This document shows positions 1 through 64,000 of a stretch of 64,000 bases of DNA, one piece after another. The DNA comes from Acidimicrobiaceae bacterium (GTDB taxonomy: Bacteria > Actinomycetota > Acidimicrobiia > Acidimicrobiales > Aldehydirespiratoraceae). The stretch spans positions 62,001 through 126,000 of the forward strand of contig JAERSO010000129.1 in NCBI GenBank assembly GCA_016845585.1, given 5' to 3'. Under the pieces are notes generated by a model. The model was not told the origin of the DNA. It made no database searches and saw only the letters and a list, made by a program, of their open reading frames with translations. The position numbers were made by a program, and so were the translations under genes. How positions within the stretch are numbered: the stretch's first letter is position 1; every line of letters starts with the position of its first letter.

Positions 1-1
1 C

Positions 2-781
2 GGTTTCGAGTCGGTCTGGACCGTGGAACACATCGTCTACCCGGAGGGCTATGAGTCGACATACCCCTACGCTCCCGACGGAAAGATGCCCGGCTCGGGT
101 GACAATCCGATCCCCGATCCGCTCGTCTGGCTCAGTTGGATCGGTGCCGTCACGACGAACCTGCGGCTCGCCACAGGCATCTCGTTGTTGCCGGAGCGCC
201 ACCCCCTCACCTACGCCAAGGAGGTGGCGACGCTCGATGCCATGTCGGGTGGTCGCGTCGAGCTCGGCATCGGCATCGGGTGGTTGAAAGAGGAGTTCGC
301 CGCACTCGATGTGTCATGGCCCCGTCGGGGACCCCGCACCGAGGAGTACGTCGACGCGATGCGGCAGGTCTGGGCAGGCGACGACGTCACCTTCGAGGGC
401 GAGTTCGTGAACTTCGAGCGCATCTCATCGAACCCGAAGCCGGCCAACGGCAGTGTGCCGATTCACATCGGTGGTCACAGTCGTGCCGCAGCGGAGCGAG
501 CCGGTCGAATGGGTGACGGGTTCTATCCGGCCAAGGGCAACGCTGCCGAACTCTTCGAGATCTGTCGCCAGACTGCCGCCGACAATGATCGGGATCCGGA
601 GGGGATCGAGTTCACCGGTGTGCACGCGGGTCTGTTCGGCGACGATCCTGACGCAGCGGTCGAGGAGGCCGCGTCGTGGGGAATGGACCGCATCATGGTC
701 CCGGTCTACCTCCACCGCAAAGACACCCACGCGTCGATGACCGCGTTCGGTGAGCAAGTCATCGCGAAACACGCGGACTAG
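2..781 (+). CDS. LLM-class F420/flavin-dependent oxidoreductase (5' partial)
   Basis: Luciferase-like monooxygenase family protein, probably using F420 or FMN. The frame is open to the left edge: codons before the GTG at 23 read GFESVWTVEH, the family's usual N-terminal segment. The gene therefore starts outside the window and 259 codons are seen. Family hallmarks include the TTNLRLATGISLLPERHP strand-helix, the GGRVELGIGIGW phosphate-binding region and IHIGGHSRAAAERAG near the middle. The missing N-terminus is probably only a few tens of residues. It resembles the Rv2161c/TIGR03619-type F420 subfamily, but the substrate cannot be told from sequence. The downstream gap of about 160 bp separates it from the cupredoxin genes. 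Confidence 0.85.
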   Translation, partial: GFESVWTVEHIVYPEGYESTYPYAPDGKMPGSGDNPIPDPLVWLSWIGAVTTNLRLATGISLLPERHPLTYAKEVATLDAMSGGRVELGIGIGWLKEEFAALDVSWPRRGPRTEEYVDAMRQVWAGDDVTFEGEFVNFERISSNPKPANGSVPIHIGGHSRAAAERAGRMGDGFYPAKGNAAELFEICRQTAADNDRDPEGIEFTGVHAGLFGDDPDAAVEEAASWGMDRIMVPVYLHRKDTHASMTAFGEQVIAKHAD

Positions 782-944
782 GGACTGAATTCAGTTCCAA
801 TTCGCAACGGAGGATGTGAACCAACACCTTCTGTTGTGACTTTGACTCGCCCAGGCGGTCCAGCCAACCCTTGAAATACAGGGCCTTTCGGCCCATTTCT
901 AGTTCACAACGATTTGCCAATTCTGAGTCGCAACTCTGGCCTTC

Positions 945-1205
945 GTGTTGTTGTGGGATTTCGACTTCAACGAAGACGTGATCGAGGTCGGTCCGGGCAC
1001 GGAGCTGAGCTTCATTCTTCACAACATCGGTGACTCACAACACAACCTCGGTCGGAGCGAAGACGATGTCTCCGACCGGGTCAAGTCGGGCGAAACCGGC
1101 CACTACGACGCCGGCGTCATAGAGCACGACACGATCTTCTACTGCGTCGTCCCCGGACATCGGGATCTCGGTATGGAGTTGACCGTGAAAGTCGCCGCGT
1201 CGTAA
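945..1205 (+). CDS. Small cupredoxin-domain protein without signal peptide
   Basis: 86-residue protein that is almost entirely a type-1 copper cupredoxin fold. The ligand set is visible: His33 (SQHNL), Cys67, His72 and Met77 in the pattern YC-x2-PGH-x4-M. It would carry electrons or bind copper. The frame opens just after a TGA at 924-926, and the only plausible start is the GTG at 945, so there is no signal peptide or lipobox. Most relatives are exported, so this copy may have lost its N-terminus or may rely on an unseen start. The upstream 163 bp show no coding character in any frame. A second cupredoxin lipoprotein follows 36 bp downstream. Confidence 0.6.
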   Translation: MLLWDFDFNEDVIEVGPGTELSFILHNIGDSQHNLGRSEDDVSDRVKSGETGHYDAGVIEHDTIFYCVVPGHRDLGMELTVKVAAS

Positions 1206-1241
1206 CGAGATGACGCAGTGAAATTGGGAAAGGGACAAGAA

Positions 1242-1691
1242 ATGAAGACTGCAAAGCGGGTAGTCGCAGTCGTCGCGGTCATGGGAGCGTTGCTCTCCTC
1301 GTGTAGCTCCGACGACGACTCGAGCCTCACCGTCGAACTGAGCGAGTGGGCGGTCACGCCCGAGGTCTCGTCCATCGATGCCGGCGAAATCGAGATCATT
1401 GCCGACAATGTCGGTGGCGAGCCGCACGAACTCGTGATCGTGAAGGGTGTCTCCGTCGACGACCTTCCGTTCAACGCCGAGACCGGCAAAGTCGTCGAGG
1501 ACGATCTTCCGGAGGGTTCGTTCATCGGTGAGATCGAGGAGTTCGAGGGCGGCGAGAAGATGTCGCAGACCTTCGACCTCGAGGCCGGTGAGTACGTGTT
1601 CTTCTGCAACCTCGCCGAGATCGAGGAAGATGGCGAACTCGAGAGCCACTTCGCCGAAGGCATGGTCACCACATTCACCGTGAACGGCTGA
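1242..1691 (+). CDS. Cupredoxin-like lipoprotein
   Basis: 149-residue lipoprotein. The ORF track starts at GTG 1218, but ATG 1242 is preferred because it has an AGGGAC-type ribosome site just upstream and gives a clean signal peptide (MKTAKRVVAVV) with lipobox LLSSC at Cys21. The mature part is a cupredoxin-like domain with candidate copper ligands His62 (PHELV), Cys122 (FFCN), His136 and Met141. The Cys-to-His loop is 13 residues instead of the usual 4 or so, with an acidic EIEEDGELES insertion. It probably acts at the outer face of the membrane in copper binding or electron transfer. It is followed by a strong hairpin terminator. Confidence 0.7.
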   Translation: MKTAKRVVAVVAVMGALLSSCSSDDDSSLTVELSEWAVTPEVSSIDAGEIEIIADNVGGEPHELVIVKGVSVDDLPFNAETGKVVEDDLPEGSFIGEIEEFEGGEKMSQTFDLEAGEYVFFCNLAEIEEDGELESHFAEGMVTTFTVNG

Positions 1692-1712
1692 TCCTTCTCC
1701 GTCCCCAGAGAT

Positions 1713-1744
1713 GACGGTGCCGGCCCTGCGGGGCCGGCACCGTC
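1713..1744. terminator. Perfect 14-bp hairpin, bidirectional terminator
   Basis: The arms gacggtgccggccc and gggccggcaccgtc pair perfectly around a 4-nt loop (TGCG). The hairpin lies between the convergent cupredoxin lipoprotein and the SDR gene, 21 bp after the first stop and 9 bp before the second. There is no T-tract on either side, which is common in high-GC actinobacteria. It most likely ends transcription from both directions. Confidence 0.75.
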
Positions 1745-1753
1745 GCGTCCGGT

Positions 1754-2554
1754 TCAGTCGAACGACACGCCATCGACGCGGACGTCGTCCGGCCAGCCGG
1801 TACGGAGGGTCTCGGTGTTGCCGTCGACGCTCACGATCTCGCCGTTGAGGAACCGGGCGGCGTCGCTGCACAGAAACGCCGCCATCGCCGCGATGTCGGT
1901 TGCATCGATGAAGGTCCGCATCGACACCTGATCCTCGTAGCCGGCCTTCACTTCATCGGCCGTCAGGCCGAGCGACTCGGCCTCGCGCTCCATCACCCCG
2001 ATCATCCGGGGGCCGGCGATCGTGCCGGGGGCGATGCAATTGGTGCGGATGTCGAACCGGCCCATCTCCATGGCCCAGGTCTTCGTGAGCCCCTCGACGG
2101 CCCACTTCGACGCCGCGTATGGCGAGCGAAGCGGATATCCGAAGTGGCCGGCCGTCGACGAGATGTTGACGATGGAGCCGGCCCCTGCAGCGCGGAAGCG
2201 GGGGACAGCGTGGCGCGTCACCCGAAAGGTGCCACCGATGTTGATCTCGACGCAGCGGTCGAATTCGGTCGGATCCATCTCCTCGACCGGGCCGGTCGGC
2301 CCGGCGATGCCGACGTTGTTGATGCAGATGTCGAGTCCGCCGAGGTCGGCGTCGATGGCTTCGAACATCGCGGCGACGGCGGCGTCATGGCTCACATCAC
2401 AGATGAAGTCGGCGTCGCTGTCGGGGTTCGCATCACAGGTCCGGACTTCCGCACCAGCGGCGCGCAACGTGGCGGCAATGGCAGCGCCGATCCCGGAGCC
2501 ACCCCCGGTGACGAGAGCCCGCTTGCCATCGAGTCGGGTGTGGTAGTCGTTCAC
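1754..2554 (-). CDS. SDR-family NAD(P)-dependent oxidoreductase
   Basis: Classical short-chain dehydrogenase of 266 residues. The GTG at 2554 is chosen as start (MNDYHTRLDGKRALVTG) because it places the cofactor motif TGGGSGIG near residue 15 and overlaps the upstream agmatinase-family stop by 4 nt (GTGA). The longer 392-residue ORF of the track is read-through of the agmatinase frame. Other landmarks are NNVGIAG, the catalytic Ser in VNISST, Y-x3-K (YAASKW) and a C-terminal SVDGNTE segment. It is the second gene of a two-gene operon with the ureohydrolase. The substrate is unknown. Confidence 0.85.
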   Translation of the reverse strand: MNDYHTRLDGKRALVTGGGSGIGAAIAATLRAAGAEVRTCDANPDSDADFICDVSHDAAVAAMFEAIDADLGGLDICINNVGIAGPTGPVEEMDPTEFDRCVEINIGGTFRVTRHAVPRFRAAGAGSIVNISSTAGHFGYPLRSPYAASKWAVEGLTKTWAMEMGRFDIRTNCIAPGTIAGPRMIGVMEREAESLGLTADEVKAGYEDQVSMRTFIDATDIAAMAAFLCSDAARFLNGEIVSVDGNTETLRTGWPDDVRVDGVSFD

Positions 2555-3549
2555 GCGTCGCTCCCGTGATGCCGGTCGGCGATCAGGCTGATCATCTCGA
2601 ACATGACCGACATGGACCGGTACGACGTGATCTGGTTCGGAGAGTCCACCGTTGGCATGAGACACACCACGTCGCCGCCGATGATGTTCTTGCCTCGTAC
2701 GGATCGCAGCAGTTCCATGACCTGGTCGATCCCGAATCCCTCGATCCCCGCCTCGATGTTGGCGACACCGGGAGCGACGGTCGGGTCGAGGCAGTCGAGG
2801 TCGAAGGTGATGTACAGAGGGCGGTCGCCGATGCGCTCGTCGATGATCTCCATCACGCGGTCGGCGCCCATCTCGTCGTAGTCCGTCTTCTTGATGACCT
2901 CGTAGCCGAGCGCGTACGACGGCTCGAGCCATTCAAGGCTTCGGGTGTTGCCGCGAATGCCGACCTGCACGCTGTGCTCGGCATCGACGTGACCGCCCTC
3001 GACCAGATAGCTGGCCCAGTGGGCGGCGGACTTCACCGCACCCATGAAGTGGGGGATGTTGTGGAATGCGTCGGTGTGGGCATCGAAGTGGAGCAGGCAG
3101 GCCTTCTCGCCGCCGGTCAGCGTCGAGTCGGGGCCCCCGAGAGCTTGGAGGATTCCGCCGGTGATGGAGTGATCGCCGCCGATGGAGACGGGTCGACACC
3201 CTGCGGCATCGAGTCGGCGGTAGTACTCGGTGATCATCTCGATCGAACGTTCATTGTTGTTGCCCTCGCTCAGCGGCACGTCGCCCAGGTCGTTGACGCG
3301 ACACATCTCCCATGGGTCGATGCCGAAGTGGTTGTGCACGCGCCGGCCGATCGCGGACACATTCCTCACTGCCCGGGGGCCGAGGTGTTGATCCCGTTGT
3401 GTCGTGCCGTTGCCGGTCGAGTGCGGAACCCCCACCAGACCGATGTCGGCGTTCACCGGATCCGTGTCCCAGTCGCAGCGAAACAGGGTCGGGATCCCGT
3501 ACCAATAGATGCCGTTCATCAGGCGCTGCTGATCGTCGATGTCGCTCAT
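2551..3549 (-). CDS. Agmatinase/ureohydrolase-family protein
   Basis: 332-residue member of the arginase/agmatinase/guanidinobutyrase family, Mn-dependent enzymes that hydrolyse a guanidino group to urea and an amine. All metal-binding motifs are present: GGDHS, HFDAHTD and FDLDCLDP-x-VAPGV. A good ribosome site (GGAGGGG) lies 5 nt upstream of ATG 3549. Length and motifs fit a SpeB-like or guanidino-acid hydrolase, but the exact substrate cannot be fixed. Pairing with an SDR suggests a small catabolic operon for a guanidino compound, which is an inference. Confidence 0.85.
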   Translation of the reverse strand: MSDIDDQQRLMNGIYWYGIPTLFRCDWDTDPVNADIGLVGVPHSTGNGTTQRDQHLGPRAVRNVSAIGRRVHNHFGIDPWEMCRVNDLGDVPLSEGNNNERSIEMITEYYRRLDAAGCRPVSIGGDHSITGGILQALGGPDSTLTGGEKACLLHFDAHTDAFHNIPHFMGAVKSAAHWASYLVEGGHVDAEHSVQVGIRGNTRSLEWLEPSYALGYEVIKKTDYDEMGADRVMEIIDERIGDRPLYITFDLDCLDPTVAPGVANIEAGIEGFGIDQVMELLRSVRGKNIIGGDVVCLMPTVDSPNQITSYRSMSVMFEMISLIADRHHGSDA

Positions 3550-3610
3550 GTCCCCTCCGGTGATCGCGGGACAGTAGCTCTTTCATCCGATCGCTGACAG
3601 ACTCCCGCCG

Positions 3611-4438
3611 ATGTCGATCGTCTTTGGTCTCTGCTACGCCTTCGGCATCGGAGCCAGCGACTTCTTCGGCGGGCTCGCCACCCGCCGTTCGCAGGCGCTC
3701 ACCGTCGTCGTCACCATGCTCATCAGCGGGGTTCTCTCCGGTGCGGTGCTGCTGGCCATCGTGCCGAGTGCGTTCGGGGGGCGAGACGTCGCCCTCGGCG
3801 CGGCCTCGGGCCTGACCGTCGGGTTTGCCCTGATGGCGATGTTCCACGGACTCGCCCGGTCGACGCCCGCCGTCGTCTCGCCGTTGGCGGCGCTCGTCTC
3901 GACCCTCTGTCCGATCATCTTCGACGTCGTCACCGGAGGAGTGCTCGAACCGCTCGTGGTGGTCGGTGTCGTGATCGGGTTGATCGGCATCGTGATGTGT
4001 TCGTTCTCGCCCGACCTCGGCTCGGCCGTGAAGGTCGGGTTGCTGTGGGGTCTCGTCGCGGGAGCGTGTTTCGGTTCGGCGCTGACATTCCTCGCGGGAA
4101 CCAGCGAGGCGTCAGGCGTCTGGCCGGCAGTGACACAGCGAACCGTCGGGCTGACGGTGCTGTTCATCGTCGCCACGACCCGGGGCATCCCCCGATTCGC
4201 CGGCCGCGGCGTGCGTGCGACGGCGATCGCCTCCGGCATCTTCGGCGCGCTGGCGGTCGCCGCGTTCGTCGTCGGAGCGCAGCGTGGCTCGATCACGCAG
4301 GTCGCCGTCACCGGTGCCACCTTCCCCGCGGTGACGGCTGCACTCGCGGCGATCCTTCGGCTGCATCCGCTTCGGTGGTGGCAGGTCGCGGGTATCGCCG
4401 CGTGCATCACCGGTGTGGCACTAATGGCGGCCGCCTGA
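3611..4438 (+). CDS. EamA/DMT-family membrane transporter
   Basis: 275-residue membrane protein with about ten hydrophobic helices arranged as two repeats of five, the layout of the drug/metabolite (EamA) exporters. The N-terminus begins directly in a helix (SIVFGLCYAFGIGASDFFGG). The FHGLARSTPAVVSPLAALVS segment and the C-terminal WWQVAGIAACITGVALM helix are typical of the family. It is divergent from the agmatinase gene, with 61 bp between starts. The cargo is unknown, perhaps a small polar metabolite. Confidence 0.8.
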   Translation: MSIVFGLCYAFGIGASDFFGGLATRRSQALTVVVTMLISGVLSGAVLLAIVPSAFGGRDVALGAASGLTVGFALMAMFHGLARSTPAVVSPLAALVSTLCPIIFDVVTGGVLEPLVVVGVVIGLIGIVMCSFSPDLGSAVKVGLLWGLVAGACFGSALTFLAGTSEASGVWPAVTQRTVGLTVLFIVATTRGIPRFAGRGVRATAIASGIFGALAVAAFVVGAQRGSITQVAVTGATFPAVTAALAAILRLHPLRWWQVAGIAACITGVALMAAA

Positions 4439-4460
4439 CCCTGGTCGCTAGCGTCGTGCA

Positions 4461-6425
4461 ATGGAACCAACTGACATCGAGCATCTCGCCTGGGCGAGCG
4501 ACCCACAGCTCTCACCCGACGGGAACCAGGTGGCCTACGTCGTCACCCGCGTCGACAAGGCGGCCAATCGCTACCGCAGCCGCGTCTGGCTGATGGATGT
4601 CGATGGCAACTCGAACCCTCGTCCGCTCAGTGCCGGCGAGGAAACCGATGGTTCGCCTCGTTGGGCACCTGACGGCCGCTCGATCGCCTTCACGTCGACG
4701 CGCCGCAAAGACGACAAGGGTCGCACCCGGTCCTCGCTGTACGTCCTGGCCACCGATGGGCCCGGCGAGGCCAGCCTCCTGTGCGATCGCGACGAGGGCA
4801 TCGGTCAGATCGTCTACTCGCCGGACGGCACGATGATCGCTTTCGCCTCACGCGTCCGGGGCGAGCACTACGAGGCTCCTGAGGTCAGCGCTCGCAAGCC
4901 CCGCAGAATCGACCGTCCGATGTATCGCCTCAACGGTGAGGGTGTGACCCTCGACCGCCCCGTACACGTACACGTGCTACCGACCGATGGCTCCGCAGGC
5001 ACCACTGATGTCACTCCCGGGTCATCTGACTTCTCGAACCCGGCCTGGTTCAGCGACTCGGCCCGGCTGCTCGCTGCTCGTTCCGACACGTCCGAGCTGA
5101 TCCTGGCGAGCAGCCTGGCATCCATCGACCTCGCTACCGGCGACGTCGAGGTCATCACCGATGTCGGCGGGTTGTACGGCGCGCCGGCGATCGACGAAGA
5201 AGACCGCATCGCCTGCACCGGCTACGACGATGCGAAGGTGTTCCCGCAGAACTCTCATGTCGGCTTGTTCGACGGTGGCGGCGACAAGCCGCGCTGGCTG
5301 ACCACATCGGTTGACCGCGACTGGCTCGCGTTCCCGGTTCCTGCCGCTCCCGAATGGGTCGGTGATTCCCTTCGAGCGCTCGTTGCCGACCGCGGCAGCG
5401 TGTCGCTGCGTGACGTGGATCTCGACGGCAATGTGTCCGAGATCGTGGGCGGAGATCGCTGGGTGACGGGCTGGTCGACGGCCGGGTCCGTGCTGGCCTT
5501 CGTGGCCGAAGACTCGACTCACGCCGGTGAACTCTTCATCCTCGACGACGGGGGTGAGCGGCAACTCACCAATGTGACGCGAGCAGTCGCAGGGGCGAAC
5601 GAGCCGATTCCTGCGGAACGGTTCACGGCCATGAACGGTGATGTCGAGGTCGACGCATGGATCTATCGTCCCGTGGACTTCGATCCGGAGAAGCAGTATC
5701 CGATGCTGCTCAACATTCACGGTGGTCCGTTCACGCAGTACGGCGACTTCTTCTACGACGAAGCCCAGATGGAGGCCCGTGCCGGCTTCGTGGTGGTGAT
5801 GTGCAACCCCCGCGGCAGTTCCGGTCGGGACAATGATTGGGGCCGGGCCATCCGTGGCAAGGCCCTCGGCGGTCCTGGGTGGGGCGACGTCGACTACGCC
5901 GATTGCATGGCGGTCGTCGACGCCGCGCTCGAGCAGTTCTCCTACATCGATGCTGATCGTCTCGGGGTGCTCGGCGGTAGCTATGGCGGCTACATGACCA
6001 GCTGGATCGTCGGGCACACCGACCGCTTTGCCGCGGCCTGCTCCGAGCGGGGCGTCAACAACCTGCTCACTCTCGATCTCACCTCCGACATCGCCGGAGT
6101 GTGTGCGTTCTGGTTCGGCGAGAGTGCGCTCGACAACGCCGAGGAACTCATGCGCATGTCGCCGATCACCCATGTCGACGAGATGACGACGCCGTTGCTC
6201 ATCGTCCACTCCGATCAGGATCTCCGTTGCCCGCACGAGCAGGCTGATCAGCTCTACTACGCGCTCAAGGAACGAGATCGGGACGCGGAGTACTACCTGT
6301 TCCCCGAGGAGACCCACGAGCTCAGCCGCTCGGGTTCACCGACCCATCGTGTGCAGCGCGCCGAACTGATCCTCGACTTCTTCAGCCAGCGGTTGCAGCC
6401 GGAGTCCGAGGACGAATCCGGGTGA
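4461..6425 (+). CDS. S9-family serine peptidase (acylaminoacyl-peptidase/DPP-like)
   Basis: 654-residue prolyl-oligopeptidase-family enzyme. The N-terminal two thirds form a beta-propeller with repeated strand motifs such as DPQLSPDGNQVAYV, SPRWAPDGRSIAF and IVYSPDGTMIAF. The C-terminal alpha/beta-hydrolase domain has nucleophile Ser507 in GGSYGGYM, an acid in HSDQDLRCP (about 585-588) and His619 in EETHEL. It has no signal peptide, so it is probably a cytosolic peptidase that trims short peptides or acylated residues. Its 3' end overlaps the end of the convergent MFS gene by 44 bp. Confidence 0.88.
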   Translation: MEPTDIEHLAWASDPQLSPDGNQVAYVVTRVDKAANRYRSRVWLMDVDGNSNPRPLSAGEETDGSPRWAPDGRSIAFTSTRRKDDKGRTRSSLYVLATDGPGEASLLCDRDEGIGQIVYSPDGTMIAFASRVRGEHYEAPEVSARKPRRIDRPMYRLNGEGVTLDRPVHVHVLPTDGSAGTTDVTPGSSDFSNPAWFSDSARLLAARSDTSELILASSLASIDLATGDVEVITDVGGLYGAPAIDEEDRIACTGYDDAKVFPQNSHVGLFDGGGDKPRWLTTSVDRDWLAFPVPAAPEWVGDSLRALVADRGSVSLRDVDLDGNVSEIVGGDRWVTGWSTAGSVLAFVAEDSTHAGELFILDDGGERQLTNVTRAVAGANEPIPAERFTAMNGDVEVDAWIYRPVDFDPEKQYPMLLNIHGGPFTQYGDFFYDEAQMEARAGFVVVMCNPRGSSGRDNDWGRAIRGKALGGPGWGDVDYADCMAVVDAALEQFSYIDADRLGVLGGSYGGYMTSWIVGHTDRFAAACSERGVNNLLTLDLTSDIAGVCAFWFGESALDNAEELMRMSPITHVDEMTTPLLIVHSDQDLRCPHEQADQLYYALKERDRDAEYYLFPEETHELSRSGSPTHRVQRAELILDFFSQRLQPESEDESG

Positions 6426-7677
6426 CCGTCGGGTAGAGCGCGGCGGCGATCAGCAGTAGTAGTGCCGACACGGCGGCCCAGTGGCTGAGCGTGTGGTAGT
6501 CGGTCGCCTCCACGATCACACCGGAAAGCAAGCCGCCGGTTGCGCCGGAGGTGACCATCATGAAATCGGCCGCGCCCTGCACTGAGGCCCGTTCGCTGAC
6601 ATCGAACACCGCGCTGATGAGCGCAGCACCTGAGATCATGGCGAAGGACCAGCCGAGGCCGACCAGGAAGAGTCCGATGAACACGCCGAGCCGGTCGGTG
6701 GCGTCGGTGTGGGATGCCATCTCGGCGCCGATGAACAACGTGACACCGGCGGCCGCGACCATCACCGTGCTGGGCACGCGGTCCACGACCCATCCGACCA
6801 GCGGGCTGAAGAAGTACATGCCGACGACGTGCAGCGAGATCACCAGGCCGATCACCCGAGCCTCGTGGTTGCCGTCGTCCATGTGCAACGGGGTCACGGC
6901 CATGACCGCGACCATCACGCCCTGCCCGACGGCCATCGCGAGCACGGCGATCGCGGCGAGACGGTGGGTGAAGAGATTGCGGAAACTCTGACCGAGAGAC
7001 GGGCGCTTGACGTCCGTGGCCGAACCGATTTCCTTGGCCAGCAGGAGTGGATCCGGCCGGAGCTGGGTGTTGACGACAGTGGCCGCGATGATGAAGGTCA
7101 GGATCGCCATGAGGTACGGGCCGCCGAGCTCTCTGATGCCGAGGACATTGATGGCGACCCAACCCGCGCCGCCGAGAGCGATGGTGGGGCCGAGGAGGGA
7201 TCCGATCGAACTCGCCCACATCACGATGCCGAGGTCGCGGGCGCGATGTTGTGGCTCGGCGAGGTCGGCGGCGGCATACCGGGCGGCGAGGCTGGCTCCC
7301 TGCCCGACGCCGACGCAGAAAACGCCGACCAGGAGGAACGGGTAGAACTGCATCAGCACGGCGACGAAGGCGAGGATCGCGCCGGCGGTCCCGACGGTCC
7401 AGGCCCGAAGTAGGCCCGAGCGTCTGCCGTGATCGGCCATGTGGGCCCCGAGCGGGAGCGCGGCAGCCGCGCCGCCGATGGCGGTCATCGTCGCCGCGAG
7501 CGTCGCCAGCGCGTCATTGTCGGTCATCTCTTTCGCGGCGAGACTGGTCGCCGCGAAGGTGGCTGTCATGCCCATGCCCGCGGGGAACACCGAGAAGATC
7601 AGTACCCAGCGGGTTCGTTTGCGAATGGCAACGACATTGTCGGCGGGGACATTGTCGGCCGGGAGTGTCTCAGCCAT
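6382..7677 (-). CDS. MFS-family transporter
   Basis: 431-residue major facilitator with twelve predicted helices. The start is set at the ATG at 7677 (MAETLPADNVPADNVV), because the longer track ORF runs antisense through the SET gene. The short N-terminal tail repeats PADNV twice, coded by a near-perfect direct repeat. The loop between helices 2 and 3 (GAHMADHGRRSGLL) is the MFS motif-A position, and a long cytoplasmic loop follows helix 6. The last 44 bp overlap the S9 peptidase gene on the other strand. The substrate is unknown. Confidence 0.8.
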   Translation of the reverse strand: MAETLPADNVPADNVVAIRKRTRWVLIFSVFPAGMGMTATFAATSLAAKEMTDNDALATLAATMTAIGGAAAALPLGAHMADHGRRSGLLRAWTVGTAGAILAFVAVLMQFYPFLLVGVFCVGVGQGASLAARYAAADLAEPQHRARDLGIVMWASSIGSLLGPTIALGGAGWVAINVLGIRELGGPYLMAILTFIIAATVVNTQLRPDPLLLAKEIGSATDVKRPSLGQSFRNLFTHRLAAIAVLAMAVGQGVMVAVMAVTPLHMDDGNHEARVIGLVISLHVVGMYFFSPLVGWVVDRVPSTVMVAAAGVTLFIGAEMASHTDATDRLGVFIGLFLVGLGWSFAMISGAALISAVFDVSERASVQGAADFMMVTSGATGGLLSGVIVEATDYHTLSHWAAVSALLLLIAAALYPTVTRIRPRTPAATAG

Positions 7678-7732
7678 GTGGCTACAGCTTGCATGATCGG
7701 TCGTCCAAGACCTCAACTGGCATACTGCCGTG

Positions 7733-8239
7733 ATGGAACGTGTGAAGGTCTGGCGCTCGCCGAAGGTCGAGGTGCGTGAGAGCCACCTGGGCGGATTGGC
7801 GGTGTTCGCGGCCGAACCGATCGCGACGGGGGAGCGGGTCGCCGTGAAGGTCGGCCACATCGTGGACTTCGCGGAGGTCCAGCGACTCACCGAAGAGCTC
7901 GGCGACTTCTCGCTCCAGATCGACGACGACATGTTCCTGTCGCCTCGCCACGAGGACGAGTACGACGACATGACGATCCACATCAACCACTCGTGCGATG
8001 CGAACGTCGGGTTCGTCGGCAACATCACCTATGTGGCGATGCGTGACATCCCGGCGGGCGAGGAACTGTGCCACGACTACGCGACGGCCCGGCTCGCTCC
8101 GTACCGGCTGGGGTGCGGATGCGGCACTGATGTGTGTCGCGGCATCGTCACCAACGACGACTGGCAGCGCCCAGATGTGCAAGCGCGCTACGCGGGCTGG
8201 TTCATGCCCCACGTGCAACGCCGCATCGATTCCGAGTAA
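7733..8239 (+). CDS. SET-domain protein (putative lysine methyltransferase)
   Basis: 168 residues from ATG 7733 (a GTG at 7730 directly precedes it, so either could be used). It carries the SET-domain signatures: the pseudo-knot motif NHSCDANVGF, GEELCHDYA and a post-SET-like cysteine cluster CGCGTDVCRG that could bind zinc. Bacterial SET proteins of this size are presumed SAM-dependent protein lysine methyltransferases, but few have known targets. The gene is divergent from the MFS transporter and ends inside the 41-bp repeat described at 8232. Confidence 0.75.
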   Translation: MERVKVWRSPKVEVRESHLGGLAVFAAEPIATGERVAVKVGHIVDFAEVQRLTEELGDFSLQIDDDMFLSPRHEDEYDDMTIHINHSCDANVGFVGNITYVAMRDIPAGEELCHDYATARLAPYRLGCGCGTDVCRGIVTNDDWQRPDVQARYAGWFMPHVQRRIDSE

Positions 8240-8272
8240 GCACGCTGGGGACAGACCCCATCGTGCTTTCTC
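8232..8272 (+). repeat. 41-bp exact repeat, copy 1, hairpin-forming and stop-codon-embedded
   Basis: Identical over 41 bp to 12777-12817. It starts in the last codons (Glu-stop, GAGTAA) of the SET gene. It contains an imperfect dyad: gcacgctgggg and ccccatcgtgc pair with one mismatch around a 5-nt loop, followed by TTTCTC, so it looks like an intrinsic terminator. Here it also touches the stop of the convergent lipoprotein gene and could serve both. The GGGGACAGACCCC core resembles REP-type elements known from other bacteria, but that link is my inference. Confidence 0.8.
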
Positions 8273-9065
8273 AGCTGCAGAGGCCCTCGTCACTCGTTCC
8301 GCGATGTGAGTGGCACATGTACGTGGCCTCGACGTTGCGGAGGGTCCATGTGCCATCGCCCGCTTCGTCGGTGAGGAAGATGTGCAGGCGCTGCCCGGAG
8401 ACGGAATCATCACCGAGCCCGACGACGTCATAGGTGATCTCGCCGAGGTCGCCTTCCGAGGCGGGCACGGCGATCACGATCCGCTGGACGTACTCCTCCT
8501 CGGTCATGGCTTCCGCCACCTCGAGTCCGACCGCCTCGATCGAGTCGCCGGTGACATAGCCGATCTGCTCGACGATGAACACGGTGATGTCCTGCGTGTT
8601 TCCTTGAGCCGCAGTGAACGACGCACTCACCCAACCGGTGACGCCGTCGGCGGTGGTGATCTCCCACCAGATGCTGTTGGGGAGGTGACGAGCCCGCCCG
8701 GCGAAGGTGAGATCGTCGGCGAGGGGGTCGAGGGTGGCGATGATGTCGCCGGTCATCCCGGGTATGTGTCGCACGTTCAGGACGTCGTCGTGGGCCACGC
8801 CGTGCACCACCAAGGCGGCCCCGTTCGCCGGCATCAGATCGAAGTCCTCACCGGGGAGGTCCTCTGGTGCTTCGGTCGTGGTGGTGGTCGACGTGACAGT
8901 GGTGGTGGGTGCGGCCGTGGTGGTGGGCGCGTCGGTGGTGGTCGTCGACTCGGGCGCCTCAGAGGTGGTCGTGGTGGTGGTCGTGTCCGCGCTCGTGTCG
9001 GACGAGTCCGAGCCGCAGGCGACCGAGAGTGTCGCGACGGCGAGGAGTAGCGAGAGTCTCTTCAT
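8271..9065 (-). CDS. SH3-like-domain lipoprotein with Thr-rich linker
   Basis: 264-residue lipoprotein. The ATG at 9065 is used because it gives a compact signal peptide (MKRLSLLLAVATLSVAC, lipobox Cys17). A low-complexity Thr/Ala/Pro/Ser linker of about 45 residues follows, of the kind that spans the actinobacterial wall. A bacterial SH3-like domain comes next (LNVRHIPGMTGDIIATL and WWEITTADGVTGWVSASF). The last third resembles no family I know and ends with two cysteines. It is presumably a cell-envelope protein binding a wall component or partner. It is divergent from the molybdenum hydroxylase operon. Confidence 0.7.
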   Translation of the reverse strand: MKRLSLLLAVATLSVACGSDSSDTSADTTTTTTTSEAPESTTTTDAPTTTAAPTTTVTSTTTTTEAPEDLPGEDFDLMPANGAALVVHGVAHDDVLNVRHIPGMTGDIIATLDPLADDLTFAGRARHLPNSIWWEITTADGVTGWVSASFTAAQGNTQDITVFIVEQIGYVTGDSIEAVGLEVAEAMTEEEYVQRIVIAVPASEGDLGEITYDVVGLGDDSVSGQRLHIFLTDEAGDGTWTLRNVEATYMCHSHRGTSDEGLCS

Positions 9066-9156
9066 GGTTCCAGCATGACGCATGTCAACAGTCTGAATCA
9101 GGGACTGTGGTCCTCTGATGAGCAAGATGTTGCGAGACATGAGATATTTACGCGCT

Positions 9157-11433
9157 ATGAGTCTCACTGAAGCTCCTGAGTTCGTGCGGGCCGATGGACC
9201 CGACAAGGTGACGGGAAGCGGCCGCTACACGGCCGACATGAATCTGACGGGTCAACTCGTCGCGAAGTTCCGCTACGCCGATGTGGCCCACGCCCGCGTC
9301 ACCAGAATCGATGCTTCGGCCGCGCTGGCGATGCCGGGCGTCTTGGCCGTCCTGACCAGCGACGATGTGCCCGACCTGCGGTATTCGCCGGTGGTGGCTG
9401 ACCGCACGCTGTTCGTGAAGGACGTCGTGCGCTTCGAGGGTGAGGTCGTCGCCGCGGTTGCCGCGGTCGACGCCGCCACCGCCCAGGCCGCGGCCGACGC
9501 GATCGTCTTCGAGTACGACGAATTGCCGATCGTGGACGATCTCGAGGCGGCCCTGGCCGACGGATCGCCGGTCGTGCACGAGGACTGGGAGTCCTACGAC
9601 GTCTCCGGCGACACTGTTCAGCGCCCGAACGTTGCGTCGTTCTCGTCGATCGAGAAGGGCGATGTCGCGGGAGGCCTGGCCGAAGCCGACCATGTCATCA
9701 CCAGCCGATACGTGGCCGACGCCTGCCATGCGCTCCCGATCGAACCGCGTGCGGTCGTGGCCCAGTGGGAGGGCAACAAGGTCACGATCTGGACCTCCAC
9801 CCAGGTTCCCTTCGATGCGCGCAACGGTGTGTGCGAGACCCTGCAGATGCCGGCCAGCCGGGTACGGATCATCGTGCCGCACCTCGGCGGCGGGTTCGGC
9901 GGGAAGTGCGGGTTTCACTTCGAGGCCCACATCGCGGCACTGGCCCGCGCCGCGAAACGTCCGGTGAAGCTGGTGTTCTCCCGGCGCGAGGAGTTCCTCG
10001 CTCCCGACCGGCGCCGCGAAGGCATGATCGTCGACATCACCACCGGGGTGAAGAATGACGGCACGATCACGGCCCGGAAGGGCTGGATCGCCATCGACAA
10101 CGGCGCCTACACCGCTGACGCCGCGTTCTTCCCGCAGCTCGCCGCCATGCACGTGGCCGGCCCGTACGTCTCACCGAATGTGTTCGTCGAGTCGTCGCTC
10201 GTCTACACGAACCATCAGCCGTCCGGCTCGGTTCGGGCCCCGACCGCACCCCAGGCGTGTTGGGCGCTGGAGTCCCACACCGACGAGATCGCTCGCACGA
10301 TCGGAATGGACCCGGTCGACTTCCGTCGCACGAACACCGTCGAGGAGGGCCTCGAGGGTCCGGCTGCGCAGGTGTACGGCGAGATCGGCCTTCGTCGCTG
10401 TATCGACGCCGCCGTCGCCAATTCGGCCTACGGGTCGCCGTTGCCCGACGACGAGGCGGTCGGCGTCGCCATCGGATGGTGGCCGAGCATGCCAGCGCCG
10501 TCCGGTGCGTACATCAAGATCGACGCTGACGGTTCGGGCCAGATCATCACTGGCGCACAGGAGTGTGGGACGGGATCGGTGATGACCCTGCGTTATCTCG
10601 CGGCCGAGGAACTCGGTATGGCACCCGAAGACTTCGAGCTCGTCTACCAGGACACGAGCGCGGCTCCTTATGACATGGGCGCCACCGGCTCGCAGACGTT
10701 GCTCAACAACGGACGCGCCGTCATCGAGGGAGCCAAGGAGATCGCGGCCCAGCTTCGAGATCTGGCCGCCGACCAGCTCGAGGCCGCGGCCGCGGACATC
10801 GTCTTGGCCGACGGTGTTGCTCACGTGAGCGGTACGCCCGATCGCAGCGTTGCCATCGCCGAGTTGGCCGGAATCGCCGCGGAGGGCGAGATGTTGATCG
10901 GCAAAGGCTCGGGTACGCCGCCGGATTGGCCGAGTGTTTCGGCGACCTGTGTCGGAGATCAGGGGATGGCCGGCTGGGCCGGCCCCCAGTTCTCGTGCCA
11001 TGCCGTGCGGGTGCGTCTCGATCGTGAGACCGGCGTCGTCCGAGTGCTCGAGATCTCCGCCGCCCACGATTCCGGCACGATCATCAATCCGATCGCCGCT
11101 CATGGTCAGGTGGAGGGCGGCATCACCATGGGCATTGGTCAGGCGTTGAGCGAGGGCACCGTCTACGGCGACGACGCCAAGCAGCGCAACGCGGGCCTGC
11201 TCGAGTACAAACTGCAGACCGCGGCCGATGCGCCGGTCGTCACGACCGAGTTCATCGAGATCTCGGACCCCAAGGCCGGGCCTCGGGGGGCCAAGGGTCT
11301 CGCCGAGGCACCGAACGTGCCGACCGCGGCGGCCATTGCCAACGCCGTCGCTCAGCTGATCGGCGAACCGGTGCGCCAACTCCCGATGACCCCCGAACGG
11401 GTGTGGATGACGAGCGGGGGAGGCGCGTCATGA
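9157..11433 (+). CDS. Molybdenum hydroxylase large subunit (CoxL/XdhB-like)
   Basis: 758-residue molybdopterin-cytosine-dinucleotide-type large subunit of the xanthine dehydrogenase family. Start taken at ATG 9157 (MSLTEAPEFVRADGPDKVTG); two in-frame ATGs upstream (9118, 9139) are possible. Family features include GRYTADM, the GGGFGGK molybdopterin loop, GSVRAPTAPQ near the active site, TGAQECGTGS and the catalytic Glu in GAKGLAEAPN. The active-site loop lacks the AYxCSFR motif of form I CO dehydrogenase, so it should hydroxylate an aldehyde, purine or N-heterocycle instead. It is translationally coupled to the FAD subunit (ATGA overlap). Confidence 0.85.
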   Translation: MSLTEAPEFVRADGPDKVTGSGRYTADMNLTGQLVAKFRYADVAHARVTRIDASAALAMPGVLAVLTSDDVPDLRYSPVVADRTLFVKDVVRFEGEVVAAVAAVDAATAQAAADAIVFEYDELPIVDDLEAALADGSPVVHEDWESYDVSGDTVQRPNVASFSSIEKGDVAGGLAEADHVITSRYVADACHALPIEPRAVVAQWEGNKVTIWTSTQVPFDARNGVCETLQMPASRVRIIVPHLGGGFGGKCGFHFEAHIAALARAAKRPVKLVFSRREEFLAPDRRREGMIVDITTGVKNDGTITARKGWIAIDNGAYTADAAFFPQLAAMHVAGPYVSPNVFVESSLVYTNHQPSGSVRAPTAPQACWALESHTDEIARTIGMDPVDFRRTNTVEEGLEGPAAQVYGEIGLRRCIDAAVANSAYGSPLPDDEAVGVAIGWWPSMPAPSGAYIKIDADGSGQIITGAQECGTGSVMTLRYLAAEELGMAPEDFELVYQDTSAAPYDMGATGSQTLLNNGRAVIEGAKEIAAQLRDLAADQLEAAAADIVLADGVAHVSGTPDRSVAIAELAGIAAEGEMLIGKGSGTPPDWPSVSATCVGDQGMAGWAGPQFSCHAVRVRLDRETGVVRVLEISAAHDSGTIINPIAAHGQVEGGITMGIGQALSEGTVYGDDAKQRNAGLLEYKLQTAADAPVVTTEFIEISDPKAGPRGAKGLAEAPNVPTAAAIANAVAQLIGEPVRQLPMTPERVWMTSGGGAS

Positions 11434-12326
11434 GCTTCACGATCGCCCGCACCGTCGAGGAGGCCGTCGCCGCGATGGCTGACGGCGCTCGCCCGATCGC
11501 CGGCGGCACCGACCTCGTCGTCGGTGCCCGCCACGGCAAGTCACCGTTGCCCGACGACTTGGTGGCGATCGACCGTCTCGATGATCTCTCCGAGATCCGC
11601 CCCGGAGCCGGGGGTCATCATGTGGGCGCGTTGGTTTCTCACGCTCGCCTGATGACCGATCCACTCATCGTCGGGAGCTACACGGCGCTGGCCGACGCGT
11701 CGGCGCTTGTCGGTTCGCCGTCGACTCGGAACGTCGGGACCCTCGGCGGCAACGTGATGAACGCGTCGCCCGCCATGGACACCGGCGCACCACTGCTCGT
11801 GTTCGGTGCCACGGCGCGACTCGTCGGGCCGGGAATCGAGCGCTCGGTTCCTCTCGCCGACCTGTGGACCGGGCCAGGCTCGACCGTGGCCTCATCGAAC
11901 GAGCTCCTGGTCGGTCTCGATCTGCCGGCGCCCTCCGAGCGCTGCGGTTCGGCGTATGTCCGACTCGAGTACCGCCGTGCCATGGAAATCGCAGTGGTCG
12001 GTGCCGCCGCCGGCGTCACCCTGGCCGACGACGGTTCGGTTGCCTCCGCGTCGGTTGCGCTGTCGGCGGTCGCTCCGACGATCCTCGCGGTCGAGGGGGT
12101 CGAGGGCCTCGCCGGCCTTGCTCCCACCGATGCCGCGGTCAAGGCGGCCGAGCTCGCGTCCGAACAGGCCTCGCCGATCAGCGATCTTCGTGCCGCTGAC
12201 ACGTATCGCCGCCACTGCGTTGGCGTGATGGCCAAGCGAGCGGTGGATGCCGCCTGCCGTCGAGCCGGCGGCGAATCAATCCCTGTCCCTGTGAACCGTG
12301 CGCTCGGAATCGGAGCTGTCTCATGA
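11430..12326 (+). CDS. Molybdenum hydroxylase FAD-binding subunit (CoxM-like)
   Basis: 298-residue FAD subunit of the same hydroxylase. The ATG at 11430 overlaps the large-subunit stop (ATGA), so the 9-codon extension in the track is not used. FAD-binding motifs are ARPIAGGTDLVVGAR near residue 25 and TLGGNVMNASPAMDTGAP near residue 105. A C-terminal CO-deh-flav domain ends in TYRRHCVGVMAKRAV. It passes electrons from the Fe-S subunit to an acceptor. L-M-S gene order differs from the M-S-L order of classic cox operons. Confidence 0.88.
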   Translation: MSFTIARTVEEAVAAMADGARPIAGGTDLVVGARHGKSPLPDDLVAIDRLDDLSEIRPGAGGHHVGALVSHARLMTDPLIVGSYTALADASALVGSPSTRNVGTLGGNVMNASPAMDTGAPLLVFGATARLVGPGIERSVPLADLWTGPGSTVASSNELLVGLDLPAPSERCGSAYVRLEYRRAMEIAVVGAAAGVTLADDGSVASASVALSAVAPTILAVEGVEGLAGLAPTDAAVKAAELASEQASPISDLRAADTYRRHCVGVMAKRAVDAACRRAGGESIPVPVNRALGIGAVS

Positions 12327-12784
12327 GCGAATCATTCGACCTCGACGTCAACGGGGTCTCGTATCCCGTCACGGCCGAGCAGGGCAAGAACCTGCTGTCG
12401 GTCATCCGAGAGGATGTCGGCTTGACCGGCACCAAGGAGGGCTGCGACGACTGCGAGTGTGGCGCCTGCATGGTGCTGCTCGACGGCCAACCCGTGAACT
12501 CGTGCAGCTACCTGGCCGTGCAGGCGCAGGGACGGACCGTCATCACGATCGAGGGCGTGATGCAGGGCGAGGAGATGCATGCCCTGCAGCGCAACCTCCT
12601 GGAGGCGGGTGGTGTGCAGTGCGGGTTCTGTACCCCGGGCATGATCATGTCGGCACACGCCCTGCTCGACCGTGAGACCAACCCCACCTCCGAGGACGTG
12701 AAGATCGGCCTCAGCGGCAACCTCTGCCGCTGCACGGGCTACGCCAAGATTCTCGAGGCAGTCGAGAAGACCGCCGCCGAGTAA
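12323..12784 (+). CDS. Molybdenum hydroxylase [2Fe-2S] subunit (CoxS-like)
   Basis: 153-residue iron-sulfur subunit. The plant-type cluster motif GCDDCECGAC lies near residue 47. The second, all-alpha cluster is formed by CGFC and LCRCTGY near residues 106 and 139. It relays electrons from the Mo site to FAD. The ATG at 12323 overlaps the FAD-subunit stop by 4 nt. The gene ends Glu-stop inside the second copy of the 41-bp repeat, which probably terminates the operon. No XdhC/CoxI-type maturation gene lies in the window. Confidence 0.9.
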   Translation: MSESFDLDVNGVSYPVTAEQGKNLLSVIREDVGLTGTKEGCDDCECGACMVLLDGQPVNSCSYLAVQAQGRTVITIEGVMQGEEMHALQRNLLEAGGVQCGFCTPGMIMSAHALLDRETNPTSEDVKIGLSGNLCRCTGYAKILEAVEKTAAE

Positions 12785-12817
12785 GCACGCTGGGGACAGA
12801 CCCCATCGTGCTTTCTC
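12777..12817 (+). repeat. 41-bp exact repeat, copy 2, hairpin-forming and stop-codon-embedded
   Basis: Second copy of the element at 8232-8272, identical over 41 bp and again beginning in the last coding codons (GAGTAA) of the upstream gene, here the 2Fe-2S subunit. The single-mismatch 11-bp stem followed by TTTCTC suggests it ends transcription of the hydroxylase operon before the SDR gene that starts 32 bp later. Confidence 0.8.
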
Positions 12818-12848
12818 GCCATTGACCCCCGGCGGCTACGGTCCGGCG

Positions 12849-13697
12849 ATGCGAGATCTCACAGGGAAGACAGCCGTCGTCACCGGCGCGGCGAGCGGGA
12901 TGGGGCGTGCGTTCGCCAACCGGTTCGCCCAGGCCGGCATGAACGTGGTGATGAGCGACATCGAGGAGCCTCGGCTCGACGAGGCGGTCGCTGAGGTCGC
13001 TGCCCACGGCACGAAGGTGGTCGGCCAGATCACCGACGTGTCCGACTCGGGGAGCATGGACGAGCTGGGGGAGCGCGCCTTCGCCGAGTTCGTCTCGGTC
13101 CACGTCGTCTGCAACAACGCAGGTGTCAGCGGTGGCCGCACCAGCCCGGACTTCGTGAGCGAGGCCGACTGGCGTTGGGTCATCGACGTCAACCTGTGGG
13201 GTGTCATCCACGGCCACCGGGTCTTCATGCCCCACCTCCTCGAACAGGGTGAGGGCCACATCGTCAACACGGCGTCGATCCTCGGCCACCTGCCCGGTCA
13301 CTCGGCCTATGTCGCCGCCAAGTGGGGGGTGGTGGGGATCACGCTCGGTCTCTACAACGAGATGATCGCGGCGAAGACGGGGATCGGCGTGTCGTGTCTG
13401 TGCCCGGGCTGGGTGGCGACGGATCTCATGAACTCGGACAGAAACCGACCCGAGTCGACGATGCCATCGGCGCTCGTGGAACCCACCGCCGAGCAGGAGG
13501 CGGGATTCGAGGCCGTGCGCGAGTCGCTCAAGACCGGGATGCCGGCGCCGGAGGTGGCCGAGTTCGTCCACGACGCGGTCCTGAACGACACGTTCTGGAT
13601 CTTCACCGACATGAACATGGTCGCCGCACTGCAGGACAAGCACGACAGCATCACCGAGAACCGGAACCCGGCCCCGATTTCGATCCTCGACCTCTAG
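12849..13697 (+). CDS. SDR-family oxidoreductase
   Basis: 282-residue short-chain dehydrogenase. ATG 12849 (MRDLTGKTAVVTG) is preferred over the upstream start because it puts TGAASGMG at the normal position near residue 12. The NNAGVSGG motif, the TASIL serine and the YVAAK catalytic Tyr-Lys are present. The C-terminal part is longer than in many SDRs and contains EPTAEQEAGFEAVRESLKTG, found in SDRs that act on larger alcohols or steroids. Its stop codon directly abuts the stop of the convergent aldolase gene, with no base between. The substrate is unknown. Confidence 0.83.
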   Translation: MRDLTGKTAVVTGAASGMGRAFANRFAQAGMNVVMSDIEEPRLDEAVAEVAAHGTKVVGQITDVSDSGSMDELGERAFAEFVSVHVVCNNAGVSGGRTSPDFVSEADWRWVIDVNLWGVIHGHRVFMPHLLEQGEGHIVNTASILGHLPGHSAYVAAKWGVVGITLGLYNEMIAAKTGIGVSCLCPGWVATDLMNSDRNRPESTMPSALVEPTAEQEAGFEAVRESLKTGMPAPEVAEFVHDAVLNDTFWIFTDMNMVAALQDKHDSITENRNPAPISILDL

Positions 13698-14483
13698 CTA
13701 TTGGCGGTAGCCGGGGTCGAGCTGATCGGCGAGGCGCATGAGGGCCGGCCATTCGTACTGACCCAACGGGAAGTGGTCGTACTGGCGCTTCGACAGTTCC
13801 CAGATCTCGATCGGGCCGGGATCGAGCTCGAGGCCCGTGGCCGCCGCGGCGAGCATCGCTCGACACCCGCGGATCAGGTAATGCATCACCATGAACGCTT
13901 CGCCCGCGGTCTCGCCGACGGTGAGGAAGCCATGATTGCGCATGATCAGCGCCCGGTTGCCTTCCATGTTCGCGGCCAGCCGTTCGCGCTCCTCGAGCGT
14001 GAGCGACAGTCCCTCCCAGTCGTGGTAGCCGATCTGCCCGTAGAGCATCGACGTGTCCTGCACCAGGTACTGGAAGCCGTCTTTGAGCGCGGTGACCGCG
14101 AGCGCGTCGGGTACGTGGGCGTGGAACACGACCTTGTGCTGCGGGAAGTCGTTGTGGATCGCACCATGGATGACGAAGCCGGCGGTGTTGACGTCGGCGG
14201 GTCCTTCGAGCACGTTTCCCTCGGCGTCGATCTTGATCAGGTTCGACGCGGTCACCTCGTTGTAGAGCAGGCCGAACTTGTTCAGGAAGAAGTCGTGATC
14301 ACTGCCCGGCACCCGCATGGTGATGTGGTTCCAGACGGTGTCGTCGTATCCGAAATGCGCCGATAGGCGGTACATGGCAGCGAGTTCGACTCGGGCCTGC
14401 CATTCGTCGCCGGTGAAACTCCCGGAGTTCGCGGCGGTGAAGTCCTCGGCGACGACCTCGCGGGGCTGGGTGGTTTCGGTCAT
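13698..14483 (-). CDS. Class II aldolase/adducin-family protein
   Basis: 261-residue member of the AraD/FucA/adducin family, zinc enzymes that cleave or epimerise sugar phosphates or decarboxylate related acids. The candidate zinc site is HAHVPD near the middle plus the RNHGFLTVG histidine further on; WNHITMRVPG and FLNKFGLLYNEV are family segments. The start overlaps the stop of the upstream dehydrogenase by 4 nt (ATGA). The pairing with a 3-hydroxyisobutyrate-dehydrogenase-like enzyme recalls the erythronate/threonate (DenD/OtnC-type) pairs. The exact substrate is open. Confidence 0.8.
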   Translation of the reverse strand: MTETTQPREVVAEDFTAANSGSFTGDEWQARVELAAMYRLSAHFGYDDTVWNHITMRVPGSDHDFFLNKFGLLYNEVTASNLIKIDAEGNVLEGPADVNTAGFVIHGAIHNDFPQHKVVFHAHVPDALAVTALKDGFQYLVQDTSMLYGQIGYHDWEGLSLTLEERERLAANMEGNRALIMRNHGFLTVGETAGEAFMVMHYLIRGCRAMLAAAATGLELDPGPIEIWELSKRQYDHFPLGQYEWPALMRLADQLDPGYRQ

Positions 14484-15373
14484 GACTCCTCCTCGTGGAA
14501 GATCGTTTGGTTGTCGATTTCGGTGATCTGGGCCGCGAGCAGGTGCGGCGCCGCGGAACCATACCGCTGCTCGGCTTCGCCGTACCGCTCCGCCACTCGG
14601 GCCATGAAGGGGAGGTCAGCGTCTACCGACGCGGCCATCTCCATGGCCAATCGCATGTCCTTGGCCGCGAGGGCGATCGAGAACGATTCGTCGTAGGTGC
14701 CGGCCACGATCTCGGGCCCGTAGGTGTCGGCGACATAGCTGCTTCCGGCGCTCTTCTGTATCAGCTCCAGCATCTTCGCCGGCTGTACCCCGCCTTTCAC
14801 GCCGAGCATGAGTGCCTCGATCAGCGTGATCGTCTGGGTGTAGCAGAGGGTGACCTGGGCGATCTTGGCGACATACCCGGCGCCATGGTCGCCGAGATGG
14901 TCGACGTTGGAACCGATCGCCTCGAAGATCGACCAGTGCTTCTGCACGGCATCGGCCGGGCCGCCGACGTAGACGCTGAGCGTTCCGGCCGCTGCACCCT
15001 CGGGCCCGCCCGACACAGGGGCGTCGATCAGCGTGATGTCGTTCTCGGCTGCGTGCGTTGCGAGCCGGCGGGCGGTCTCGAGGTCGTTGGTGCTCAGGTC
15101 GATCCAGGTCGAGCCGGGACGAACCGTCTGGAGCACACCCTCATCGGCGAGTCCGACGGATGCGATCTGTGCCGGGCCGGGTAGCGACGACATCACGACA
15201 TCGGCCGTGGCGTAGCCGTCGAGTGGATCCATGGCATTGACGCCGGCCTCCATGGCCCGGGCCAGCGAATCGGCGCTCGGGTCGAACCCGTCCACGTCGA
15301 ACCCGGCCTTCACCAGATTGGCCGCCATGCCGCCACCCATATGTCCGAGTCCGAGAAGGAAGATCCGGGTCAC
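14480..15373 (-). CDS. 3-hydroxyacid dehydrogenase, HIBADH family
   Basis: 297-residue beta-hydroxyacid dehydrogenase. The Rossmann motif GLGHMG lies at residues 8-13, the substrate loop DAPVSGG near residue 118, and the catalytic Lys in GAGYVAKIAQ near residue 170. The Asn usually found four residues after that Lys (KxxNN in HIBADH) is replaced, reading KIAQV. This may alter substrate or activity. It is the first gene of a two-gene operon with the class II aldolase. A palindrome just upstream (15397-15410) may be an operator. Confidence 0.82.
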   Translation of the reverse strand: MTRIFLLGLGHMGGGMAANLVKAGFDVDGFDPSADSLARAMEAGVNAMDPLDGYATADVVMSSLPGPAQIASVGLADEGVLQTVRPGSTWIDLSTNDLETARRLATHAAENDITLIDAPVSGGPEGAAAGTLSVYVGGPADAVQKHWSIFEAIGSNVDHLGDHGAGYVAKIAQVTLCYTQTITLIEALMLGVKGGVQPAKMLELIQKSAGSSYVADTYGPEIVAGTYDESFSIALAAKDMRLAMEMAASVDADLPFMARVAERYGEAEQRYGSAAPHLLAAQITEIDNQTIFHEEES

Positions 15374-15396
15374 GTCGCGGAGACTAGCGCCAGAAT

Positions 15397-15410
15397 TGAA
15401 CGTTCGTTCA
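15397..15410. promoter_or_regulatory. TGAAC-N4-GTTCA dyad, operator-like
   Basis: Inverted repeat tgaac/gttca separated by gttc, lying 24 bp upstream of the dehydrogenase start and overlapping the stop codon of the HxlR gene. TetR-type operators often look like this. The protein that binds it cannot be named from the window. Confidence 0.35.
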
Positions 15411-16061
15411 GTCGGCGTAGTCGTAGCCGAATGCGGCGCCGAGGACTCCCAGGAATTCGTCGCGGTGTTCGTCGCCCTCGATGATCTCCAGGTTGTGCGC
15501 GACGAACTCCTTCGGGTCGATGCGCCCCTCGGCGAGTTCGAGGAATGCGAGGTAGTGCAGACGCGCCGTCAAGTGGGCGGTCGTGTCGGAGGGCCCGTAC
15601 TCCACGTCCACCCCCGCCGGCGTGGACATGATGGTGAACATGTCGTCTTCGACGAGTAGGCGAACGGCGAACCCGGAGTCGGGCCACACCGGGTCGAAGA
15701 GCATGCGCAAAGGCAGTGCCATGGTTCTCAGGTTCACCGGCTCGAGTTGGTCCGGCTCGCGATCGAGCAGACTGCCGAATCCTGCGAGTTCCCAGAGGAA
15801 CTTGTCGGTGAGGCGGCCGAGTGCGGTGAGTTCGTAGGGGCTCCTCCCTGGGGTCGGCTTCTGGATCAGGCCCGCGGCGGTGAGTTCGACGAGGCGTGCG
15901 CTCAGCAGGTTGGTGGCCGCACCGAGGCCCTCTTGGAGTTCCTGGTAGCGCGCCGGCCCCGCATGCAGGTCACGAAGGATGAGCAGCGTCCACCGGTCGC
16001 CCACGACATCGAGGGCTCGCGCAATCGGGCACAGGAGGCGATAGCCGCGCTTGTCAGGCAT
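15408..16061 (-). CDS. HxlR-family transcriptional regulator with C-terminal SCP2-like domain
   Basis: 217-residue regulator. The ATG at 16061 (MPDKRGYRLLCPIARALDVVG) is chosen because it places the winged-helix domain at the N-terminus as in HxlR proteins. Landmarks are CPIARALDVVGDRWTLLILRDL, RYQELQEGLGAATNLLSARLVEL and the wing GLIQKPTPGRSPYELTALG. The C-terminal hundred residues resemble the sterol-carrier-like domain often appended to HxlR/ArsR-type regulators and may bind a lipophilic ligand. It is divergent from the carbonic anhydrase gene, with two dyads between them. Confidence 0.8.
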   Translation of the reverse strand: MPDKRGYRLLCPIARALDVVGDRWTLLILRDLHAGPARYQELQEGLGAATNLLSARLVELTAAGLIQKPTPGRSPYELTALGRLTDKFLWELAGFGSLLDREPDQLEPVNLRTMALPLRMLFDPVWPDSGFAVRLLVEDDMFTIMSTPAGVDVEYGPSDTTAHLTARLHYLAFLELAEGRIDPKEFVAHNLEIIEGDEHRDEFLGVLGAAFGYDYAD

Positions 16062-16084
16062 GGATCTCCTTCGAGTGGTGACTC

Positions 16085-16117
16085 GCAACCGAGGACGACA
16101 CCCCAATCTTCGGTTGC
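16085..16117. promoter_or_regulatory. 8-bp inverted repeat gcaaccga/tcggttgc
   Basis: Perfect arms separated by 17 bp in the divergent region between the HxlR and carbonic anhydrase genes, followed on the plus strand by TTTTCTC. It could be an operator or a weak leader hairpin. I cannot decide between the two. Confidence 0.3.
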
Positions 16118-16145
16118 TTTTCTCACGCCAACTCGTTGACTTTAC

Positions 16146-16161
16146 TTTTTAACGTTAAAAA
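16146..16161. promoter_or_regulatory. AT-rich palindrome tttttaacgttaaaaa
   Basis: Perfect 16-bp palindrome centred on AACGTT, sharply AT-rich in a GC-rich neighbourhood. It lies 36 bp upstream of the carbonic anhydrase start, with a TTGACT at 16136-16141. It is a candidate binding site for the divergent HxlR regulator or an AT-rich promoter core. Confidence 0.4.
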
Positions 16162-16197
16162 AGCCCACCTCCGGCAGCCATACAAAAGGGAACACAC

Positions 16198-16752
16198 ATG
16201 TCGAACCTCGAGCCGCTTCTCGAACGCAACCGGGCATTCGCCACGACCGGCGTACACGAAGGCCAGCCGCCCAATCCGAACCGCAACATGTTCGTGATCA
16301 CCTGTTCCGACCCCCGGGTCGACCCGGCCCACCTGCTCGGAACCGACTACGGCGATGTGGTCGTCATGCGCAACGAGGGCGGCCGCGTCACGAAGGACAT
16401 CATCGAGCAACTCGCCTTCGCCGGCGTCTTGTTGGAGGCCCTGCAGGAGAATCCGTTCCCATCCGGTGAAGTCGCGCTCATCCATCACACCAACTGCATG
16501 ACCGCCTTCCTCGCCGACGACAACCTCCGCAATCTCTACGCTGATCGCACCGGTGCCGACGAAGCCGAGCTCCTCGAACTCGCCGTGATCGACCCCGTTG
16601 CCACCGTCACTCATGATGTCGCCGTCATCCGAGCCGCAGAGTCCGTCCCGCAATTGCTGACGATCTCTGGGCATGTGTACGACGTCGAGCCCGGCCTGAT
16701 CTCCACCGTGCTCGTCGACACGCCCAGCAAGGAGCACCGCGACATCGGCTAG
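16198..16752 (+). CDS. Beta-carbonic anhydrase family protein
   Basis: 184-residue beta-class carbonic anhydrase, which interconverts CO2 and bicarbonate with zinc. The zinc ligands Cys36 (CSDPR), His97 and Cys100 (HHTNC) and the Asp38-Arg40 dyad are all present. The AsnCys form HTNC replaces the more common HTDC. MRNEGGRVTKD matches the helix that packs on the site. An AAAAGGGA-type ribosome site precedes ATG 16198. Its divergence from an HxlR regulator is unusual for a housekeeping anhydrase and suggests conditional expression. Confidence 0.82.
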   Translation: MSNLEPLLERNRAFATTGVHEGQPPNPNRNMFVITCSDPRVDPAHLLGTDYGDVVVMRNEGGRVTKDIIEQLAFAGVLLEALQENPFPSGEVALIHHTNCMTAFLADDNLRNLYADRTGADEAELLELAVIDPVATVTHDVAVIRAAESVPQLLTISGHVYDVEPGLISTVLVDTPSKEHRDIG

Positions 16753-16871
16753 CCGGTATCGCTTCCGCTGCCGGCAACGTGGGCTTGGACCACAACCTTT
16801 GCCACCTCGGGGTCGACCTCGTGGCGGCGGGCGAAGTCGTCGTCGGACAGTTCACCTTGGTGCCGAGGCAA
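16749..16871 (-). pseudogene. Possible remnant of an S53 (kumamolisin-type) propeptide
   Basis: In one minus-strand frame, the segment from a TTG at 16871 to a TAG at 16749 reads ELSDDDFARRHEVDPEVAKV near its middle. This resembles the propeptide of S53 sedolisins, whose consensus is close to LSxxEFAxRHGADPxDxAKV. Only about 40 residues remain, there is no catalytic domain, and the frame runs upstream into the CGNR gene without a good start. It may be a decayed fragment or a chance match. It was not in the ORF track. Confidence 0.3.
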
Positions 16872-16903
16872 CGAGCTCTGCGCGTTCCGCCAGGATTGAC
16901 CGG

Positions 16904-17440
16904 CTATGGCCGGGCTCGTTTGCGGTGGCGTTGCACGCGCTCTCGGGTCTGGCAGAGCTGAGAGCAGAATCGGCGGTTTCGCCTCGGGGATCGGTCGATG
17001 TACACGTCGACACAGTTCTCGGCTCGACAGATGCCGATGCGGGCGGCTCCGATCTCGGCAACGATCTCGAGAAGCGCGAGCGCGCCGCGGGCCGACAGCT
17101 GCTCACTGTCAGTTGCCGAGTCAGCAAAGTCGACGGCGGCGGAGACGATGGCCCCATCGCTCGTGGCGCCGATCATCGGTTGTGCATTGGCCAGCAGTTG
17201 GTTCACTGCGTCGGAGATCGCCACGGGGTCTGGGGCCGCCCGGAAGACCTCGAACCAACCGTTTGCCACGGCGACCAGATCGGCAGGCGACAAGTCGTCG
17301 ATCTCTGGCGGCCCACCGGTGATCGCACTGGGGGCGTTGCCGAGTTCTCCGGCCGCGGCGCGTGTGGGCATTGAATACTCATTGATCAGATCCACGACCC
17401 AGTTGGGGTCTGCAGCGGGTTCGCGGGTATCGGCGTCCAC
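16904..17440 (-). CDS. CGNR zinc-finger protein (ABATE-type regulator)
   Basis: 178-residue protein with GTG start. The C-terminus carries the CGNR-type zinc finger, CRAENCVDVYID followed by RRFCSQLCQTRERVQRHR, with four cysteines and a basic recognition helix. The N-terminal part is the alpha-helical region usual for the family (WVVDLINEY). Such proteins are putative transcription factors common in actinobacteria, often linked to stress or antibiotic genes. It is divergent from the PQ-loop gene with 91 bp between starts and may control it. Confidence 0.78.
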   Translation of the reverse strand: MDADTREPAADPNWVVDLINEYSMPTRAAAGELGNAPSAITGGPPEIDDLSPADLVAVANGWFEVFRAAPDPVAISDAVNQLLANAQPMIGATSDGAIVSAAVDFADSATDSEQLSARGALALLEIVAEIGAARIGICRAENCVDVYIDRSPRRNRRFCSQLCQTRERVQRHRKRARP

Positions 17441-17531
17441 GAACGCAACTTTACGCCTTCGTAACGGGCATCTTCGATGTAACGCATTAGGCTTGCTGTA
17501 GGCGTTTCATACTGATCAATCGGACCAGTTC

Positions 17532-17936
17532 GTGATCTGGGCCGCCGAGGTGGTCGGTGGGGCAGCGCTCGTCGTCACCGCCATCGCCGTGATTCCGCAA
17601 ACGGCGAGGATGATCCGCACCCGATCGACGGCAGGTGTGTCGCCGGTCTGGGCCATGCTCGGGGTGGTGAGTACTGGCGTGTGGACCGCCTACACGGCGG
17701 CCCGCGGGCTCTGGTGGGCAACCGTGGCGGACGCGCTCTCGTGCCTCAGCTACGTCTCATCGGTCGTCGTGCTCGCTCGCCACGGTGTGTCGCCGCGGAT
17801 CGGCGCCGGATTGATCTGGTTCGCCGTGTTCGTGGCCGGCTACATCGCAGGCGATCTCGCCGGTGTCTTGATGATCTCGAGAATCCGGAGATCTGGCCGC
17901 GACGTCGTCAGGATCGCGTCCAGGCCATCGACGTAA
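17532..17936 (+). CDS. PQ-loop / SemiSWEET-like small membrane protein
   Basis: 134-residue membrane protein with a GTG start at 17532 and about four hydrophobic helices. The first contains the PQ-loop signature VIPQTARMIRTRSTAGVSPVW, typical of SemiSWEET sugar transporters and related bacterial proteins. A cytoplasmic basic tail (RIRRSGRDVVRIASR) follows the last helix. It has only one three-helix PQ repeat, so it would need to dimerise to form a channel. Sugar or another small solute is the likely cargo, but this is family inference. Confidence 0.65.
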   Translation: MIWAAEVVGGAALVVTAIAVIPQTARMIRTRSTAGVSPVWAMLGVVSTGVWTAYTAARGLWWATVADALSCLSYVSSVVVLARHGVSPRIGAGLIWFAVFVAGYIAGDLAGVLMISRIRRSGRDVVRIASRPST

Positions 17937-17958
17937 GCGCTGGACCGTCGGATGACGG

Positions 17959-19800
17959 TCAGGCTGCCCAGCCGTGTCGGGTCATGTGGCGGGCCATATA
18001 GGCGGCGACCTCGCAGCCGCAGGTCTCGTGTGAGCAGGCACCGGCGACGCTGCTGATGAGCCCCGGGGCGGCGGGTGCCACGGCCGATGCGGTCGGCGCG
18101 CTCTCGACGCGGCGCTCGATGAGATGGTCGGGCACGGGGAACCAGCGGCCCTGGAAGACCGAGCCGCGGATGCGGATCTCGCCGAGACGGGTCGGGTCCT
18201 TGTCGTACGGGTCCTCGTCCATCACGGTGAGGTTGGCGATCTTGCCGACGGCGATGCTGCCGAGGTCGTGCTCGCGGCGCCAGGAGTAGGCCGAGCCGAT
18301 GGTGACGGCCTTGAGTGCCTCGTGTGTGGAGATGCGCTGCTCTGGCGCGGCGACCTCCCCCTCGTTGGTGAGGCGGCCCGCGCCCCAGCCCGCCATCGAC
18401 ATGGGGTCGGACGGGCACATCGGGAGATCCGAGTGGTAGGAGAGCGGGATACCGGCGCGCACAACCGAGCCTGATCGGCCCATCACCGCCGCTCGCTCGG
18501 GGCCCAGCCCGACCTCGGAGAACTTCTTCGTGAAGCCGATCGGATAGTACGGATTGATCGACACGATGCCGCCGAGCTCGGCGATTCGGGTCACCTGCTC
18601 CTCGGTCGAGTTCATGAAGTGGACGAACACCATCCGGTGATCGTCTCGGGGGTGACGCTTCTGTGCGTCGGTCAGCACGTCGAGGAGCAGATCGACGCCC
18701 ATGTCGCCGTTGACGTGAATGTGGATCTGCCAGCCCGCGTCCCAGTAGACGTCGAACACTCGGCGGAGCTCGTCGGGCTCCATCATCCATTCGCCATGAT
18801 GGCCGGGGTCGGGCTCGCCATCGCGGTCGAAATAGCCGTCGTTCATCTGCATCAACTGCGAGATACCGGCACCGTCGCAGAACAGTTTCACCTGACCGGG
18901 TACGACGTGGACCTTCTCGGTGCCGGTCGCCCTGGTCATCTGGCGTGCACTGTCCGCCAGGATGTCCTCATCGGGAATTCCCTTCACCGATTGGTTGCGC
19001 CCGTCGACCATGAACGTGCTCATGAACGGGACCTCGTCGGCTCCCAGGACCTCCTGGTAGATCTCCCACGGCTCGATGGCCCAGGCGATGCCGGGTTCGT
19101 TGATCCCCGTGACGCCGTTCATGTGGAGGTACTCGATCATCTGGTCGAGACCGGCGCGGTAACGCTCGGCGGTGGCGAAAATCGGCATCAGCACGGGGGC
19201 CAGCAGGGCGAAGGCGCCGTTCTCCCAGAAGTGGCCGGCCTCGTAGTCGAGCTGTTCGCTCATGAAGCCTCGTCCTTCGAAGGATTCCTCGGTGACGCCG
19301 AGCGCCTCGAGCGCAGCGGTGTTCAGGTGCCACTCGTGGCAGGTGCGCTGCCAGATGGCCACCGGCCGGTCACCGCAGAGCTCGTCGATCTCCGAGCGAT
19401 GGAGGTCGCCATGCCACAGCCGGTGGTACCCCCAGGACCACAGCCACTCGCCGGGCGCCAGGCACTCGTGTGCCTCGCCCAGTAGACGCCGATATGCCTC
19501 GCCGTCCGGCGCAGCCTCGAAGGTGCGGGTGGGCATGACCCACCGCTCCGGCGCGATGACCTCAGTGGTCAGGGTGGTGGCCGCAAGCACCGGATGGAGG
19601 TGTTGATCGATGAGCCCGGGCAGCACGACCTTGTCCTGGAACTGACTGTCGATCAGATGGTCGGGCCCGACCCGCGCGATGACGTCGGCAAGTGGGCCGA
19701 CGGCGACGATGCGGCCGTCGCGAACAGCCACGGCCTCGGCTCGGGGAGCCGCGTCCTCCATGGTGATCACGGTGCGGGCGGGGTAGACGGTCGTGGTCAT
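17959..19800 (-). CDS. YtcJ-like metal-dependent amidohydrolase
   Basis: 613-residue amidohydrolase of the Amidohydro_3 type. The N-terminal strand domain carries DKVVLPGLIDQHLHP with the first HxH metal motif. Later candidate ligands are the QIHIHVNGD and HRMVFVHFMN histidines and the SYHSDLPMCP histidine-aspartate near the C-terminal end of the barrel. The extra C-terminus has a Cys/His-rich tail (CSHETCGCEVAAYMARHM) not usual in the family. It is the last gene of a five-gene minus-strand operon and probably hydrolyses an amide or cyclic amide intermediate there. Confidence 0.8.
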   Translation of the reverse strand: MTTTVYPARTVITMEDAAPRAEAVAVRDGRIVAVGPLADVIARVGPDHLIDSQFQDKVVLPGLIDQHLHPVLAATTLTTEVIAPERWVMPTRTFEAAPDGEAYRRLLGEAHECLAPGEWLWSWGYHRLWHGDLHRSEIDELCGDRPVAIWQRTCHEWHLNTAALEALGVTEESFEGRGFMSEQLDYEAGHFWENGAFALLAPVLMPIFATAERYRAGLDQMIEYLHMNGVTGINEPGIAWAIEPWEIYQEVLGADEVPFMSTFMVDGRNQSVKGIPDEDILADSARQMTRATGTEKVHVVPGQVKLFCDGAGISQLMQMNDGYFDRDGEPDPGHHGEWMMEPDELRRVFDVYWDAGWQIHIHVNGDMGVDLLLDVLTDAQKRHPRDDHRMVFVHFMNSTEEQVTRIAELGGIVSINPYYPIGFTKKFSEVGLGPERAAVMGRSGSVVRAGIPLSYHSDLPMCPSDPMSMAGWGAGRLTNEGEVAAPEQRISTHEALKAVTIGSAYSWRREHDLGSIAVGKIANLTVMDEDPYDKDPTRLGEIRIRGSVFQGRWFPVPDHLIERRVESAPTASAVAPAAPGLISSVAGACSHETCGCEVAAYMARHMTRHGWAA

Positions 19801-19809
19801 CGGCGCAGA

Positions 19810-21498
19810 CTAGGTCCTGTGTTTGAAGCTGTCCCTTCGGAAGCTGTAGAGCGCATCGGGGTCGACGGCCACGTCGACCACGGCGGGTGCATCGCACGCG
19901 AGCGCTGCTTCGATTGCCGGTGCGACGTCGGCGAGCGTGTCGGCCCGGAAGCCCTTGGCGCCGTATAACTCGGCGAGTTTGTCGAAGGGTGGGCTTGACA
20001 CGTCGGCGCCGATGTAGCGGCCGCCGAAGAAGTCGCGCTGGTACGCCTTCTCCGCGCCCCAACAGCGGTTGTTCATGACGATCGTGGTGGTGTTGATCCC
20101 GTTGTCGACTGCGGTCGACAGCTCAGAGGTGGTCATGCCGAAGCCGCCGTCACCCATGAGGCTGATCACCGGTCGCTCCGGCTGGGCGAGCCTGGCGCCG
20201 AGCCCGCAGGCGAACGAGAAGCCGACGAGGCCGAAGTCGAGCGGGGTGAACAGGCTCTTTGGCGAGTGGTACTCGAGGGCATCGGTGGCCTGGAGGCAGA
20301 GCGTGCCGGCGTCCATGGTGACGATGGCGTCGGTGGGAATCACCGATCGCAGCGCCTTGAAGAGGCCGGATGGTTGGGTCGGGTGCGACTCGTCGGCCTG
20401 GGCGTCGCGATCGGCGAGGTAGGCAACGCGTTCGGCCCGGAACGCTGCGGCCCAATCCTCGGCGAGCGCTCGATCATCGGCCTTGCGCACGGCCACCGCG
20501 AGCAACTCGGCGGTCTGCACCGCGTCGGCCCAGATGCCGATCTCGATCGGGAAGAAGCGGCCGATGGCCGTCGGCTCCAGCTCGATGTGGATGATCTTGG
20601 CATCGCGGTTGACGTTGTCGTAGGAGTAGAAGGTCGAGTTGAAGCCGAGCCGGGTGCCGAGGGCGACGATGACGTCGGCCTCCTTCACCATCCGGGAAGC
20701 GACGGGGTTGCCCCGAGGGCCCATCTGGCCGCCATTGAGCGGATGCCCAGCGGGGATGGCGTCGCCGTGGCCGGGCGAGGTGACGATCGGGCAGCCGATG
20801 GCCTCGGCGAGATCTGTGGCCGCGGCATGTCCGGCGGTGTTCTTGATCCCGCCGCCGGCGACGATGACGGGCCGTTTGGCGGCGACCAGGAGGGCCGCAG
20901 CATCGGCGATGGCATCGGCCGACGGTGCGGGCACGCCCTCATTGCGGTGGTTGGCCGGTGCCGTCGATGGCTCGAAGTCCGCCTGGCCGGCGAGCACATC
21001 TCGCGGCAGGTTGAGCTGCACCGGTCCGCACCTCGGTGCGAGCGCGACGCGAAATGCCTCACGCACCAGCTCGGGGATGCGGTCGGTCGAGGGTGCCGTC
21101 GACACCTTCTTCGTCACGGGTGCGAAGAGTGCCTGTTGGTCGACTTCCTGGAACGCGTCGCGATGGATGTGGCCGGACGCGAGAGCGCCGGCGATGGAGA
21201 CGACGGGGGAGTAGGCGGCTTTGGCCTGGGCCAGGCCGGTGACGAGGTTGGTGGCGCCGGGGCCGTTCTGGCCGGCGAGGATGACACCTGCCTGCCCCGA
21301 CGCGCGGGCGAAGCCGTCGGCCATGTGGGTGCCGGTGCGCTCGTCGTGCACGCCGATGTAGCGAATACCTTCGGCGTCGTGGATCGCATCGAACATCTCC
21401 ATGGTGGCCGAGCCGATCAGCCCGAAGATGTGGGAGACCCCCTCGGCCAGAAGCGTGTCGACCGCAGCCTGGCCGCCCGATCGTGAGGTTGGGCTCAT
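19810..21498 (-). CDS. Thiamine diphosphate enzyme, sulfoacetaldehyde acetyltransferase/acetolactate synthase-like
   Basis: 562-residue ThDP-dependent enzyme. ATG 21498 (MSPTSRSGGQAAVDTLLAEG) is chosen since it starts the PYR domain and overlaps the upstream hydrolase stop. The segments GLIGSATMEM, AGQNGPGATN, FQEVDQ, NLPRDVL, ThDP motif GDGGFGMTTSEL and NNRCWGAEKAYQRDFF look closer to sulfoacetaldehyde acetyltransferase (Xsc) than to acetolactate synthase. Xsc turns sulfoacetaldehyde plus phosphate into acetyl phosphate and sulfite. No pta, taurine or sulfite-export gene is adjacent, so a related oxo-acid or acyl substrate is equally possible. Confidence 0.72.
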   Translation of the reverse strand: MSPTSRSGGQAAVDTLLAEGVSHIFGLIGSATMEMFDAIHDAEGIRYIGVHDERTGTHMADGFARASGQAGVILAGQNGPGATNLVTGLAQAKAAYSPVVSIAGALASGHIHRDAFQEVDQQALFAPVTKKVSTAPSTDRIPELVREAFRVALAPRCGPVQLNLPRDVLAGQADFEPSTAPANHRNEGVPAPSADAIADAAALLVAAKRPVIVAGGGIKNTAGHAAATDLAEAIGCPIVTSPGHGDAIPAGHPLNGGQMGPRGNPVASRMVKEADVIVALGTRLGFNSTFYSYDNVNRDAKIIHIELEPTAIGRFFPIEIGIWADAVQTAELLAVAVRKADDRALAEDWAAAFRAERVAYLADRDAQADESHPTQPSGLFKALRSVIPTDAIVTMDAGTLCLQATDALEYHSPKSLFTPLDFGLVGFSFACGLGARLAQPERPVISLMGDGGFGMTTSELSTAVDNGINTTTIVMNNRCWGAEKAYQRDFFGGRYIGADVSSPPFDKLAELYGAKGFRADTLADVAPAIEAALACDAPAVVDVAVDPDALYSFRRDSFKHRT

Positions 21499-22289
21499 GA
21501 CGTGTGCCTTTCGAGGAAATCCAGGGTCGGGCCGGTGAAGAGTCCGGGCTGCTCGATGAGTCCGAGGTGTTGCAGGCGATCGACGATGACCGTCTCGGCG
21601 CCGGCGATCTCGGCTGCGATCGCGTGTGTCATCGCGGGAGTGCTGCCGGAGTCGTTCTCGCACGTGAGCACGAGGGTGGGGCAGGTGATCGGCGGAGCCG
21701 GGGCGATCAGCTCCCGCACGCCGTGGGCCAGGGCCCAGGTCGCCTGCGCGTAGCCCTCGGGGTCGACGTCGTTGCGCCACTGGCGAACGAGCGTCTCGTG
21801 CTCGGGGTGAACGTCGAGGTGATCGGGGGTGAACCAGCGAACGAGCGCCGCATCCATCGTGGACATCGCCCCCTGCTCGCGAACGGTCGCGGCGCGAGCC
21901 TCGACGGCGGCCTGACCCTCCTCGCCGCGATCGTGTGGCGAGTTCAGGATGACGAGGCTCGCGACACGGTCGGGATGATCGAGGACCAGCCGCCGGTTGA
22001 TCATTCCTCCGATCGAGAATCCGACGATCGCGGCGCGGGCGATGTCGAGCTCGTCGAGGATCTCAACGATCTGGTCGGCGTAGAGGGCGAGGTCGGCCAC
22101 GCGTGGCGGTGGGGCGCTCTCGCCATGGCCGTAGAGGTCATAGGTGATGACCCGGTGGTCTGCGAACGCCGGCAGGTGGTCGTTCCACAGGGCGCGGCAG
22201 AGCCCGAGCCCGTGGATGAGGACGACCGGGACGCCGGCATCGGGCCCGTGAACCTCGTAGGCCGTCCCGGGCGGCGTGCGCTCAGACAC
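21495..22289 (-). CDS. Alpha/beta-hydrolase (PcaD-like)
   Basis: 264-residue alpha/beta-hydrolase. Visible features are VVLIHGLGLCRALW (oxyanion hole region), the nucleophile elbow GFSIGG near residue 92, an acid in TCENDSG and the catalytic His in LQHLGLIEQP. The overall sequence is like 3-oxoadipate enol-lactonase and related small-ester hydrolases. Its stop overlaps the ThDP enzyme start by 4 nt and its own start overlaps the AA_synth gene by 8 nt, so it belongs to the same operon. A lactone or ester intermediate of the unknown pathway is a sensible substrate. Confidence 0.83.
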   Translation of the reverse strand: MSERTPPGTAYEVHGPDAGVPVVLIHGLGLCRALWNDHLPAFADHRVITYDLYGHGESAPPPRVADLALYADQIVEILDELDIARAAIVGFSIGGMINRRLVLDHPDRVASLVILNSPHDRGEEGQAAVEARAATVREQGAMSTMDAALVRWFTPDHLDVHPEHETLVRQWRNDVDPEGYAQATWALAHGVRELIAPAPPITCPTLVLTCENDSGSTPAMTHAIAAEIAGAETVIVDRLQHLGLIEQPGLFTGPTLDFLERHTS

Positions 22290-22878
22290 CGGCCGGATTG
22301 TCGACGTCGCCGCCCATTTCTTCGAGATCCTGGTAGCGGTTCCCGATGCGATGGTGGGGGTGGCCCCCGATGGACGCGCCCAGAGCGATGATCACCTCGT
22401 CGTCGGCCGGTGCGTCCTGCACCGACAGATGGATGGTCTGGTAGTGCGATCGCTGACCCACGTCGTCCTTGTGCATGAGCGGGATCATCATCGACGTACC
22501 CGCCGCGCCACGGGTGTTGGCGAACGCGAGGTAGCTCTTGGCGTTGACCGCGTTGCGATACTGGTTTCCGAAGAAGAGGGTGTGGGTGAGGGCCTGTGCG
22601 TGCTCGATCTCGCCTCCCATGCCGACGACCGACGCCTTGCCGTAGCCCTCGAGGCGGTCGCCGGTGACCCCGAGGATCATCTGGGTCAGCAGAGCGCCGA
22701 GCTCGGGCCCGTGGTCACGAATCGCCGGACGCAGGTCTTCGACCCATCCCTGGCCGAACCAGGGATTGCGAATGATGGCGAGCGCGGCGACGAGTTCGGT
22801 CGGTTCGTCGACGGGCTCGCCGCCCTCTTCATGGGTCACCTGGTGATGGATCAAGGTGCGACGGATCTGGGGTGGCAT
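22282..22878 (-). CDS. AA_synth (DUF1185) family protein
   Basis: 198-residue protein of the 'amino acid synthesis' family (PF06684-like). Typical pieces are NPWFGQGWVEDLRPAI, the YGKASVVGMGGEIEHAQALTH helix and the C-terminal SYLAFANTRGAAGTSMMIPL and GHPHHRIGNRYQDL. The biochemical role of the family is not established to my knowledge. Members sit next to flavin monooxygenases and amidohydrolases in catabolic clusters, as here. Its start shares one base with the LLM oxidoreductase stop (TGATG). Confidence 0.72.
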   Translation of the reverse strand: MPPQIRRTLIHHQVTHEEGGEPVDEPTELVAALAIIRNPWFGQGWVEDLRPAIRDHGPELGALLTQMILGVTGDRLEGYGKASVVGMGGEIEHAQALTHTLFFGNQYRNAVNAKSYLAFANTRGAAGTSMMIPLMHKDDVGQRSHYQTIHLSVQDAPADDEVIIALGASIGGHPHHRIGNRYQDLEEMGGDVDNPAGV

Positions 22879-23936
22879 CAGGTGAACTCCGGAAGGACTC
22901 GATCGATGAAGGTCTGCAGTGAGCGTTTCTGCACGTCCATGTCGAGACCCATCGAGGCGTAGTAGATGAACGCATCGATGCCGACGTCGGCGTACCGGTG
23001 CAGTTTGGCAGTCACCTGCTCCGGTGTGCCGAACATGAGGTTCTCTTCCAACATGTCGGGGTCGACCCGGAAGTTGCCATCGAGTTCCTCGAGCGGGATC
23101 AGCTCAGGGAAACCGTCGATCACGTCGCCGGTCTGGGTCATGAGGTTGCCGAACATGCCGAGGACGTGGCGAACCGCGGAGATGCTCGCGGCACGATCGG
23201 CGTCGTTCTCATAGACCGCCGTGTGGCGCATCAGCGCCCATTGGCCGTTGAAGACACCACCGTTGGCCGCGATGGCCGCATCGAGGCGCCCGCGGTACTC
23301 CTCGACCTCGGAGAAGGGATGGGTGAGCGGCCAGCTCATGATGTTGCAGTCGTTGGCGACCGCGTAGTCGAACGTCACCGGGGCGCGAGCGGCGACCCAG
23401 AACGGCACCTCGTCCTGTAGCGGCTTGGGACACGAGGTGGCCTTCGGGAACTGCCAGTACTCGCCGTCGTGGGTGACGTCGCCCTTCCACAGCGCGCGGA
23501 TGAGGGGGAGCGCTTCCTGCATGTACTTGTAGCTGTCGGGCTGGGCGAGGCCCGGGTACATCCGGTCGAACTCGCGTTGGTAGGCCCCGGACCCGAGTCC
23601 GAACTCGAGCCGGCCGTCCGAGAGGAGGTCCGCCATTGCCGCCTCGCCGGCCAGACCGATGGGATGCCAGTACGCCGTGTTGACGACGCCTGAGCCGAGG
23701 CGGATGCTGTCGGTGTGCTCGGCCCACCAGGCGATGATCTGGAACGGGTTCGGCATGATCGTCATCTCGAGGGCGTGGTGCTCGGCGGCCCAGGCGATCT
23801 CGAAGCCGGCGGCGTCGGCCATCTTCACCATCTCGAGCGTGTGGTCGCGAACTCCCCGCATGTCGGTGTCGGGCGTGATTCGTTCGAGATTGATGGCCAG
23901 CTGGAAGCGCATGGGCGACGATGGTAGGGCTGTCAT
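22878..23936 (-). CDS. LLM-class flavin-dependent monooxygenase
   Basis: 352-residue luciferase-like monooxygenase, first gene of the five-gene minus-strand operon. The ATG at 23936 (MTALPSSPMRF) is supported by its mirror-image position relative to the LysR start. Landmarks are AAGFEIAWAAEHHALE, IRLGSGVVNTAYWHP and DGRLEFGLGSGAYQREF, the phosphate-binding region of bacterial luciferase relatives. It would use reduced FMN and O2 to oxygenate a substrate, perhaps a C-N, C-S or ketone bond. A partner flavin reductase is not visible in the window. Confidence 0.83.
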   Translation of the reverse strand: MTALPSSPMRFQLAINLERITPDTDMRGVRDHTLEMVKMADAAGFEIAWAAEHHALEMTIMPNPFQIIAWWAEHTDSIRLGSGVVNTAYWHPIGLAGEAAMADLLSDGRLEFGLGSGAYQREFDRMYPGLAQPDSYKYMQEALPLIRALWKGDVTHDGEYWQFPKATSCPKPLQDEVPFWVAARAPVTFDYAVANDCNIMSWPLTHPFSEVEEYRGRLDAAIAANGGVFNGQWALMRHTAVYENDADRAASISAVRHVLGMFGNLMTQTGDVIDGFPELIPLEELDGNFRVDPDMLEENLMFGTPEQVTAKLHRYADVGIDAFIYYASMGLDMDVQKRSLQTFIDRVLPEFT

Positions 23937-23992
23937 GCCCCTTGCGCCAGCGATGACAACATGTCATGCTTCTCTCCGTGGGGATGACAGCC
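23928..23992. promoter_or_regulatory. Nested dyads in divergent LLM/LysR promoter
   Basis: Two inverted repeats share one centre at base 23960. The inner one is atgaca-aca-tgtcat (23953-23967). The outer arms are ggctgtcatgcccc (23928-23941) and tggggatgacagcc (23979-23992), matching at 12 of 14 positions. The two divergent start codons lie within the outer arms, and both genes begin ATGACAGCC. This is a strong candidate for the LysR-binding site that controls both operons. Confidence 0.6.
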
Positions 23993-24877
23993 GACGCACC
24001 CGTCAAACTCGATGTCGAATCGCTGCGCGTCTTTCGTGAGGTCGTGGCCTCCGACGGTTTCACCGCGGCCGGCGACCGCCTCGGCATGACCCAGTCAGCG
24101 GTCTCCCACAAGATCCGTCGCCTCGAGGAACGCCTGGGCATGGAACTCATGCGCCGAGAGGGCCAAACGGTCACCCTCACCGCCGATGGTCGTGATCTCC
24201 TCGCCCATGCCGACGAGATCGTCGATGCCCACGACAAGGCGGTCGACTACTTCCAGCGCAGCGATCTCGCGGGCACGGTGCGGCTGGGCTGCAACGAGGA
24301 GGTGGCGGCCACCCAGCTCGCCGACGTGGCCAGCCGCTTTCGGCGCACCCATCCCGACGTCGCGCTTGAGATCCGCGTCCAGGACTCCGCCTACGTGGCC
24401 GATTGGCTCGACACCGGAGAGATCGATGTGGCGCTGCTGCAGGTACTCGACATCGGGGAGGCCGTTCGCCAGACCGACGATGTCTGGCGTCGTGACGAAC
24501 TCCAGGTCGTCCAGGGTGAGGCCGCCGACTTCGACGACGCCGCCGTCCTGCCCCTCATCTCCTTCGGCCCCCGCTGCCTGTACGAACCATGGCTGACCAC
24601 CGAACTCGACGACGCCGTCCGTCCCCATCGGCACGCGATGGAGTGCCCGAGCATCCAGGGTGTGCAGGCCGCGGTCGAGGCCGGGCTCGGGGTCGCCGTG
24701 CTCAACACCCCCAACCTCACCGACGACATGCGGCCGTGGAACGGCATGGGTCGGCTGCGGCTGCCCACCGTGGCGTTCGTGCTGCGTACCGCCACCGAAC
24801 CCGGCGCCGATGAACTGGTCGACGCCCTTCGTCATCACCTGTCCGAAGCGCTCAGTTCCCAGGGAGTCCGTCCATGA
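23984..24877 (+). CDS. LysR-family transcriptional regulator
   Basis: 297 residues from ATG 23984 (MTADAPVKLDVESLRVFREV). The track's ATG 23966 lies inside the inner operator dyad and is less likely. The N-terminal helix-turn-helix contains ASDGFTAAGDRLGMTQSAVSHKIRRLEERLG. The effector domain is about 200 residues (GTVRLGCNEEVAATQLADV, MECPSIQGVQAAVEAGLGVAVL). It faces the LLM operon and is translationally coupled (ATGA) to the MttB-family gene. It therefore probably controls both in response to the substrate. Confidence 0.85.
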   Translation: MTADAPVKLDVESLRVFREVVASDGFTAAGDRLGMTQSAVSHKIRRLEERLGMELMRREGQTVTLTADGRDLLAHADEIVDAHDKAVDYFQRSDLAGTVRLGCNEEVAATQLADVASRFRRTHPDVALEIRVQDSAYVADWLDTGEIDVALLQVLDIGEAVRQTDDVWRRDELQVVQGEAADFDDAAVLPLISFGPRCLYEPWLTTELDDAVRPHRHAMECPSIQGVQAAVEAGLGVAVLNTPNLTDDMRPWNGMGRLRLPTVAFVLRTATEPGADELVDALRHHLSEALSSQGVRP

Positions 24878-26412
24878 CCGAGACAGCCACCCGCCGGCGC
24901 GGGCGCGGCGCGCGCCGTGATGCCCGCACGGCGTACACCCAACGGTTCCTCCCCGAGATGGATCGTGGCATCCCGTACCTCGACATGCTGGTGCCCGAGC
25001 AGGTCGAGATCGTGCACGAGCACACGATGAAGCTGCTCGAGACCACCGGCATCGAGTTCCGTGACGACGAGTCGATCGCCATGTGGCGCGCCGCCGGTGG
25101 AGACCAGGTGACGATCGACGGGTACCGCGTTCGTATCGACCGTGGACTCCTGATGGAGCTGGTGGGGAAGGCGCCCAGCGAATACACGATGATCGGCCGC
25201 GATCCGGAGCGGACCGTCACCCTCGGCGGCCGCAAGTCGATCTTCACCCCGGCCTACGGGGCGCCGTTCGTGCTCGACCTCGAGGGCAACCGTCGCAGCG
25301 CGCTGCTCGGCGACTTCGACAACTTCGCCAAGATCGCGTACATGACGCCGGCCATGCAGATGACCGGCGGTGTGTTGTGCGAGCCGATGGACGTGCCCGT
25401 TCCGCATCGTCATCTCCGCATGACCTACAGCTTGATGAAGCACTCGACGAAACCCTTCATGGGATCGGTGACGTCGCGGGAGCGGGCCGAGGACTGCTTG
25501 GCGATGACGAAGATCCTGTTCGGCGACGAGTTCGTCGGCCAGAACACCGTCATGACCAGCCTGGCCAACGGCAACTCGCCGCTGGTGTGGGACTCCACCA
25601 TGCTCGACGCGGTGAAGGTGTACAGCGGAGCCAACCAGGCGATGTTGTTCAGCCCATTTGTGCTCGGCGGTGCCTCGACACCCGCCTCGGTGATCGGCTC
25701 GGTGGTGCAGATCAATGCCGAGGCGCTCGCCGGTGTCGCCTTCTCACAGATCGTGCGAGCCGGCGCCCCCGCCGTCTACGGGCAGTGGCTGGCCACCGTG
25801 TCGATGAAGACCGGCGCCCCGATGGCCGGCACCCCCGAGATCGACCAGATGAACCTGCTCGTCGGCCAACTCGCTCGTCACTACGACCTGCCGTGGCGCT
25901 GCTCGGGCATGTGCTCGGCGTCGAAGCAGGTCGACGCTCAGGCCGGCTACGAGGCGGCGCGCAACATGTACGGCGTCGTGCTCGCGGGCGCCAACTTCGT
26001 GCTCTCCACCACCGGCTACCTCGAATCGGCGCTGTGTCAGAGCTACGGCAAGGCCGCCCTCGATGGCGAACAGGCCGAGATGTTCCGCGTCTTCGCCGAG
26101 GGCATCAAGTTCGACGAGCTCGATGCATCGCTCGAGGCGATGGGTGAGGTCGAACCCGGCGGGCATTTCCTCGGCACCTCGCACACCCTCGAAAACTTCC
26201 AGTCCGCCTTCTCGATGCCCGAGCTGATGGACAGCGACGGGTTCGAGCAGTGGATGGCGGCGGGCGGCGATGATGCCAATTCCCGCGGCCTGGCCAAGGC
26301 CAAGAAGCTCCTCGCCGACTATGAGGAGCCCACCCTTGCTGATGACATCGATGCGGCGTTGTGCGAGTTTGTCGAACGCCGCATCACCGAGATCCCGGAG
26401 ACACTCGAATGA
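24874..26412 (+). CDS. MttB-family (non-pyrrolysine) corrinoid methyltransferase, copy 1
   Basis: 512-residue member of the trimethylamine methyltransferase MttB superfamily. The frame has no internal amber codon, so it belongs to the non-Pyl branch, whose characterised members (MtgB, MtpB, MtcB) demethylate glycine betaine, proline betaine or carnitine. Segments include HEHTMKLLETTGIEF, YGAPFVLDLEGNRR, MTPAMQMTGGVLCEP and GHFLGTSHTLENFQ. The N-terminal 20 residues are Arg-rich. It overlaps LysR and the following lyase gene by 4 nt each. The substrate may be a hydroxyproline betaine (see findings). No corrinoid protein is encoded in the window. Confidence 0.85.
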   Translation: MTETATRRRGRGARRDARTAYTQRFLPEMDRGIPYLDMLVPEQVEIVHEHTMKLLETTGIEFRDDESIAMWRAAGGDQVTIDGYRVRIDRGLLMELVGKAPSEYTMIGRDPERTVTLGGRKSIFTPAYGAPFVLDLEGNRRSALLGDFDNFAKIAYMTPAMQMTGGVLCEPMDVPVPHRHLRMTYSLMKHSTKPFMGSVTSRERAEDCLAMTKILFGDEFVGQNTVMTSLANGNSPLVWDSTMLDAVKVYSGANQAMLFSPFVLGGASTPASVIGSVVQINAEALAGVAFSQIVRAGAPAVYGQWLATVSMKTGAPMAGTPEIDQMNLLVGQLARHYDLPWRCSGMCSASKQVDAQAGYEAARNMYGVVLAGANFVLSTTGYLESALCQSYGKAALDGEQAEMFRVFAEGIKFDELDASLEAMGEVEPGGHFLGTSHTLENFQSAFSMPELMDSDGFEQWMAAGGDDANSRGLAKAKKLLADYEEPTLADDIDAALCEFVERRITEIPETLE

Positions 26413-27398
26413 GTCCCTTGCTGCACGGCGTCTGCGCCGCCATGAGTTCACCCTTCGACGACACCGGCGAGCGGTTGGACGATGGCCGGCTGCGCGACCA
26501 CATCGAGAGTCTGATCGACGCCGGTGTGCACGGGCTCGTGCTCTGCGCCGGCACCGGCGAGTTCGCGTTCTTGTCCGACGAGGAGCGTGACCGAATGATC
26601 GGCCTCGGCTGCGAGATCGTCGATGGTCGTGTGCCCGTCATCGCGCAGACTTCGGCCATCACCACCACCGACGCGATCGAGCGCACCCGCAAGGCCGCCG
26701 ACATGGGGGCCTCGGCCGCCATGGTGCTGCCGCCGTACTTCGAGGGACCGTTCGAGCGGGGTGTGATGTTCCACTACGAGAAGCTCGCCCAGGCCATCGA
26801 CATTCCGATCGTGCTCTACAACATCCCCGCGGCCAGCGGTGTCGACATCAACCCCGACATGTACCGCCAGCTCCTCGCCATGGAGAACATCGACTACATC
26901 AAGGAGTCGACGGGCGACCTGATCCGGCTCCAGAAGGTCGTCGGCATCGGTGGCCATGTGCTGGCGGGTGCCGACCCGTTGGCGCCCTACGCAGCCATGG
27001 CCGGTGCGGCCGGTTGGATCTGGGGCGCCGCCAACGTGATGCCCCACGAGTGCGTGATGCTGTGGGACCTCGTCCAGAAGGGCGACCATCAAGGGGCGCT
27101 CGACCTGTGGGCCAAGATGCTGCCGGCCAACATGTTCTTCTGGGAGAACAATGTCGACGCCGAGTACAACTCGTGTGTCAAGACCGCCACCAACATGGTG
27201 GGCCGTCCGGTCGGGCCGTGTCGGCGACCCGTCATGCCCATGACGCGGCAGGGCCGACTCGCCCTCCAAACCGCGCTGTCGACGCTTCCGGTCAATGGCA
27301 CCAACCGCGACACGCTCGTGTTCCGCGAGTGGGACGACGAGAAGGACTGGCTCGTTCAGATGACACACACTTCCGGCGTGAGCCGAACGAAGGGATAA
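26409..27398 (+). CDS. Dihydrodipicolinate synthase-family lyase/deaminase
   Basis: 329-residue class I aldolase-type protein. ATG 26409 overlaps the MttB stop (ATGA), so the 16-codon extension in the track is discarded. Schiff-base Lys165 (YIKEST) and Tyr137 (LYNIP) are present, as is CAGTGEF. The Arg after YNxP that binds the substrate carboxylate in true DapA (YNVPSR) is replaced (YNIPAAS), so lysine biosynthesis is unlikely. Family members include the pyrroline-4-hydroxy-2-carboxylate deaminase of hydroxyproline catabolism, which would suit the neighbouring ALDH and FAD oxidase. Confidence 0.82.
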   Translation: MSPLLHGVCAAMSSPFDDTGERLDDGRLRDHIESLIDAGVHGLVLCAGTGEFAFLSDEERDRMIGLGCEIVDGRVPVIAQTSAITTTDAIERTRKAADMGASAAMVLPPYFEGPFERGVMFHYEKLAQAIDIPIVLYNIPAASGVDINPDMYRQLLAMENIDYIKESTGDLIRLQKVVGIGGHVLAGADPLAPYAAMAGAAGWIWGAANVMPHECVMLWDLVQKGDHQGALDLWAKMLPANMFFWENNVDAEYNSCVKTATNMVGRPVGPCRRPVMPMTRQGRLALQTALSTLPVNGTNRDTLVFREWDDEKDWLVQMTHTSGVSRTKG

Positions 27399-27402
27399 GG
27401 GA

Positions 27403-28896
27403 ATGCCTCTCGACTTCGATCCCGCGGCGCTCGCCGCTTCCGTCACTCCGCCCACTCGCATGATGATCGGTGGGCGCTCCGTGGAGGCCGCGAGCGGCAA
27501 GACCTTCGCCACGCTCAACCCGGCCACCGGCACAGAACTCGCCCAGATCGCTGAAGGCGCCCAGGAAGACATGGACCGCGCCGTCGCGGCCGCACGAGAC
27601 GCGTTCGACAACGGCCCCTGGGGTCGGATGGCGCCGGCCGACCGGCGCAACCTGCTCAAGCGGTTCGCCCTGCTCATCGAGGCCCACAGCGACGAACTCG
27701 CCGTGATGGAGACCCTCGAAGCGGGCAAGCCGATCTTCGACACGTCCACCATCGACCTGCCCGAGACCGTGGCCTGTCTGATGTGGCACGCCGAGCTGGC
27801 CGACAAGGTCTACGACATGGCCACCCCGTCGGGCCCCGGCGTGGTGTCGACGATCGTGCGTGAGCCGATCGGCGTTGTGGGCGCGGTGCTGCCGTGGAAC
27901 TACCCGCTGATGATGGCCGCGTGGAAGATCGGGCCGGCGCTGGCCGCCGGCAACACCATGGTGCTGAAGCCCGCCGAGCAGACGTCGATGTCGACGATTC
28001 GCATCGCGGAACTCGCCACCGAAGCCGGGCTTCCCGACGGAGTGATCAATGTCGTGCCCGGATTCGGCGAGACCGTGGGCGCGGCCCTCGGATTGCACGA
28101 CGGCGTCGACTGTGTCGGGTTCACCGGATCGACTGAGGTCGGCCGGATGTTCCTCTGCTACGCCGCCGATTCCAACCTCAAACGCGTGCTGCTCGAATGT
28201 GGCGGCAAGTCGCCGATGCTCGTGCTCCCCGACGCCGAGGACCTCGACAAGGTGGCCGCCAACGCCTGCGAATCGATCTTCTGGAACGCCGGACAGAACT
28301 GCTCCAGCAACTCCCGGCTGATCCTTCACGAGTCGATCGCGGACGAGACCCTCGATCGAATCGATGAAGCGATGCGTGAGTGGGTGCTCGGTGATCCCCT
28401 GGATCCCCACACGCGTATGGGCGCCATCATCGAGCCGGCCCACATGGACAAGATCCTGTCCAACATCGAGAAGGCCAAAGACGAAGGCGCCACCGTTCGC
28501 TGCGGCGGCAACCAGACCCGTCAGGGCTCCGGCGGCTGGTTCGTCGAACCCACCATCTTCACGGGTGTCACTGCCGACATGACCGTCGCTCGCGAGGAGG
28601 TCTTCGGGCCCGTGCTCTCGGTGTCGACCTTCACCCACGCCGACGAGGGCATCGCGATGGCCAACGACACCGACTACGGCCTCCATGCCTCGGTGTTCAC
28701 GTCCAACGTACGCTCCGCCCACCTCGCCAGCCGCATGCTCAAGGCCGGCACCGTTTCGGTCAACTGCTACAGCGAAGGCGACATGACGACACCGTTCGGT
28801 GGCTACGGCCTCAGCGGATTCGGTGGTCGGGACAACGGCATCCACGCCCACGAGCAGTACACCGAGACCAAGACGATCTGGCTGGATCTCTCCTGA
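27403..28896 (+). CDS. Aldehyde dehydrogenase (NAD(P)-dependent)
   Basis: 497-residue aldehyde dehydrogenase. The cofactor site is GFTGSTEVG, the general base is Glu265 (LLECGGKSP) and the nucleophile is Cys300 (NAGQNCSSN). The active-site entry PWNYPLMMAAWK and the C-terminal PFGGYGLSGFGGRDNG are standard. Similarity to betaine aldehyde, gamma-aminobutyraldehyde and 2-oxoglutarate semialdehyde dehydrogenases cannot be separated by eye. It lies 4 bp after the DHDPS-like gene, so oxidising that enzyme's semialdehyde product is the simplest proposal. Confidence 0.87.
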   Translation: MPLDFDPAALAASVTPPTRMMIGGRSVEAASGKTFATLNPATGTELAQIAEGAQEDMDRAVAAARDAFDNGPWGRMAPADRRNLLKRFALLIEAHSDELAVMETLEAGKPIFDTSTIDLPETVACLMWHAELADKVYDMATPSGPGVVSTIVREPIGVVGAVLPWNYPLMMAAWKIGPALAAGNTMVLKPAEQTSMSTIRIAELATEAGLPDGVINVVPGFGETVGAALGLHDGVDCVGFTGSTEVGRMFLCYAADSNLKRVLLECGGKSPMLVLPDAEDLDKVAANACESIFWNAGQNCSSNSRLILHESIADETLDRIDEAMREWVLGDPLDPHTRMGAIIEPAHMDKILSNIEKAKDEGATVRCGGNQTRQGSGGWFVEPTIFTGVTADMTVAREEVFGPVLSVSTFTHADEGIAMANDTDYGLHASVFTSNVRSAHLASRMLKAGTVSVNCYSEGDMTTPFGGYGLSGFGGRDNGIHAHEQYTETKTIWLDLS

Positions 28897-28945
28897 TGAC
28901 TCTGCGCTCACTCGGCGCGGCGGCCGAGACCCGGTCTTGGGCGCC

Positions 28946-30256
28946 ATGACCTCAGTGACCATCACACCGGCCTACGACCGGCAGAACGGCTGGCTCGAGA
29001 TCCTCGGGCCGCAACCGGATGCGGTCGTTCTCACGGGTGACCTCGAGGCCGACCATGTCGTGATCGGGGCGGGGTATGGCGGCCTTGCCGCGGCACGGCG
29101 CCTGGCCGAGCTCGATCCGTCGGCATCGGTGGTGCTCATCGAGGCCGATCGGCTCGGAAACAACGCGGCCGGTCGATGCTCGGGCTTCATCATCGACCAC
29201 GCCCACAACATCCGCGCCAAGGGATTCGCCGACGACACCGACAACGCCAAGCGGCAGATCGCGCTCAATCGTGCAGGCGTCGACTGGCTCGACGAGATCG
29301 TGCATCAGCAGGGCATCGAATGTGACTGGCGCCGGGAAGGCAAGATCCACGCGGCCGCCTCCGAGAAGGGCGAGGCCACGCTTGCCGGCTTCGCCGAATC
29401 GCTCGACGCGGTCGACGAGGACTACCACCTCTACGACGCGGCCGAGCTGGAACGCCGATTCGGCACGAGCTTCTACCGGTCGGGTCTCCACGCTCCCCAC
29501 AGCGTGATCGTGAACCCTGCGTCGCTGGTGATCGGCCTCGCGTCGACCATGCCGGAGAACGTGCAGGTCTTCGAGTCGTCCATGGTCACCGACTTCGAAT
29601 TCGGCCCTCCGCACACCCTCCGGACGGCACAGGGAACCGTGCGCACGCCTTCCCTCGTGATCGCGGCCAACGGGTTCGGCGAAGGATTCGGCCTGTTCAA
29701 GAACTCGCTGATCCCGCTGATCACGTGGGGGTCGATGACCCGACCGATGACCGCTGCCGAGGTGGCCGAGCTCGGCGGCGAGGACAACTACGCCATCATC
29801 CCCGCCCACCCGGCCGGCACCACGGTGCGGCGCAGACCCGACAACCGGATCCTGATCCGCAACCAGTACACGTTCAGTCGTCGCTCCAACATCACCAGGG
29901 GCGTGGAGGCAGTGAAGCGCGTGCACGAGACGTCGTTCCGCAACCGGTATCCGATGCTGCCCGACGTCGAGTTCGAGTATTCGTGGGGTGGAGCATTGGC
30001 GCTCAGCCGAAACGGCGAGGGCGTGTGCGGCAAGGTCGCCGACGGGGTGTGGGCCACGATGGCCTACCAGGGCACCGGAATGGCCAAGGGCACGATCTCG
30101 GGCAAGTACCTGGCCGAACACATGATGGGTGACGACGATCCGTTGATGGGGTTGCTCGCGGGCTCGCCGAGCCGCAACTTCCCCGACCCCTTCAACCAGT
30201 GGGGCGTGCGCATGAACTCCCGCTGGCGGCGCTGGCAGGCAGGAGTCGAGGAATGA
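28946..30256 (+). CDS. DAO-family FAD-dependent amine/amino-acid oxidoreductase
   Basis: 436-residue FAD enzyme. ATG 28946 (MTSVTITPAYDRQNGW) is chosen. The 49-residue extension in the track overlaps the ALDH gene and has no RBS. The dinucleotide fold is VVIGAGYGGLAAARRLAE, followed by GRCSGFIIDH. Substrate-domain pieces are YSWGGALALSRNG and the C-terminal AYQGTGMAKGTISG that closes the FAD site. It resembles gamma-glutamylputrescine oxidase and D-hydroxyproline dehydrogenase-type enzymes that oxidise secondary amines. Its stop overlaps the sulfatase remnant start by 4 nt. Confidence 0.83.
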   Translation: MTSVTITPAYDRQNGWLEILGPQPDAVVLTGDLEADHVVIGAGYGGLAAARRLAELDPSASVVLIEADRLGNNAAGRCSGFIIDHAHNIRAKGFADDTDNAKRQIALNRAGVDWLDEIVHQQGIECDWRREGKIHAAASEKGEATLAGFAESLDAVDEDYHLYDAAELERRFGTSFYRSGLHAPHSVIVNPASLVIGLASTMPENVQVFESSMVTDFEFGPPHTLRTAQGTVRTPSLVIAANGFGEGFGLFKNSLIPLITWGSMTRPMTAAEVAELGGEDNYAIIPAHPAGTTVRRRPDNRILIRNQYTFSRRSNITRGVEAVKRVHETSFRNRYPMLPDVEFEYSWGGALALSRNGEGVCGKVADGVWATMAYQGTGMAKGTISGKYLAEHMMGDDDPLMGLLAGSPSRNFPDPFNQWGVRMNSRWRRWQAGVEE

Positions 30257-30885
30257 ACAACCTGCTGGTGATCATGGCGGACCAGTTCACGCCGTTCATG
30301 ATGGGCTGCTACGGCCACCCGACGGTCATCACGTCGAATCTCGAGATCCCGCTCCTCGTCAGCGGACCCGGCGACCGCGAGCAGTCCGTCATCGACACTC
30401 CGGTGTCTCTGCTCGACGTCGCTCCGACGCTGCTCGAACTCGCCGAGGTCGCCGCTGCCGCCCGCCTGCCCATGGAGGGCCGCAGTCTTCTCGGTTCACT
30501 CGACGATGACCGCGAAGTCGTCTCGGAATACCACGCGGAGGGCGTCTTCCGGCTGTGCTTCATGGTGCGCCATGACCGCTACAAGTACGTGTGGTTCGAG
30601 GACGAAGCGCCGCAACTGTTCGACCTGCACGAGGATCCCGGTGAGTGGACGAACCGAGCGGCTGACCCGTCGCTTCGATCCGTGAGAGCAGACCTCCACG
30701 CTCGCCTGATCAACCGGTTCGACGTCGACGACCTCGGTCGCGATGTGGCCGGAAAGATCGCCCAGAAGCGAATCGTGCGTGAGGCGATGCATCGAAACGA
30801 CACGCACTGGGATCATCAGCCGTTCTTCGATGCCACGAAGCAATACGTCCGCACTGATGCCACGAAGAGCTATGTCCGCACCTGA
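30253..30885 (+). pseudogene. Internally deleted choline-sulfatase-like protein
   Basis: 210 residues in an intact frame. Residues 1-31 (MNNLLVIMADQ, GCYGHPTVIT) match the start of choline sulfatases, including the first metal-ligand Asp. Residue 32 onward (IPLLVSGPGDREQS, SLLDVAPTLLELA) matches their C-terminal third, joined directly. About 200-270 residues expected between are missing, including the formylglycine Cys/Ser motif and remaining metal ligands. It cannot be an active sulfatase of the known type. The C-terminus ends in a tandem DATKxYVRT repeat. It may be a fresh in-frame deletion or a reused binding protein. Confidence 0.75.
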
Positions 30886-30897
30886 CCGGAGACCATC

Positions 30898-31677
30898 ATG
30901 AGCCGCGATCTGTCCGTAGACCTCACCGGCAAGGTCGCGGTCGTGTCCGGCGGTTCGTCAGGGATGGGCGCCGCGATCTGTGAACGATTCGCCGCCTCGG
31001 GTGCGTCGGTCGTGGTCGGGGGCCGCAACCCCGAACGAACCGCCGAGGTCGTCGATGGGCTGAAGTCCACCGGCGCCACGGCACTCGCCTGGCTCGGTGA
31101 TGTGGCTGACTCGACCAACGCCGACGAGATGGTCGATGCCGCGGTCGAGGCCTTCGACGGGATCGACATCGTGGTGAACGCGGCAGGCGTGATCCACCGG
31201 GCTGACGCGAACGGCACGAGCGACGAGGATTGGCATCGAGTGATGTCGGCCAACGTCGACGGCACGTTCTTTCTCTCTCGTGCGGCGATCCCCGCCCTGC
31301 GAGCGCGAGGTGGGGGAGCAATCATCAACATCAGCTCGACGTGCGGGTTGGTGGGCTCGGCGGGGCTTGCCGCGTATTGCGCGTCGAAGGGAGCCGTCAC
31401 GAATCTCACCCGCGCGATGGCGCTCGATCATGCGGCCGAAGGAATCCGTGTCAATGCCATCTGTCCCGGCTCGGTGGACACGCCGATGCTCGTTTCGGAG
31501 CATCCGGAAGGCCGCAGCGCCGCGGATGTCTTCGCGTCGAACCTCGCATCGATTCCCGAGGGGCGCATCCCCGAGCCAGTGGAGGTGGCCGACCTCGCCC
31601 TGTTCCTGAGCTCAACTGCGAGTCGCCACATCAATGGTGCCAATCTCTCGCTCGACGGGGGATACACGGCCCAATGA
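30898..31677 (+). CDS. SDR-family oxidoreductase
   Basis: 259-residue classical short-chain dehydrogenase. The cofactor motif is SGGSSGMG near residue 18. NAAGVIHRA replaces the usual NNAG. The catalytic Ser lies in NISSTCG and Tyr-Lys in YCASK. The C-terminus ends LSLDGGYTAQ as in 3-oxoacyl reductase-like members. It overlaps the following SDR by 4 nt. Twelve bases separate it from the sulfatase remnant, so it belongs to the LysR-MttB operon. The substrate is unknown. Confidence 0.85.
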   Translation: MSRDLSVDLTGKVAVVSGGSSGMGAAICERFAASGASVVVGGRNPERTAEVVDGLKSTGATALAWLGDVADSTNADEMVDAAVEAFDGIDIVVNAAGVIHRADANGTSDEDWHRVMSANVDGTFFLSRAAIPALRARGGGAIINISSTCGLVGSAGLAAYCASKGAVTNLTRAMALDHAAEGIRVNAICPGSVDTPMLVSEHPEGRSAADVFASNLASIPEGRIPEPVEVADLALFLSSTASRHINGANLSLDGGYTAQ

Positions 31678-32432
31678 GCGACTTCACCGGCATCACCGCC
31701 GTCGTCACCGGCGGTGCGCAGGGAATCGGACGGGCGATCGCCGATCGGCTCGCCGCCGACGGGGCCGACGTCGTCGTCGGTGACCTCCGTGACCCGACCG
31801 ACCTCGGACCGAACCAGCGATGGGTGCACCTCGACGTGACGTCGGAGGAGTCGGTCGCCGCGCTGGCGGCCGAGTGCGGTGATGCCGTCGGGGTGCTGGT
31901 CAACAACGCCGGCATCATGTTCGAAGCGTCGATCGCCGACCAGACCGTCGAGCAATGGGACACCGCCATGGCCGTCAACCTGCGTGGCCCGTGGCTGATG
32001 ACGAAGGCGCTGCTCCCACGGCTCACGGCCGACGGAGGAGCGGTGGTCAACATCGGATCGATCGAGGGCATCGGGTCCAACCCGCTCCACACTGCGTATT
32101 CCGCGTCGAAGGGCGGCGTGCACGGATTGACGGCCGCCATGGCGGTCGACCTCGGGCCGATGGGCGTGCGCTGCAATGCCGTCGCACCCGGCTGGATCGA
32201 CACGGCCCTGAACCGCGAGTACATCGATCGGCTGCCCAACCGCGACCAGGCCGTGGCCGAGTTGGGCCGGCTCCACCCCGTGGGCCACATCGGCGATCCC
32301 GCCGACGTGGCGTCCGTGGTCGCCTTCCTCGCCGGCCCCGACGCCCGATTCGTGTCGGGCCAGGTCGTCGTGGTCGACGGCGCTCGCACCAGCAAGCTCA
32401 GCCTGCCGCCCAGTCTGTCGCCAGAGGCCTGA
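31674..32432 (+). CDS. SDR-family oxidoreductase
   Basis: 252-residue short-chain dehydrogenase. ATG 31674 overlaps the upstream SDR stop (ATGA); the longer ORF in the track at 31230 is out-of-frame shadow plus this gene. Motifs are TGGAQGIG, NNAGIMFEA, the Ser of NIGSIEG and Y-x3-K in YSASK. The two tandem SDRs differ considerably, so they are not a recent duplication. It is the last gene of the plus-strand operon; the next gene starts after 39 bp. Confidence 0.85.
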   Translation: MSDFTGITAVVTGGAQGIGRAIADRLAADGADVVVGDLRDPTDLGPNQRWVHLDVTSEESVAALAAECGDAVGVLVNNAGIMFEASIADQTVEQWDTAMAVNLRGPWLMTKALLPRLTADGGAVVNIGSIEGIGSNPLHTAYSASKGGVHGLTAAMAVDLGPMGVRCNAVAPGWIDTALNREYIDRLPNRDQAVAELGRLHPVGHIGDPADVASVVAFLAGPDARFVSGQVVVVDGARTSKLSLPPSLSPEA

Positions 32433-32471
32433 CCGCGGGAACGATCCTCGCGCTCCTGGCGTTGGAGAGGC

Positions 32472-33104
32472 ATGAGCGAATCGCCCAATCTCCTCTCCCG
32501 TGTCCCGCGTTGGATGTACGGCGCCGCGGCCGCCGGTGTTGGCGTCGTCTGCTACCTCGCCTTCGCTGTCTTCGGGATCCACACCCTGTTCATCGACGAT
32601 GAAGCGAACGAGGCGGTGCCGGTCTTCGATTCCGGTGCCGGTGCCTCCGGCCTGCCGTCGGATGCGATGTCCGGCGACGAGGTCGATGCGATGAACGAGG
32701 CCATGGAGGACGAGGGCACGCCGGTCGAGGACACGGCTGCAGACGAGATGCCCGACATGCCGGAGATCATCGTCGAGGCCTCCGGATCCTTCATCGATCG
32801 GTCCCATCCTGCGGTCGGCGTCGCGGAGATTCTGGGCGACGGAACGGGACAACGCTTCCTGCGCTTCGAGGACTTCGCGACGGACAACGGGCCCGACCTG
32901 AACGTGTACCTCTCGACGGCGGCTCCGGATGCGCCCGCCGGCGAGTTCGACGACGACTTCATCGATCTCGGCGACCTCAAGGGGAACATCGGACCACAGA
33001 ACTATGAGATTCCCGAAGGTGTCGATCTGTCCCGGTATCGCACCGTCGTGATCTGGTGCGTGCGATTCGGGGTTGCGTTCGGCGCGGCGGAACTCGTGTC
33101 CTGA
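32472..33104 (+). CDS. DM13-domain membrane-anchored protein
   Basis: 210-residue protein with one N-terminal membrane helix (WMYGAAAAGVGVVCYLAFAVFGI). An acidic Met/Asp/Glu-rich spacer follows, then a C-terminal DM13 domain (GSFIDRSHPAVGVAEIL, PDLNVYLS, GNIGPQNYEIP, VVIWCVRFGVAFGAAEL). DM13 domains have a nearly invariant Cys, here in IWCVRF, and are proposed to take part in redox or electron transfer at the cell surface. It sits directly upstream of the nitrate respiration cluster but ends 92 bp before it, with its own promoter possible. Confidence 0.75.
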   Translation: MSESPNLLSRVPRWMYGAAAAGVGVVCYLAFAVFGIHTLFIDDEANEAVPVFDSGAGASGLPSDAMSGDEVDAMNEAMEDEGTPVEDTAADEMPDMPEIIVEASGSFIDRSHPAVGVAEILGDGTGQRFLRFEDFATDNGPDLNVYLSTAAPDAPAGEFDDDFIDLGDLKGNIGPQNYEIPEGVDLSRYRTVVIWCVRFGVAFGAAELVS

Positions 33105-33152
33105 CGACCCACCACACGCCGGACTATTCGGCAAGGAAATCAGGGCGGGACC

Positions 33153-33170
33153 TTGTTCCCTAGTTCACAA
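33153..33170. promoter_or_regulatory. TTGT-N10-ACAA dyad, possible Crp/Fnr-family site
   Basis: Inverted repeat ccttgt/acaagg (33151-33172) with a TTGT-N10-ACAA core, in the 91-bp gap just before the first gene of the nar supercluster. Crp/Fnr-type regulators that control nitrate respiration bind TTGxx-N-xxCAA dyads. Only the general shape fits, and no such regulator gene is in the window. Confidence 0.35.
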
Positions 33171-33195
33171 GGGGAGATCGTTTGATGCTGAACGA

Positions 33196-33528
33196 GTGCC
33201 CCACCTCCTCGGAACCGTCCTCGGGATCCCGAACGTCGTCGCCGCCACAATCGCAGTGGCAGTCCTCGCGATCATCGCTCGGAAGCGGGTGTTCGGTGCC
33301 AACGAGCGAACCGAGACCTCGTGGACTGATGCCTGGCTGAAGGCCCTCGTCATCGTCGTCTTCGTGGTCTTCTTCACGATCTACCTGCCCTCCTGGGTGA
33401 TCGGTACCTCCACGGTCGCCGACATGGACCGCAACGCCCAGGACATCATCGCCTCGGCAATCTGGGGTGCCGGAATGGTGGCCACACTCGGTGGCCTCTG
33501 GTACGCCCACCGAGAGAAGTGGGTGTGA
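33196..33528 (+). CDS. Small two-helix membrane protein of the nar supercluster
   Basis: 110 residues from the GTG at 33196 (start uncertain; the track's earlier start overlaps the DM13 gene). Two hydrophobic helices are clear, the first VVAATIAVAVLAIIA and the second LVIVVFVVFFTIYLPSWV; a third, weaker helix (IIASAIWGAGMVATLGGLWYA) lies near the C-terminus. I do not recognise a named family. Its stop shares one base with the start of the flavoprotein gene (TGATG), so it is part of the respiratory operon and may anchor or assemble one of its complexes. Confidence 0.6.
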   Translation: MPHLLGTVLGIPNVVAATIAVAVLAIIARKRVFGANERTETSWTDAWLKALVIVVFVVFFTIYLPSWVIGTSTVADMDRNAQDIIASAIWGAGMVATLGGLWYAHREKWV

Positions 33529-35306
33529 TGGTCGGCGAGCCTCCGGGTGATCTGGCCTACTTCGACCAGAACATCCCGTGTTTGGCCGCCTGTCCCGTCC
33601 ACACCAACGCCGGCATGTACGTCGCGGCCATTGCCGATGGCGACGACGAGCAGGCGTATCTCACGGCTCGCATGCCGAATCCCTTCGCCTCCGTGTGCGG
33701 ACGGGTCTGTGCCGCTCCGTGTGAAGCCGCCTGCCGGCGAGGCCAGATCGACGAGCCCATCGCCATCCGGGCGCTGAAGCGCTACGTCACCGAACAATTC
33801 GGCCCCGAGGCCGACGACGGCGAGCACTGGCGCCAAGTTGCCGCTCCTCCGCCGGTCGACCTTCCCCACAGCGTCGGTATCGTCGGCGGCGGACCCGCCG
33901 GTCTCGCCTGCGCCCACGATCTCCGCCGCTGGGGATACAAGGTCAGCCTCTACGAAGCCACCGAGAAGCTCGGCGGCGCCATGTGGCTGGGTATTCCCGA
34001 GTACCGACTCGATCGCGACGTGCTGGCTCGCGACGTCGGCGCCATCGTCGACCTCGGGGTCGACGTTCACTACGAGACCAAGCTCGGTGACGATGTCACG
34101 CTCGACGAGCTCCGCGACCGCCATGACGCGGTCTTCCTCGGGATCGGTGCCACCCTTGGCCGCGGTCTCGACATCGAAGGGGCCGACGCCGATGGCGTGT
34201 TCAAGGCCGTCGAATTCCTGATCAACATGAACCGCGGCTTCGAGGTCGAGGTCGGGGAACGCGTGGTGGTCGTCGGCGGCGGCGATGTCGCCATGGACGC
34301 CGCCCGCACCGCCCTGCGGGCCGCTGACTACGACGACAAGCGCGAGACCGATCGTTCGATGACCGAGGCGATCGACGTCGCCCGTTCAGCCGCACGCGCC
34401 GGGGCCCGCGAGATCACGGTCGTCAGCCTCGAGGCACGAGACGAGATGCCGGCCCACGACTTCGAGATCGAGGAGGCCGAACACGAGGGCATCTCCTTCG
34501 CCCCTCGCCGAGGCCCGGCGCGGATCGAGGTCGACGACGATGGCGTGATCGGCCTCGAAACGGTCGGCGTCACCCGGGTCTTCGACGAGGACCATCGTTT
34601 CAGCCCGGAGTTCGACGAGTCCGACCGGCACACCTTCCCCGCCGACACGGTGATCCTCGCCATCGGTCAGGCCATCGACATCGACTCGCTGGGCGACAAC
34701 GGCCCCGAGATCGGGCCCCGGCGCAACATCCAGGTGGAGGACGCCACGGGCGAGACCGACCTCGCCGATGTGTGGGCCGGCGGCGATGCCGCCAAGGGCC
34801 CACGCTCGTTGATCGATGCGGTCGCCGACGGTCGCCGGGCCGCGGCCAGCATCCACACCAGTTTCGGAGGCGAACTCGAGTCGGAGAAGGCGGGTCGCAT
34901 GGTCCGCCTCGAACAGTTCCACCGACTCGACGACCACTACGACCGGGTCACCCGGGTCGATGTTCCCACCCTCGAGACCGGCCGGCGTATGGGACTCGCC
35001 GAAGTCGAGACCGGCTTCACGCCCGACCAGGCCCGCTGCGAAGCCAGCCGTTGCCTGCGTTGTTTCGCCAACATCATGCTCGACGTCGAACGCTGCGTGC
35101 TCTGCGCCCTGTGCGTCGACGTCTGCCCGCTCGACCTCATCTCGCTGGTGCCCTCCGAGGAAGTCGACGAGCACCACGGCGGCGGCACCGCACTTCTCTT
35201 GGACGAGACCGCGTGCATCCGCTGCGGCCTCTGCATCGAACGTTGTCCCCCTGACGCACTGTCAATGGGGATGTGGACAGGAATCGGAGTCCCCGAATGG
35301 GCCTGA
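33528..35306 (+). CDS. GltD-like FAD/NAD(P) oxidoreductase fused to a 2x[4Fe-4S] ferredoxin domain
   Basis: 592-residue iron-sulfur flavoprotein. The N-terminal Fer4_20 region has CLAACPVHTN and CGRVCAAPCEAACRRG, as in glutamate-synthase small subunits. An FAD fold (VGIVGGGPAGLACAHDL) and an NAD(P) fold (VVVVGGGDVAMDAAR) follow. A C-terminal bacterial ferredoxin domain (CVLCALCVDVCP, CIRCGLCIERCP) is added. No glutamate-synthase large subunit is nearby. Lying between a membrane protein and cytochrome b, it may pass electrons from NAD(P)H or ferredoxin into the bc/nitrate chain. It overlaps cytochrome b by 10 nt. Confidence 0.8.
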   Translation: MVGEPPGDLAYFDQNIPCLAACPVHTNAGMYVAAIADGDDEQAYLTARMPNPFASVCGRVCAAPCEAACRRGQIDEPIAIRALKRYVTEQFGPEADDGEHWRQVAAPPPVDLPHSVGIVGGGPAGLACAHDLRRWGYKVSLYEATEKLGGAMWLGIPEYRLDRDVLARDVGAIVDLGVDVHYETKLGDDVTLDELRDRHDAVFLGIGATLGRGLDIEGADADGVFKAVEFLINMNRGFEVEVGERVVVVGGGDVAMDAARTALRAADYDDKRETDRSMTEAIDVARSAARAGAREITVVSLEARDEMPAHDFEIEEAEHEGISFAPRRGPARIEVDDDGVIGLETVGVTRVFDEDHRFSPEFDESDRHTFPADTVILAIGQAIDIDSLGDNGPEIGPRRNIQVEDATGETDLADVWAGGDAAKGPRSLIDAVADGRRAAASIHTSFGGELESEKAGRMVRLEQFHRLDDHYDRVTRVDVPTLETGRRMGLAEVETGFTPDQARCEASRCLRCFANIMLDVERCVLCALCVDVCPLDLISLVPSEEVDEHHGGGTALLLDETACIRCGLCIERCPPDALSMGMWTGIGVPEWA

Positions 35307-36067
35307 CAGACGAGACCTCCGGCGTGATCGCCCGACTGCGCAGAACGCCCGTCGGCCGATCGATCTTCCGATCACCGCCCCGGGTCACCCCCCGAGACCG
35401 AGCGGCCGGCCACTGGTCGAGCTTCTTGCTGCACATCTATCCGGTGAAGGTTCGCAAGGCCGAACTTGGCTTCAAGTACTCCTGGTATCTGGGCGTGATC
35501 TCCACCGTGCTGCTCGGCAGCCTCGTGGTCTCCGGGATCTACCTGATGTTCTTCTATGTACCGTCGCCCAACCAGGCCTACACGAACATCCAGACCATCC
35601 AGACCGAGGTCACCTTCGGGCAATACGTCCGCAACGTGCACCGGTGGTCCGCCCATCTCATGGTGCTCGCGGTGGCGATGCACATGGCGAAAGTCTTCTA
35701 CCGCGGCGCCTACAAGCCGCCCCGGCAGTTCAACTGGGTGGTCGGCGTGATGCTGCTGGCCATGACCCTGCTCATGTCCTTCACCGGCTATCTGCTGCCG
35801 TGGGATCAGCTCGCCTTCTGGGCCGTCACCGTCGGCACCGAAATGGCGAGCTACGTGCCGCTCATCGGTGGCGACGTGCAGGAGATGCTGCTCGGCGGTT
35901 CGGTCGTCGGGGCCTCCACGCTCCTGCGCTTCTACGTCCTGCATGTGGCGGTGCTGCCGTCGATCATCGTCTTCCTCTTGATGATCCACCTCTGGCGCTG
36001 GCGCAAGGACGCAATGCTGGATTTGGACACAGAGTTGGACCTCGACCTGGAGGCAGCCAATGACTGA
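35297..36067 (+). CDS. Cytochrome b (N-terminal, b6-type) of a bc complex
   Basis: 256-residue cytochrome b with four or five helices. The haem-ligand pairs are in NVHRWSAHLMVLAVAMHMAKV and in the later YVLHVAVLPSIIVFLLMIHLW segment, in the two-helix pattern of cytochrome b6. FTGYLLPWDQLAFW is the quinol-site region. ATG 35297 overlaps the flavoprotein stop. It is split from subunit IV as in b6f-type and Firmicute bc complexes. It would oxidise menaquinol and pass electrons to the Rieske protein and cytochrome c encoded next. Confidence 0.87.
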   Translation: MGLTDETSGVIARLRRTPVGRSIFRSPPRVTPRDRAAGHWSSFLLHIYPVKVRKAELGFKYSWYLGVISTVLLGSLVVSGIYLMFFYVPSPNQAYTNIQTIQTEVTFGQYVRNVHRWSAHLMVLAVAMHMAKVFYRGAYKPPRQFNWVVGVMLLAMTLLMSFTGYLLPWDQLAFWAVTVGTEMASYVPLIGGDVQEMLLGGSVVGASTLLRFYVLHVAVLPSIIVFLLMIHLWRWRKDAMLDLDTELDLDLEAAND

Positions 36068-36572
36068 CACCACCCCCGACGGCCGCCGAGTGCTCGGCGT
36101 CGTGCCCGGCAAGCCCGTGGCCGGGGACCGCAAGCAGCCCGAGGAACAGGACCTCGTCATGGTCTGGCCACATCTGCTGGTGCGCCACGCCGTGGCCGGC
36201 ATGAGCGTGATGCTCAGCGTCATGTTGATCTCGGTCTTCTTCGATGCGCCGCTGCGCTCGATCGCCAACCCGACCGACACCCCGAACCCGGAGAAGGCCC
36301 CGTGGTACTTCGCGGCACTCCAGGAGCTGCTCTCACACTTCCACCCGCTCATCGCCGGCGTGCTCGTCCCCGGCGGGATCATCGTCGGGCTGATCGCCCT
36401 GCCCTACATCGACAACAGCCCCCACACCGATGCGAGGCGACGGAAGGTGGCGGTCGCCACCTTCACGATCGTTCTCGTCGCCTGGATCATCCTCACGCTC
36501 GTCGGGTTCGCCTTCCGCGGCCCCAACTGGGGATGGGTCTGGCCCTGGGAGGAATGGCACGGAGAACTATGA
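36060..36572 (+). CDS. Cytochrome bc complex subunit IV-like (C-terminal cytochrome b part)
   Basis: 170-residue membrane protein with about three helices. NPTDTPNPEKAPWYFAALQELL is the characteristic C-terminal cytochrome b/subunit IV motif preceding the helices. The start overlaps cytochrome b by 8 nt and its stop overlaps the Rieske gene by 4 nt. A short soluble N-terminal tail precedes the first helix. It completes the quinol-oxidising core with the b6-type subunit. Confidence 0.82.
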   Translation: MTDTTPDGRRVLGVVPGKPVAGDRKQPEEQDLVMVWPHLLVRHAVAGMSVMLSVMLISVFFDAPLRSIANPTDTPNPEKAPWYFAALQELLSHFHPLIAGVLVPGGIIVGLIALPYIDNSPHTDARRRKVAVATFTIVLVAWIILTLVGFAFRGPNWGWVWPWEEWHGEL

Positions 36573-37078
36573 GCAACGACCTCTCACGACGCACGTTCCT
36601 CGGACGGATCTGGAAGCTCGGCATCGTCCTCATCGGGGCCGCCGGCGCCTGGACGACGTGGGACCTCCTGCAGCCCCTGCCCACCACGGGCTTCGGCGGC
36701 AAGGTCCGCACGATTCCGCCCACGGCGGTACCTGAGACCGGCGCGGTCGAGGTGCTGGCCGCCAAGGCGCACCTGGTGCGGATCGACGGCGAACTGATCG
36801 CCCTGTCGGAGAAGTGCACCCACCTCGGGTGTCGCGTGCCCTACTGCGAATCGTCGAATCGGTTCGAGTGCCCGTGTCACGGTTCGGTGTACAACCGGGC
36901 CGGCGAGCTCCTCACCGGCCCATCACCCCGCGGCCTCGACCGGCACCCGATCGAGATCGGTGCGGACGGACTCGTCTACATCGACACCAGCACCAAGATC
37001 GATGGCGTCAGCCCCGGCACCATCACGATGGAGGAGCCCAGCCCCGGCGACTCCTGCGCAGTCGAAGGTGGTCACTGA
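36569..37078 (+). CDS. Rieske [2Fe-2S] protein of the bc complex (Tat substrate)
   Basis: 169-residue Rieske protein. ATG 36569 is set by the 4-nt overlap with subunit IV. SRRTFLG at residues 6-12 is a twin-arginine signal, followed by a membrane anchor helix. The cluster motifs are C83-T-H85-L-G-C88 and C101-P-C103-H104-G-S, giving two Cys and two His ligands and the stabilising disulfide. A Pro-rich loop (TGPSPRGLDRHP) closes the domain. It moves electrons from quinol at the cytochrome b site to cytochrome c. Confidence 0.9.
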   Translation: MSNDLSRRTFLGRIWKLGIVLIGAAGAWTTWDLLQPLPTTGFGGKVRTIPPTAVPETGAVEVLAAKAHLVRIDGELIALSEKCTHLGCRVPYCESSNRFECPCHGSVYNRAGELLTGPSPRGLDRHPIEIGADGLVYIDTSTKIDGVSPGTITMEEPSPGDSCAVEGGH

Positions 37079-37527
37079 TGGCCTACGGCTACTCCACCGA
37101 CCCCGAGCTCGACCGGTCGACCAACCGGGTCATGACGCTCGGCGCCGTGCTGCTGCTCGCCATGGCGGCAGCGTTCCCGCTGTACCTCGCCTACGAGCCC
37201 TCCGCCCGTGAGGACGCCCGCGCCGAACAGCTCTCGTCGCTCGCTCACGAGGGTGAGTCCATCTGGGCGTTCAACTGCGCCTCGTGCCACGGCGACGACG
37301 GTGAGGGTGGCTCGGCGCCGGCCCTCAACGCGAAACAGTTCCTCCAGTCCGCGACCGACGAGCAGATCCAGTTGCTGATCGCCGTCGGCGTGCCCGGCTC
37401 CGCCATGGGCGCCTACTCGCAGGACTTCGGCGGACCGCTCACCTCCGAGCAGATCAAAGCCATCAGCACCTTCCTCCGGTCACTCGAAGACGAGGCGCCG
37501 GACTTCCCGAATTGGCGTAATCCATGA
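37078..37527 (+). CDS. Membrane-anchored mono-haem cytochrome c
   Basis: 149-residue cytochrome c. One N-terminal anchor helix (VMTLGAVLLLAMAAAFPLYL) is followed by a c-type domain with haem motif C67-A-S-C70-H71. The likely Met ligand is in VPGSAMGAYSQDFGGPL. ATG 37078 shares a base with the Rieske stop (TGATG). It fits the small c-type subunit of the bc complex or the soluble-side shuttle to the downstream di-haem cytochrome. Confidence 0.87.
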   Translation: MAYGYSTDPELDRSTNRVMTLGAVLLLAMAAAFPLYLAYEPSAREDARAEQLSSLAHEGESIWAFNCASCHGDDGEGGSAPALNAKQFLQSATDEQIQLLIAVGVPGSAMGAYSQDFGGPLTSEQIKAISTFLRSLEDEAPDFPNWRNP

Positions 37528-39161
37528 CAGACACAGAATCCAAGAAACCAGCGAGCCAGGACGAGGGCGCTCCGAAGCTCCTCGATTTCGAGAAGGAATC
37601 GATACGGGTCCTCCACTTCACGTGGATCGCCTTCTTCATGACGTTCTACGTCTGGTTCAACCTGGCGCCCATGTCGACCACGATGAGGGGTGATCTCGAC
37701 TGGCTCACCAAGGAGCACGTCAAGATCCTCCTGATCTGCAATGTGGCGTTGACGATCCCGGCCCGCATCATCGTCGGTGCGCTGATCGATCGTCTCGGTG
37801 CCCGCATCGTGTTCACCGGGCTCATGATCGTCATGTCGATCCCGGCGGTCGTGTTCGCCTTCGCCGACTCGTTCACCCAGATGATGATCTCCCGCCTCGC
37901 GCTCGGCAGCGTCGGCGCCGGCTTCGTCATCGGCATCAAGATGGTCGCCCAGTGGTTCCCGCCCAAGTACGTCGGGCGGGCCGAGGGCTTCTACGCCGGC
38001 TGGGGCAACTTCGGCTCGGCATTCGCCGCCATGACGCTTCCGTGGTTCGCGCTCACCGTGCTCGGCAACTGGTTCGACATGGGTGACGATGCGTGGCGCT
38101 GGGCCATGGCGATCAATGGTCTCGTGCTCGGCGTCTACGGCGTCATGTACTACTTCCTCGTCCGTGACGTGCCCGACGGCCGGACGTTGACGAAGACCAA
38201 GAAGGCCACGCCGATGCTGTGCACGTCCTACAAGGACCTCGTGCAGTACCTCATCTGGTCGATCCCGCTGGTCGGCGCTCTCGGCGTGCTCGCCTGGCGG
38301 ATCAGCAACGTCAAGGTCGACGGCGACTACATCATCAGCGACACGGGCCTCTACACGATCTACGCCATCCTGGCCCTCGTCTACGTCGGCCATGTCGCCA
38401 AGACGCTCAATGTCAACCTGCCGTACCTCAGGGCCGGCGTGCCCGAGGACGAGAAGTACCACTTCGGCAGCGTGGCAGCGCTGAACTCGACCTACTTCGC
38501 GAACTTCGGCGCCGAGCTCGCCGTCGTGTCGATGCTGCCCGCCTTCTTCGAGGCGACCTTCGAGCCGCTCCGCAGCGGTGACGGGAGTCCGTTGGTGACC
38601 GCCACAGTCGCCGGTCTCGTCGCCTCCTCGTTCGCCTTCGTGAACCTGGTTGCCCGACCGCTCGGTGGCTACCTGTCGGATCTCGCGTCGAGCCGCAAGC
38701 GGACCATGCTGATCTACATCGGCGGCATCGTCGTCGGCTTCTTCCTGATGGGATTCATCGCAAAGTGGGGCACCGGCGTCGACGACGACGGCCTCCGCAA
38801 CGTGGTGCCGATGTTCGGCGGCGTGACCTGGCTGGTCATCGCCGTGGTGATCACCATCTTCGCCTCCATCTTCGTGCAGGGCGCTGAGGGTGCAACCTTC
38901 GCCATCATCCCGATGGTCAACAAGCGCATGACCGGCCAGATCGCCGGGATGGCCGGCGCCTACGGAAACGTCGGCGCCGTCATCTACCTCGTGATCTTCT
39001 CGCTGGTCGACTCCCGCACCTTCTTCTTCATCCTCTCGGCCGGCGCAGCGGTCAGCTTCCTCATCACGTGGCTGATGCTCGAAGAGCCGAAGGATGCATT
39101 CGCCGCCGACTTCGACGACGAAGTGACCCCGGCCGAGCCCGAGAGGACAACCAATGGCTGA
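37524..39161 (+). CDS. NarK-type nitrate/nitrite MFS transporter 1
   Basis: 545-residue major facilitator of the nitrate/nitrite porter family, with twelve or more helices. The FMTFYVWFNLAPM opening, a GWGNFGSAFAAMTLPW nitrate-signature-like segment and NVGAVIYLVIFSL in the C-terminal half are as in NarK/NasA proteins. A long loop between helices 6 and 8 makes it larger than E. coli NarK. It either imports nitrate with protons or exchanges nitrate for nitrite. The start overlaps the cytochrome c stop by 4 nt. Confidence 0.82.
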   Translation: MTDTESKKPASQDEGAPKLLDFEKESIRVLHFTWIAFFMTFYVWFNLAPMSTTMRGDLDWLTKEHVKILLICNVALTIPARIIVGALIDRLGARIVFTGLMIVMSIPAVVFAFADSFTQMMISRLALGSVGAGFVIGIKMVAQWFPPKYVGRAEGFYAGWGNFGSAFAAMTLPWFALTVLGNWFDMGDDAWRWAMAINGLVLGVYGVMYYFLVRDVPDGRTLTKTKKATPMLCTSYKDLVQYLIWSIPLVGALGVLAWRISNVKVDGDYIISDTGLYTIYAILALVYVGHVAKTLNVNLPYLRAGVPEDEKYHFGSVAALNSTYFANFGAELAVVSMLPAFFEATFEPLRSGDGSPLVTATVAGLVASSFAFVNLVARPLGGYLSDLASSRKRTMLIYIGGIVVGFFLMGFIAKWGTGVDDDGLRNVVPMFGGVTWLVIAVVITIFASIFVQGAEGATFAIIPMVNKRMTGQIAGMAGAYGNVGAVIYLVIFSLVDSRTFFFILSAGAAVSFLITWLMLEEPKDAFAADFDDEVTPAEPERTTNG

Positions 39162-40758
39162 CATCTATGAGTGGGACCCCGAGGACGAGGAGTTCTGGGA
39201 ACGCGAGGGCAAACAGATCGCCAACCGGAACCTCTGGATCTCGATCCCGAGCCTCCTGTGTGGGTTCGCCGTCTGGCTCTACTGGTCGATCATCACGGTC
39301 CAGATGCTCAATCTGGGTTTCCCGTTCGAACAGTCCGAGTTGTTCACGATCACGGCCATCGCCGGTCTCACCGGCGCCAGCCTCCGAATCCCGAGCAGCT
39401 TCTTCATCCGCATCGCCGGTGGTCGAAACACCATCTTCTTCACGACTGCGCTGCTGATCATCCCGGCTGCCGGCACGGGCTTCGCCCTGCTGGACCAGGA
39501 CACACCACTCTGGGTCTTCCAGTTGCTGGCCTTCCTGTCGGGTCTCGGCGGTGGCAACTTCGCCTCGTCGATGTCGAACATCAGCTTCTTCTTCCCGAGG
39601 AAGATGCAGGGTCTGAGCCTCGGTCTGAACGCCGGACTCGGCAATGCGGGCGTCACCACGATGCAGTTGTTGATCCCGCTGGTGATGACCTCTGCGGTCT
39701 TCGGTGGCGGTTCGATGGTCCTCGAGAAGAATTCCGGAACCCTGATCGGCACGATCGATGCCGGCACCGAGACATGGATCCACAATGCCGGTTTCGTCTG
39801 GCTGGTGCTGCTGATCCCGCTTGTCTTCCTGGCCTGGACCCGGATGAACAACATCCGTGCCGAACACGTTTCGCCGAACATCGGCTCGCCGATGTCCTCC
39901 TTCGGCAAGATCCTCGGAATGCTCCTGGTGGCGTTCCTCACCTCGGCGGTCGGCCTCTACATCATCCTCCCGGATCCCACCGGTCTCGGCGCTCCCTCAT
40001 GGGCGAAGTACCCGGTGATCGCCGGTGTGATCACCCTCACCGTGCAGCTGCTCAAGCGGATCCCTGGTGAGATCAAGCCAAACCTCGAGCGCCAGTTCAA
40101 GGTGTTCGAGAACCGCCACACCTGGGTGATGAGTGTCATCTACACGATGACGTTCGGCAGCTTCATCGGCTATTCGGCCGGCTTCGCCCTCGCCATCAAG
40201 GTGGTGTTCGGCTTCAAGCACATCGAGACCGACGGTGTCTGGGATCACTCGGTCACCAACCCCGACGGACCATCGGCGCTCACCTTTGCCTGGATGGGAC
40301 CGTTCATCGGTGCGTTCATCAGACCCATCGGTGGCTGGATCTCCGACCGTGTCGGCGGCGCGCGGGTCACCCACTACGTGTCGATCGTCATGACCGCATC
40401 GGCGCTCGGTGTGGCCTACTTCCTGCGAGAGGCCTACCGCTCGGAGACCCCAGAAGACTTCTTCGTGCCGTTCTTCCTGCTCTTCCTGCTGCTGTTCGCC
40501 GCTTCCGGCATCGGCAACGGGTCGACGTTCCGCACGATCGCCATCGTGTTCAACAAGGAGCAGGCCGGACCGGTGCTGGGATGGACCTCGGCAGTCGCCG
40601 CCTACGGCGCCTTCGTCGTGCCGCAGGAGTTCGGCGAACAGATCAAGGGCGGGACCCCCGAGGTCGCGCTGATCGGCTTCGCCATCTTCTACGTGGTCTG
40701 CCTGGTCCTGAACTACTGGTACTACCTCGGCCCCAGAGCGGAGTTCAAGAACCCATGA
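39154..40758 (+). CDS. NarK-type nitrate/nitrite MFS transporter 2
   Basis: 534-residue second nitrate porter, clearly diverged from its neighbour. GLTGASLRIPSSFF and GLNAGLGNAGVTTMQLLIP correspond to the nitrate-signature regions, and GPFIGAFIRPIGGWISDR lies in the C-terminal half. Tandem NarK1/NarK2 pairs in Paracoccus and Thermus combine a proton-nitrate symporter with a nitrate/nitrite antiporter, and the same split is likely here. It overlaps the first porter by 8 nt and the di-haem cytochrome by 4 nt. Confidence 0.82.
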   Translation: MADIYEWDPEDEEFWEREGKQIANRNLWISIPSLLCGFAVWLYWSIITVQMLNLGFPFEQSELFTITAIAGLTGASLRIPSSFFIRIAGGRNTIFFTTALLIIPAAGTGFALLDQDTPLWVFQLLAFLSGLGGGNFASSMSNISFFFPRKMQGLSLGLNAGLGNAGVTTMQLLIPLVMTSAVFGGGSMVLEKNSGTLIGTIDAGTETWIHNAGFVWLVLLIPLVFLAWTRMNNIRAEHVSPNIGSPMSSFGKILGMLLVAFLTSAVGLYIILPDPTGLGAPSWAKYPVIAGVITLTVQLLKRIPGEIKPNLERQFKVFENRHTWVMSVIYTMTFGSFIGYSAGFALAIKVVFGFKHIETDGVWDHSVTNPDGPSALTFAWMGPFIGAFIRPIGGWISDRVGGARVTHYVSIVMTASALGVAYFLREAYRSETPEDFFVPFFLLFLLLFAASGIGNGSTFRTIAIVFNKEQAGPVLGWTSAVAAYGAFVVPQEFGEQIKGGTPEVALIGFAIFYVVCLVLNYWYYLGPRAEFKNP

Positions 40759-41597
40759 GTTTCCGTCTCGTCCTCGGCATCGGCATCTTCGCCCTGCTCC
40801 TCACCGCGGCCAGCCTGCCCGCCCAGGCGGCCCAGTATCCCGCTGCGCCCCTGGCGCAGGATGCTGCCGCTGGGGCACAGGTCTACGCCGACAACTGCGC
40901 GTCGTGCCATCAGGCCGGAGGCATCGGCCTGGTGGGCACGTTCCCGCCTCTCGCCGGCAATCCCAATGCGGCTGACACCGACTACGTCGAAGACGTGGTC
41001 CGCAATGGCCTGAGTGGTGAGATCGATGTCCTCGACGTCACCTATGACGGCACGATGGCGTCCTTCCCGGACCTGTCCGACGGCGAGGTCGCCGATGTCG
41101 TCGCCTATGTGGCGACGCTCGCCGACAGCGATCCGACGGCGGTTCCCGATGCTGAACCCGACGTCGTCGAGCCCGGCGACATCGGAGAGGGACGAGACCT
41201 GTTCATCGGCGCGGACCGGTTCGAGAATGGCGGCGGCGCATGCGTCGGCTGTCACACGGCCGGCGACGTCGGCAACCTCGGTGGTTGGAGCCTCGGCCCC
41301 GACATCACCGACAGCCATGAGTCGCTCGGTGGAGATGTCGGGCTGGCGGCCTGGCTGTCGAGCCCGGCTTCGGCCACGATGCGGCCGGTCTTCAACGACC
41401 GTCCGATGACCGACGACGAGATCGCCGATGTCGTCGCCTTCCTGGCTGACGCACCAACGCAGTCGAAGCCAACTGACCCCGGGGACGGGTTGATCTACGC
41501 CGGCGTGGCCGGACTCATCGTCCTCATCGGTGGCATGGCCATCGCCTGGCGCGGCATGCGCCAGACCTACGTCGAGCGGTTGAGGAGCAAGCGATGA
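40755..41597 (+). CDS. Di-haem cytochrome c, NarC-like
   Basis: 280-residue exported di-haem cytochrome c. A signal peptide ends near AQAAQYP, the first haem motif is C48-A-S-C51-H52 and the second is CVGCH in the second domain. Met ligands are likely in TMASFPDLS and RPMTDDEIADVV. A C-terminal helix (GLIYAGVAGLIVLIGGMAI) anchors it. Position directly before narG mirrors NarC of Thermus, where a di-haem cytochrome links to the nitrate reductase. The true start is ATG 40755, overlapping NarK2. Confidence 0.85.
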   Translation: MSFRLVLGIGIFALLLTAASLPAQAAQYPAAPLAQDAAAGAQVYADNCASCHQAGGIGLVGTFPPLAGNPNAADTDYVEDVVRNGLSGEIDVLDVTYDGTMASFPDLSDGEVADVVAYVATLADSDPTAVPDAEPDVVEPGDIGEGRDLFIGADRFENGGGACVGCHTAGDVGNLGGWSLGPDITDSHESLGGDVGLAAWLSSPASATMRPVFNDRPMTDDEIADVVAFLADAPTQSKPTDPGDGLIYAGVAGLIVLIGGMAIAWRGMRQTYVERLRSKR

Positions 41598-44500
41598 CCG
41601 GAGAATGGATCGAAGAGACGGTCGCCCCGGCCGAACGGAAGTGGGAGGAGTTCTACCGAAACCGCTTCCAGCACGACAAGCGGGTGCGCACGACGCACGG
41701 CGTCAACTGCACCGGCAGCTGCTCGTGGGAGGTGTTCGTCAAGGACGGCATCGTTACCTGGGAGTTGCAGGCAACCGACTACCCGCAGCTCGAAGAGGGT
41801 CTGCCGCCCTATGAGCCGCGTGGCTGTCAGCGCGGCATCTCGTACTCGTGGTACCTCTATTCGCCGATCCGGGTGAAGTACCCGTACGTGCGTGGCGTGT
41901 TGATCGACATGTACCGCCAGGCCAAGCGTGAGCATCTCGGCGATCCCGTCGATGCGTGGAAGGCCATCCAGGCCAACCCCGAGTGGCGCAAGAAGTATCA
42001 GGAAGCCCGCGGCAAGGGCGGCTTCCGGCGCATCAGCTGGGACGAGGCCCTCGAGCTCGCGGCTGCCTCCACCGTGCACACTGTGAAGGACCACGGCCCC
42101 GACCGGGTCGCCGGCTTCTCGCCGATCCCGGCCATGTCGCAGGTCAGCTACGCAGCCGGCAGTCGATTCATGTCGATGGTCGGTGGCGTCATCATGAGCT
42201 TCTACGACTGGTACTGCGACCTCCCGCCGGCCTCGCCGGAGATCTGGGGTGAGCAGACCGACGTGCACGAGTCCGCGGATTGGTACAACTCCCGATTCGT
42301 GGCGGTCATGGGTGCAAACCTCAACATGACCCGCACCCCCGACACACACTTCATCTCCGAGGTGCGCCACGCCGGCGCCAAGCTCGCCGTCTTCAGCCCC
42401 GACTTCTCACAGGTGGCCAAGTACGCCGACTGGTGGATCCCGGCGAACCCGGGGCAGGACACCGCCTTCTGGCTTGCCGTCAACCATGTGATCCTCAAGG
42501 AGTTCTACTCCGATCGCAAGGTCGACTACTTCCAGAAGTACGCCAAGGAGAACACCGACCTCCCGTTCCTCGTGCAGATCCAGACCGACGAGGATGGGAA
42601 AGCCGGCAAGGCGGGCAAGTACCTGCGAGCCGGTGAGGTCGACCCCTACACCGGTGTGGAGAACGCCGACTGGAAGATGCTGGTCTGGGATGACGACGCC
42701 GACGCGCCGAAGCTCCCGAACGGCACCCTCGGTGATCGATGGGCCGAGGAGAACAAGGGCAAGTGGAACCTCGAGCTCAAGGACAGCCTGACCGGCGAGG
42801 ACATCGCCCCGCGGCTCTCGTTCCTCGACCAGCACGACGACGTGCTTCCGGTCGAACTCGAGTTCTTCGGCACCGACGGCACCGTCACCCGTTCGGTTCC
42901 GGTTCGCACGGTGCAGACCGCCGACGGTCCCGTCACCGTCACCACGGTCTTCGATCTTCTCAACGCTCGTTTCGGCGTCGACCGTGGTCTCAAGGGCTAT
43001 GACGCTGCCAGCTATGACGACGAGGACGTGCCGTACACCCCGGCCTGGCAGGAGCAGTACACGGGTATCCATCGCGACACCGTCGTGAAGTTCGCCCAGG
43101 AGTGGGGCCGCAACGGTGAGCTCACCAAGGGCAAGAACCTGATCATCATCGGTGCCGGCGCCAACCACTGGTACCACAACAACCTGCTCTACCGGTCGGG
43201 CATCTGTGCCCTGATGCTCACCGGCTCGGTCGGTGTCAATGGCGGCGGCCTCGGCCACTACGTCGGCCAGGAGAAGCTGGTCAACGCTGCCTCCTGGGCA
43301 TCGATCGCCTTCGGTCTCGACTGGGGGATGGCGCCACGGCACCAGAACACCCCGTCGTTCCACTATGTGCACTCGGACCAGTGGCGCTACGAGCGGGGCT
43401 ACCGCGACTATGACTCGCTGCCTGATGCTCATCCCGAGAATCACGACCACACCATCGACCATCAGGCTCGGGCGGTCCGTCAGGGCTGGTTGCCGTTCTT
43501 CCCCCAGTTCAAGGACAACCCGGTCGAGTTGATGCGCAAGGCGCGCCGGGCCGGCGCCGAGACCGACGAGGAAGTCTCGGACTACATCGTCGAAGGCTTG
43601 AAATCCGGTGACATCGAGTTCGCCATCGATGATCCTGATGCGCCGGAGTCATGGCCTCGCACCTGGTTCATCTGGCGGGGCAACGCGATCGGCACGTCGG
43701 CCAAGGGCCACGAGTTCTTCATGAAGCACTACCTCGGCACGCACTCGACGGCGATCGCGGCCGAGCCCGACGACCATGGTGTCGCCGAGGTGAACGTGCG
43801 GCCCGACGCCCCTATCGGAAAGATGGACCTGGTCGTCGATCTCAACTTCCGTATGGACACGTCGGCGCTGTACTCCGACCTCGTCCTTCCGGCGGCCACC
43901 TGGTACGAGAAAGACGATCTCAACAGCACCGACATGCACTCCTTCATCAACCCGATGCAGGCGGCCGTACCGCCGGCGTGGGAGTCGAAGTCGGACTGGG
44001 ACATCTTCACGGCCATGGCCAAGAAGGTCGCCGAGCTGTCCGGCGGTCATCTGCCCGGCGAGATGGAAGACGTCGTCATGCAGCCGCTGGCGCACGACAC
44101 CCCCGACGAGATGTCGCAGCCCACGCCAGGCGATTGGCGCACCGGTGAGGTCGAGGCCGTCCCCGGCAAGACCATGCCGAAGTTCAAGGTCGTGAAGCGC
44201 AACTACGCCGAGATGTACGAGCGCATGACCTCGCTGGGTCTCGGCGTTCGCAACAACGGTGTCGCCGCCCACGGTCTGCGCATGCAGGTCGACGACTTCT
44301 ACGACGAGCTCGCCCGTAAGCAGCCCGACAAGCGCAGCGGTGGGGGAGACACCCCACTGCGACCGTCGCTCGTCCGTGGTCGCGAGGTGTGCGAGGCGAT
44401 CCTCGCTCTCGACCCGGCGTCGAACGGTGAGATCGCCCACCGGGCCTTCGAGGCCGAGAGCGCCAAGATCGGCCGCGACATCACCCACCTCGGCGCGGGC

Positions 44501-45235
44501 CAGCGAGACACGCGGATCAGCTTTGCCGACCTGATCAGCCAGCCCCGACGGGTGCTGACGACTCCGACATGGAGTGGATTGATCGGCAAGGGTCGGGCCT
44601 ACGCCCCCTACACCCTCAACGTGGAGGAACGGGTGCCCTGGCGAACCCTCACCGGTCGCCAGCACTTCTACCTCGACCATGATCGCTACATCGAGTGGGG
44701 CGAGCACCTGCCGGTGTACAAGCCCCGTCCCGATCACGCCATGTTGTCGGAGACCGAGCAGTCACTGGCCGAGGGCCAGGACGGCAAGTTGATGAACTAC
44801 ATCACGCCGCACGGCAAGTGGTCCATTCACTCCACCTATGGCGACAACGAACGGATGATGACCCTCTCGCGGGGTGGTTATCCGGTCTGGCTCAACTCGA
44901 AGGACGCGGTCGACCTCGGCATCGAGGACAACGACTGGGTCGAGGTCTACAACGACAACGGTGTCTTCGTGCAGCGTTGCACCACGTCGTCTCGGATCCC
45001 GAGAGGCACGGTGTTCGTGTACCACGCCACCGAACGCACCGTCGGAATCCCGATCTCACCGAGACGGGAGAAACGAGCGGGCATGAACAACTCGCTGACC
45101 CGAGCCCGACTCAAGCCGGTGCTCATGAGTGGCGGCTACGGCCAGTTCACCTATGCCTTCAACTACTGGGGCCCCACCGGTGTCAACCGCGACACCTTCG
45201 TCTATGTGCGTCGCATCGAGCGGCCCGACTACTAG
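41594..45235 (+). CDS. narG: Respiratory nitrate reductase alpha subunit NarG
   Basis: 1213-residue molybdenum enzyme that reduces nitrate to nitrite. The FS0 iron-sulfur ligands are His35, Cys39, Cys43 and Cys78 (HGVNCTGSC, RGCQRG), the same spacing as E. coli NarG. YDWYCDLPPASP near residue 204-215 carries the presumed Mo-ligand Asp, and GEQTDVHESADWYNS follows. There is no twin-arginine signal, so the active site faces the cytoplasm. The length is normal for the family. It overlaps the di-haem cytochrome by 4 nt, while narH starts 10 bp after its stop. Confidence 0.96.
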   Translation: MTGEWIEETVAPAERKWEEFYRNRFQHDKRVRTTHGVNCTGSCSWEVFVKDGIVTWELQATDYPQLEEGLPPYEPRGCQRGISYSWYLYSPIRVKYPYVRGVLIDMYRQAKREHLGDPVDAWKAIQANPEWRKKYQEARGKGGFRRISWDEALELAAASTVHTVKDHGPDRVAGFSPIPAMSQVSYAAGSRFMSMVGGVIMSFYDWYCDLPPASPEIWGEQTDVHESADWYNSRFVAVMGANLNMTRTPDTHFISEVRHAGAKLAVFSPDFSQVAKYADWWIPANPGQDTAFWLAVNHVILKEFYSDRKVDYFQKYAKENTDLPFLVQIQTDEDGKAGKAGKYLRAGEVDPYTGVENADWKMLVWDDDADAPKLPNGTLGDRWAEENKGKWNLELKDSLTGEDIAPRLSFLDQHDDVLPVELEFFGTDGTVTRSVPVRTVQTADGPVTVTTVFDLLNARFGVDRGLKGYDAASYDDEDVPYTPAWQEQYTGIHRDTVVKFAQEWGRNGELTKGKNLIIIGAGANHWYHNNLLYRSGICALMLTGSVGVNGGGLGHYVGQEKLVNAASWASIAFGLDWGMAPRHQNTPSFHYVHSDQWRYERGYRDYDSLPDAHPENHDHTIDHQARAVRQGWLPFFPQFKDNPVELMRKARRAGAETDEEVSDYIVEGLKSGDIEFAIDDPDAPESWPRTWFIWRGNAIGTSAKGHEFFMKHYLGTHSTAIAAEPDDHGVAEVNVRPDAPIGKMDLVVDLNFRMDTSALYSDLVLPAATWYEKDDLNSTDMHSFINPMQAAVPPAWESKSDWDIFTAMAKKVAELSGGHLPGEMEDVVMQPLAHDTPDEMSQPTPGDWRTGEVEAVPGKTMPKFKVVKRNYAEMYERMTSLGLGVRNNGVAAHGLRMQVDDFYDELARKQPDKRSGGGDTPLRPSLVRGREVCEAILALDPASNGEIAHRAFEAESAKIGRDITHLGAGQRDTRISFADLISQPRRVLTTPTWSGLIGKGRAYAPYTLNVEERVPWRTLTGRQHFYLDHDRYIEWGEHLPVYKPRPDHAMLSETEQSLAEGQDGKLMNYITPHGKWSIHSTYGDNERMMTLSRGGYPVWLNSKDAVDLGIEDNDWVEVYNDNGVFVQRCTTSSRIPRGTVFVYHATERTVGIPISPRREKRAGMNNSLTRARLKPVLMSGGYGQFTYAFNYWGPTGVNRDTFVYVRRIERPDY

Positions 45236-45245
45236 GAGCACGATC

Positions 45246-46753
<1,508 letters not shown>

Positions 46754-46757
<4 letters not shown>

Positions 46758-47293
46758 TGCACCCCGGTCACGTCGTTGCACTCGGGTACCGGTATCCGGG
46801 CCCATCCTCACTCGAGGTCCTCCGCGACTCCGTCGGGGCACTTCCGCGGTCTGCGGTTCGCAAGGCGATGGACGACTTCGTCGACTCGGTCGCGGGACTC
46901 GAACTGGGGAAGTGGGAGGAACTCCACACCCGCACGCTCGACCTGTCGCCCATGTTCGTTCCCTATGTCGGTCACGTGACCTGGGGCGAGAACTACCGGC
47001 GCGGCGAGTTCATGGCGGAACTCAAGCGCGACATGGAGGGCATTGGCGTGGATCTCGGGGGCGAACTCCCCGATCACATCGAGCCGATCCTCCGCTACCT
47101 CGCCGCGACACCGATTCCTCTGGCCGACCTGATCGAGGTGCTCGAGTCCGCGGTGAGCGAGATGAAATCGACCTTGGCCACCGCGGACAAACGAAGTCCC
47201 TACCGTCACCTGCTCGCCGCCACGCTCGCGGTGGTGCAGGACCTGAAGCCTGTTGCGATCGGAGTCCGACAGACGCTTGGAGGCAAGCAATGA
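46754..47293 (+). CDS. narJ: Nitrate reductase assembly chaperone NarJ
   Basis: 179-residue TorD/NarJ-type chaperone that inserts the molybdenum cofactor into NarG and keeps the complex soluble during assembly. The family core LHTRTLDLSPMFVPYVGHVTWGENYRRGEFMAEL is clear. GTG/ATG ambiguity is absent; ATG 46754 overlaps the narH stop, and the gene ends with ATGA overlap to narI. It is somewhat shorter than E. coli NarJ. Confidence 0.92.
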
Positions 47294-48009
47294 GTACCAC
47301 CGATCTGCTCTTCGGCATCTTCCCGTATGTCGCCACGGCCCTGCTCGTGGTGGTGACGTTGATCCGCTGGCGGCTGCATCCGTTCACCGTGTCGTCACTG
47401 TCCTCCCAGCTCCTGGAGAGTCGCAAGCTGTACTGGGGGTCGGTGCCGTTCCATTGGGGTCTCTCGACGATCCTGCTCGGTCATCTGGTTGCCTTGCTCA
47501 TCCCGCGTGGCTTCGAAGCCTGGAATGGTGCTCCGCTGCGGCTCTATCTGCTCGAGGCCACGGGGCTCGCACTCGGGCTCTGGGCGGCCTTCGGTATCGG
47601 TGTGCTCGTGTACCGCCGAGTCACCAGCGCCCGGGTCCGATCCGTCAGCTCGGTCATGGACTTCGTCGTACTCGCGGTTGTCAGCATTCAGATCCTCAGC
47701 GGGATCTGGATCGCCGTTGGCTACCGCTGGGGTTCGTATTGGGGGACGTCGGTCTTCGTCCCGTACATGCGTTCCATCATCGGGTTCGACCCCAAACCGG
47801 AATACGTGGACCCGCTGCCGTTCGCCCTGCAGCTCCACGCGTTCATGTTCTGGGTGTTCCTCGCGGTCTTCCCGTTCACTCGCCTCGTCCACATCGTCGC
47901 CTTGCCGCTCGGCTACCTCACGAGGCCGTGGCAGCGTGTGGTGCGGATGCGGGAGAGCCCGGCGGTGTATCACTCGGCGTCGGACAAGCCTCTGGAGCGC
48001 CAGCACTGA
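47290..48009 (+). CDS. narI: Respiratory nitrate reductase gamma subunit NarI
   Basis: 239-residue membrane cytochrome b of nitrate reductase with five helices. Start ATG 47290 is set by the narJ overlap. Histidines for two haems are in PFHWGLSTILLGHLVALLIP (first pair) and QLHAFMFWVFLAVFPFTRLVHIVALP (second pair). It oxidises quinol at the outer side. Its presence together with a complete bc complex means that quinol could reach nitrate by two routes. It is the last gene of the supercluster. Confidence 0.95.
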   Translation: MSTTDLLFGIFPYVATALLVVVTLIRWRLHPFTVSSLSSQLLESRKLYWGSVPFHWGLSTILLGHLVALLIPRGFEAWNGAPLRLYLLEATGLALGLWAAFGIGVLVYRRVTSARVRSVSSVMDFVVLAVVSIQILSGIWIAVGYRWGSYWGTSVFVPYMRSIIGFDPKPEYVDPLPFALQLHAFMFWVFLAVFPFTRLVHIVALPLGYLTRPWQRVVRMRESPAVYHSASDKPLERQH

Positions 48010-48015
48010 TCGCGT

Positions 48016-48034
48016 ATTCCCGCGATACGGGAAT
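48016..48034. promoter_or_regulatory. attcccg-N5-cgggaat palindrome upstream of iclR gene
   Basis: Perfect 7-bp arms with a 5-bp spacer, in the 67-bp gap after narI and 43 bp before the IclR start. A third half-site (gattccca, 48045-48052) follows. IclR proteins often repress their own gene through such dyads, so this is a candidate operator for the betaine/DMSP island. Confidence 0.45.
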
Positions 48035-48076
48035 CACTCGACAGGATTCCCATAAAGCGGTAGCGTCGCCCCTATT

Positions 48077-48844
48077 GTGAGTTCGGTTCAGAGTGTTCAA
48101 CGAGCCCTTGCGCTGCTGAGGGAGATCGGGCGAGAACCCGGAGGACTCGTCGACCTCTCGGCGCGCGTCGGGTTGGCAACGAGCACCACCGCCCGGCTGC
48201 TGGCCACCCTCGAGGCGGAGGATGCGATCGTTCGCGATGGTGACGGGTCGTATCTGGTTGGTCCGGTGATCCAGGCGCTGGCCGGATCCTCCGACCCGTC
48301 GCGCGCGCTCGAGACGATCGTGCACCCTCACCTCGTCGATCTGGCCGAGGAACTCGACGAAGCCGTGTGTCTCGCGATGTTGTCGGGCTACGACACGGTC
48401 ACCGTCGATCAGGTCGACGCACCGAAACCCATCCAGGCCGAGAACTGGACCGGCACCCGCGTGCCGTTGCATGCCGGCGGAGCCGGACTCGTCGTGATGG
48501 CCACATGGACCGACGACGAGGTCGAGCAGTACCTGGCCGGCGACCTCGCTGCGTGCAACGGCAATACCGTCACCGACCCCGACCGGTTGCGGTCGCGGGT
48601 CCGCCAAGCGCGAATGCGGCGTGTCATGTGGACCCACGGCGAATACGTCGACGGCCTGTCATCGGCATCGGCGGCGATCGTCGACAGCAGCGGCCGGTCC
48701 GTCGGCGCCCTCTACACCTATGGCCCGACGTATCGGTTCCCGGCCCCGGGCGAAGCCGACCGCGTCGCCACCATCATCCTCGCCCGTGCCGATCAGGTGT
48801 CGGCCGAGTTGGGGCATCACCGGGTCGAGGCCGAAGCTTCATGA
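48077..48844 (+). CDS. IclR-family transcriptional regulator
   Basis: 255-residue IclR regulator with GTG start. The N-terminal winged helix is SSVQSVQRALALLREI, VDLSARVGLATSTTARLLATLE. The C-terminal effector domain includes WTGTRVPLHAGGAGLVVMA and GEYVDGLSSASAAIVDSSGRSVGALYTYGP. It overlaps the second MttB-family gene by 4 nt (ATGA), so it is probably the local regulator, responding to a betaine-like compound or product. A dyad upstream may be its operator. Confidence 0.88.
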   Translation: MSSVQSVQRALALLREIGREPGGLVDLSARVGLATSTTARLLATLEAEDAIVRDGDGSYLVGPVIQALAGSSDPSRALETIVHPHLVDLAEELDEAVCLAMLSGYDTVTVDQVDAPKPIQAENWTGTRVPLHAGGAGLVVMATWTDDEVEQYLAGDLAACNGNTVTDPDRLRSRVRQARMRRVMWTHGEYVDGLSSASAAIVDSSGRSVGALYTYGPTYRFPAPGEADRVATIILARADQVSAELGHHRVEAEAS

Positions 48845-50373
48845 CCGAACGACGTCGTCGAAGCGGGCGCCGCGAACGCCCCGACGGCCCCACCGGCCCT
48901 CCGCAACGGCCGTGGGAGCTGTACCGGCGCTCCATCGAACCGACCCGGGTGGTGTCCGACGACGAGCTGGAGTCGATTCATCTCGCCTCGCTCGAGGTGC
49001 TGAGCACCGTCGGAATGGACTTCCTGCATCCGAAGGCGCTCGAGCTGTGGGCGGCCGCCGGAGCGAGGATCGACGGGGAACGGGTTCGGCTCGACCCGGA
49101 GCTCGTGCTCGAGCTGATCTCGACGGTGCCAGGTGAATTCACGATGCACGCACCCGATCCGCAGTACGACCTGCGTATCGGTGGCGACAACGTCGTGTTC
49201 ACCTCGGTGGCGAGCGCCCCCAACTACACCGATCGGGCCGGAGGACGTCGCACGGGGCGTCGCGAGGACTTCCGCACTCTCCTCAAGTTGTGTCAGCAGC
49301 TCAACGTCATCCAGAGCCACGGGGGCTATCCGGTCGAGCCGGTCGACATTCACGCATCGATCCGCCACCTGGAAGCCACCCGTGACATCCTCACCCTCAG
49401 CCCGAAGGCGGTGAACGTCTATTCCCTCGGTGCTCAGCGCAACATCGACTGTCTCGAGATGGTTCGGATCGTGCGGGGCCTGGCCGACGATCAGCTCGAC
49501 ACGCATCCGATCGTTCACTCGGTCATCAACGTGTCGTCGCCACTCCGGCTCGACACACCCATGTTGGAGGGGATCCTCCGATACTCGGCGCGCAACCAGG
49601 TCATCATCGTCACGCCCTTCACGTTGGCAGGTGCGATGGCCCCCGTGACGGTCGCGGGCGCAATCGTGCAGCAGAACGCGGAAGCGCTGGGCGGGATCGC
49701 GTTCACCCAACTCGTGAACGCCGGCGCGCCGGCGATCTACGGCGGGTTCACGTCAAACGTCGACATGCAGTCGGGTGCACCCGCATTCGGCACGCCGGAG
49801 TACATCCAGTCCGCCATGCTCGGCGGGCAGCTGGCCCGTCGCTACGGACTGCCCTACCGCTCGTCCAACGTCTGCGCGGCCAACACCATCGACGTCCAGG
49901 CAGGCTACGAGAGCACGTTCGCGCTCTGGGGCGCGATCATGGGCGGCGCCAATGTCGTCTACCACGGTGCGGGATGGATGGAGGGCGGGCTCCACGCGTC
50001 GCCCGAGAAGATGGTCATCGACGCCGACCTGCTCCAGATGGTGGCGACATTCCTCCAGCCGCTGGTGGTCGACGATGCCACGCTGGCGCTCGACGCCATC
50101 GCCGAGGTCGGACCCGGTGGTCACCACTTCGGCACACAACACACCCAGGACCGCTACCGCACGGCGTTCTACCGGCCGATGATCTCCGATTGGCGCAACT
50201 TCGAATCGTGGGACGAAGCCGGTCGACCGTCGTCGTACGACCACGCCGAACGGGCCGTACAGGAGCTTCTCGCGTCGTACGAACAACCCTCGATGGACGA
50301 TGCCGTCCGCGCCGAACTCGACGACTTCGTCGACCGTCGCGTCGCGGAGGGCGGTGTCGCCACGGACTTCTGA
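48841..50373 (+). CDS. MttB-family (non-pyrrolysine) corrinoid methyltransferase, copy 2
   Basis: 510-residue MttB-superfamily protein. Start ATG 48841 overlaps the IclR stop; the earlier ORF start is out of frame with real coding. Segments include HLASLEVLSTVGMDF, VEPVDIHASIRHLEA, IYGGFTSNVDMQSGAPAFGTPE and GGHHFGTQHTQDRYRT. No amber codon interrupts it, so no pyrrolysine. It differs strongly from copy 1 and probably takes a different methylated amine or sulfonium. Its methyl acceptor, a corrinoid protein, is not encoded nearby. Twelve bases separate it from the oxygenase gene. Confidence 0.84.
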   Translation: MTERRRRSGRRERPDGPTGPPQRPWELYRRSIEPTRVVSDDELESIHLASLEVLSTVGMDFLHPKALELWAAAGARIDGERVRLDPELVLELISTVPGEFTMHAPDPQYDLRIGGDNVVFTSVASAPNYTDRAGGRRTGRREDFRTLLKLCQQLNVIQSHGGYPVEPVDIHASIRHLEATRDILTLSPKAVNVYSLGAQRNIDCLEMVRIVRGLADDQLDTHPIVHSVINVSSPLRLDTPMLEGILRYSARNQVIIVTPFTLAGAMAPVTVAGAIVQQNAEALGGIAFTQLVNAGAPAIYGGFTSNVDMQSGAPAFGTPEYIQSAMLGGQLARRYGLPYRSSNVCAANTIDVQAGYESTFALWGAIMGGANVVYHGAGWMEGGLHASPEKMVIDADLLQMVATFLQPLVVDDATLALDAIAEVGPGGHHFGTQHTQDRYRTAFYRPMISDWRNFESWDEAGRPSSYDHAERAVQELLASYEQPSMDDAVRAELDDFVDRRVAEGGVATDF

Positions 50374-50384
50374 GGAACGGCAAC

Positions 50385-51626
50385 ATGGACATGACTGATT
50401 GGACCGACGATCGCGTTTGGAGCGGTACGCGCGCCCCGCTTCGCCAGTCGACCGGACTGAATCCGTCGGCGTACGTCGACGAGCGATTCTTCGCCCTGGA
50501 GCAGGAACTGGTCTTCGAGCGGGCCTGGGTCGTCATCGGCACGGCACCGGAGGTGGCCGAACCCGGTCGCATGCTCGTTCGTCGGCTCGGCCAGAAGTCG
50601 ATCCTCGTCACTCGAGGCACCGACGGCGAGTTGCGGGGGTTCCTCAACTCGTGTCGTCATCGTGGGACCGAGCTCGCTGATCACGACTGCGACATCGCCG
50701 GCACGATTCGGTGCCCCTACCACCGCTGGGGATACGGCACCGATGGCACTCTGGTCGCCACGCCGTTCTTCGACGAGGTTCCACGCGACGACTTCAAAAA
50801 GGCCGACTATCCGCTGCTCCAGGTGCGGGTCGAGACGTGGGGGCCACTGCTCTACGGATGTCTCGACCCCGAGACACCGCCGTTGCTCGAGTGGCTCGGT
50901 GACCTGCCCGAGCGAATGGCCGGATACGGCTTCGAGGACTGGCGGGTCCAGGAGGAGGCCGTGCTCGAGATCGGCGCGAACTGGAAGCTGATCTCGGAGA
51001 ACTTCCAGGAGTACTACCACCTCACGTGGGTCCATCCCGAGCTCGCGAAAGTCAGCCGGGTCAAGGACCACTACCGCTACCAGGGGCCGGGAATGTATGT
51101 CGGCCAGACCACCACCCCGGTCTCCGGCGACGATCGAGACGACTGGCTGGTCCTGCCCGCGGCCGCCGGGCTCGACGAGTCCGATGCCACCAGTGGCCGT
51201 CACATCGCCGTGTACCCCAACGTGATCTTCTCGGTTCTGCCGAACCATGTGTTCGTGATGCGGCTCGATCCGCTCGCCCCGGGCCTCACCCGAGAGACCT
51301 GCACGTTCCTCCTGCCGCCATCGACACCCGACGTCACCGACGACGACATGAAGACCACGCGCGACTTCTGGTTCGACGTCAACAACGAGGACATCGACAT
51401 CTGCCAGCGAAGCCAGCGCGGCCTCACCCACGGTCGCATCGCCGCCGGTCCGCTCGCCCCTCGTTTCGAGGAACCACTTCACCGGTTCCACAACATGCTC
51501 GCCGACTGCATGACGGCCGACTCGCTCGCGACCGGCCTCACCATCCCTGCAGGCGACGACGGTTCCGAGGTCTCGCGCCTCGGCACCGGACCCAACCCGA
51601 CTCCTCCTGCGATCGAGCAGGTCTGA
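50385..51626 (+). CDS. Rieske non-haem iron oxygenase, quaternary-amine demethylase type
   Basis: 413-residue ring-hydroxylase-type oxygenase. ATG 50385 has an AGGAA site 7 nt upstream. Rieske ligands are C90-R-H92 and C110-x2-H113. The mononuclear iron site is ENFQEYYHLTWVHPE, with His212 and His217. The residue that bridges the two metal sites is Glu209 instead of the Asp of aromatic dioxygenases, as in carnitine monooxygenase CntA and the GbcA/Stc2 group. It probably removes a methyl group from a betaine as formaldehyde. Its reductase (GbcB-like) is absent from the window. Confidence 0.85.
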   Translation: MDMTDWTDDRVWSGTRAPLRQSTGLNPSAYVDERFFALEQELVFERAWVVIGTAPEVAEPGRMLVRRLGQKSILVTRGTDGELRGFLNSCRHRGTELADHDCDIAGTIRCPYHRWGYGTDGTLVATPFFDEVPRDDFKKADYPLLQVRVETWGPLLYGCLDPETPPLLEWLGDLPERMAGYGFEDWRVQEEAVLEIGANWKLISENFQEYYHLTWVHPELAKVSRVKDHYRYQGPGMYVGQTTTPVSGDDRDDWLVLPAAAGLDESDATSGRHIAVYPNVIFSVLPNHVFVMRLDPLAPGLTRETCTFLLPPSTPDVTDDDMKTTRDFWFDVNNEDIDICQRSQRGLTHGRIAAGPLAPRFEEPLHRFHNMLADCMTADSLATGLTIPAGDDGSEVSRLGTGPNPTPPAIEQV

Positions 51627-51634
51627 AGGAAACC

Positions 51635-54172
51635 ATGAAGACCAACACCCAGGTCGTCGTCATCGGCGGTGGCGTCGTCGGCGCCTCCGTGCTCTACCAC
51701 CTGACCAAGGCCGGCTGGACCGACGTGGTGCTGCTCGAGCGGGCTGAGTACACGGCCGGCTCCACCTGGCACTCCGCCGGCGGTATGCACACGCTCAACG
51801 GCGACCCCAACGTCGCCAAGCTCCAGCAGTACACGATCACGCTGTACGAGGAGATCGAGAAGGAGTCCGGCATGGACGCGTCGATGCACATCACCGGTGG
51901 CGTGATGTTGGCCGACACGCCCGAACGCATGGACTGGCTGAAGATGAGCCACGCCCGCGGTCGCTACCTCGGCATGAAGACGGAGTTGATCTCGGCCAAG
52001 GAAGCACAAGACCTCCTCCCGATCCTCGATCCGCAGTACTTCGTCGGGGCGATGTGGGATGAACACGAAGGTCACCTCGACCCGAGCCAGATCACCCATG
52101 CCTACCTCGAGTGCGCCCGGAACCGTGGGGCAGAAACCCATCGCCACTCCTGGGTGCGCGACATCAACCGCGCCGCCGACGGTGGGTGGGACCTGACCGT
52201 CTACGACCCACGCACGGACGAGGACAGGGCCACCGTTCACTGCGAACACGTGGTCAACGCCGGCGGTCTCTGGGCTCGAGAGGTCGGCCGCATGGTCGGC
52301 CTGGAACTGCCTCTGCTCGCGATGGAGCACATGTACCTCCTCACCGAGGAGATCCCCGAGGTCGTCCAGCACAACAAGGACACGGGCAAGGAGATCATCC
52401 ACGCGGTGGACTTCGGTGGCGAGATCTACATGCGTCAGGAAGGCAACGGCCTCCTGATGGGCACCTACGAGCGCCGTGGCAAACCCTGGTCGACCTCGCA
52501 GACGCCGTGGGACTTCGGTGCCCGCCTGTTGACCCCCGACCTCGAACGGATCGCCGAGTCGCTCGAGACCGGATTCAAACACTTCCCGGTGTTCGCCGAA
52601 GCGGGTATCAAGCAGGTGATCAACGGTCCGTTCACCTTCGCCTCCGACGGCAATCCGCTGCTGGGGCCGGTGCGAGGTCTGCCCGGCTACTGGTCGGCCT
52701 GTGCCGTCATGGCCGGTCTGTCGCAGGGCGGTGGAGTCGGTCTGTCGCTCGCCAACTGGATCGTCGATGGTGATCCGGGCTTCGACATCTGGGGCATGGA
52801 CATCAGCCGCTACGGCGACTATGCGACCATGGCCTACACCAACGAAAAGGTCCGTGAGAACTACTCCCGCCGGTTCCGCATCTCGTTCCCGAACGAGGTC
52901 CTGCCCGCCGCCCGTGCCGTACAGACCTCGCCGATCTATGACCGTCTCGCTGCCCAGAACGCCGTCTTCGGCGTCGGCTTCGGCCACGAAGCCGCACTCT
53001 GGTTCCAGAAGGAAGGCGAGGAGCCCGTCGAGGACGTCACCTTCGGGCGCTCGAATGCCTGGGACCAGGTACGCGAGGAGACGCTGGCGGTACGGTCCAG
53101 CGTCGGCCTGTGGGAAACCACCGGCTTCTCCAAGTTCCGCTTCTCCGGACCCGGGGCACGTGCGTATCTCGACCGCGTGTTGGCCGGCCGAATCCCCGTT
53201 CCGGGTCGGATGTCGCTCACCCCGATGACCAATCCGGCCGGCAATCTCATCGGCGACCTGACGGTGGCAACGCTCGGCCCCGCGGCAGGAGTCGCCGAGG
53301 GTCCCGCCGCCACCATCACCGGTGGGGTCACCGCGAACGTTCGCCACGAGGAGGAGTTCATCCTGTTCGGTTCGGGCATCGCCGAGCGATACTACGAGCG
53401 CTGGTTCGACCAGCACCTCCCCGCTGATGGTTCGGTGCGGTACGAGACGCTCGGCTTCGAGACGGCCGGCCTGTCGATTGCCGGTCCCAACGCCCGAGCG
53501 CTCCTCGAGAAGATCACGGATGCCGACGTCAGCCAGAACGGCATGGGGTTCATGGCGTTCAAGGAGATCAACATCGGTCTCGCTCCCGTGCGGTGCGGCC
53601 GGGTGACCTTCACCGGCGATCTCGGCTACGAGTTCTGGATGCCGGCCCGCTACCAGCGCTACGTCTACGAGCAGTTGCTCGAGGCGGGCGAGGAGTTCAG
53701 TCTGCGGATGTTCGGTCTCCACGCCCTCAACTCTCTGCGCCTCGAGAAGAGTTTCGGTTCGTGGGCCAGCGAGTATCGCCCCATCTATGACCCGTTCGAG
53801 GCAAACCTCGATCGGTTCATCAAGATGGACAAGGACTTCATCGGTCGTGACGCACTTGCCGCCAAGTACGCCGCCGACGGTCCTGGTGCCACTCATGCGC
53901 TGATGACGTTCACCGTGGAGAGCGACCCCGGCCGAGACGGCGTCGATGTCATCGGCGACGAGCCGATCTGGCACGACGGCGACGTCGTCGGATGGGTCAC
54001 GTCGGGCGGCTACGCCCACCACAGCGAGACATCGGTTGCGATGGGCTACGTACCGGCGGCACTCGGCGATTCCGACGGCCCATGGCAGATCGAGATCATC
54101 GGTGAGATGAGGGCAGCGACACGAATCGCCGGCTGCATCTGGGACACCGAGTCCGAGCGGATGTTGGGCTGA
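51635..54172 (+). CDS. Dimethylglycine/sarcosine dehydrogenase-like FAD protein
   Basis: 845-residue four-domain flavoprotein. ATG 51635 follows an AAGGA site. The DAO domain begins VVVIGGGVVGAS (9-18), and AGSTWHSAGG has His46 at the place of covalent FAD attachment in rat DMGDH. An FAO_M linker and a GcvT-type folate-binding domain (GFSKFRFSGPGARAYLDRVL, GLSIAGPNARALLEKI, GYEFWMPARY) follow, then GCV_T_C (VGWVTSGGYAHHSETSVAMGYV). It oxidises N-methyl groups of dimethylglycine or sarcosine, passing the carbon to tetrahydrofolate. It fits downstream of the Rieske demethylase. Confidence 0.88.
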   Translation: MKTNTQVVVIGGGVVGASVLYHLTKAGWTDVVLLERAEYTAGSTWHSAGGMHTLNGDPNVAKLQQYTITLYEEIEKESGMDASMHITGGVMLADTPERMDWLKMSHARGRYLGMKTELISAKEAQDLLPILDPQYFVGAMWDEHEGHLDPSQITHAYLECARNRGAETHRHSWVRDINRAADGGWDLTVYDPRTDEDRATVHCEHVVNAGGLWAREVGRMVGLELPLLAMEHMYLLTEEIPEVVQHNKDTGKEIIHAVDFGGEIYMRQEGNGLLMGTYERRGKPWSTSQTPWDFGARLLTPDLERIAESLETGFKHFPVFAEAGIKQVINGPFTFASDGNPLLGPVRGLPGYWSACAVMAGLSQGGGVGLSLANWIVDGDPGFDIWGMDISRYGDYATMAYTNEKVRENYSRRFRISFPNEVLPAARAVQTSPIYDRLAAQNAVFGVGFGHEAALWFQKEGEEPVEDVTFGRSNAWDQVREETLAVRSSVGLWETTGFSKFRFSGPGARAYLDRVLAGRIPVPGRMSLTPMTNPAGNLIGDLTVATLGPAAGVAEGPAATITGGVTANVRHEEEFILFGSGIAERYYERWFDQHLPADGSVRYETLGFETAGLSIAGPNARALLEKITDADVSQNGMGFMAFKEINIGLAPVRCGRVTFTGDLGYEFWMPARYQRYVYEQLLEAGEEFSLRMFGLHALNSLRLEKSFGSWASEYRPIYDPFEANLDRFIKMDKDFIGRDALAAKYAADGPGATHALMTFTVESDPGRDGVDVIGDEPIWHDGDVVGWVTSGGYAHHSETSVAMGYVPAALGDSDGPWQIEIIGEMRAATRIAGCIWDTESERMLG

Positions 54173-54174
54173 TC

Positions 54175-55482
54175 ATGGCGGGTCGAATACGTCGTTCGGT
54201 ACAGCAGGCCCTCGATGGCACCCCTGAGGTCGCCCATGCGGCGGGGGAGGGTCACCATCTCGCCATCGGTCCCGGTGAGGCGCTGACGTCGCAGTGGATC
54301 GCTGATGGATTGGAACTCCCGGATCTCCCGGCCATGCGCCGGTACCGCGTCGAGCGCATCCAGGAACAACTCCGGGACCTGGACTACGGCGGGATCGTTC
54401 TGTTCGATCCGCTCAACGTCCGCTACGCCACGGACTCGACCAACATGCAGTTGTGGGTGATGCACAACGGCGCTCGCTACGCCTTCGTGAGCGCGGCCGG
54501 CCACGTCATCATCTGGGACTATGTCAACACGGAGTTCCTGTCCGGTCACAGCGAGGTCGTCGACGAGATCCGTCCGGCGATCGGCTCGACCTTCTTCCTC
54601 GGTGGTCGTCGATGGGAAGAGCAGGCCAAACGCTGGTCAGCCGAGATGATCGAGGTCATCGAAGAGCATTGTGGCAGCGGATCCAGGATTGCGGTGGATC
54701 AGTGTCACCGCACCGGCTACCTGGAGTTGGCCAAGGCCGGCATCGAGGTCGGCGAAGGCACCGAGGTCATGGAGCTGGCCCGCGCCATCAAGAGCCCCGA
54801 CGAGATCAAGGCGATGCGCTGTGCGGCGCATGCGTGTCAGGCAACGATGGCTGAGATGCGCGAAGCGCTGAAACCAGGCATGACCGAGCGAGAGGTATGG
54901 GCCCTGCTCCACGCCGGCAACATCGCTCGGGCAGGGGAGTGGATCGAGACCCAGATCCTGGCGTCGGGGCCGCGCACCAATCCCTGGATGCAGGAAGCCA
55001 GCGCTCGAGTGATCGAGGAAGGCGACATCCTCGCCTACGACACCGATCTCGTGGGTGCCTACGGGATGATGATCGACATCAGCCGATCATGGGTTGTCGG
55101 CGATCGGAAGCCGACCGCTCATCAACAGACGCTGTTCGACATGGCCAAGGACATGGTCCAGGGCAACGCCGAGCTGCTCACACCCGGTCGCACCTTCCGC
55201 GAACTCACGTTCGATGCACAGGTGATGCCGCGTGAGGACTATCGCCACTATTCGGTGATCTACCACGGTGTCGGCCAGTGCGATGAGTACCCGTCGATCT
55301 ACATGCCGTGGACCTGGGACGAATGGGGCCATGACGGTGCCCTCGAGCCCGGCATGGTGCTCACGTCGGAGAGCTTCATCGGTTCTCGCGACGGTGGAGA
55401 GGGCATCAAGCTCGAGGATCAGTATCTCGTGACCGAGAACGGCCCTGAGCTCCTCACCGATTTCCCGCTCAGCCTGGTCTAG
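54175..55482 (+). CDS. dddP: DddP-type DMSP lyase (M24 metallopeptidase fold)
   Basis: 435-residue M24-family protein very like DddP, which cleaves dimethylsulfoniopropionate to dimethyl sulfide and acrylate. DddP-specific segments are DPLNVRYATDSTNMQLW (78-94) and GEWIETQILASGPRTNPW (254-271). Metal-site positions are Asp289, Asp291, Asp301, His364, Glu399 and Glu414. Their spacing matches the published Ruegeria DddP ligands (295, 297, 307, 371, 406, 421). Catalytic Tyr359 and Asp370 match Tyr366 and Asp377. Ordinary Xaa-Pro peptidases lack these segments. It starts 2 bp after the DMGDH-like gene. Confidence 0.85.
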   Translation: MAGRIRRSVQQALDGTPEVAHAAGEGHHLAIGPGEALTSQWIADGLELPDLPAMRRYRVERIQEQLRDLDYGGIVLFDPLNVRYATDSTNMQLWVMHNGARYAFVSAAGHVIIWDYVNTEFLSGHSEVVDEIRPAIGSTFFLGGRRWEEQAKRWSAEMIEVIEEHCGSGSRIAVDQCHRTGYLELAKAGIEVGEGTEVMELARAIKSPDEIKAMRCAAHACQATMAEMREALKPGMTEREVWALLHAGNIARAGEWIETQILASGPRTNPWMQEASARVIEEGDILAYDTDLVGAYGMMIDISRSWVVGDRKPTAHQQTLFDMAKDMVQGNAELLTPGRTFRELTFDAQVMPREDYRHYSVIYHGVGQCDEYPSIYMPWTWDEWGHDGALEPGMVLTSESFIGSRDGGEGIKLEDQYLVTENGPELLTDFPLSLV

Positions 55483-55497
55483 GGAGACCGGGACCCA

Positions 55498-56403
55498 TCA
55501 GTCGAAGCGCCCGGCCGTGTCGTCACCGGCTCGGACCGGGTTGGAATCGGGGTCGTCGGTCATGCCGTAGCTGTTCCACGGGACGAAACCGCACAGCTTC
55601 AGGAGCCCCGGCGACATGGCGTCGCGCACCTCGGATCGCGCGCCATAGGTGAGGTTGGCCAGCCCGCGCATGATCGGCGCGCAGTAGTAGGTCACCACGC
55701 CGTACCGAGGGTGGTCGGCGGTGTTGATGCCAGCGGCATGCCAGGTGCGGCCCTCCCACACGAGCAGTGACCCCGCCGGTGCTTCGATGGTGACGGCGTC
55801 ATAGTGGCGACTCGGATCGGGCAAGCACCCACTCAGATGGCTCCGCGGCACCATGCGGGTGGCTCCGTTGGCTTCGGTGAAGTCGTTGGCCATCCACATC
55901 ATGTTGGCGGAGAGCGGGGGAGCGATCGGCGCGGTCGCCGGGATCGGGTCGCCGTACGGGCCGCTGGTGCGAGTGAGGTCTCCCTGTCGGCCGTGAGGAG
56001 TGCCGGGCGTCACGGGTTGTGGCATCCACCACTGGTCGGCGTGTAGCGGCATGACCTTGTTGCCCGGATACGTGATGTGAGCGTCGAGCGATGACAGGAG
56101 ATGCTCAGCGCCGATGATGTAGGTCGCCAGTGCCCGGGCGCCGGGGTGCAAGGCCAGCTGTTGGAACTCATCGCCCTTGTTGATCAGTTGGTAGACCCAC
56201 TGGTTGACGTCGTCGCCCTCGGCTTCTGCCGGGTAGTGGAAGTCAAGGGAACGACTGCGTTCGGCCCTGGCCTGAGCGGAGATGCGGTCACAGAGTGCCC
56301 TCGCGTCCTTGTCACTGAGTGCCTCGGCGATGATGCAGTATCCGTACTCGTCGAGATCGGCGACCTGTTGCGCGTAGTCGGTGGTGGGCGCGGGGAGCGG
56401 CAT
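55498..56403 (-). CDS. Phytanoyl-CoA dioxygenase (PhyH)-family protein
   Basis: 301-residue Fe(II)/2-oxoglutarate-type oxygenase of the PhyH family. The N-terminal LDEYGYCIIAEALSDKDAR is the standard start. The facial triad is probably His-Asp in MPLHADQWW and a distal His in GRTWHAAGINTADHPRYG. The MVPRSHLSG segment is the family core. PhyH relatives in ectoine and betaine clusters hydroxylate osmolytes. It is convergent with dddP and follows the second oxygenase by 17 bp on the same strand. Confidence 0.8.
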   Translation of the reverse strand: MPLPAPTTDYAQQVADLDEYGYCIIAEALSDKDARALCDRISAQARAERSRSLDFHYPAEAEGDDVNQWVYQLINKGDEFQQLALHPGARALATYIIGAEHLLSSLDAHITYPGNKVMPLHADQWWMPQPVTPGTPHGRQGDLTRTSGPYGDPIPATAPIAPPLSANMMWMANDFTEANGATRMVPRSHLSGCLPDPSRHYDAVTIEAPAGSLLVWEGRTWHAAGINTADHPRYGVVTYYCAPIMRGLANLTYGARSEVRDAMSPGLLKLCGFVPWNSYGMTDDPDSNPVRAGDDTAGRFD

Positions 56404-56420
56404 GTTCGACAGGCTAGATC

Positions 56421-57284
56421 TCAGTCGATCAGGACGTCGGATCGGATCCGCTGCTCCTCGGCATCGAGATGCTCCTGCAGGACGCGGCCGAAGAGCTGTT
56501 GCGTGCGTTCGACCCGGCCGATCACGCCGGCCTCCTCGGTGTAGGCGAAGATCGCGGCGTGGCGAGGCCGAGAGTCGGCGGGCACGCGTGAGACCTGATG
56601 GAGGCTGTAGCGACCCCGGAAGATCTGCATGTCGCCGGGACGGAGGTCGAGGGTGTGGATGCCCTCTCGGCCACCCTCCAGGATGTTCTGGATACGGTCG
56701 AACCCCTCGTCCTCGGCACTCCGGGTTGCCGGGTAGTACTCGAACAGGCCGCCCTCGTCGGCCTCCTGCACGAGCACGGTGACGGCGAAGTCATTCGTGT
56801 CGAAGTGCCACGTGAAGAGCTGGCCGGGATCGAGGATGTTGGCGGTGAGACCCGCCAGCGGGTCTTCGTAGCAATGCAGCTCCGGGATCTCGAGGCACTC
56901 GGCGACGAACCGCTTCAGTTCAGGCGCGCGGAATATCACGTCCGTGGCGCAGTCGGCGTTCCAGGAATCACCCGGGATGAAGCCACTCGAACGTTCGAGG
57001 AAGGTGTTGACCGGATGGTCAGCGGGGTAGTCGTCATTGACCGAGGTGTGGAAGTACGGATTCATCACCTGGGTGGAGAAGTGTGTGGTGTGCTTCCGCG
57101 CTTCGATCTCGTCATTGAGCACGGCCACGGCTTCTGGCCGCACGAGGTCCTTGACGATCGCACAGCCGACGGAACGCAGACGCTCACGAGCCGCGTCGAC
57201 TGCGACGAGATACGCAGCGGAATCCGGCTCGTGGAGCGGGTAGCGATCGAGGTCCACGAGCGTTTCGAGAGTGGCGACAGTCAT
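56421..57284 (-). CDS. 2-oxoglutarate/Fe(II) oxygenase-like protein
   Basis: 287-residue protein with cupin-type oxygenase fold. The start ATG 57284 (MTVATLETLVDLDRYPLHEP) is preferred over the longer track start, which runs into the divergent promoter. The likely iron triad is His-Asp in FTWHFDTNDF and His in YSLHQVSRV; the RHAAIFAYTEEAG Arg would hold 2-oxoglutarate. The sequence resembles the HalD/ArpA-like group. It is the first gene of the two-gene minus-strand oxygenase operon, divergent from LysR. Confidence 0.75.
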   Translation of the reverse strand: MTVATLETLVDLDRYPLHEPDSAAYLVAVDAARERLRSVGCAIVKDLVRPEAVAVLNDEIEARKHTTHFSTQVMNPYFHTSVNDDYPADHPVNTFLERSSGFIPGDSWNADCATDVIFRAPELKRFVAECLEIPELHCYEDPLAGLTANILDPGQLFTWHFDTNDFAVTVLVQEADEGGLFEYYPATRSAEDEGFDRIQNILEGGREGIHTLDLRPGDMQIFRGRYSLHQVSRVPADSRPRHAAIFAYTEEAGVIGRVERTQQLFGRVLQEHLDAEEQRIRSDVLID

Positions 57285-57342
57285 TCCCGCCAGTATGCGG
57301 GCCGACGCCATGGCTGAAAATCCCACGTTCAGGTCATCTGGT

Positions 57343-57359
57343 CATCATGTGAAATGATG
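57343..57359. promoter_or_regulatory. catcat-N5-atgatg dyad in oxygenase/LysR intergenic region
   Basis: Perfect 6-bp arms with spacer gtgaa, 8 bp before the LysR start and 58 bp from the oxygenase start. It has the T-N11-A shape typical of LysR sites and is the best candidate operator for the divergent pair. Confidence 0.45.
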
Positions 57360-57367
57360 GGTGTCTA

Positions 57368-58252
57368 ATGTCTGCACAACCTTCGGATCGACTGCTCAGA
57401 ATCATGGTGGCGGCGGCCGAGTCGGGGAGTTTCACCGCAGCCGCACAACGACTGGGGATCGGCCAGCCCGCCGTCAGCCATGCGGTCGCCAGCGTCGAAG
57501 AATGGCTCGGATCCAGAGTGTTCGATCGGAGTCATTCCGGTGTTCGTCCGACCTCGGACGGTCAGGCACTGCTCGACCGGCTCACGACATCCTTCGCCGC
57601 GCTGGATCAGTCGATGGCCGAGGCTCGAACGGAGGCGGCGCAGCGCCCGGTGACACTGTCGGTGTCGACCTCTCTGGCCACCTACTGGCTGGCGCCGCGG
57701 CTTCCCGAGTTCAAGCTCGCCCACCCCGATGTGCAACTCCGGGTCATCACCACCGACACGGACGAGACCGTGGGACGAGACGACTCGGATCTGTGGATTC
57801 CACTCGGCGTGGTCGACGATCCGCAGCTCCAGTCGGTCGACTTCTGCATCGAGGAGTTGGTGCCCGTCGCGGCCCCGCAGTTGGCGACTGCGGTCGACCG
57901 TTCGTCAGGACCCCGCGCGCTGCTCGATCATCCGCTCCTGCACCTGGAGGAGCGCTACTCGCCTCGCTACGACTGGAAGCGATGGTTCGCTCACTTCGAT
58001 GTCGAAACGCCTTCAGTGCTCTGCGGCGTCCGGTCGAACGACTACTCGCTCATTCTCCATGCCGCGCTGGCCGGCAATGGCCTCGCTCTGGGGTGGCGCC
58101 ACATCATCGGTCCACTGATCGACGACGGGAGTCTGGTGCCGGTCGGGCCGACTGTCGAGACCGGGAGCACGTTTCCGCTCCTGCGGCGAGTGGATCGCTC
58201 GCTGTCCCCGGCAGCCACCGCGCTGCACACATGGCTCGTCGACAGCACCTGA
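57368..58252 (+). CDS. LysR-family transcriptional regulator (GcvA-like)
   Basis: 294-residue LysR protein. The helix-turn-helix is ESGSFTAAAQRLGIGQPAVSHAVASVEEWLG. The effector domain has LSVSTSLATYWLAPRLPEF and the DSDLWIPLGVVDDP and WRHIIGPLIDDGSL segments of GcvA-like members. It is divergent from the two oxygenases and upstream of the convergent ABC transporter, so it likely controls the oxygenase operon. A terminator hairpin follows. Confidence 0.86.
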   Translation: MSAQPSDRLLRIMVAAAESGSFTAAAQRLGIGQPAVSHAVASVEEWLGSRVFDRSHSGVRPTSDGQALLDRLTTSFAALDQSMAEARTEAAQRPVTLSVSTSLATYWLAPRLPEFKLAHPDVQLRVITTDTDETVGRDDSDLWIPLGVVDDPQLQSVDFCIEELVPVAAPQLATAVDRSSGPRALLDHPLLHLEERYSPRYDWKRWFAHFDVETPSVLCGVRSNDYSLILHAALAGNGLALGWRHIIGPLIDDGSLVPVGPTVETGSTFPLLRRVDRSLSPAATALHTWLVDST

Positions 58253-58271
58253 GTGCCGCGACCAAAACGCA

Positions 58272-58299
58272 AGAGGCAGGGCCCGAAGGCCCTGCCTCT
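58272..58299. terminator. Perfect 12-bp hairpin, bidirectional terminator
   Basis: Arms agaggcagggcc and ggccctgcctct with a CGAA tetraloop lie between the convergent LysR and substrate-binding-protein genes, 20 bp after one stop and 41 bp before the other. The stable cgaa loop and lack of other features make a shared terminator the simplest reading. Confidence 0.75.
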
Positions 58300-58307
58300 C
58301 AGAATGT

Positions 58308-58325
58308 GCTGACCCGGGGGTCAGC
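58308..58325. terminator. Second short hairpin gctgaccc/gggtcagc
   Basis: Eight-bp perfect arms with only 2 nt between, directly after the 12-bp terminator and 15 bp before the substrate-binding-protein stop. It may support termination of the ABC operon. The 2-nt loop means the top pairs must open. Confidence 0.4.
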
Positions 58326-58339
58326 GAGATTCAGTCGGA

Positions 58340-59494
58340 TCAGCCGAGTGCAGCGGCAATCCAGCTGTCAGCGAGGTCACGGTTGTCCGCGACCCACTTG
58401 GCCGCGATCTCCTCGACCGCAGCCTGCGAGCCGTCGGAGGCGTTGAGGTCGACACCGGCGATGGCCATGTCGATCAGCGGCGGGTTGAATGCCGCGCTCA
58501 GCGCAATGGCAGCCGGGTTGTCGTCGCCCCACGCCTTGTTGACGGTGACGAGGATGTCGGCAGCTTCCCAACCGGTGTTACAGCCGCTGGCGGGAGCCAG
58601 ACACACATCGGCGCTCAGACCGTCGTAACCCTCACCCTGCGCGTAGCTCTCGCCACCCTCCTTGCCGAGGGGGTTCGAGTCGTCGAGGATGGTCTCGAGG
58701 GTCAGCCACATCGTGGTCTCACCAGGGATCGCCTGGGCGAGGTACGAGGTGGGGGTCCAGGTGTAGATGATGGCGGGATCGCCGGCCTGCGCCTTGGTCA
58801 GGAACTCGGCGAACATGGCGTCGTAGCCGGCCTGGGTCTGCTCGAGGGTGTCCCATCCAGCGAACGCAATCTGGGAAGCCATGATGTCATCACAGGTCCA
58901 GTCCTCGGGGCAGCCGTAGAACTCGCCCTTGCCGTTGCCGTCGCTGTCGAGCTGGCTCCACAGAGCCTCGTCAGCGGCGATCTGGTCGAGCGACTCGATG
59001 CCGTTGGCCTCGGCCCAGCTCTTGGTGACGAGCATGCCCTGCAGACCACCGCCCGGCATGACCGAGCCTTCGACGACCGTCAGGTTGTCGCCGATGCGGG
59101 TGCCGTCGGGCAGATCGCCCTCGTGCCAGCTGAAGTGACCCGGGTACCAGCTGTTGGCCCAGATGTCCATGTCGCCGGAAGCCATCGTCTGATAGCCGAG
59201 GTCAGGCGCGAACTCGAGGGCGTCAGGGCTGGACACGTCGTAGCCGAGCTCCCCGAGCAGGATTGCGAGGATCTGGGCGTGAACGTAGCCGGACGACCAG
59301 TTGGCGCGACCGAAGTTGACGGTCTTGCCCTCACCGGGAAGTGCGGCAGCCATGTCGTCATCGGAGCCGGAGTCGTCAGACCCCGAGTCGTCGGAACCAG
59401 CGTTGGTGGAGCTGTCATCGTCGTCGCCGCATGCAGCAGCGACGAGCGCGAAGACCGCAAGCAAAGCGAGCAACAAGCTCTTTGTCTTACTCAT
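58340..59494 (-). CDS. Glycine-betaine-type ABC substrate-binding lipoprotein (ProX/OpuAC-like)
   Basis: 384-residue lipoprotein. The ATG at 59494 is preferred: an AAGGAGGGG ribosome site lies 12 nt upstream, and the signal peptide with lipobox VAAAC (Cys22) follows at once. A Ser/Asp spacer repeats GSDDS. The OpuAC domain includes YVHAQILAILLGELGYDV and WANSWYPGHFSWH, whose tryptophans suit a cation-pi cage for quaternary ammonium or sulfonium groups. Several Cys pairs (CPEDWTC, CLAPASGC) may form disulfides. It is the last gene of the importer operon and would bring in betaine or DMSP. Confidence 0.86.
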   Translation of the reverse strand: MSKTKSLLLALLAVFALVAAACGDDDDSSTNAGSDDSGSDDSGSDDDMAAALPGEGKTVNFGRANWSSGYVHAQILAILLGELGYDVSSPDALEFAPDLGYQTMASGDMDIWANSWYPGHFSWHEGDLPDGTRIGDNLTVVEGSVMPGGGLQGMLVTKSWAEANGIESLDQIAADEALWSQLDSDGNGKGEFYGCPEDWTCDDIMASQIAFAGWDTLEQTQAGYDAMFAEFLTKAQAGDPAIIYTWTPTSYLAQAIPGETTMWLTLETILDDSNPLGKEGGESYAQGEGYDGLSADVCLAPASGCNTGWEAADILVTVNKAWGDDNPAAIALSAAFNPPLIDMAIAGVDLNASDGSQAAVEEIAAKWVADNRDLADSWIAAALG

Positions 59495-59518
59495 ATTGGT
59501 TTGTCCCCTCCTTGGGAT

Positions 59519-59580
59519 ATTCATACCGCCGAACAGGCTACCGCGACCACTGGGCGTATTTCGTGTCACGGGGTATGAAT
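59519..59580. promoter_or_regulatory. 9-bp inverted repeat attcatacc/ggtatgaat
   Basis: Perfect arms separated by 44 bp in the 105-bp gap between the permease and the binding-protein gene. This spacing is long for one operator but could hold two half-sites around an internal promoter that boosts binding-protein expression. The evidence is positional only. Confidence 0.3.
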
Positions 59581-59599
59581 CGTTTTGTGCCCAGATCTT

Positions 59600-62029
59600 T
59601 CAGGTGCCGGTCAGCGCCGGGTCGGCGCTGACGTCTTCGGTGTCATCGCTTGGTGCGGCCTCGGCGGCATCAGCGCTGAAGTCGGCGTAGATCTTGCGAC
59701 GACGGAACTCGTCGACCACGCCCCGTCCGCTCGCGAAGAGCAGGAATCCGGCAACGAGGGTGACGAACGCACCCACGCCGGAGAGTGCGCCGGGTTCGGC
59801 GACCCGCACCATTCCGAGAATGAAGCCCATGGGAATGGCCATGAGTGCCAAACCGATCCCGGCCAGGAGCGCCGAAGCCTTCCATCGTGCTTCTTCTCCT
59901 CCACCGAGGGCTCCGCTGGCAGGGATCGCCACCGCCAGGCCCAGGGCAGCGAACAGCATCGAGAGCCAGCCCAACCCGGGCCCTTCGGACTCGACGCCGG
60001 TGAACACGATTCGGGTGTAGTCGCTCGAGGCCCCGTCTTCGAGGGCCTCTTGTACGACGTCTTCCACGTCATCACCGGTGAATCCACCCAGGAGAGCGGC
60101 GGTCTGCTCCTCTTCGGTGAGTTCCTCGAGATCGGCCTCGTCGAGGCCTTCGCCCACGAGTTCGGCTTGGAACTCGTCGGTGAGATCGAAGTACCAGCCG
60201 AACTCGGTCTTCGTGCTGTCGTTGCCGGAGAGCAATGCGCCACCGACGACCAGCAGCAGTGCGGCTGCCGCGCCTCCGATCCGGCCCCAGCTCACGGTGA
60301 GCGGAAGGGGTCGGCGCGATGCGTAGGGAGCACGCAGCGTGGCCATGAGGGCGCCGGCGAACGCGATGAGGGACCCGATGATGGCGACGTAGACACCGAT
60401 GCCATCGGAGTAGTCGGCTGAGCCGGGAGCGGTGCGAAGGAAGAGGTATCCGAGGGCGGACCCGGTGACCGCGAGTGCGGCGATGAGCGCACCATCAGCA
60501 CCGAGGCGGGGCGTGCCGGCGGCGTACAGCTCGACCAGAATCGCGACGGCGGCCACGACGAACAACCACAAGCCCAGGTCCGGGAACGGACCGAAGCCGA
60601 CATCGAGCATGTTGAGAACCCAGATGAGTGCGACGATGACCACGATCGCCCCGATCGCCGCACCCTGGATGCGAGCCATCAGCGTCACCACAGACCCGGG
60701 GATCGAGAGCAGCGGTCGAACTGCGGCAAGCAGGGCCAGCAGCGCGAACACACCGACGAAGATGCCGAAGAACGTGCCGCCGGAAGCGGAGATGCCGTTG
60801 AAGCTCTCGCCCGTGAGGCCGAGGTCGATCGAGCGACCCCAGCCCGAGACCAGGCCGGCATCGCTGCCCCAGGTCAGGAAGATCGACACGAAGGCGAGAA
60901 GGCTTCCCGCCGCGGCGATCATCAAACCGGTGCGCTCACCGGACTCGACCGGGGTGAGGCGTTCCGCGGGCTCTTCGTCCGTCTGAGCGCCGGCGGCGTC
61001 GGCGCGTGCTTCGAGAAGTCCCTCGGGGTCGGCGCGGTACTTCCATGCCCGCGAGACCTTGGTGAAGAATCCGATGCCGTCGTCGGCCTCGGACTGCGTG
61101 ATTCGGTCGAAGGTGACGGCGACGAGGAAGAACGCAAGGCCACCACCGGCGGCGAGGCGCAGGTCGAAGTTGTTGATGGCCCGGAACAGCAGCTTGCCGA
61201 GACCGCCGGCACCCATGAGGGCGGCGATACCGAGCATGGCGATCGAGAGCAGCAGCGTCTGGTTGAGGCCGGTGAGAATCGCGGGTCGGGCCAGCGGGAG
61301 TTGCACGTCGGTCAGCACCCGGAACTCGGTGGCGCCATAGGCGCGTGCCGCTTCGACGACATCCTCCGGGACTTGTCTGATGCCGAGGTTCGTGAGGCGC
61401 ACGATCGGCGGGACCGCGAACACCATCGTCACCATGGTTGCCGAGACTTCACCGATACCGAAGAAGAAGATGAACGGCAGCATGTAGACGAACGAGTGGA
61501 CGACCTGCATTGCGTCGAGTGTCGGTCTCACCACGGTCCAGACCGCGTCGACTCGTCCCGACAGGATCCCGAGTGGGATGCCGACGATGGAGCAGAGCAG
61601 CACGGCAACGAGGATCATGCCGATCGTGCGTGACGTCTGGAACCAGAAATCGCCCGAGATCGTGCCACTCCCGAGAAAACCACACGTGCCGAGCATCACG
61701 GCGGCGCTGAGGCCGACCCGGGTGTTGCGGGCGATCGAGCCGATGATGAACACCGCGATCACGATCCACAGCCACGGAATCGTCGTGATGGAGTCTCGCC
61801 CCACCTTGTCGCTGAGGATCAGGCTGAACAGCGTGGAGAACGGCCATTCGACCATGTCGCCGAGCTGAGCGGTGACGTCGTTGAACTGCGCCCACTTGAC
61901 CAGTTGGACGAACCATTCGCCGAACGGCAGCGTGAAACTCCCCGGCCACTCATTGTCGAAGAATCCGGAGTCGCGCGCCGCTTCCGCGGCTGACTGCGAC
62001 CCGTCGGAGCTTTCCTGGAAGAACGGCAT
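59600..62029 (-). CDS. Betaine-type ABC permease (ProW/OpuAB-like) fused to extra membrane domain
   Basis: 809-residue fusion. Residues 1 to about 340 are a ProW-type permease with FGIGEVSATMV, VPPIVRLTNLGIRQVP and the EAA loop EAARAYGATEFRVLTDVQLPLA, ending in a cytoplasmic KVSRAWKYRADPEG. About 470 further residues follow, unlike normal ProW: roughly ten helices in two sets, an acidic soluble insert (LDEADLEELTEEEQTAA) and a charged tail (DEFRRRKIYADFSADAA). The start shares one base with the ATPase stop. The second permease upstream has the same kind of tail. Confidence 0.82.
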   Translation of the reverse strand: MPFFQESSDGSQSAAEAARDSGFFDNEWPGSFTLPFGEWFVQLVKWAQFNDVTAQLGDMVEWPFSTLFSLILSDKVGRDSITTIPWLWIVIAVFIIGSIARNTRVGLSAAVMLGTCGFLGSGTISGDFWFQTSRTIGMILVAVLLCSIVGIPLGILSGRVDAVWTVVRPTLDAMQVVHSFVYMLPFIFFFGIGEVSATMVTMVFAVPPIVRLTNLGIRQVPEDVVEAARAYGATEFRVLTDVQLPLARPAILTGLNQTLLLSIAMLGIAALMGAGGLGKLLFRAINNFDLRLAAGGGLAFFLVAVTFDRITQSEADDGIGFFTKVSRAWKYRADPEGLLEARADAAGAQTDEEPAERLTPVESGERTGLMIAAAGSLLAFVSIFLTWGSDAGLVSGWGRSIDLGLTGESFNGISASGGTFFGIFVGVFALLALLAAVRPLLSIPGSVVTLMARIQGAAIGAIVVIVALIWVLNMLDVGFGPFPDLGLWLFVVAAVAILVELYAAGTPRLGADGALIAALAVTGSALGYLFLRTAPGSADYSDGIGVYVAIIGSLIAFAGALMATLRAPYASRRPLPLTVSWGRIGGAAAALLLVVGGALLSGNDSTKTEFGWYFDLTDEFQAELVGEGLDEADLEELTEEEQTAALLGGFTGDDVEDVVQEALEDGASSDYTRIVFTGVESEGPGLGWLSMLFAALGLAVAIPASGALGGGEEARWKASALLAGIGLALMAIPMGFILGMVRVAEPGALSGVGAFVTLVAGFLLFASGRGVVDEFRRRKIYADFSADAAEAAPSDDTEDVSADPALTGT

Positions 62030-63246
62030 TACATGAACACCTCGCGTTCGAATCCGTCGATGAGCCGTTCGACTCGTCCCATCTCCTTCATGATGTCTCT
62101 CAGGTGGATCGCGCCGATCAGCTTGCCGCCCTCATCACACACGGCGAGGCTGCGGCCCTTGCCGGCCTCCGCGTAGATGTCGTTGAAGGTGGTGCGGGCC
62201 CCGGTGCGGTCGAAGTCCTCGATGAGCACCGACGAGACGTCGATGGAACCGGCCGCCAGAGCGGCCACGGCCTCTTCGCGCGACACCAGGCCCGTTGGCT
62301 TGCCGTCGTTGTCGACGACGAAGGCACCGAAACGATCGCCGATGGCATCGAGTGCCTGGCCGAGTGTTGCGTCGGCCGAGCAGGTCTTGGCGTCGACCAT
62401 GATCGTCTTCACGTCGATGACACGACCCTGATCCACGTCCTGCACGAACTCGGCCACATAGCCGGTGGCGGGCTGGGTGAGGATCTCTTCGGGGGTGCCG
62501 ATCTGGACGACGGCGCCGTCCTTCATGATGCAGACACGGTCGCCGATCCGCAGGGCCTCGTTGAGGTCGTGGGTGATGAACAGGATCGTCTTGTGGAGCT
62601 GCTCCTGGATGTCGAGCATCTCGTCCTGCATCTGGCGCCGGATCAGCGGGTCGAGCGCCGAGAAGGCCTCGTCCATGAGCAAGATGTCGGGATCGGCGGC
62701 GAGCGCCCGGGCCAGGCCCACACGTTGCTGCATGCCGCCGGAGAGCTCGCGAGGGTTGTTGTTGGCGAACGACTCGAGTCCGACGAGCCGCAGGGCGTTC
62801 ATCGACGCCTCGTTGCGAGCCGCCTTCTCCACGCCCTGCACCTTGAGGCCGTAGCCGGTGTTGTCGATCACCGAGCGGTGCGGGAAGAGGGCGAAGTGCT
62901 GGAAGACCATGCCCATCTTCTCCCGACGGAACTCCTGGAGTGCCGTGCCGGTGAGGGCGTGCACATCGACACCATCGACGATGACCTTGCCGTCGGTGAT
63001 GTCGTGGAGCTGGTTGACCGTGCGGATCGCCGTGGACTTGCCCGAACCGGACAGACCCATGATCACGAACGTCTCGCCGCGCTTCACCGAGAACGACACG
63101 TCGGTCATGCCGACCACATGGTCGGTGGCCGCTTGCACGTCGTTCTTCTTCATGCCGCTCTTGGCGAGCGTCAGGGCACGCCCCCGAGGCTGAGGCCCGA
63201 AGATCTTGTAGACGTGCTCAAGCCGAATGATTTCGTCGTCAGACAT
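62029..63246 (-). CDS. Betaine-type ABC transporter ATPase with CBS domains (ProV/OpuAA-like)
   Basis: 405-residue ATPase. Walker A is GLSGSGKST, the signature is LSGGMQQRVGLARAL and Walker B is ILLMDEAFSALD. The N-terminal QAATDHVVGMTDVSFSVKRGE extension and two C-terminal CBS-type segments (ATLGQALDAIGDRFGAFVV, LIGAIHLRDIMKEMG) are as in OpuAA, where CBS domains sense ionic strength. It powers uptake of glycine betaine, proline betaine or DMSP under osmotic stress or as carbon source. The gene lies between the two permeases. Confidence 0.9.
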   Translation of the reverse strand: MSDDEIIRLEHVYKIFGPQPRGRALTLAKSGMKKNDVQAATDHVVGMTDVSFSVKRGETFVIMGLSGSGKSTAIRTVNQLHDITDGKVIVDGVDVHALTGTALQEFRREKMGMVFQHFALFPHRSVIDNTGYGLKVQGVEKAARNEASMNALRLVGLESFANNNPRELSGGMQQRVGLARALAADPDILLMDEAFSALDPLIRRQMQDEMLDIQEQLHKTILFITHDLNEALRIGDRVCIMKDGAVVQIGTPEEILTQPATGYVAEFVQDVDQGRVIDVKTIMVDAKTCSADATLGQALDAIGDRFGAFVVDNDGKPTGLVSREEAVAALAAGSIDVSSVLIEDFDRTGARTTFNDIYAEAGKGRSLAVCDEGGKLIGAIHLRDIMKEMGRVERLIDGFEREVFM

Positions 63247-63321
63247 GGGCAGGGCTTCTCCTCGTGGTGGGTCGTTCGGGTCGGGCCGCGGGGTGCGGCG
63301 GTTGGAGATCAGTGGATTGCA

Positions 63322-64000
63322 TCAGACAGTGGCGGCTTCCGTGTGGGTCACGGCTTCGACGATTTCGTCAAGCTCCGCACTGTCGGCGTGAATGCTGTGA
63401 TCGGCGTAGAGCTTCTGGCGGCGGAACTCGCCGACCATCTTGCGACCGCTCGCGAAGAACACGAAGCCGCCGACGAGGGCGAATGATGCCGCCACCCCGG
63501 CGATCGCGTTCGGTTCCGCGGTGCGAACCGTGCTGGCGATGAACGCCCCGGGGATCACCATGAGGGCGAGACCCAGGCCGGCCTGCAGCGTGGCCGATTG
63601 CCAGCGGGATTGTTCGCCTCGACCGACGAGCCCGGCCGTGCCGAGTGCGGTGCCGACCGCCAGGATTCCGATGACGGCGGCGAGGACGCCCTGCTGGGGA
63701 CCATCGCTCTCAGAACCGGTGTAGACGATGCGCTGACCCGTGATCAGCTCGTTGTACATGTTGGAGATCGTCTGAGCGGCGGCGAGCTGCTTGGTGATGT
63801 CGTCGCCCGCATCGTCCTCGAGCTGCTGGATCTCGGCGAGGAACTCCGGCGTCTCGAGTGTGGTGAGTCGTGCGTCGTAGAACCAGCCGAACTCCGACTG
63901 TTCCTCTTCATTGCCGGCGAGGAAGGCTCCGCCGAGAATCAAGAAGATTGCGAATGCCGCGCCGACCAGACCCCCGACGGACACTCTGGTCGGAAGCGGA
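63322..64000 (-). CDS. Second betaine-type permease, C-terminal extra domain (partial)
   Basis: The frame is open to the right edge; only the last 225 codons are in the window. PLPTRVSVGGLVGAAF and GGAFLAGNEEEQSEFGWFYD line up with PLPLTVSWGRIGGAAAA and GGALLSGNDSTKTEFGWYFD of the 809-residue permease. The tail EFRRQKLYADHSIHADSAEL also matches. It is therefore a paralogue carrying the same extra domain, and presumably a full permease starts beyond the edge. It is transcribed first in the operon. The track's GTG at 63984 is internal. Confidence 0.75.
   Translation of the reverse strand, partial: PLPTRVSVGGLVGAAFAIFLILGGAFLAGNEEEQSEFGWFYDARLTTLETPEFLAEIQQLEDDAGDDITKQLAAAQTISNMYNELITGQRIVYTGSESDGPQQGVLAAVIGILAVGTALGTAGLVGRGEQSRWQSATLQAGLGLALMVIPGAFIASTVRTAEPNAIAGVAASFALVGGFVFFASGRKMVGEFRRQKLYADHSIHADSAELDEIVEAVTHTEAATV

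What the first reader, a model, noticed from the sequence alone, without database searches (positions are those of the whole stretch)
24874..30256. MttB next to DHDPS-like, ALDH and DAO genes: candidate hydroxyproline-betaine pathway
Hydroxyproline catabolism uses a FAD dehydrogenase of the DAO family, a DHDPS-family pyrroline-hydroxycarboxylate deaminase and 2-oxoglutarate semialdehyde dehydrogenase. Exactly these three families follow an MttB-type demethylase in one operon. The DHDPS-like protein keeps the Schiff-base Lys and Tyr but has lost the DapA carboxylate Arg. An N-methylated hydroxyproline as substrate would explain all four.
Basis: inference. Interest (0 to 1): 0.7.

Follow-up and report, generated by a model that had tools for sequence, protein, structure and literature searches.

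The report
Probable hydroxyproline-betaine degradation operon (Acidimicrobiia)
In marine and wastewater Acidimicrobiia, six enzymes that always travel together probably break down a methylated, hydroxyproline-like osmolyte, starting with vitamin-B12-dependent removal of a methyl group; no member has been tested in the laboratory.

Summary
The four genes are real and correctly placed, but they are two thirds of the unit. MttB-DHDPS-ALDH-DAO is followed by two short-chain dehydrogenases (SDR1, SDR2). All six families recur in nearly every complete locus among 32 found, all Acidimicrobiia. The choline-sulfatase remnant inside the window's copy is absent from the others. The hydroxyproline-betaine idea gains support. 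On Cereibacter sphaeroides 2.4.1 plasmid pB the same six families sit with an HpbD ortholog (hydroxyproline-betaine epimerase, 78% to PDB 4e8g) and a betaine ABC transporter. In Paracoccus and Rhizobium the DHDPS-ALDH-DAO trio sits with a 4-hydroxyproline epimerase. An unlinked HpbD-clade epimerase occurs in 26 of 30 cassette genomes and 0 of 244 sampled non-cassette genomes of the class. The window genome has one stand-alone corrinoid protein for nine MttBs. Against simple membership: the proteins are not HypD, HypH or HypO. Their S. meliloti counterparts match at 29%, 26% and not at all; the ALDH is PuuC-like; and the DHDPS falls in a clade apart from the HpbD/4HypE-linked one. The exact substrate (4- or 3-hydroxyproline betaine, or a relative) and the SDR roles remain inferred. 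New variant of a known kind.

The parts
23966..24877 (+). LysR-family regulator, overlapping MttB by 4 bp; present in this position in many but not all relatives
   Evidence: Pfam PF00126/PF03466; synteny
24874..26412 (+). MttB-superfamily methyltransferase without a pyrrolysine (in-frame TAG) codon; predicted corrinoid-dependent demethylase of the quaternary betaine
   Evidence: PF06253 612 bits; no internal stop; clade with Mesorhizobium MttB, near the HpbD-cluster MttBs, apart from glycine-betaine MtgB
26409..27398 (+). DHDPS/NAL-superfamily class I lyase (K165, Y137 kept; Arg replaced by Ala); predicted ring-opening deaminase/dehydratase
   Evidence: PF00701; alignments and tree
27403..28896 (+). 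PuuC/KauB-type aldehyde dehydrogenase; predicted to oxidise the semialdehyde product
28946..30256 (+). DAO-family FAD amine/imino-acid oxidoreductase; predicted to oxidise the ring C-N bond
   Evidence: PF01266; model resembles glycine/sarcosine oxidase, DMGDH and dye-linked L-proline dehydrogenase folds
30253..30885 (+). decayed choline-sulfatase remnant (short N-terminus joined to C-terminal part); not part of the conserved unit
   Evidence: TIGR03417 positions 311-486 only; absent from relatives
30898..31677 (+). SDR1, classical SDR (YCASK), NADP-type motif (VVVGGR); conserved member
31674..32432 (+). SDR2, classical SDR (Y..SK), NAD-type motif (VVVGDL); conserved member
9184..12784 (+). 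xanthine-dehydrogenase-like Mo hydroxylase trio; possible accessory, next to the cassette or to the HpbD-like gene in several relatives

Best explanation
A catabolic cassette for the betaine of a hydroxylated, proline-like cyclic amino acid, most likely hydroxyproline betaine. Proposed order: ProU-type import; 2-epimerisation by an HpbD-clade enzyme encoded elsewhere in the genome; removal of one N-methyl group by MttB onto the single shared corrinoid protein MtgC and on to tetrahydrofolate through MtgD; adjustment of the ring hydroxyl by the SDR pair (NAD-type SDR2, NADP-type SDR1, possibly C4 inversion through a 4-oxo form); oxidation at the ring C-N bond by the DAO flavoenzyme; ring-opening dehydration/deamination by the DHDPS-like lyase through Lys165, releasing methylamine or ammonia and a 2-oxo semialdehyde; oxidation by the ALDH, giving 2-oxoglutarate if the substrate is 4-hydroxyproline betaine. 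Shown here: gene order, conservation, family membership, catalytic motifs, co-occurrence of HpbD-like and MtgC, context in other phyla. Inferred: substrate, step order, SDR role, methylamine release.
For: The six families recur in nearly every complete locus among 32 from a genome scan, all Acidimicrobiia. In C. sphaeroides 2.4.1 pB, MttB (50%), both SDRs, DAO, ALDH (55%) and DHDPS sit with an MR/MLE protein 78% identical to 4e8g/4izg/4j1o and with ProV, ProW, ProX. Mesorhizobium plasmids carry MttB (62-65%), SDR1 (52%), SDR2 (53-55%), ALDH, DAO, DHDPS and ProU. In P. methylovorus the trio sits with a 4-hydroxyproline epimerase scoring 521 bits against a 376 cut-off and betaine ABC genes; Rhizobium RCAM05350 is similar. 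HpbD-like at E<=1e-110 occurs in 25 of 29 cassette genomes plus the window's own, and in 0 of 244 non-cassette genomes of the class. It groups with HpbD and away from the c3HypD-labelled branch at 100/100, keeps Y56, K164, K266 and W321, and its best PDB hits are the three HpbD-group sequences. In G266 and G270 it adjoins ProV and ProW. MtgC is in 29 of 29 cassette genomes; the window genome has one PF02607 protein against nine MttBs. Precedents: MtpB demethylates proline betaine and shares its corrinoid protein with MtcB and MtyB (PMC12155760); aerobic MtgBCD (PMC12478193); an SDR acting on C4 of cis-4-hydroxyproline (PMC8914325).
Against: The DHDPS-like protein is in a clade of its own (100/99), not in the HpbD/4HypE-linked clade, and S. 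meliloti AK57 holds both, so the two may differ in substrate. S. meliloti HypD, HypH and HypO are 29%, 26% and not detectably similar. Only one DAO is present where the known pathway has separate demethylase and oxidase steps (recalled). The HpbD-like gene is unlinked in the window genome and was not found at this level in four cassette genomes, including one 96% complete MAG. The SDR roles are conjecture. Co-occurrence is not corrected for relatedness.
Confidence: 0.58

Rival explanations
1. The same pathway logic, but for a different cyclic amino-acid betaine: 3-hydroxyproline betaine, a cis/4S isomer, or a hydroxypipecolate betaine. The DHDPS clade with the window protein would be specialised for it.
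For: The DHDPS clade of the window protein co-occurs with proline-racemase-family proteins nearest trans-3-hydroxyproline dehydratase models (Leisingera 423 bits, Mesorhizobium 356, cut-off 550); both DHDPS clades in one S. meliloti plasmid; the DAO scores against the L-pipecolate oxidase model (123 bits, far under its 600 cut-off).
Against: All these scores are below curated cut-offs; the racemase-family proteins carry Ser/Cys or Cys/Cys, not the Ser/Thr of S. meliloti HypY; the co-occurring epimerase is HpbD-clade.
Confidence: 0.22
2. A PuuB/PuuC-like amine route for an acyclic betaine (carnitine, trimethyllysine or homoserine-betaine type): MttB demethylates, DAO makes an aldehyde, ALDH oxidises it, the DHDPS-like protein is an aldolase on a 2-oxo acid.
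For: ALDH nearest PuuC, KauB and BADH models; DAO scores with aminophosphonate oxidoreductase and pipecolate oxidase models; several DHDPS subfamilies without Arg are aldolases (general knowledge).
Against: The ALDH and DAO group with homologs in HpbD and 4-hydroxyproline-epimerase clusters rather than with E. coli PuuC and PuuB; HpbD-like co-occurrence.
Confidence: 0.15
3. Glycine betaine or choline catabolism, with the MttB as another MtgB and the other genes auxiliary.
For: The family includes MtgB; a choline-sulfatase remnant lies inside the window's operon.
Against: The same genome has a complete MtgB/RamA/MtgD/DUF1638/MtgC-like cluster whose MttB groups with S. meliloti 4yyc at 100/97, apart from the cassette MttB; the remnant is absent from all relatives; DHDPS and SDRs are not needed for glycine betaine.
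Confidence: 0.05

Closest known systems
Hydroxyproline/proline betaine pathway with HpbD (Zhao 2013; Kumar 2014; from memory and as cited in PMC4113996 and PMC5144071)
   Same: HpbD-clade epimerase, DAO, DHDPS-family deaminase, ALDH, ProU-type import
   Different: MttB is proposed as the demethylase in place of Rieske/FAD demethylases (recalled, not checked); two conserved SDRs; DHDPS, DAO and ALDH of other subfamilies; epimerase unlinked in most Acidimicrobiia
trans-4-hydroxyproline hyp operon (S. meliloti pSymB; P. denitrificans)
   Same: same three enzyme families after epimerisation
   Different: HypD 29%, HypH 26%, HypO no hit; no MttB, no SDRs
MtpB, proline betaine methyltransferase of Eubacterium limosum (MttB superfamily)
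   Same: non-pyrrolysine MttB acting on a prolyl betaine with a shared corrinoid protein (PMC12155760)
   Different: anaerobic acetogen, demethylation only; sequence not available here, so orthology untested
Aerobic MtgBCD glycine betaine demethylation (Ruegeria pomeroyi; PMC12478193)
   Same: MttB-type enzyme with MtgC/MtgD and reactivation proteins; the window genome carries such a cluster
   Different: substrate glycine betaine; this MttB is in another clade

Membership tests
MttB superfamily, non-pyrrolysine quaternary-amine methyltransferase | PF06253 domain over the full length | tested here: met
   612 bits, residues 7-508 of profile 1-500
MttB superfamily, non-pyrrolysine quaternary-amine methyltransferase | no in-frame TAG (pyrrolysine) codon | tested here: met
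   only the terminal TGA
MttB superfamily, non-pyrrolysine quaternary-amine methyltransferase | candidate corrinoid partner protein in the genome | tested here: met
   single PF02607 protein at C129:139.8 kb; MtgC in 29/29 cassette genomes; physical pairing untested
MttB superfamily, non-pyrrolysine quaternary-amine methyltransferase | methyl transfer from a quaternary amine | not testable with these tools
   needs enzyme assay
MtgB (glycine betaine methyltransferase) | grouping with MtgB-type sequences | tested here: not met
   own MtgB-cluster protein groups with 4yyc (100/97); cassette MttB in a separate clade
[quoted passage not shown]
   K165, Y137
[quoted passage not shown]
   29%, 56 bits to S. 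meliloti HypD; separate clade at 100/99
alpha-ketoglutarate-semialdehyde dehydrogenase of the hyp operon (HypH) | grouping with HypH | tested here: not met
   26%, 63 bits; HypHs branch apart; PuuC model 548 bits, KGSADH models 356 and 346
D-hydroxyproline dehydrogenase (HypO) | sequence similarity to HypO | tested here: not met
   no significant hit; same general fold family only
HpbD (hydroxyproline betaine 2-epimerase), unlinked gene of the window genome C165:23734-24840 | grouping with solved HpbDs against the c3HypD-labelled branch | tested here: met
   100/100 split; best PDB hits 4e8g, 2pmq, 4h2h (352 and 314 bits) ahead of 4mgg (257); that these entries are HpbD or c3HypD is recalled, not checked
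HpbD (hydroxyproline betaine 2-epimerase), unlinked gene of the window genome C165:23734-24840 | acid/base lysines and betaine-contacting Tyr56 and Trp (residue roles recalled) | tested here: met
   K164, K266, Y56, W321 conserved
HpbD pathway cluster | epimerase linked to the catabolic genes | tested here: not met
   unlinked in the window genome; beside ProV/ProW in G266/G270 and the XDH trio in G259/G260

The most novel reading that the evidence does not exclude
An aerobic, cobalamin-dependent route to hydroxyproline betaine in which MttB replaces oxygenase/flavin demethylation, a paired NAD/NADP SDR inverts the C4 hydroxyl, and a new DHDPS subfamily opens an N-methyl pyrroline and releases methylamine instead of ammonia, so that the second methyl group leaves with nitrogen.
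Probability: 0.22. Interest if true: 0.75.

Novelty: new variant of a known kind. Interest (0 to 1): 0.55.

Why it matters
The JBC 2025 paper counts MthB as only the sixth MttB-superfamily member with an identified physiological substrate (PMC12155760). This assigns a likely substrate class to a clade found in uncultured marine and wastewater Acidimicrobiia and in rhizobia, and ties B12-dependent demethylation in aerobes to a nitrogen osmolyte other than glycine betaine. A matching gene set is also on plasmid pB of C. sphaeroides 2.4.1, a laboratory strain, so the idea can be tested directly.

Tried and rejected
Filing DHDPS, ALDH and DAO as HypD, HypH and HypO: rejected on identity and trees. 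Arg loss as a HypD signature: rejected, since the HpbD/4HypE-linked clade keeps Arg. Sulfatase remnant as part of the unit: rejected, absent from relatives. AlphaFold model of the DHDPS-like protein: mean pLDDT 52, not used. DAO model: pLDDT 72.5, Foldseek gives only the general sarcosine/glycine oxidase and proline dehydrogenase fold group. N-methylglutamate-synthase-like genes as a marker of methylamine release: 22/30 cassette against 9/48 MtgC-positive non-cassette genomes, but the window's own copy has an in-frame stop, so only weak support. One search (PF09130) was a wrong family choice. Zhao 2013 and Kumar 2014 are not held, so statements on their demethylases rest on memory. Homarine was considered but only a thin literature search was made and no gene of such a pathway was tested.
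Full report
What is there. The window lies in a 4.67 Mb, 176-contig genome; the relatives that carry the cassette are, where named, metagenome-assembled genomes of Acidimicrobiia or Actinomycetota. On the + strand, LysR (23966-24877), MttB (24874-26412), a DHDPS-family protein (26409-27398), an aldehyde dehydrogenase (27403-28896) and a DAO-family flavoprotein (28946-30256) are packed with 4-bp overlaps or short gaps. They are followed by a decayed choline-sulfatase fragment (30253-30885) and two classical short-chain dehydrogenases, SDR1 (30898-31677) and SDR2 (31674-32432). The Schiff-base Lys and Tyr are present and the DapA Arg is Ala.

The unit is six enzymes. A genome-collection scan with the DHDPS profile gave 32 loci. 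In almost every locus whose sequence is complete the order is MttB-DHDPS-ALDH-DAO-SDR1-SDR2; in L020 and L021 the SDR pair is divergent, and a few loci lose a gene at a contig end or in my gene caller. The sulfatase remnant occurs only in the window. In the class as a whole the DHDPS is rare, 3 of 247 genomes at E<=1e-50. SDR1 carries an NADP-type motif and SDR2 an NAD-type motif in the copies whose N-terminus is intact, as expected of an oxidise-then-reduce pair.

The same gene families elsewhere. Among the plasmid collection the best MttB hits (62-65% full length) and the best SDR1 and SDR2 hits fall in the same two Mesorhizobium clusters, which also hold ProU-type betaine transport genes, proline-racemase-family proteins and the DHDPS, ALDH and DAO genes. 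On C. sphaeroides 2.4.1 plasmid pB, MttB, both SDRs, DAO, ALDH, DHDPS and ProVWX surround an MR/MLE-superfamily protein that is 78% identical to P. denitrificans 4e8g/4izg/4j1o. I recall these entries and 2pmq as HpbD, the hydroxyproline-betaine 2-epimerase of Zhao 2013 and Kumar 2014; the papers are not held here, but PMC4113996 and PMC5144071 cite them for that activity. P. methylovorus has the trio with a 4-hydroxyproline epimerase over its NCBIfam cut-off (521 against 376) and betaine ABC genes; Rhizobium RCAM05350 is alike. Mesorhizobium 131-3-5 and Yoonia add MttB to the trio. [quoted passage not shown]

The missing epimerase. The cassette has no epimerase, but the window genome encodes an HpbD-like protein at C165:23734-24840, 48% identical to the C. 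sphaeroides one. At E<=1e-110 it is in 25 of 29 cassette genomes plus the window's own, and in none of the 244 class-sample genomes that lack the cassette; Fisher p is 2e-32 against all of them and 8e-17 against the 48 that have MtgC. These values ignore relatedness. The protein groups with HpbD and away from the branch of 4mgg, which I recall as a cis-3-hydroxyproline dehydratase (100/100). Its best PDB hits are 4e8g, 2pmq and 4h2h, well ahead of 4mgg, and orthologs keep Y56, K164, K266 and W321 (one row of that printout is a neighbouring gene picked in error). In G266 and G270 it adjoins ProV and ProW, and in G259 and G260 it adjoins the Mo-hydroxylase trio that flanks the cassette in other genomes. 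It was not found at this level in four of the 30, among them G246 (96% complete).

The methyl acceptor. The window genome has nine MttB-family proteins but one PF02607 corrinoid protein, in an MtgB/RamA-like/MtgD-like/DUF1638-like/MtgC-like cluster just outside the window. The gene names there are my reading by analogy with PMC12478193. MtgC is in all 29 cassette genomes tested and in 51 of 247 of the class. One corrinoid protein serving several MttBs has a precedent in E. limosum, where MtpB, MtcB and MtyB use MtqC (PMC12155760). The cassette MttB is not MtgB: it groups with the Mesorhizobium proteins (100/99), near the HpbD-cluster clade and Aminobacter, while the genome's own MtgB groups with S. 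meliloti 4yyc (100/97).

The proteins are not the classical ones. S. meliloti HypD, HypH and HypO from pSymB match at 29%, 26% and not at all; these anchors were assigned by position around the 4-hydroxyproline epimerase of pSymB, since that record is unannotated here. The ALDH scores best with PuuC (548 bits; KGSADH models 356 and 346) and the DAO with weak aminophosphonate oxidoreductase and pipecolate oxidase matches. In the DHDPS tree the Acidimicrobiia proteins join Leisingera, Agrobacterium, S. americanum, Mesorhizobium and R. phaseoli proteins in a 100/99 clade, apart from the clade linked to HpbD, MttB and 4HypE and apart from hyp-operon HypDs. S. meliloti AK57 carries both clades, which hints at different substrates. 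The ALDH and DAO trees place the Acidimicrobiia proteins with those of the betaine clusters, although several forks are open and long branches limit the outgroup.

Likely mechanism. Import, 2-epimerisation, one demethylation by MttB/MtgC/MtgD, adjustment of the ring hydroxyl by the SDR pair, ring C-N oxidation by DAO, dehydrating deamination by the DHDPS-like lyase, and oxidation by ALDH. An SDR acting stereospecifically at C4 of hydroxyproline is known from BDH2 (PMC8914325). With one DAO and no second demethylase, the lyase may release methylamine rather than ammonia. N-methylglutamate-synthase-like genes and a Tmm gene near HpbD-like in G270 are compatible with this (the N-methylglutamate synthase reading is mine, from a partial glutamate-synthase match), and such genes are in 22 of 30 cassette against 9 of 48 MtgC-positive non-cassette genomes, though the window's own copy has an in-frame stop. 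These last steps are inference.

Verdict. A conserved Acidimicrobiia cassette of a known general kind, not described in the held papers that I searched, with a new combination: an aerobic MttB-first variant of hydroxyproline-betaine-type catabolism with an SDR pair and a distinct DHDPS subfamily. Substrate class likely, exact substrate open.

Noticed in passing
window 30253-30885: Choline-sulfatase remnant: a short N-terminal piece joined in frame to the C-terminal part, overlapping the DAO stop; absent from all relatives. Decay or insertion specific to this lineage.
   Followed up: partly
window 48817-54172: Second MttB with a Rieske oxygenase and a DMGDH-like FAD/GCV_T protein, followed by an M24 peptidase-family protein (54175-55482) and, further on, a ProU-type betaine transporter (58340-63246): another quaternary-amine locus.
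   Followed up: no
G000:C129:133953-140082 (L006, L054), just beyond the window: Compact cluster of MttB, RamA-like ferredoxin protein, pterin methyltransferase, DUF1638-like protein and the genome's only PF02607 corrinoid protein; looks like an actinobacterial mtg cluster.
   Followed up: partly
window 9184-12784: Xanthine-dehydrogenase-like Mo hydroxylase trio; its relatives sit beside the cassette (L004, L010-L012, L014, L016) or beside the HpbD-like gene (L100, L101). Role unknown.
   Followed up: partly
G000:C102:45629-64407 (L064, L065): A second, more divergent HpbD-clade MR/MLE protein (42%, Tyr56 not kept) near an M24-type protein and phytanoyl-CoA-dioxygenase-like proteins; another MttB and a full-length sulfatase-like protein lie 15-20 kb away.
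   Followed up: no
L047 (C. sphaeroides 2.4.1 pB): MttB sits next to an HpbD ortholog in a laboratory strain; I could not check whether the original hpb papers discuss this MttB.
   Followed up: partly
window 41594-48009: Respiratory nitrate-reductase-like genes (large molybdopterin subunit, NarH-type beta subunit and following genes) close to two transporter-like genes (37524-40758).
   Followed up: no

Follow-up and report, generated by a model that had tools for sequence, protein, structure and literature searches.

Does a DddP-like gene that lies among genes for methylated-amine catabolism encode a DMSP lyase, or an enzyme for another substrate? The question is raised by a gene in a 64,000-nucleotide stretch of an Acidimicrobiaceae genome (here called the window), which the first-pass annotation had read as a DddP-type DMSP lyase. 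DddP-type genes in Acidimicrobiia MAGs have already been published (PMC7494906, PMC13280387), and Mesorhizobium dddP was reported to be prominent in sediments (PMC7039863). These Acidimicrobiia and Mesorhizobium calls are homology-based predictions; those of the first study were made from HMM E-values of 1e-50 or lower together with trees (PMC7494906). Moreover, cultured marine actinobacteria have been described which release DMS and carry no known ddd gene (PMC6309047).

Gene neighbourhood

The DddP-like gene closes a tight set of plus-strand genes, and a betaine-type transporter is encoded on the opposite strand beyond it. The features are as follows, in window positions:

48077..48844, plus strand: IclR-family regulator (Pfam HTH_IclR and IclR_C), overlapping the start of the MttB gene by 4 bp
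48841..50373, plus strand: MttB-superfamily methyltransferase without Pyl, 510 aa (Pfam MTTB, 653 bits)
50385..51626, plus strand: Rieske oxygenase of the GbcA/carnitine-monooxygenase type (NCBIfam GbcA, 158 bits, under the cut-off of 670)
51635..54172, plus strand: DMGDH-type FAD oxidoreductase with GcvT domains, 845 aa (Pfam DAO, FAO_M, GCV_T and GCV_T_C)
54175..55482, plus strand: DddP-like M24 protein, 435 aa, complete ORF, last gene of the tight set
55498..56403, minus strand: PhyH-type Fe/2OG dioxygenase (Pfam PhyH), convergent, 15 bp past the DddP-like stop
58340..63246, minus strand: ProX-ProW-ProV glycine-betaine-type ABC transporter (58340-59569, 59600-62029, 62029-63246; NCBIfam and Pfam)

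Among PDB entries, the MttB-superfamily protein matches 4yyc, 2qne and the glycine betaine methyltransferase 9yce. The Rieske oxygenase matches a carnitine monooxygenase and 3vca, which we take to be of the stachydrine-demethylase type, and the best match of the DMGDH-type protein is dimethylglycine dehydrogenase 4p9s (1e-146). The DMGDH-type gene ends at 54172 and a 2 bp gap separates it from the DddP-like gene, just as the first-pass annotation had reported. The close packing of the IclR, MttB, Rieske, DMGDH and DddP-like genes suggests that they are co-transcribed on one message. A promoter and terminator scan returned one promoter-like site, no more than in shuffled sequences. Past the DddP-like gene, a LysR gene lies on the plus strand among minus-strand genes. 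The transporter was assigned from NCBIfam ProX (183 bits), the proV subfamily model (over its cut-off) and Pfam BPD_transp_1 in ProW, and its substrate is probably of the betaine type.

Sequence, fold and active site

In phmmer searches of the PDB the window protein matched RlDddP (5e-112) and RdDddP (2e-105), to which it is 42% and 40% identical, respectively, compared with 3e-14 for the best prolidase. The NCBIfam model for DddP (NF043017) gave 459.6 bits, which is under its cut-off of 600; the proteins from Oceanisphaera (626.5 bits), Oceanimonas (614.6), Paracoccus yeei (852) and Loktanella (870) pass this threshold. An AlphaFold2 model (mean pLDDT 86.5) had RlDddP and RdDddP entries as its four top PDB fold matches (TM 0.88-0.89, rmsd 1.7-1.8 A, 42-44% identity), with a TM of 0.89 against 4s01. 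Prolidases ranked after the DddP entries, at TM 0.65-0.70 and about 21% identity. By their PDB titles, 4s00 and 4s01 are the Y366A and D377N mutants of RlDddP. The window protein thus shares with the DddP structures (RlDddP 4rzy/4s00/4s01, RdDddP 4b28) the fold, the length and the N-terminal NMQLW loop, and differs in carrying Tyr in place of RlDddP Ala103 and Ser in place of Gly282.

Alignment to RlDddP placed the active-site codons, all on the plus strand within 55039..55416, at:

55039-55041: D289 (RlDddP D295), metal ligand
55045-55047: D291 (D297), metal ligand
55075-55077: D301 (D307), metal ligand
55249-55251: Y359 (Y366), catalytic
55264-55266: H364 (H371), metal ligand
55282-55284: D370 (D377), catalytic
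55369-55371: E399 (E406), metal ligand
55414-55416: E414 (E421), metal ligand

The RlDddP numbering is therefore offset by 6 for D289, D291 and D301 and by 7 for the other five residues, and the earlier observation that this ORF holds every DddP metal position and the Tyr/Asp pair at offsets of 6-7 was borne out.

Phylogenetic placement

A search across genomes found at least 594 relatives, the best 80 of which were kept for comparison. Of the named organisms among the matches listed, an Actinomycetota MAG comes nearest (88% identity), followed by Ilumatobacter, Microthrix and Acidimicrobiales MAGs at 58-65%, which agrees with the actinobacterial origin first deduced from the sequence. A maximum-likelihood tree was built from 87 proteins, with fungal DddPs left out. 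The window protein falls in a 71-row clade with the ratified DddPs (support 100/99) and not with aminopeptidases or creatinases, the outcome that the first-pass annotation had named as refuting its reading. The clade consists of a ratified branch of 24 rows (RlDddP, RdDddP, Paracoccus, Loktanella, Oceanisphaera, Psychrobacter and Pseudomonas) and a sister branch of 47 rows (88/87) from Mesorhizobium, Roseibium, Kiloniella, gammaproteobacterial MAGs and Acidimicrobiia, to which the window protein belongs. The DddP-like proteins of rhizobia and Burkholderia relatives lie outside the 71-row clade, as do the paralogues from the host genome itself. Grouping the sister branch with these rhizobial and burkholderial proteins is disfavoured (p-AU 0.012), while the test does not reject a topology that joins its actinobacterial part to the ratified branch (p-AU 0.07).

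The search found no characterised member of the sister branch. Across about 690 actinobacterial genomes, sampled by class (296) and by phylum (397) with some genomes in both, none exceeded the DddP cut-off in either sample; in the class sample, a match at E <= 1e-60 was obtained for 25 of the 296 genomes.

A conserved operon with MttB and DMGDH

Further genomic analysis by tblastn revealed that the DddP-like gene is flanked by homologues of both MttB and DMGDH at 34 of 54 sister-branch loci, whereas this was the case at 0 of 17 ratified-branch loci; the counts cover loci with enough upstream sequence, some neighbourhoods being cut by contig ends. After genus dereplication the MttB-DMGDH-DddP set was present at 16/36 sister-branch and 0/16 ratified-branch loci (Fisher p 0.0009). 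Among the bacteria that have the set are Microthrix, several Acidimicrobiaceae, Roseibium, Kiloniella, Mesorhizobium, a Thiotrichales MAG and a SUP05 bacterium. The divergence of the genes is also correlated (DMGDH-DddP r 0.90 and MttB-DddP r 0.70, against permutation maxima of 0.43 and 0.31), to which shared descent of the hosts contributes. We found no description in the literature of the M24, MttB and DMGDH combination, of DddP with betaine and peptidase M24, or of a tie between the sister branch and an MttB-DMGDH operon.

A complete corrinoid set was also found, starting roughly 10 kb past the end of the window and comprising MtgC-like, DUF1638, MtrH-like pterin methyltransferase, RACo and second MttB genes:

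71951-78082 on the window scale, outside the window, minus strand: MtgBCD-type corrinoid operon (G000:C129:133951-140082; L161/L162)

In marine bacteria that live aerobically, glycine betaine is demethylated by MtgBCD (PMC12478193). Given this precedent and the corrinoid set, the island would appear well equipped for quaternary-amine demethylation. As in the MtgBCD system, an MttB-superfamily gene is present in the window operon, and the MtgC-like, pterin-binding methyltransferase, RACo and second MttB genes lie downstream; the difference is that the window MttB gene is separate from the corrinoid operon and paired with the DMGDH and DddP-like genes. The earlier suggestion that DMSP and betaine breakdown are expressed together is partly upheld: there is good support, consistent across phyla, for co-expression with methylated-amine catabolism, but this gene context speaks just as much for a substrate that is not DMSP.

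The active site in the wider DddP-like family

The eight active-site residues are invariant in all 24 ratified-branch and all 47 sister-branch rows of the alignment. However, they were rejected as proof of a DMSP lyase, because all eight are also present in a homologue from Rhizobium leguminosarum WSM1325, and other outer homologues share them. The WSM1325 gene adjoins genes for a Rieske oxygenase, a 4-hydroxyproline epimerase and a betaine-type ABC transporter, a cluster of the hydroxyproline-betaine type. Close copies of it occur widely across the R. leguminosarum complex, R. johnstonii among them. R. leguminosarum J391 served as a host unable to catabolise DMSOP (PMC10686828), although the homologue may not be expressed there. 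The segments RYATDSTNMQLW, RTNPWxQE and HGVGxCDEYP, which had been taken as exclusive to DddP, proved to occur in slightly varied form in the wider family too.

Other members of this wider family also lie in betaine gene clusters, in Rhizobium, Paraburkholderia and Parasedimentitalea. In Paraburkholderia the homologue has genes for an oxidoreductase and a Rieske protein beside it, and one for P5C reductase nearby. Together with those of Pseudomonas MPC6, these proteins, which are labelled "Xaa-Pro peptidase family", resemble the window protein in identity (38-44%), in the metal ligands, often in the Tyr and Asp as well, and in having betaine-catabolism neighbours. They differ in lying outside the 71-row clade and in their partner genes, which are mostly Rieske plus reductase, hydroxyproline epimerase and P5C reductase.

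Within the ratified branch, the dddP gene of P. yeei adjoins an epimerase gene whose product has its best PDB matches in 4e8g, 2pmq and 4h2h, which are HpbD hydroxyproline-betaine epimerases. On the P. yeei plasmid (L044:7751-11429) dddP lies between an MDR reductase gene and the HpbD-like epimerase gene, hinting that even true DddPs may link to proline-betaine catabolism. A Zn-MDR reductase gene is common to the P. yeei dddP locus and the gammaproteobacterial sister-branch loci, and weakly matches acryloyl-CoA reductase models.

Possible substrates

The window protein is best explained as a metal-dependent lyase whose substrate is a zwitterion of the DMSP or betaine type, and that it cleaves DMSP seems to us slightly more probable than that it does not. 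A DddP-family M24 "pita-bread" binuclear-metal enzyme would act on a small carboxylated zwitterion and would be made together with the methylated-amine catabolic operon. The two metals, held by the six ligands listed above, would bind the substrate carboxylate, D370 aided by Y359 would take the alpha proton, and the onium group would depart by beta-elimination. In DddP, Asp377 was proposed as the base, with Tyr366 as an alternative (PMC4108388). DMSP would enter through the betaine-type ABC transporter and yield DMS and acrylate. The analysis establishes the family, the fold, the conserved site and the conserved operon, and from these we infer the chemistry, the substrate, the uptake route and co-transcription.

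In favour of DMSP cleavage are the sequence and fold matches, which are best for DddP, the grouping with ratified DddPs, the disfavoured alternative topology, the invariant residues, the transporter nearby, the shared Zn-MDR reductase gene and an identity within the range of tested enzymes. The functional fungal enzymes FgDddP, which confers DMS production, and AoDddP are 32% and 50% identical to RdDddP, respectively (PMC4108388), and since FgDddP is active at 32% an identity of 40-42% does not exclude activity of the window protein. Against it are the score of 460 bits relative to a cut-off of 600, the failure of the search to find a characterised branch member, the richness of the branch in soil rhizobia (Mesorhizobium), its ties to amine demethylation rather than to known DMSP genes, and the presence of the same residues in homologues from hydroxyproline-betaine-type clusters. 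AcuI, considered as possible support, was not found in the host genome (best hit 116 bits, cut-off 297), which also counts against DMSP cleavage. Next to the DddP-like gene the window has no acrylate-handling genes. The genome holds two DmdA-like genes at other places (G000:C119:7507-8595 and C102:69020-70111), but with 368 and 366 bits they fall just short of the 410 required by the NCBIfam model for DMSP demethylase and were not accepted as DmdA. The original DMSP-lyase reading is partly supported: the protein lies in a clade with ratified DddPs, but in the sister branch, and its residues do not discriminate.

DMSP agrees with the family, the fold, the site and the nearby transporter, but as far as context goes an amine betaine would suit just as well. 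The sister branch may in nature be no DMSP lyase and instead an uncharacterised M24 lyase or hydrolase of a different methylated amine, such as beta-alanine betaine or a derivative (N-acyl or amidino) of sarcosine or dimethylglycine; we regard this as possible, if somewhat improbable. Its product would feed the adjacent MttB/DMGDH demethylation, much as creatinase feeds sarcosine oxidation. The conserved gene set with its correlated divergence, the complete MtgC/MtrH-like/RACo/MttB operon, the hydroxyproline-betaine-type neighbourhoods of wider homologues, the epimerase beside P. yeei dddP and the terrestrial hosts all point this way. On the other hand, the protein groups by sequence with DMSP lyases and not with creatinase or DoeA, and its predicted active site is identical at the tested positions. 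Moreover, DMSP is itself a betaine analogue, so a betaine context does not exclude it. The likelihoods given to DMSP-lyase activity and to another main substrate overlap, because the protein could do both. We tentatively hold it quite conceivable, short of probable, that the branch is a distinct amine-betaine lyase or hydrolase, operon-coupled to MttB-type methyl transfer and DMGDH oxidation; such an enzyme would span Acidimicrobiia, Mesorhizobium, Roseibium, Kiloniella and SUP05-type bacteria.

A DMSP/DMSOP lyase within a general osmolyte-degradation regulon is a sub-case of the preferred reading and rather unlikely in itself. Here the substrates would come together from algae and be degraded together while sharing no pathway step. 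The betaine-type transporter, the IclR and LysR regulators around the gene and its close packing with DMGDH would suit such a regulon, and tested DMSP lyases generally cleave DMSOP (PMC10686828); the lack of adjacent acrylate-handling genes in the window and the sub-threshold DmdA-like scores argue against it.

The reading as a plain M24 Xaa-Pro peptidase, which the Pfam domains (Peptidase_M24 and Creatinase_N) and the frequent annotation of relatives as "Xaa-Pro peptidase family protein" would suggest, is most improbable given the sequence, fold and tree results, the DddP Tyr/Asp pair and an identity of about 20% to the host's own M24 peptidases and prolidases; creatinase and DoeA were likewise ruled out (DoeA_2 40 bits, creatinase 1.5e-7, fold ranks 23 and below).

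These distinctions matter since sister-branch genes have already been counted as those of DMS producers, while the conserved operon points to methylated amines. If the branch cleaves DMSP, Acidimicrobiia join the DMS producers. If it is an amine-betaine enzyme, part of the dddP in marine surveys would not encode a DMSP lyase, the counts would be inflated, and a new betaine enzyme would be at hand.

Other observations

The host genome encodes two more DddP-like paralogues, at G000:C129:3636-4820 (L010) and C21:11809-12948 (L011); the first has Gly at the D377 position instead of the catalytic Asp. By ORF translations, a narGHJI-like respiratory nitrate reductase cluster (41594-48009) lies directly upstream of the betaine island. 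A HalD/BesD-family Fe/2OG enzyme (56421-57326, minus strand; PF23169, 37 bits) has an HxD motif (WHFDTNDF), which suggests a hydroxylase rather than a halogenase, and its homologues also stand beside DddP-like genes at two other loci (L053 and L123). Finally, two ProW-like permeases of about 800 aa each are encoded in tandem (59600-62029 and 63322-64000, the latter running past the window; L161:5322-7715), and both have long hydrophobic C-terminal extensions that are unusual for ProW.
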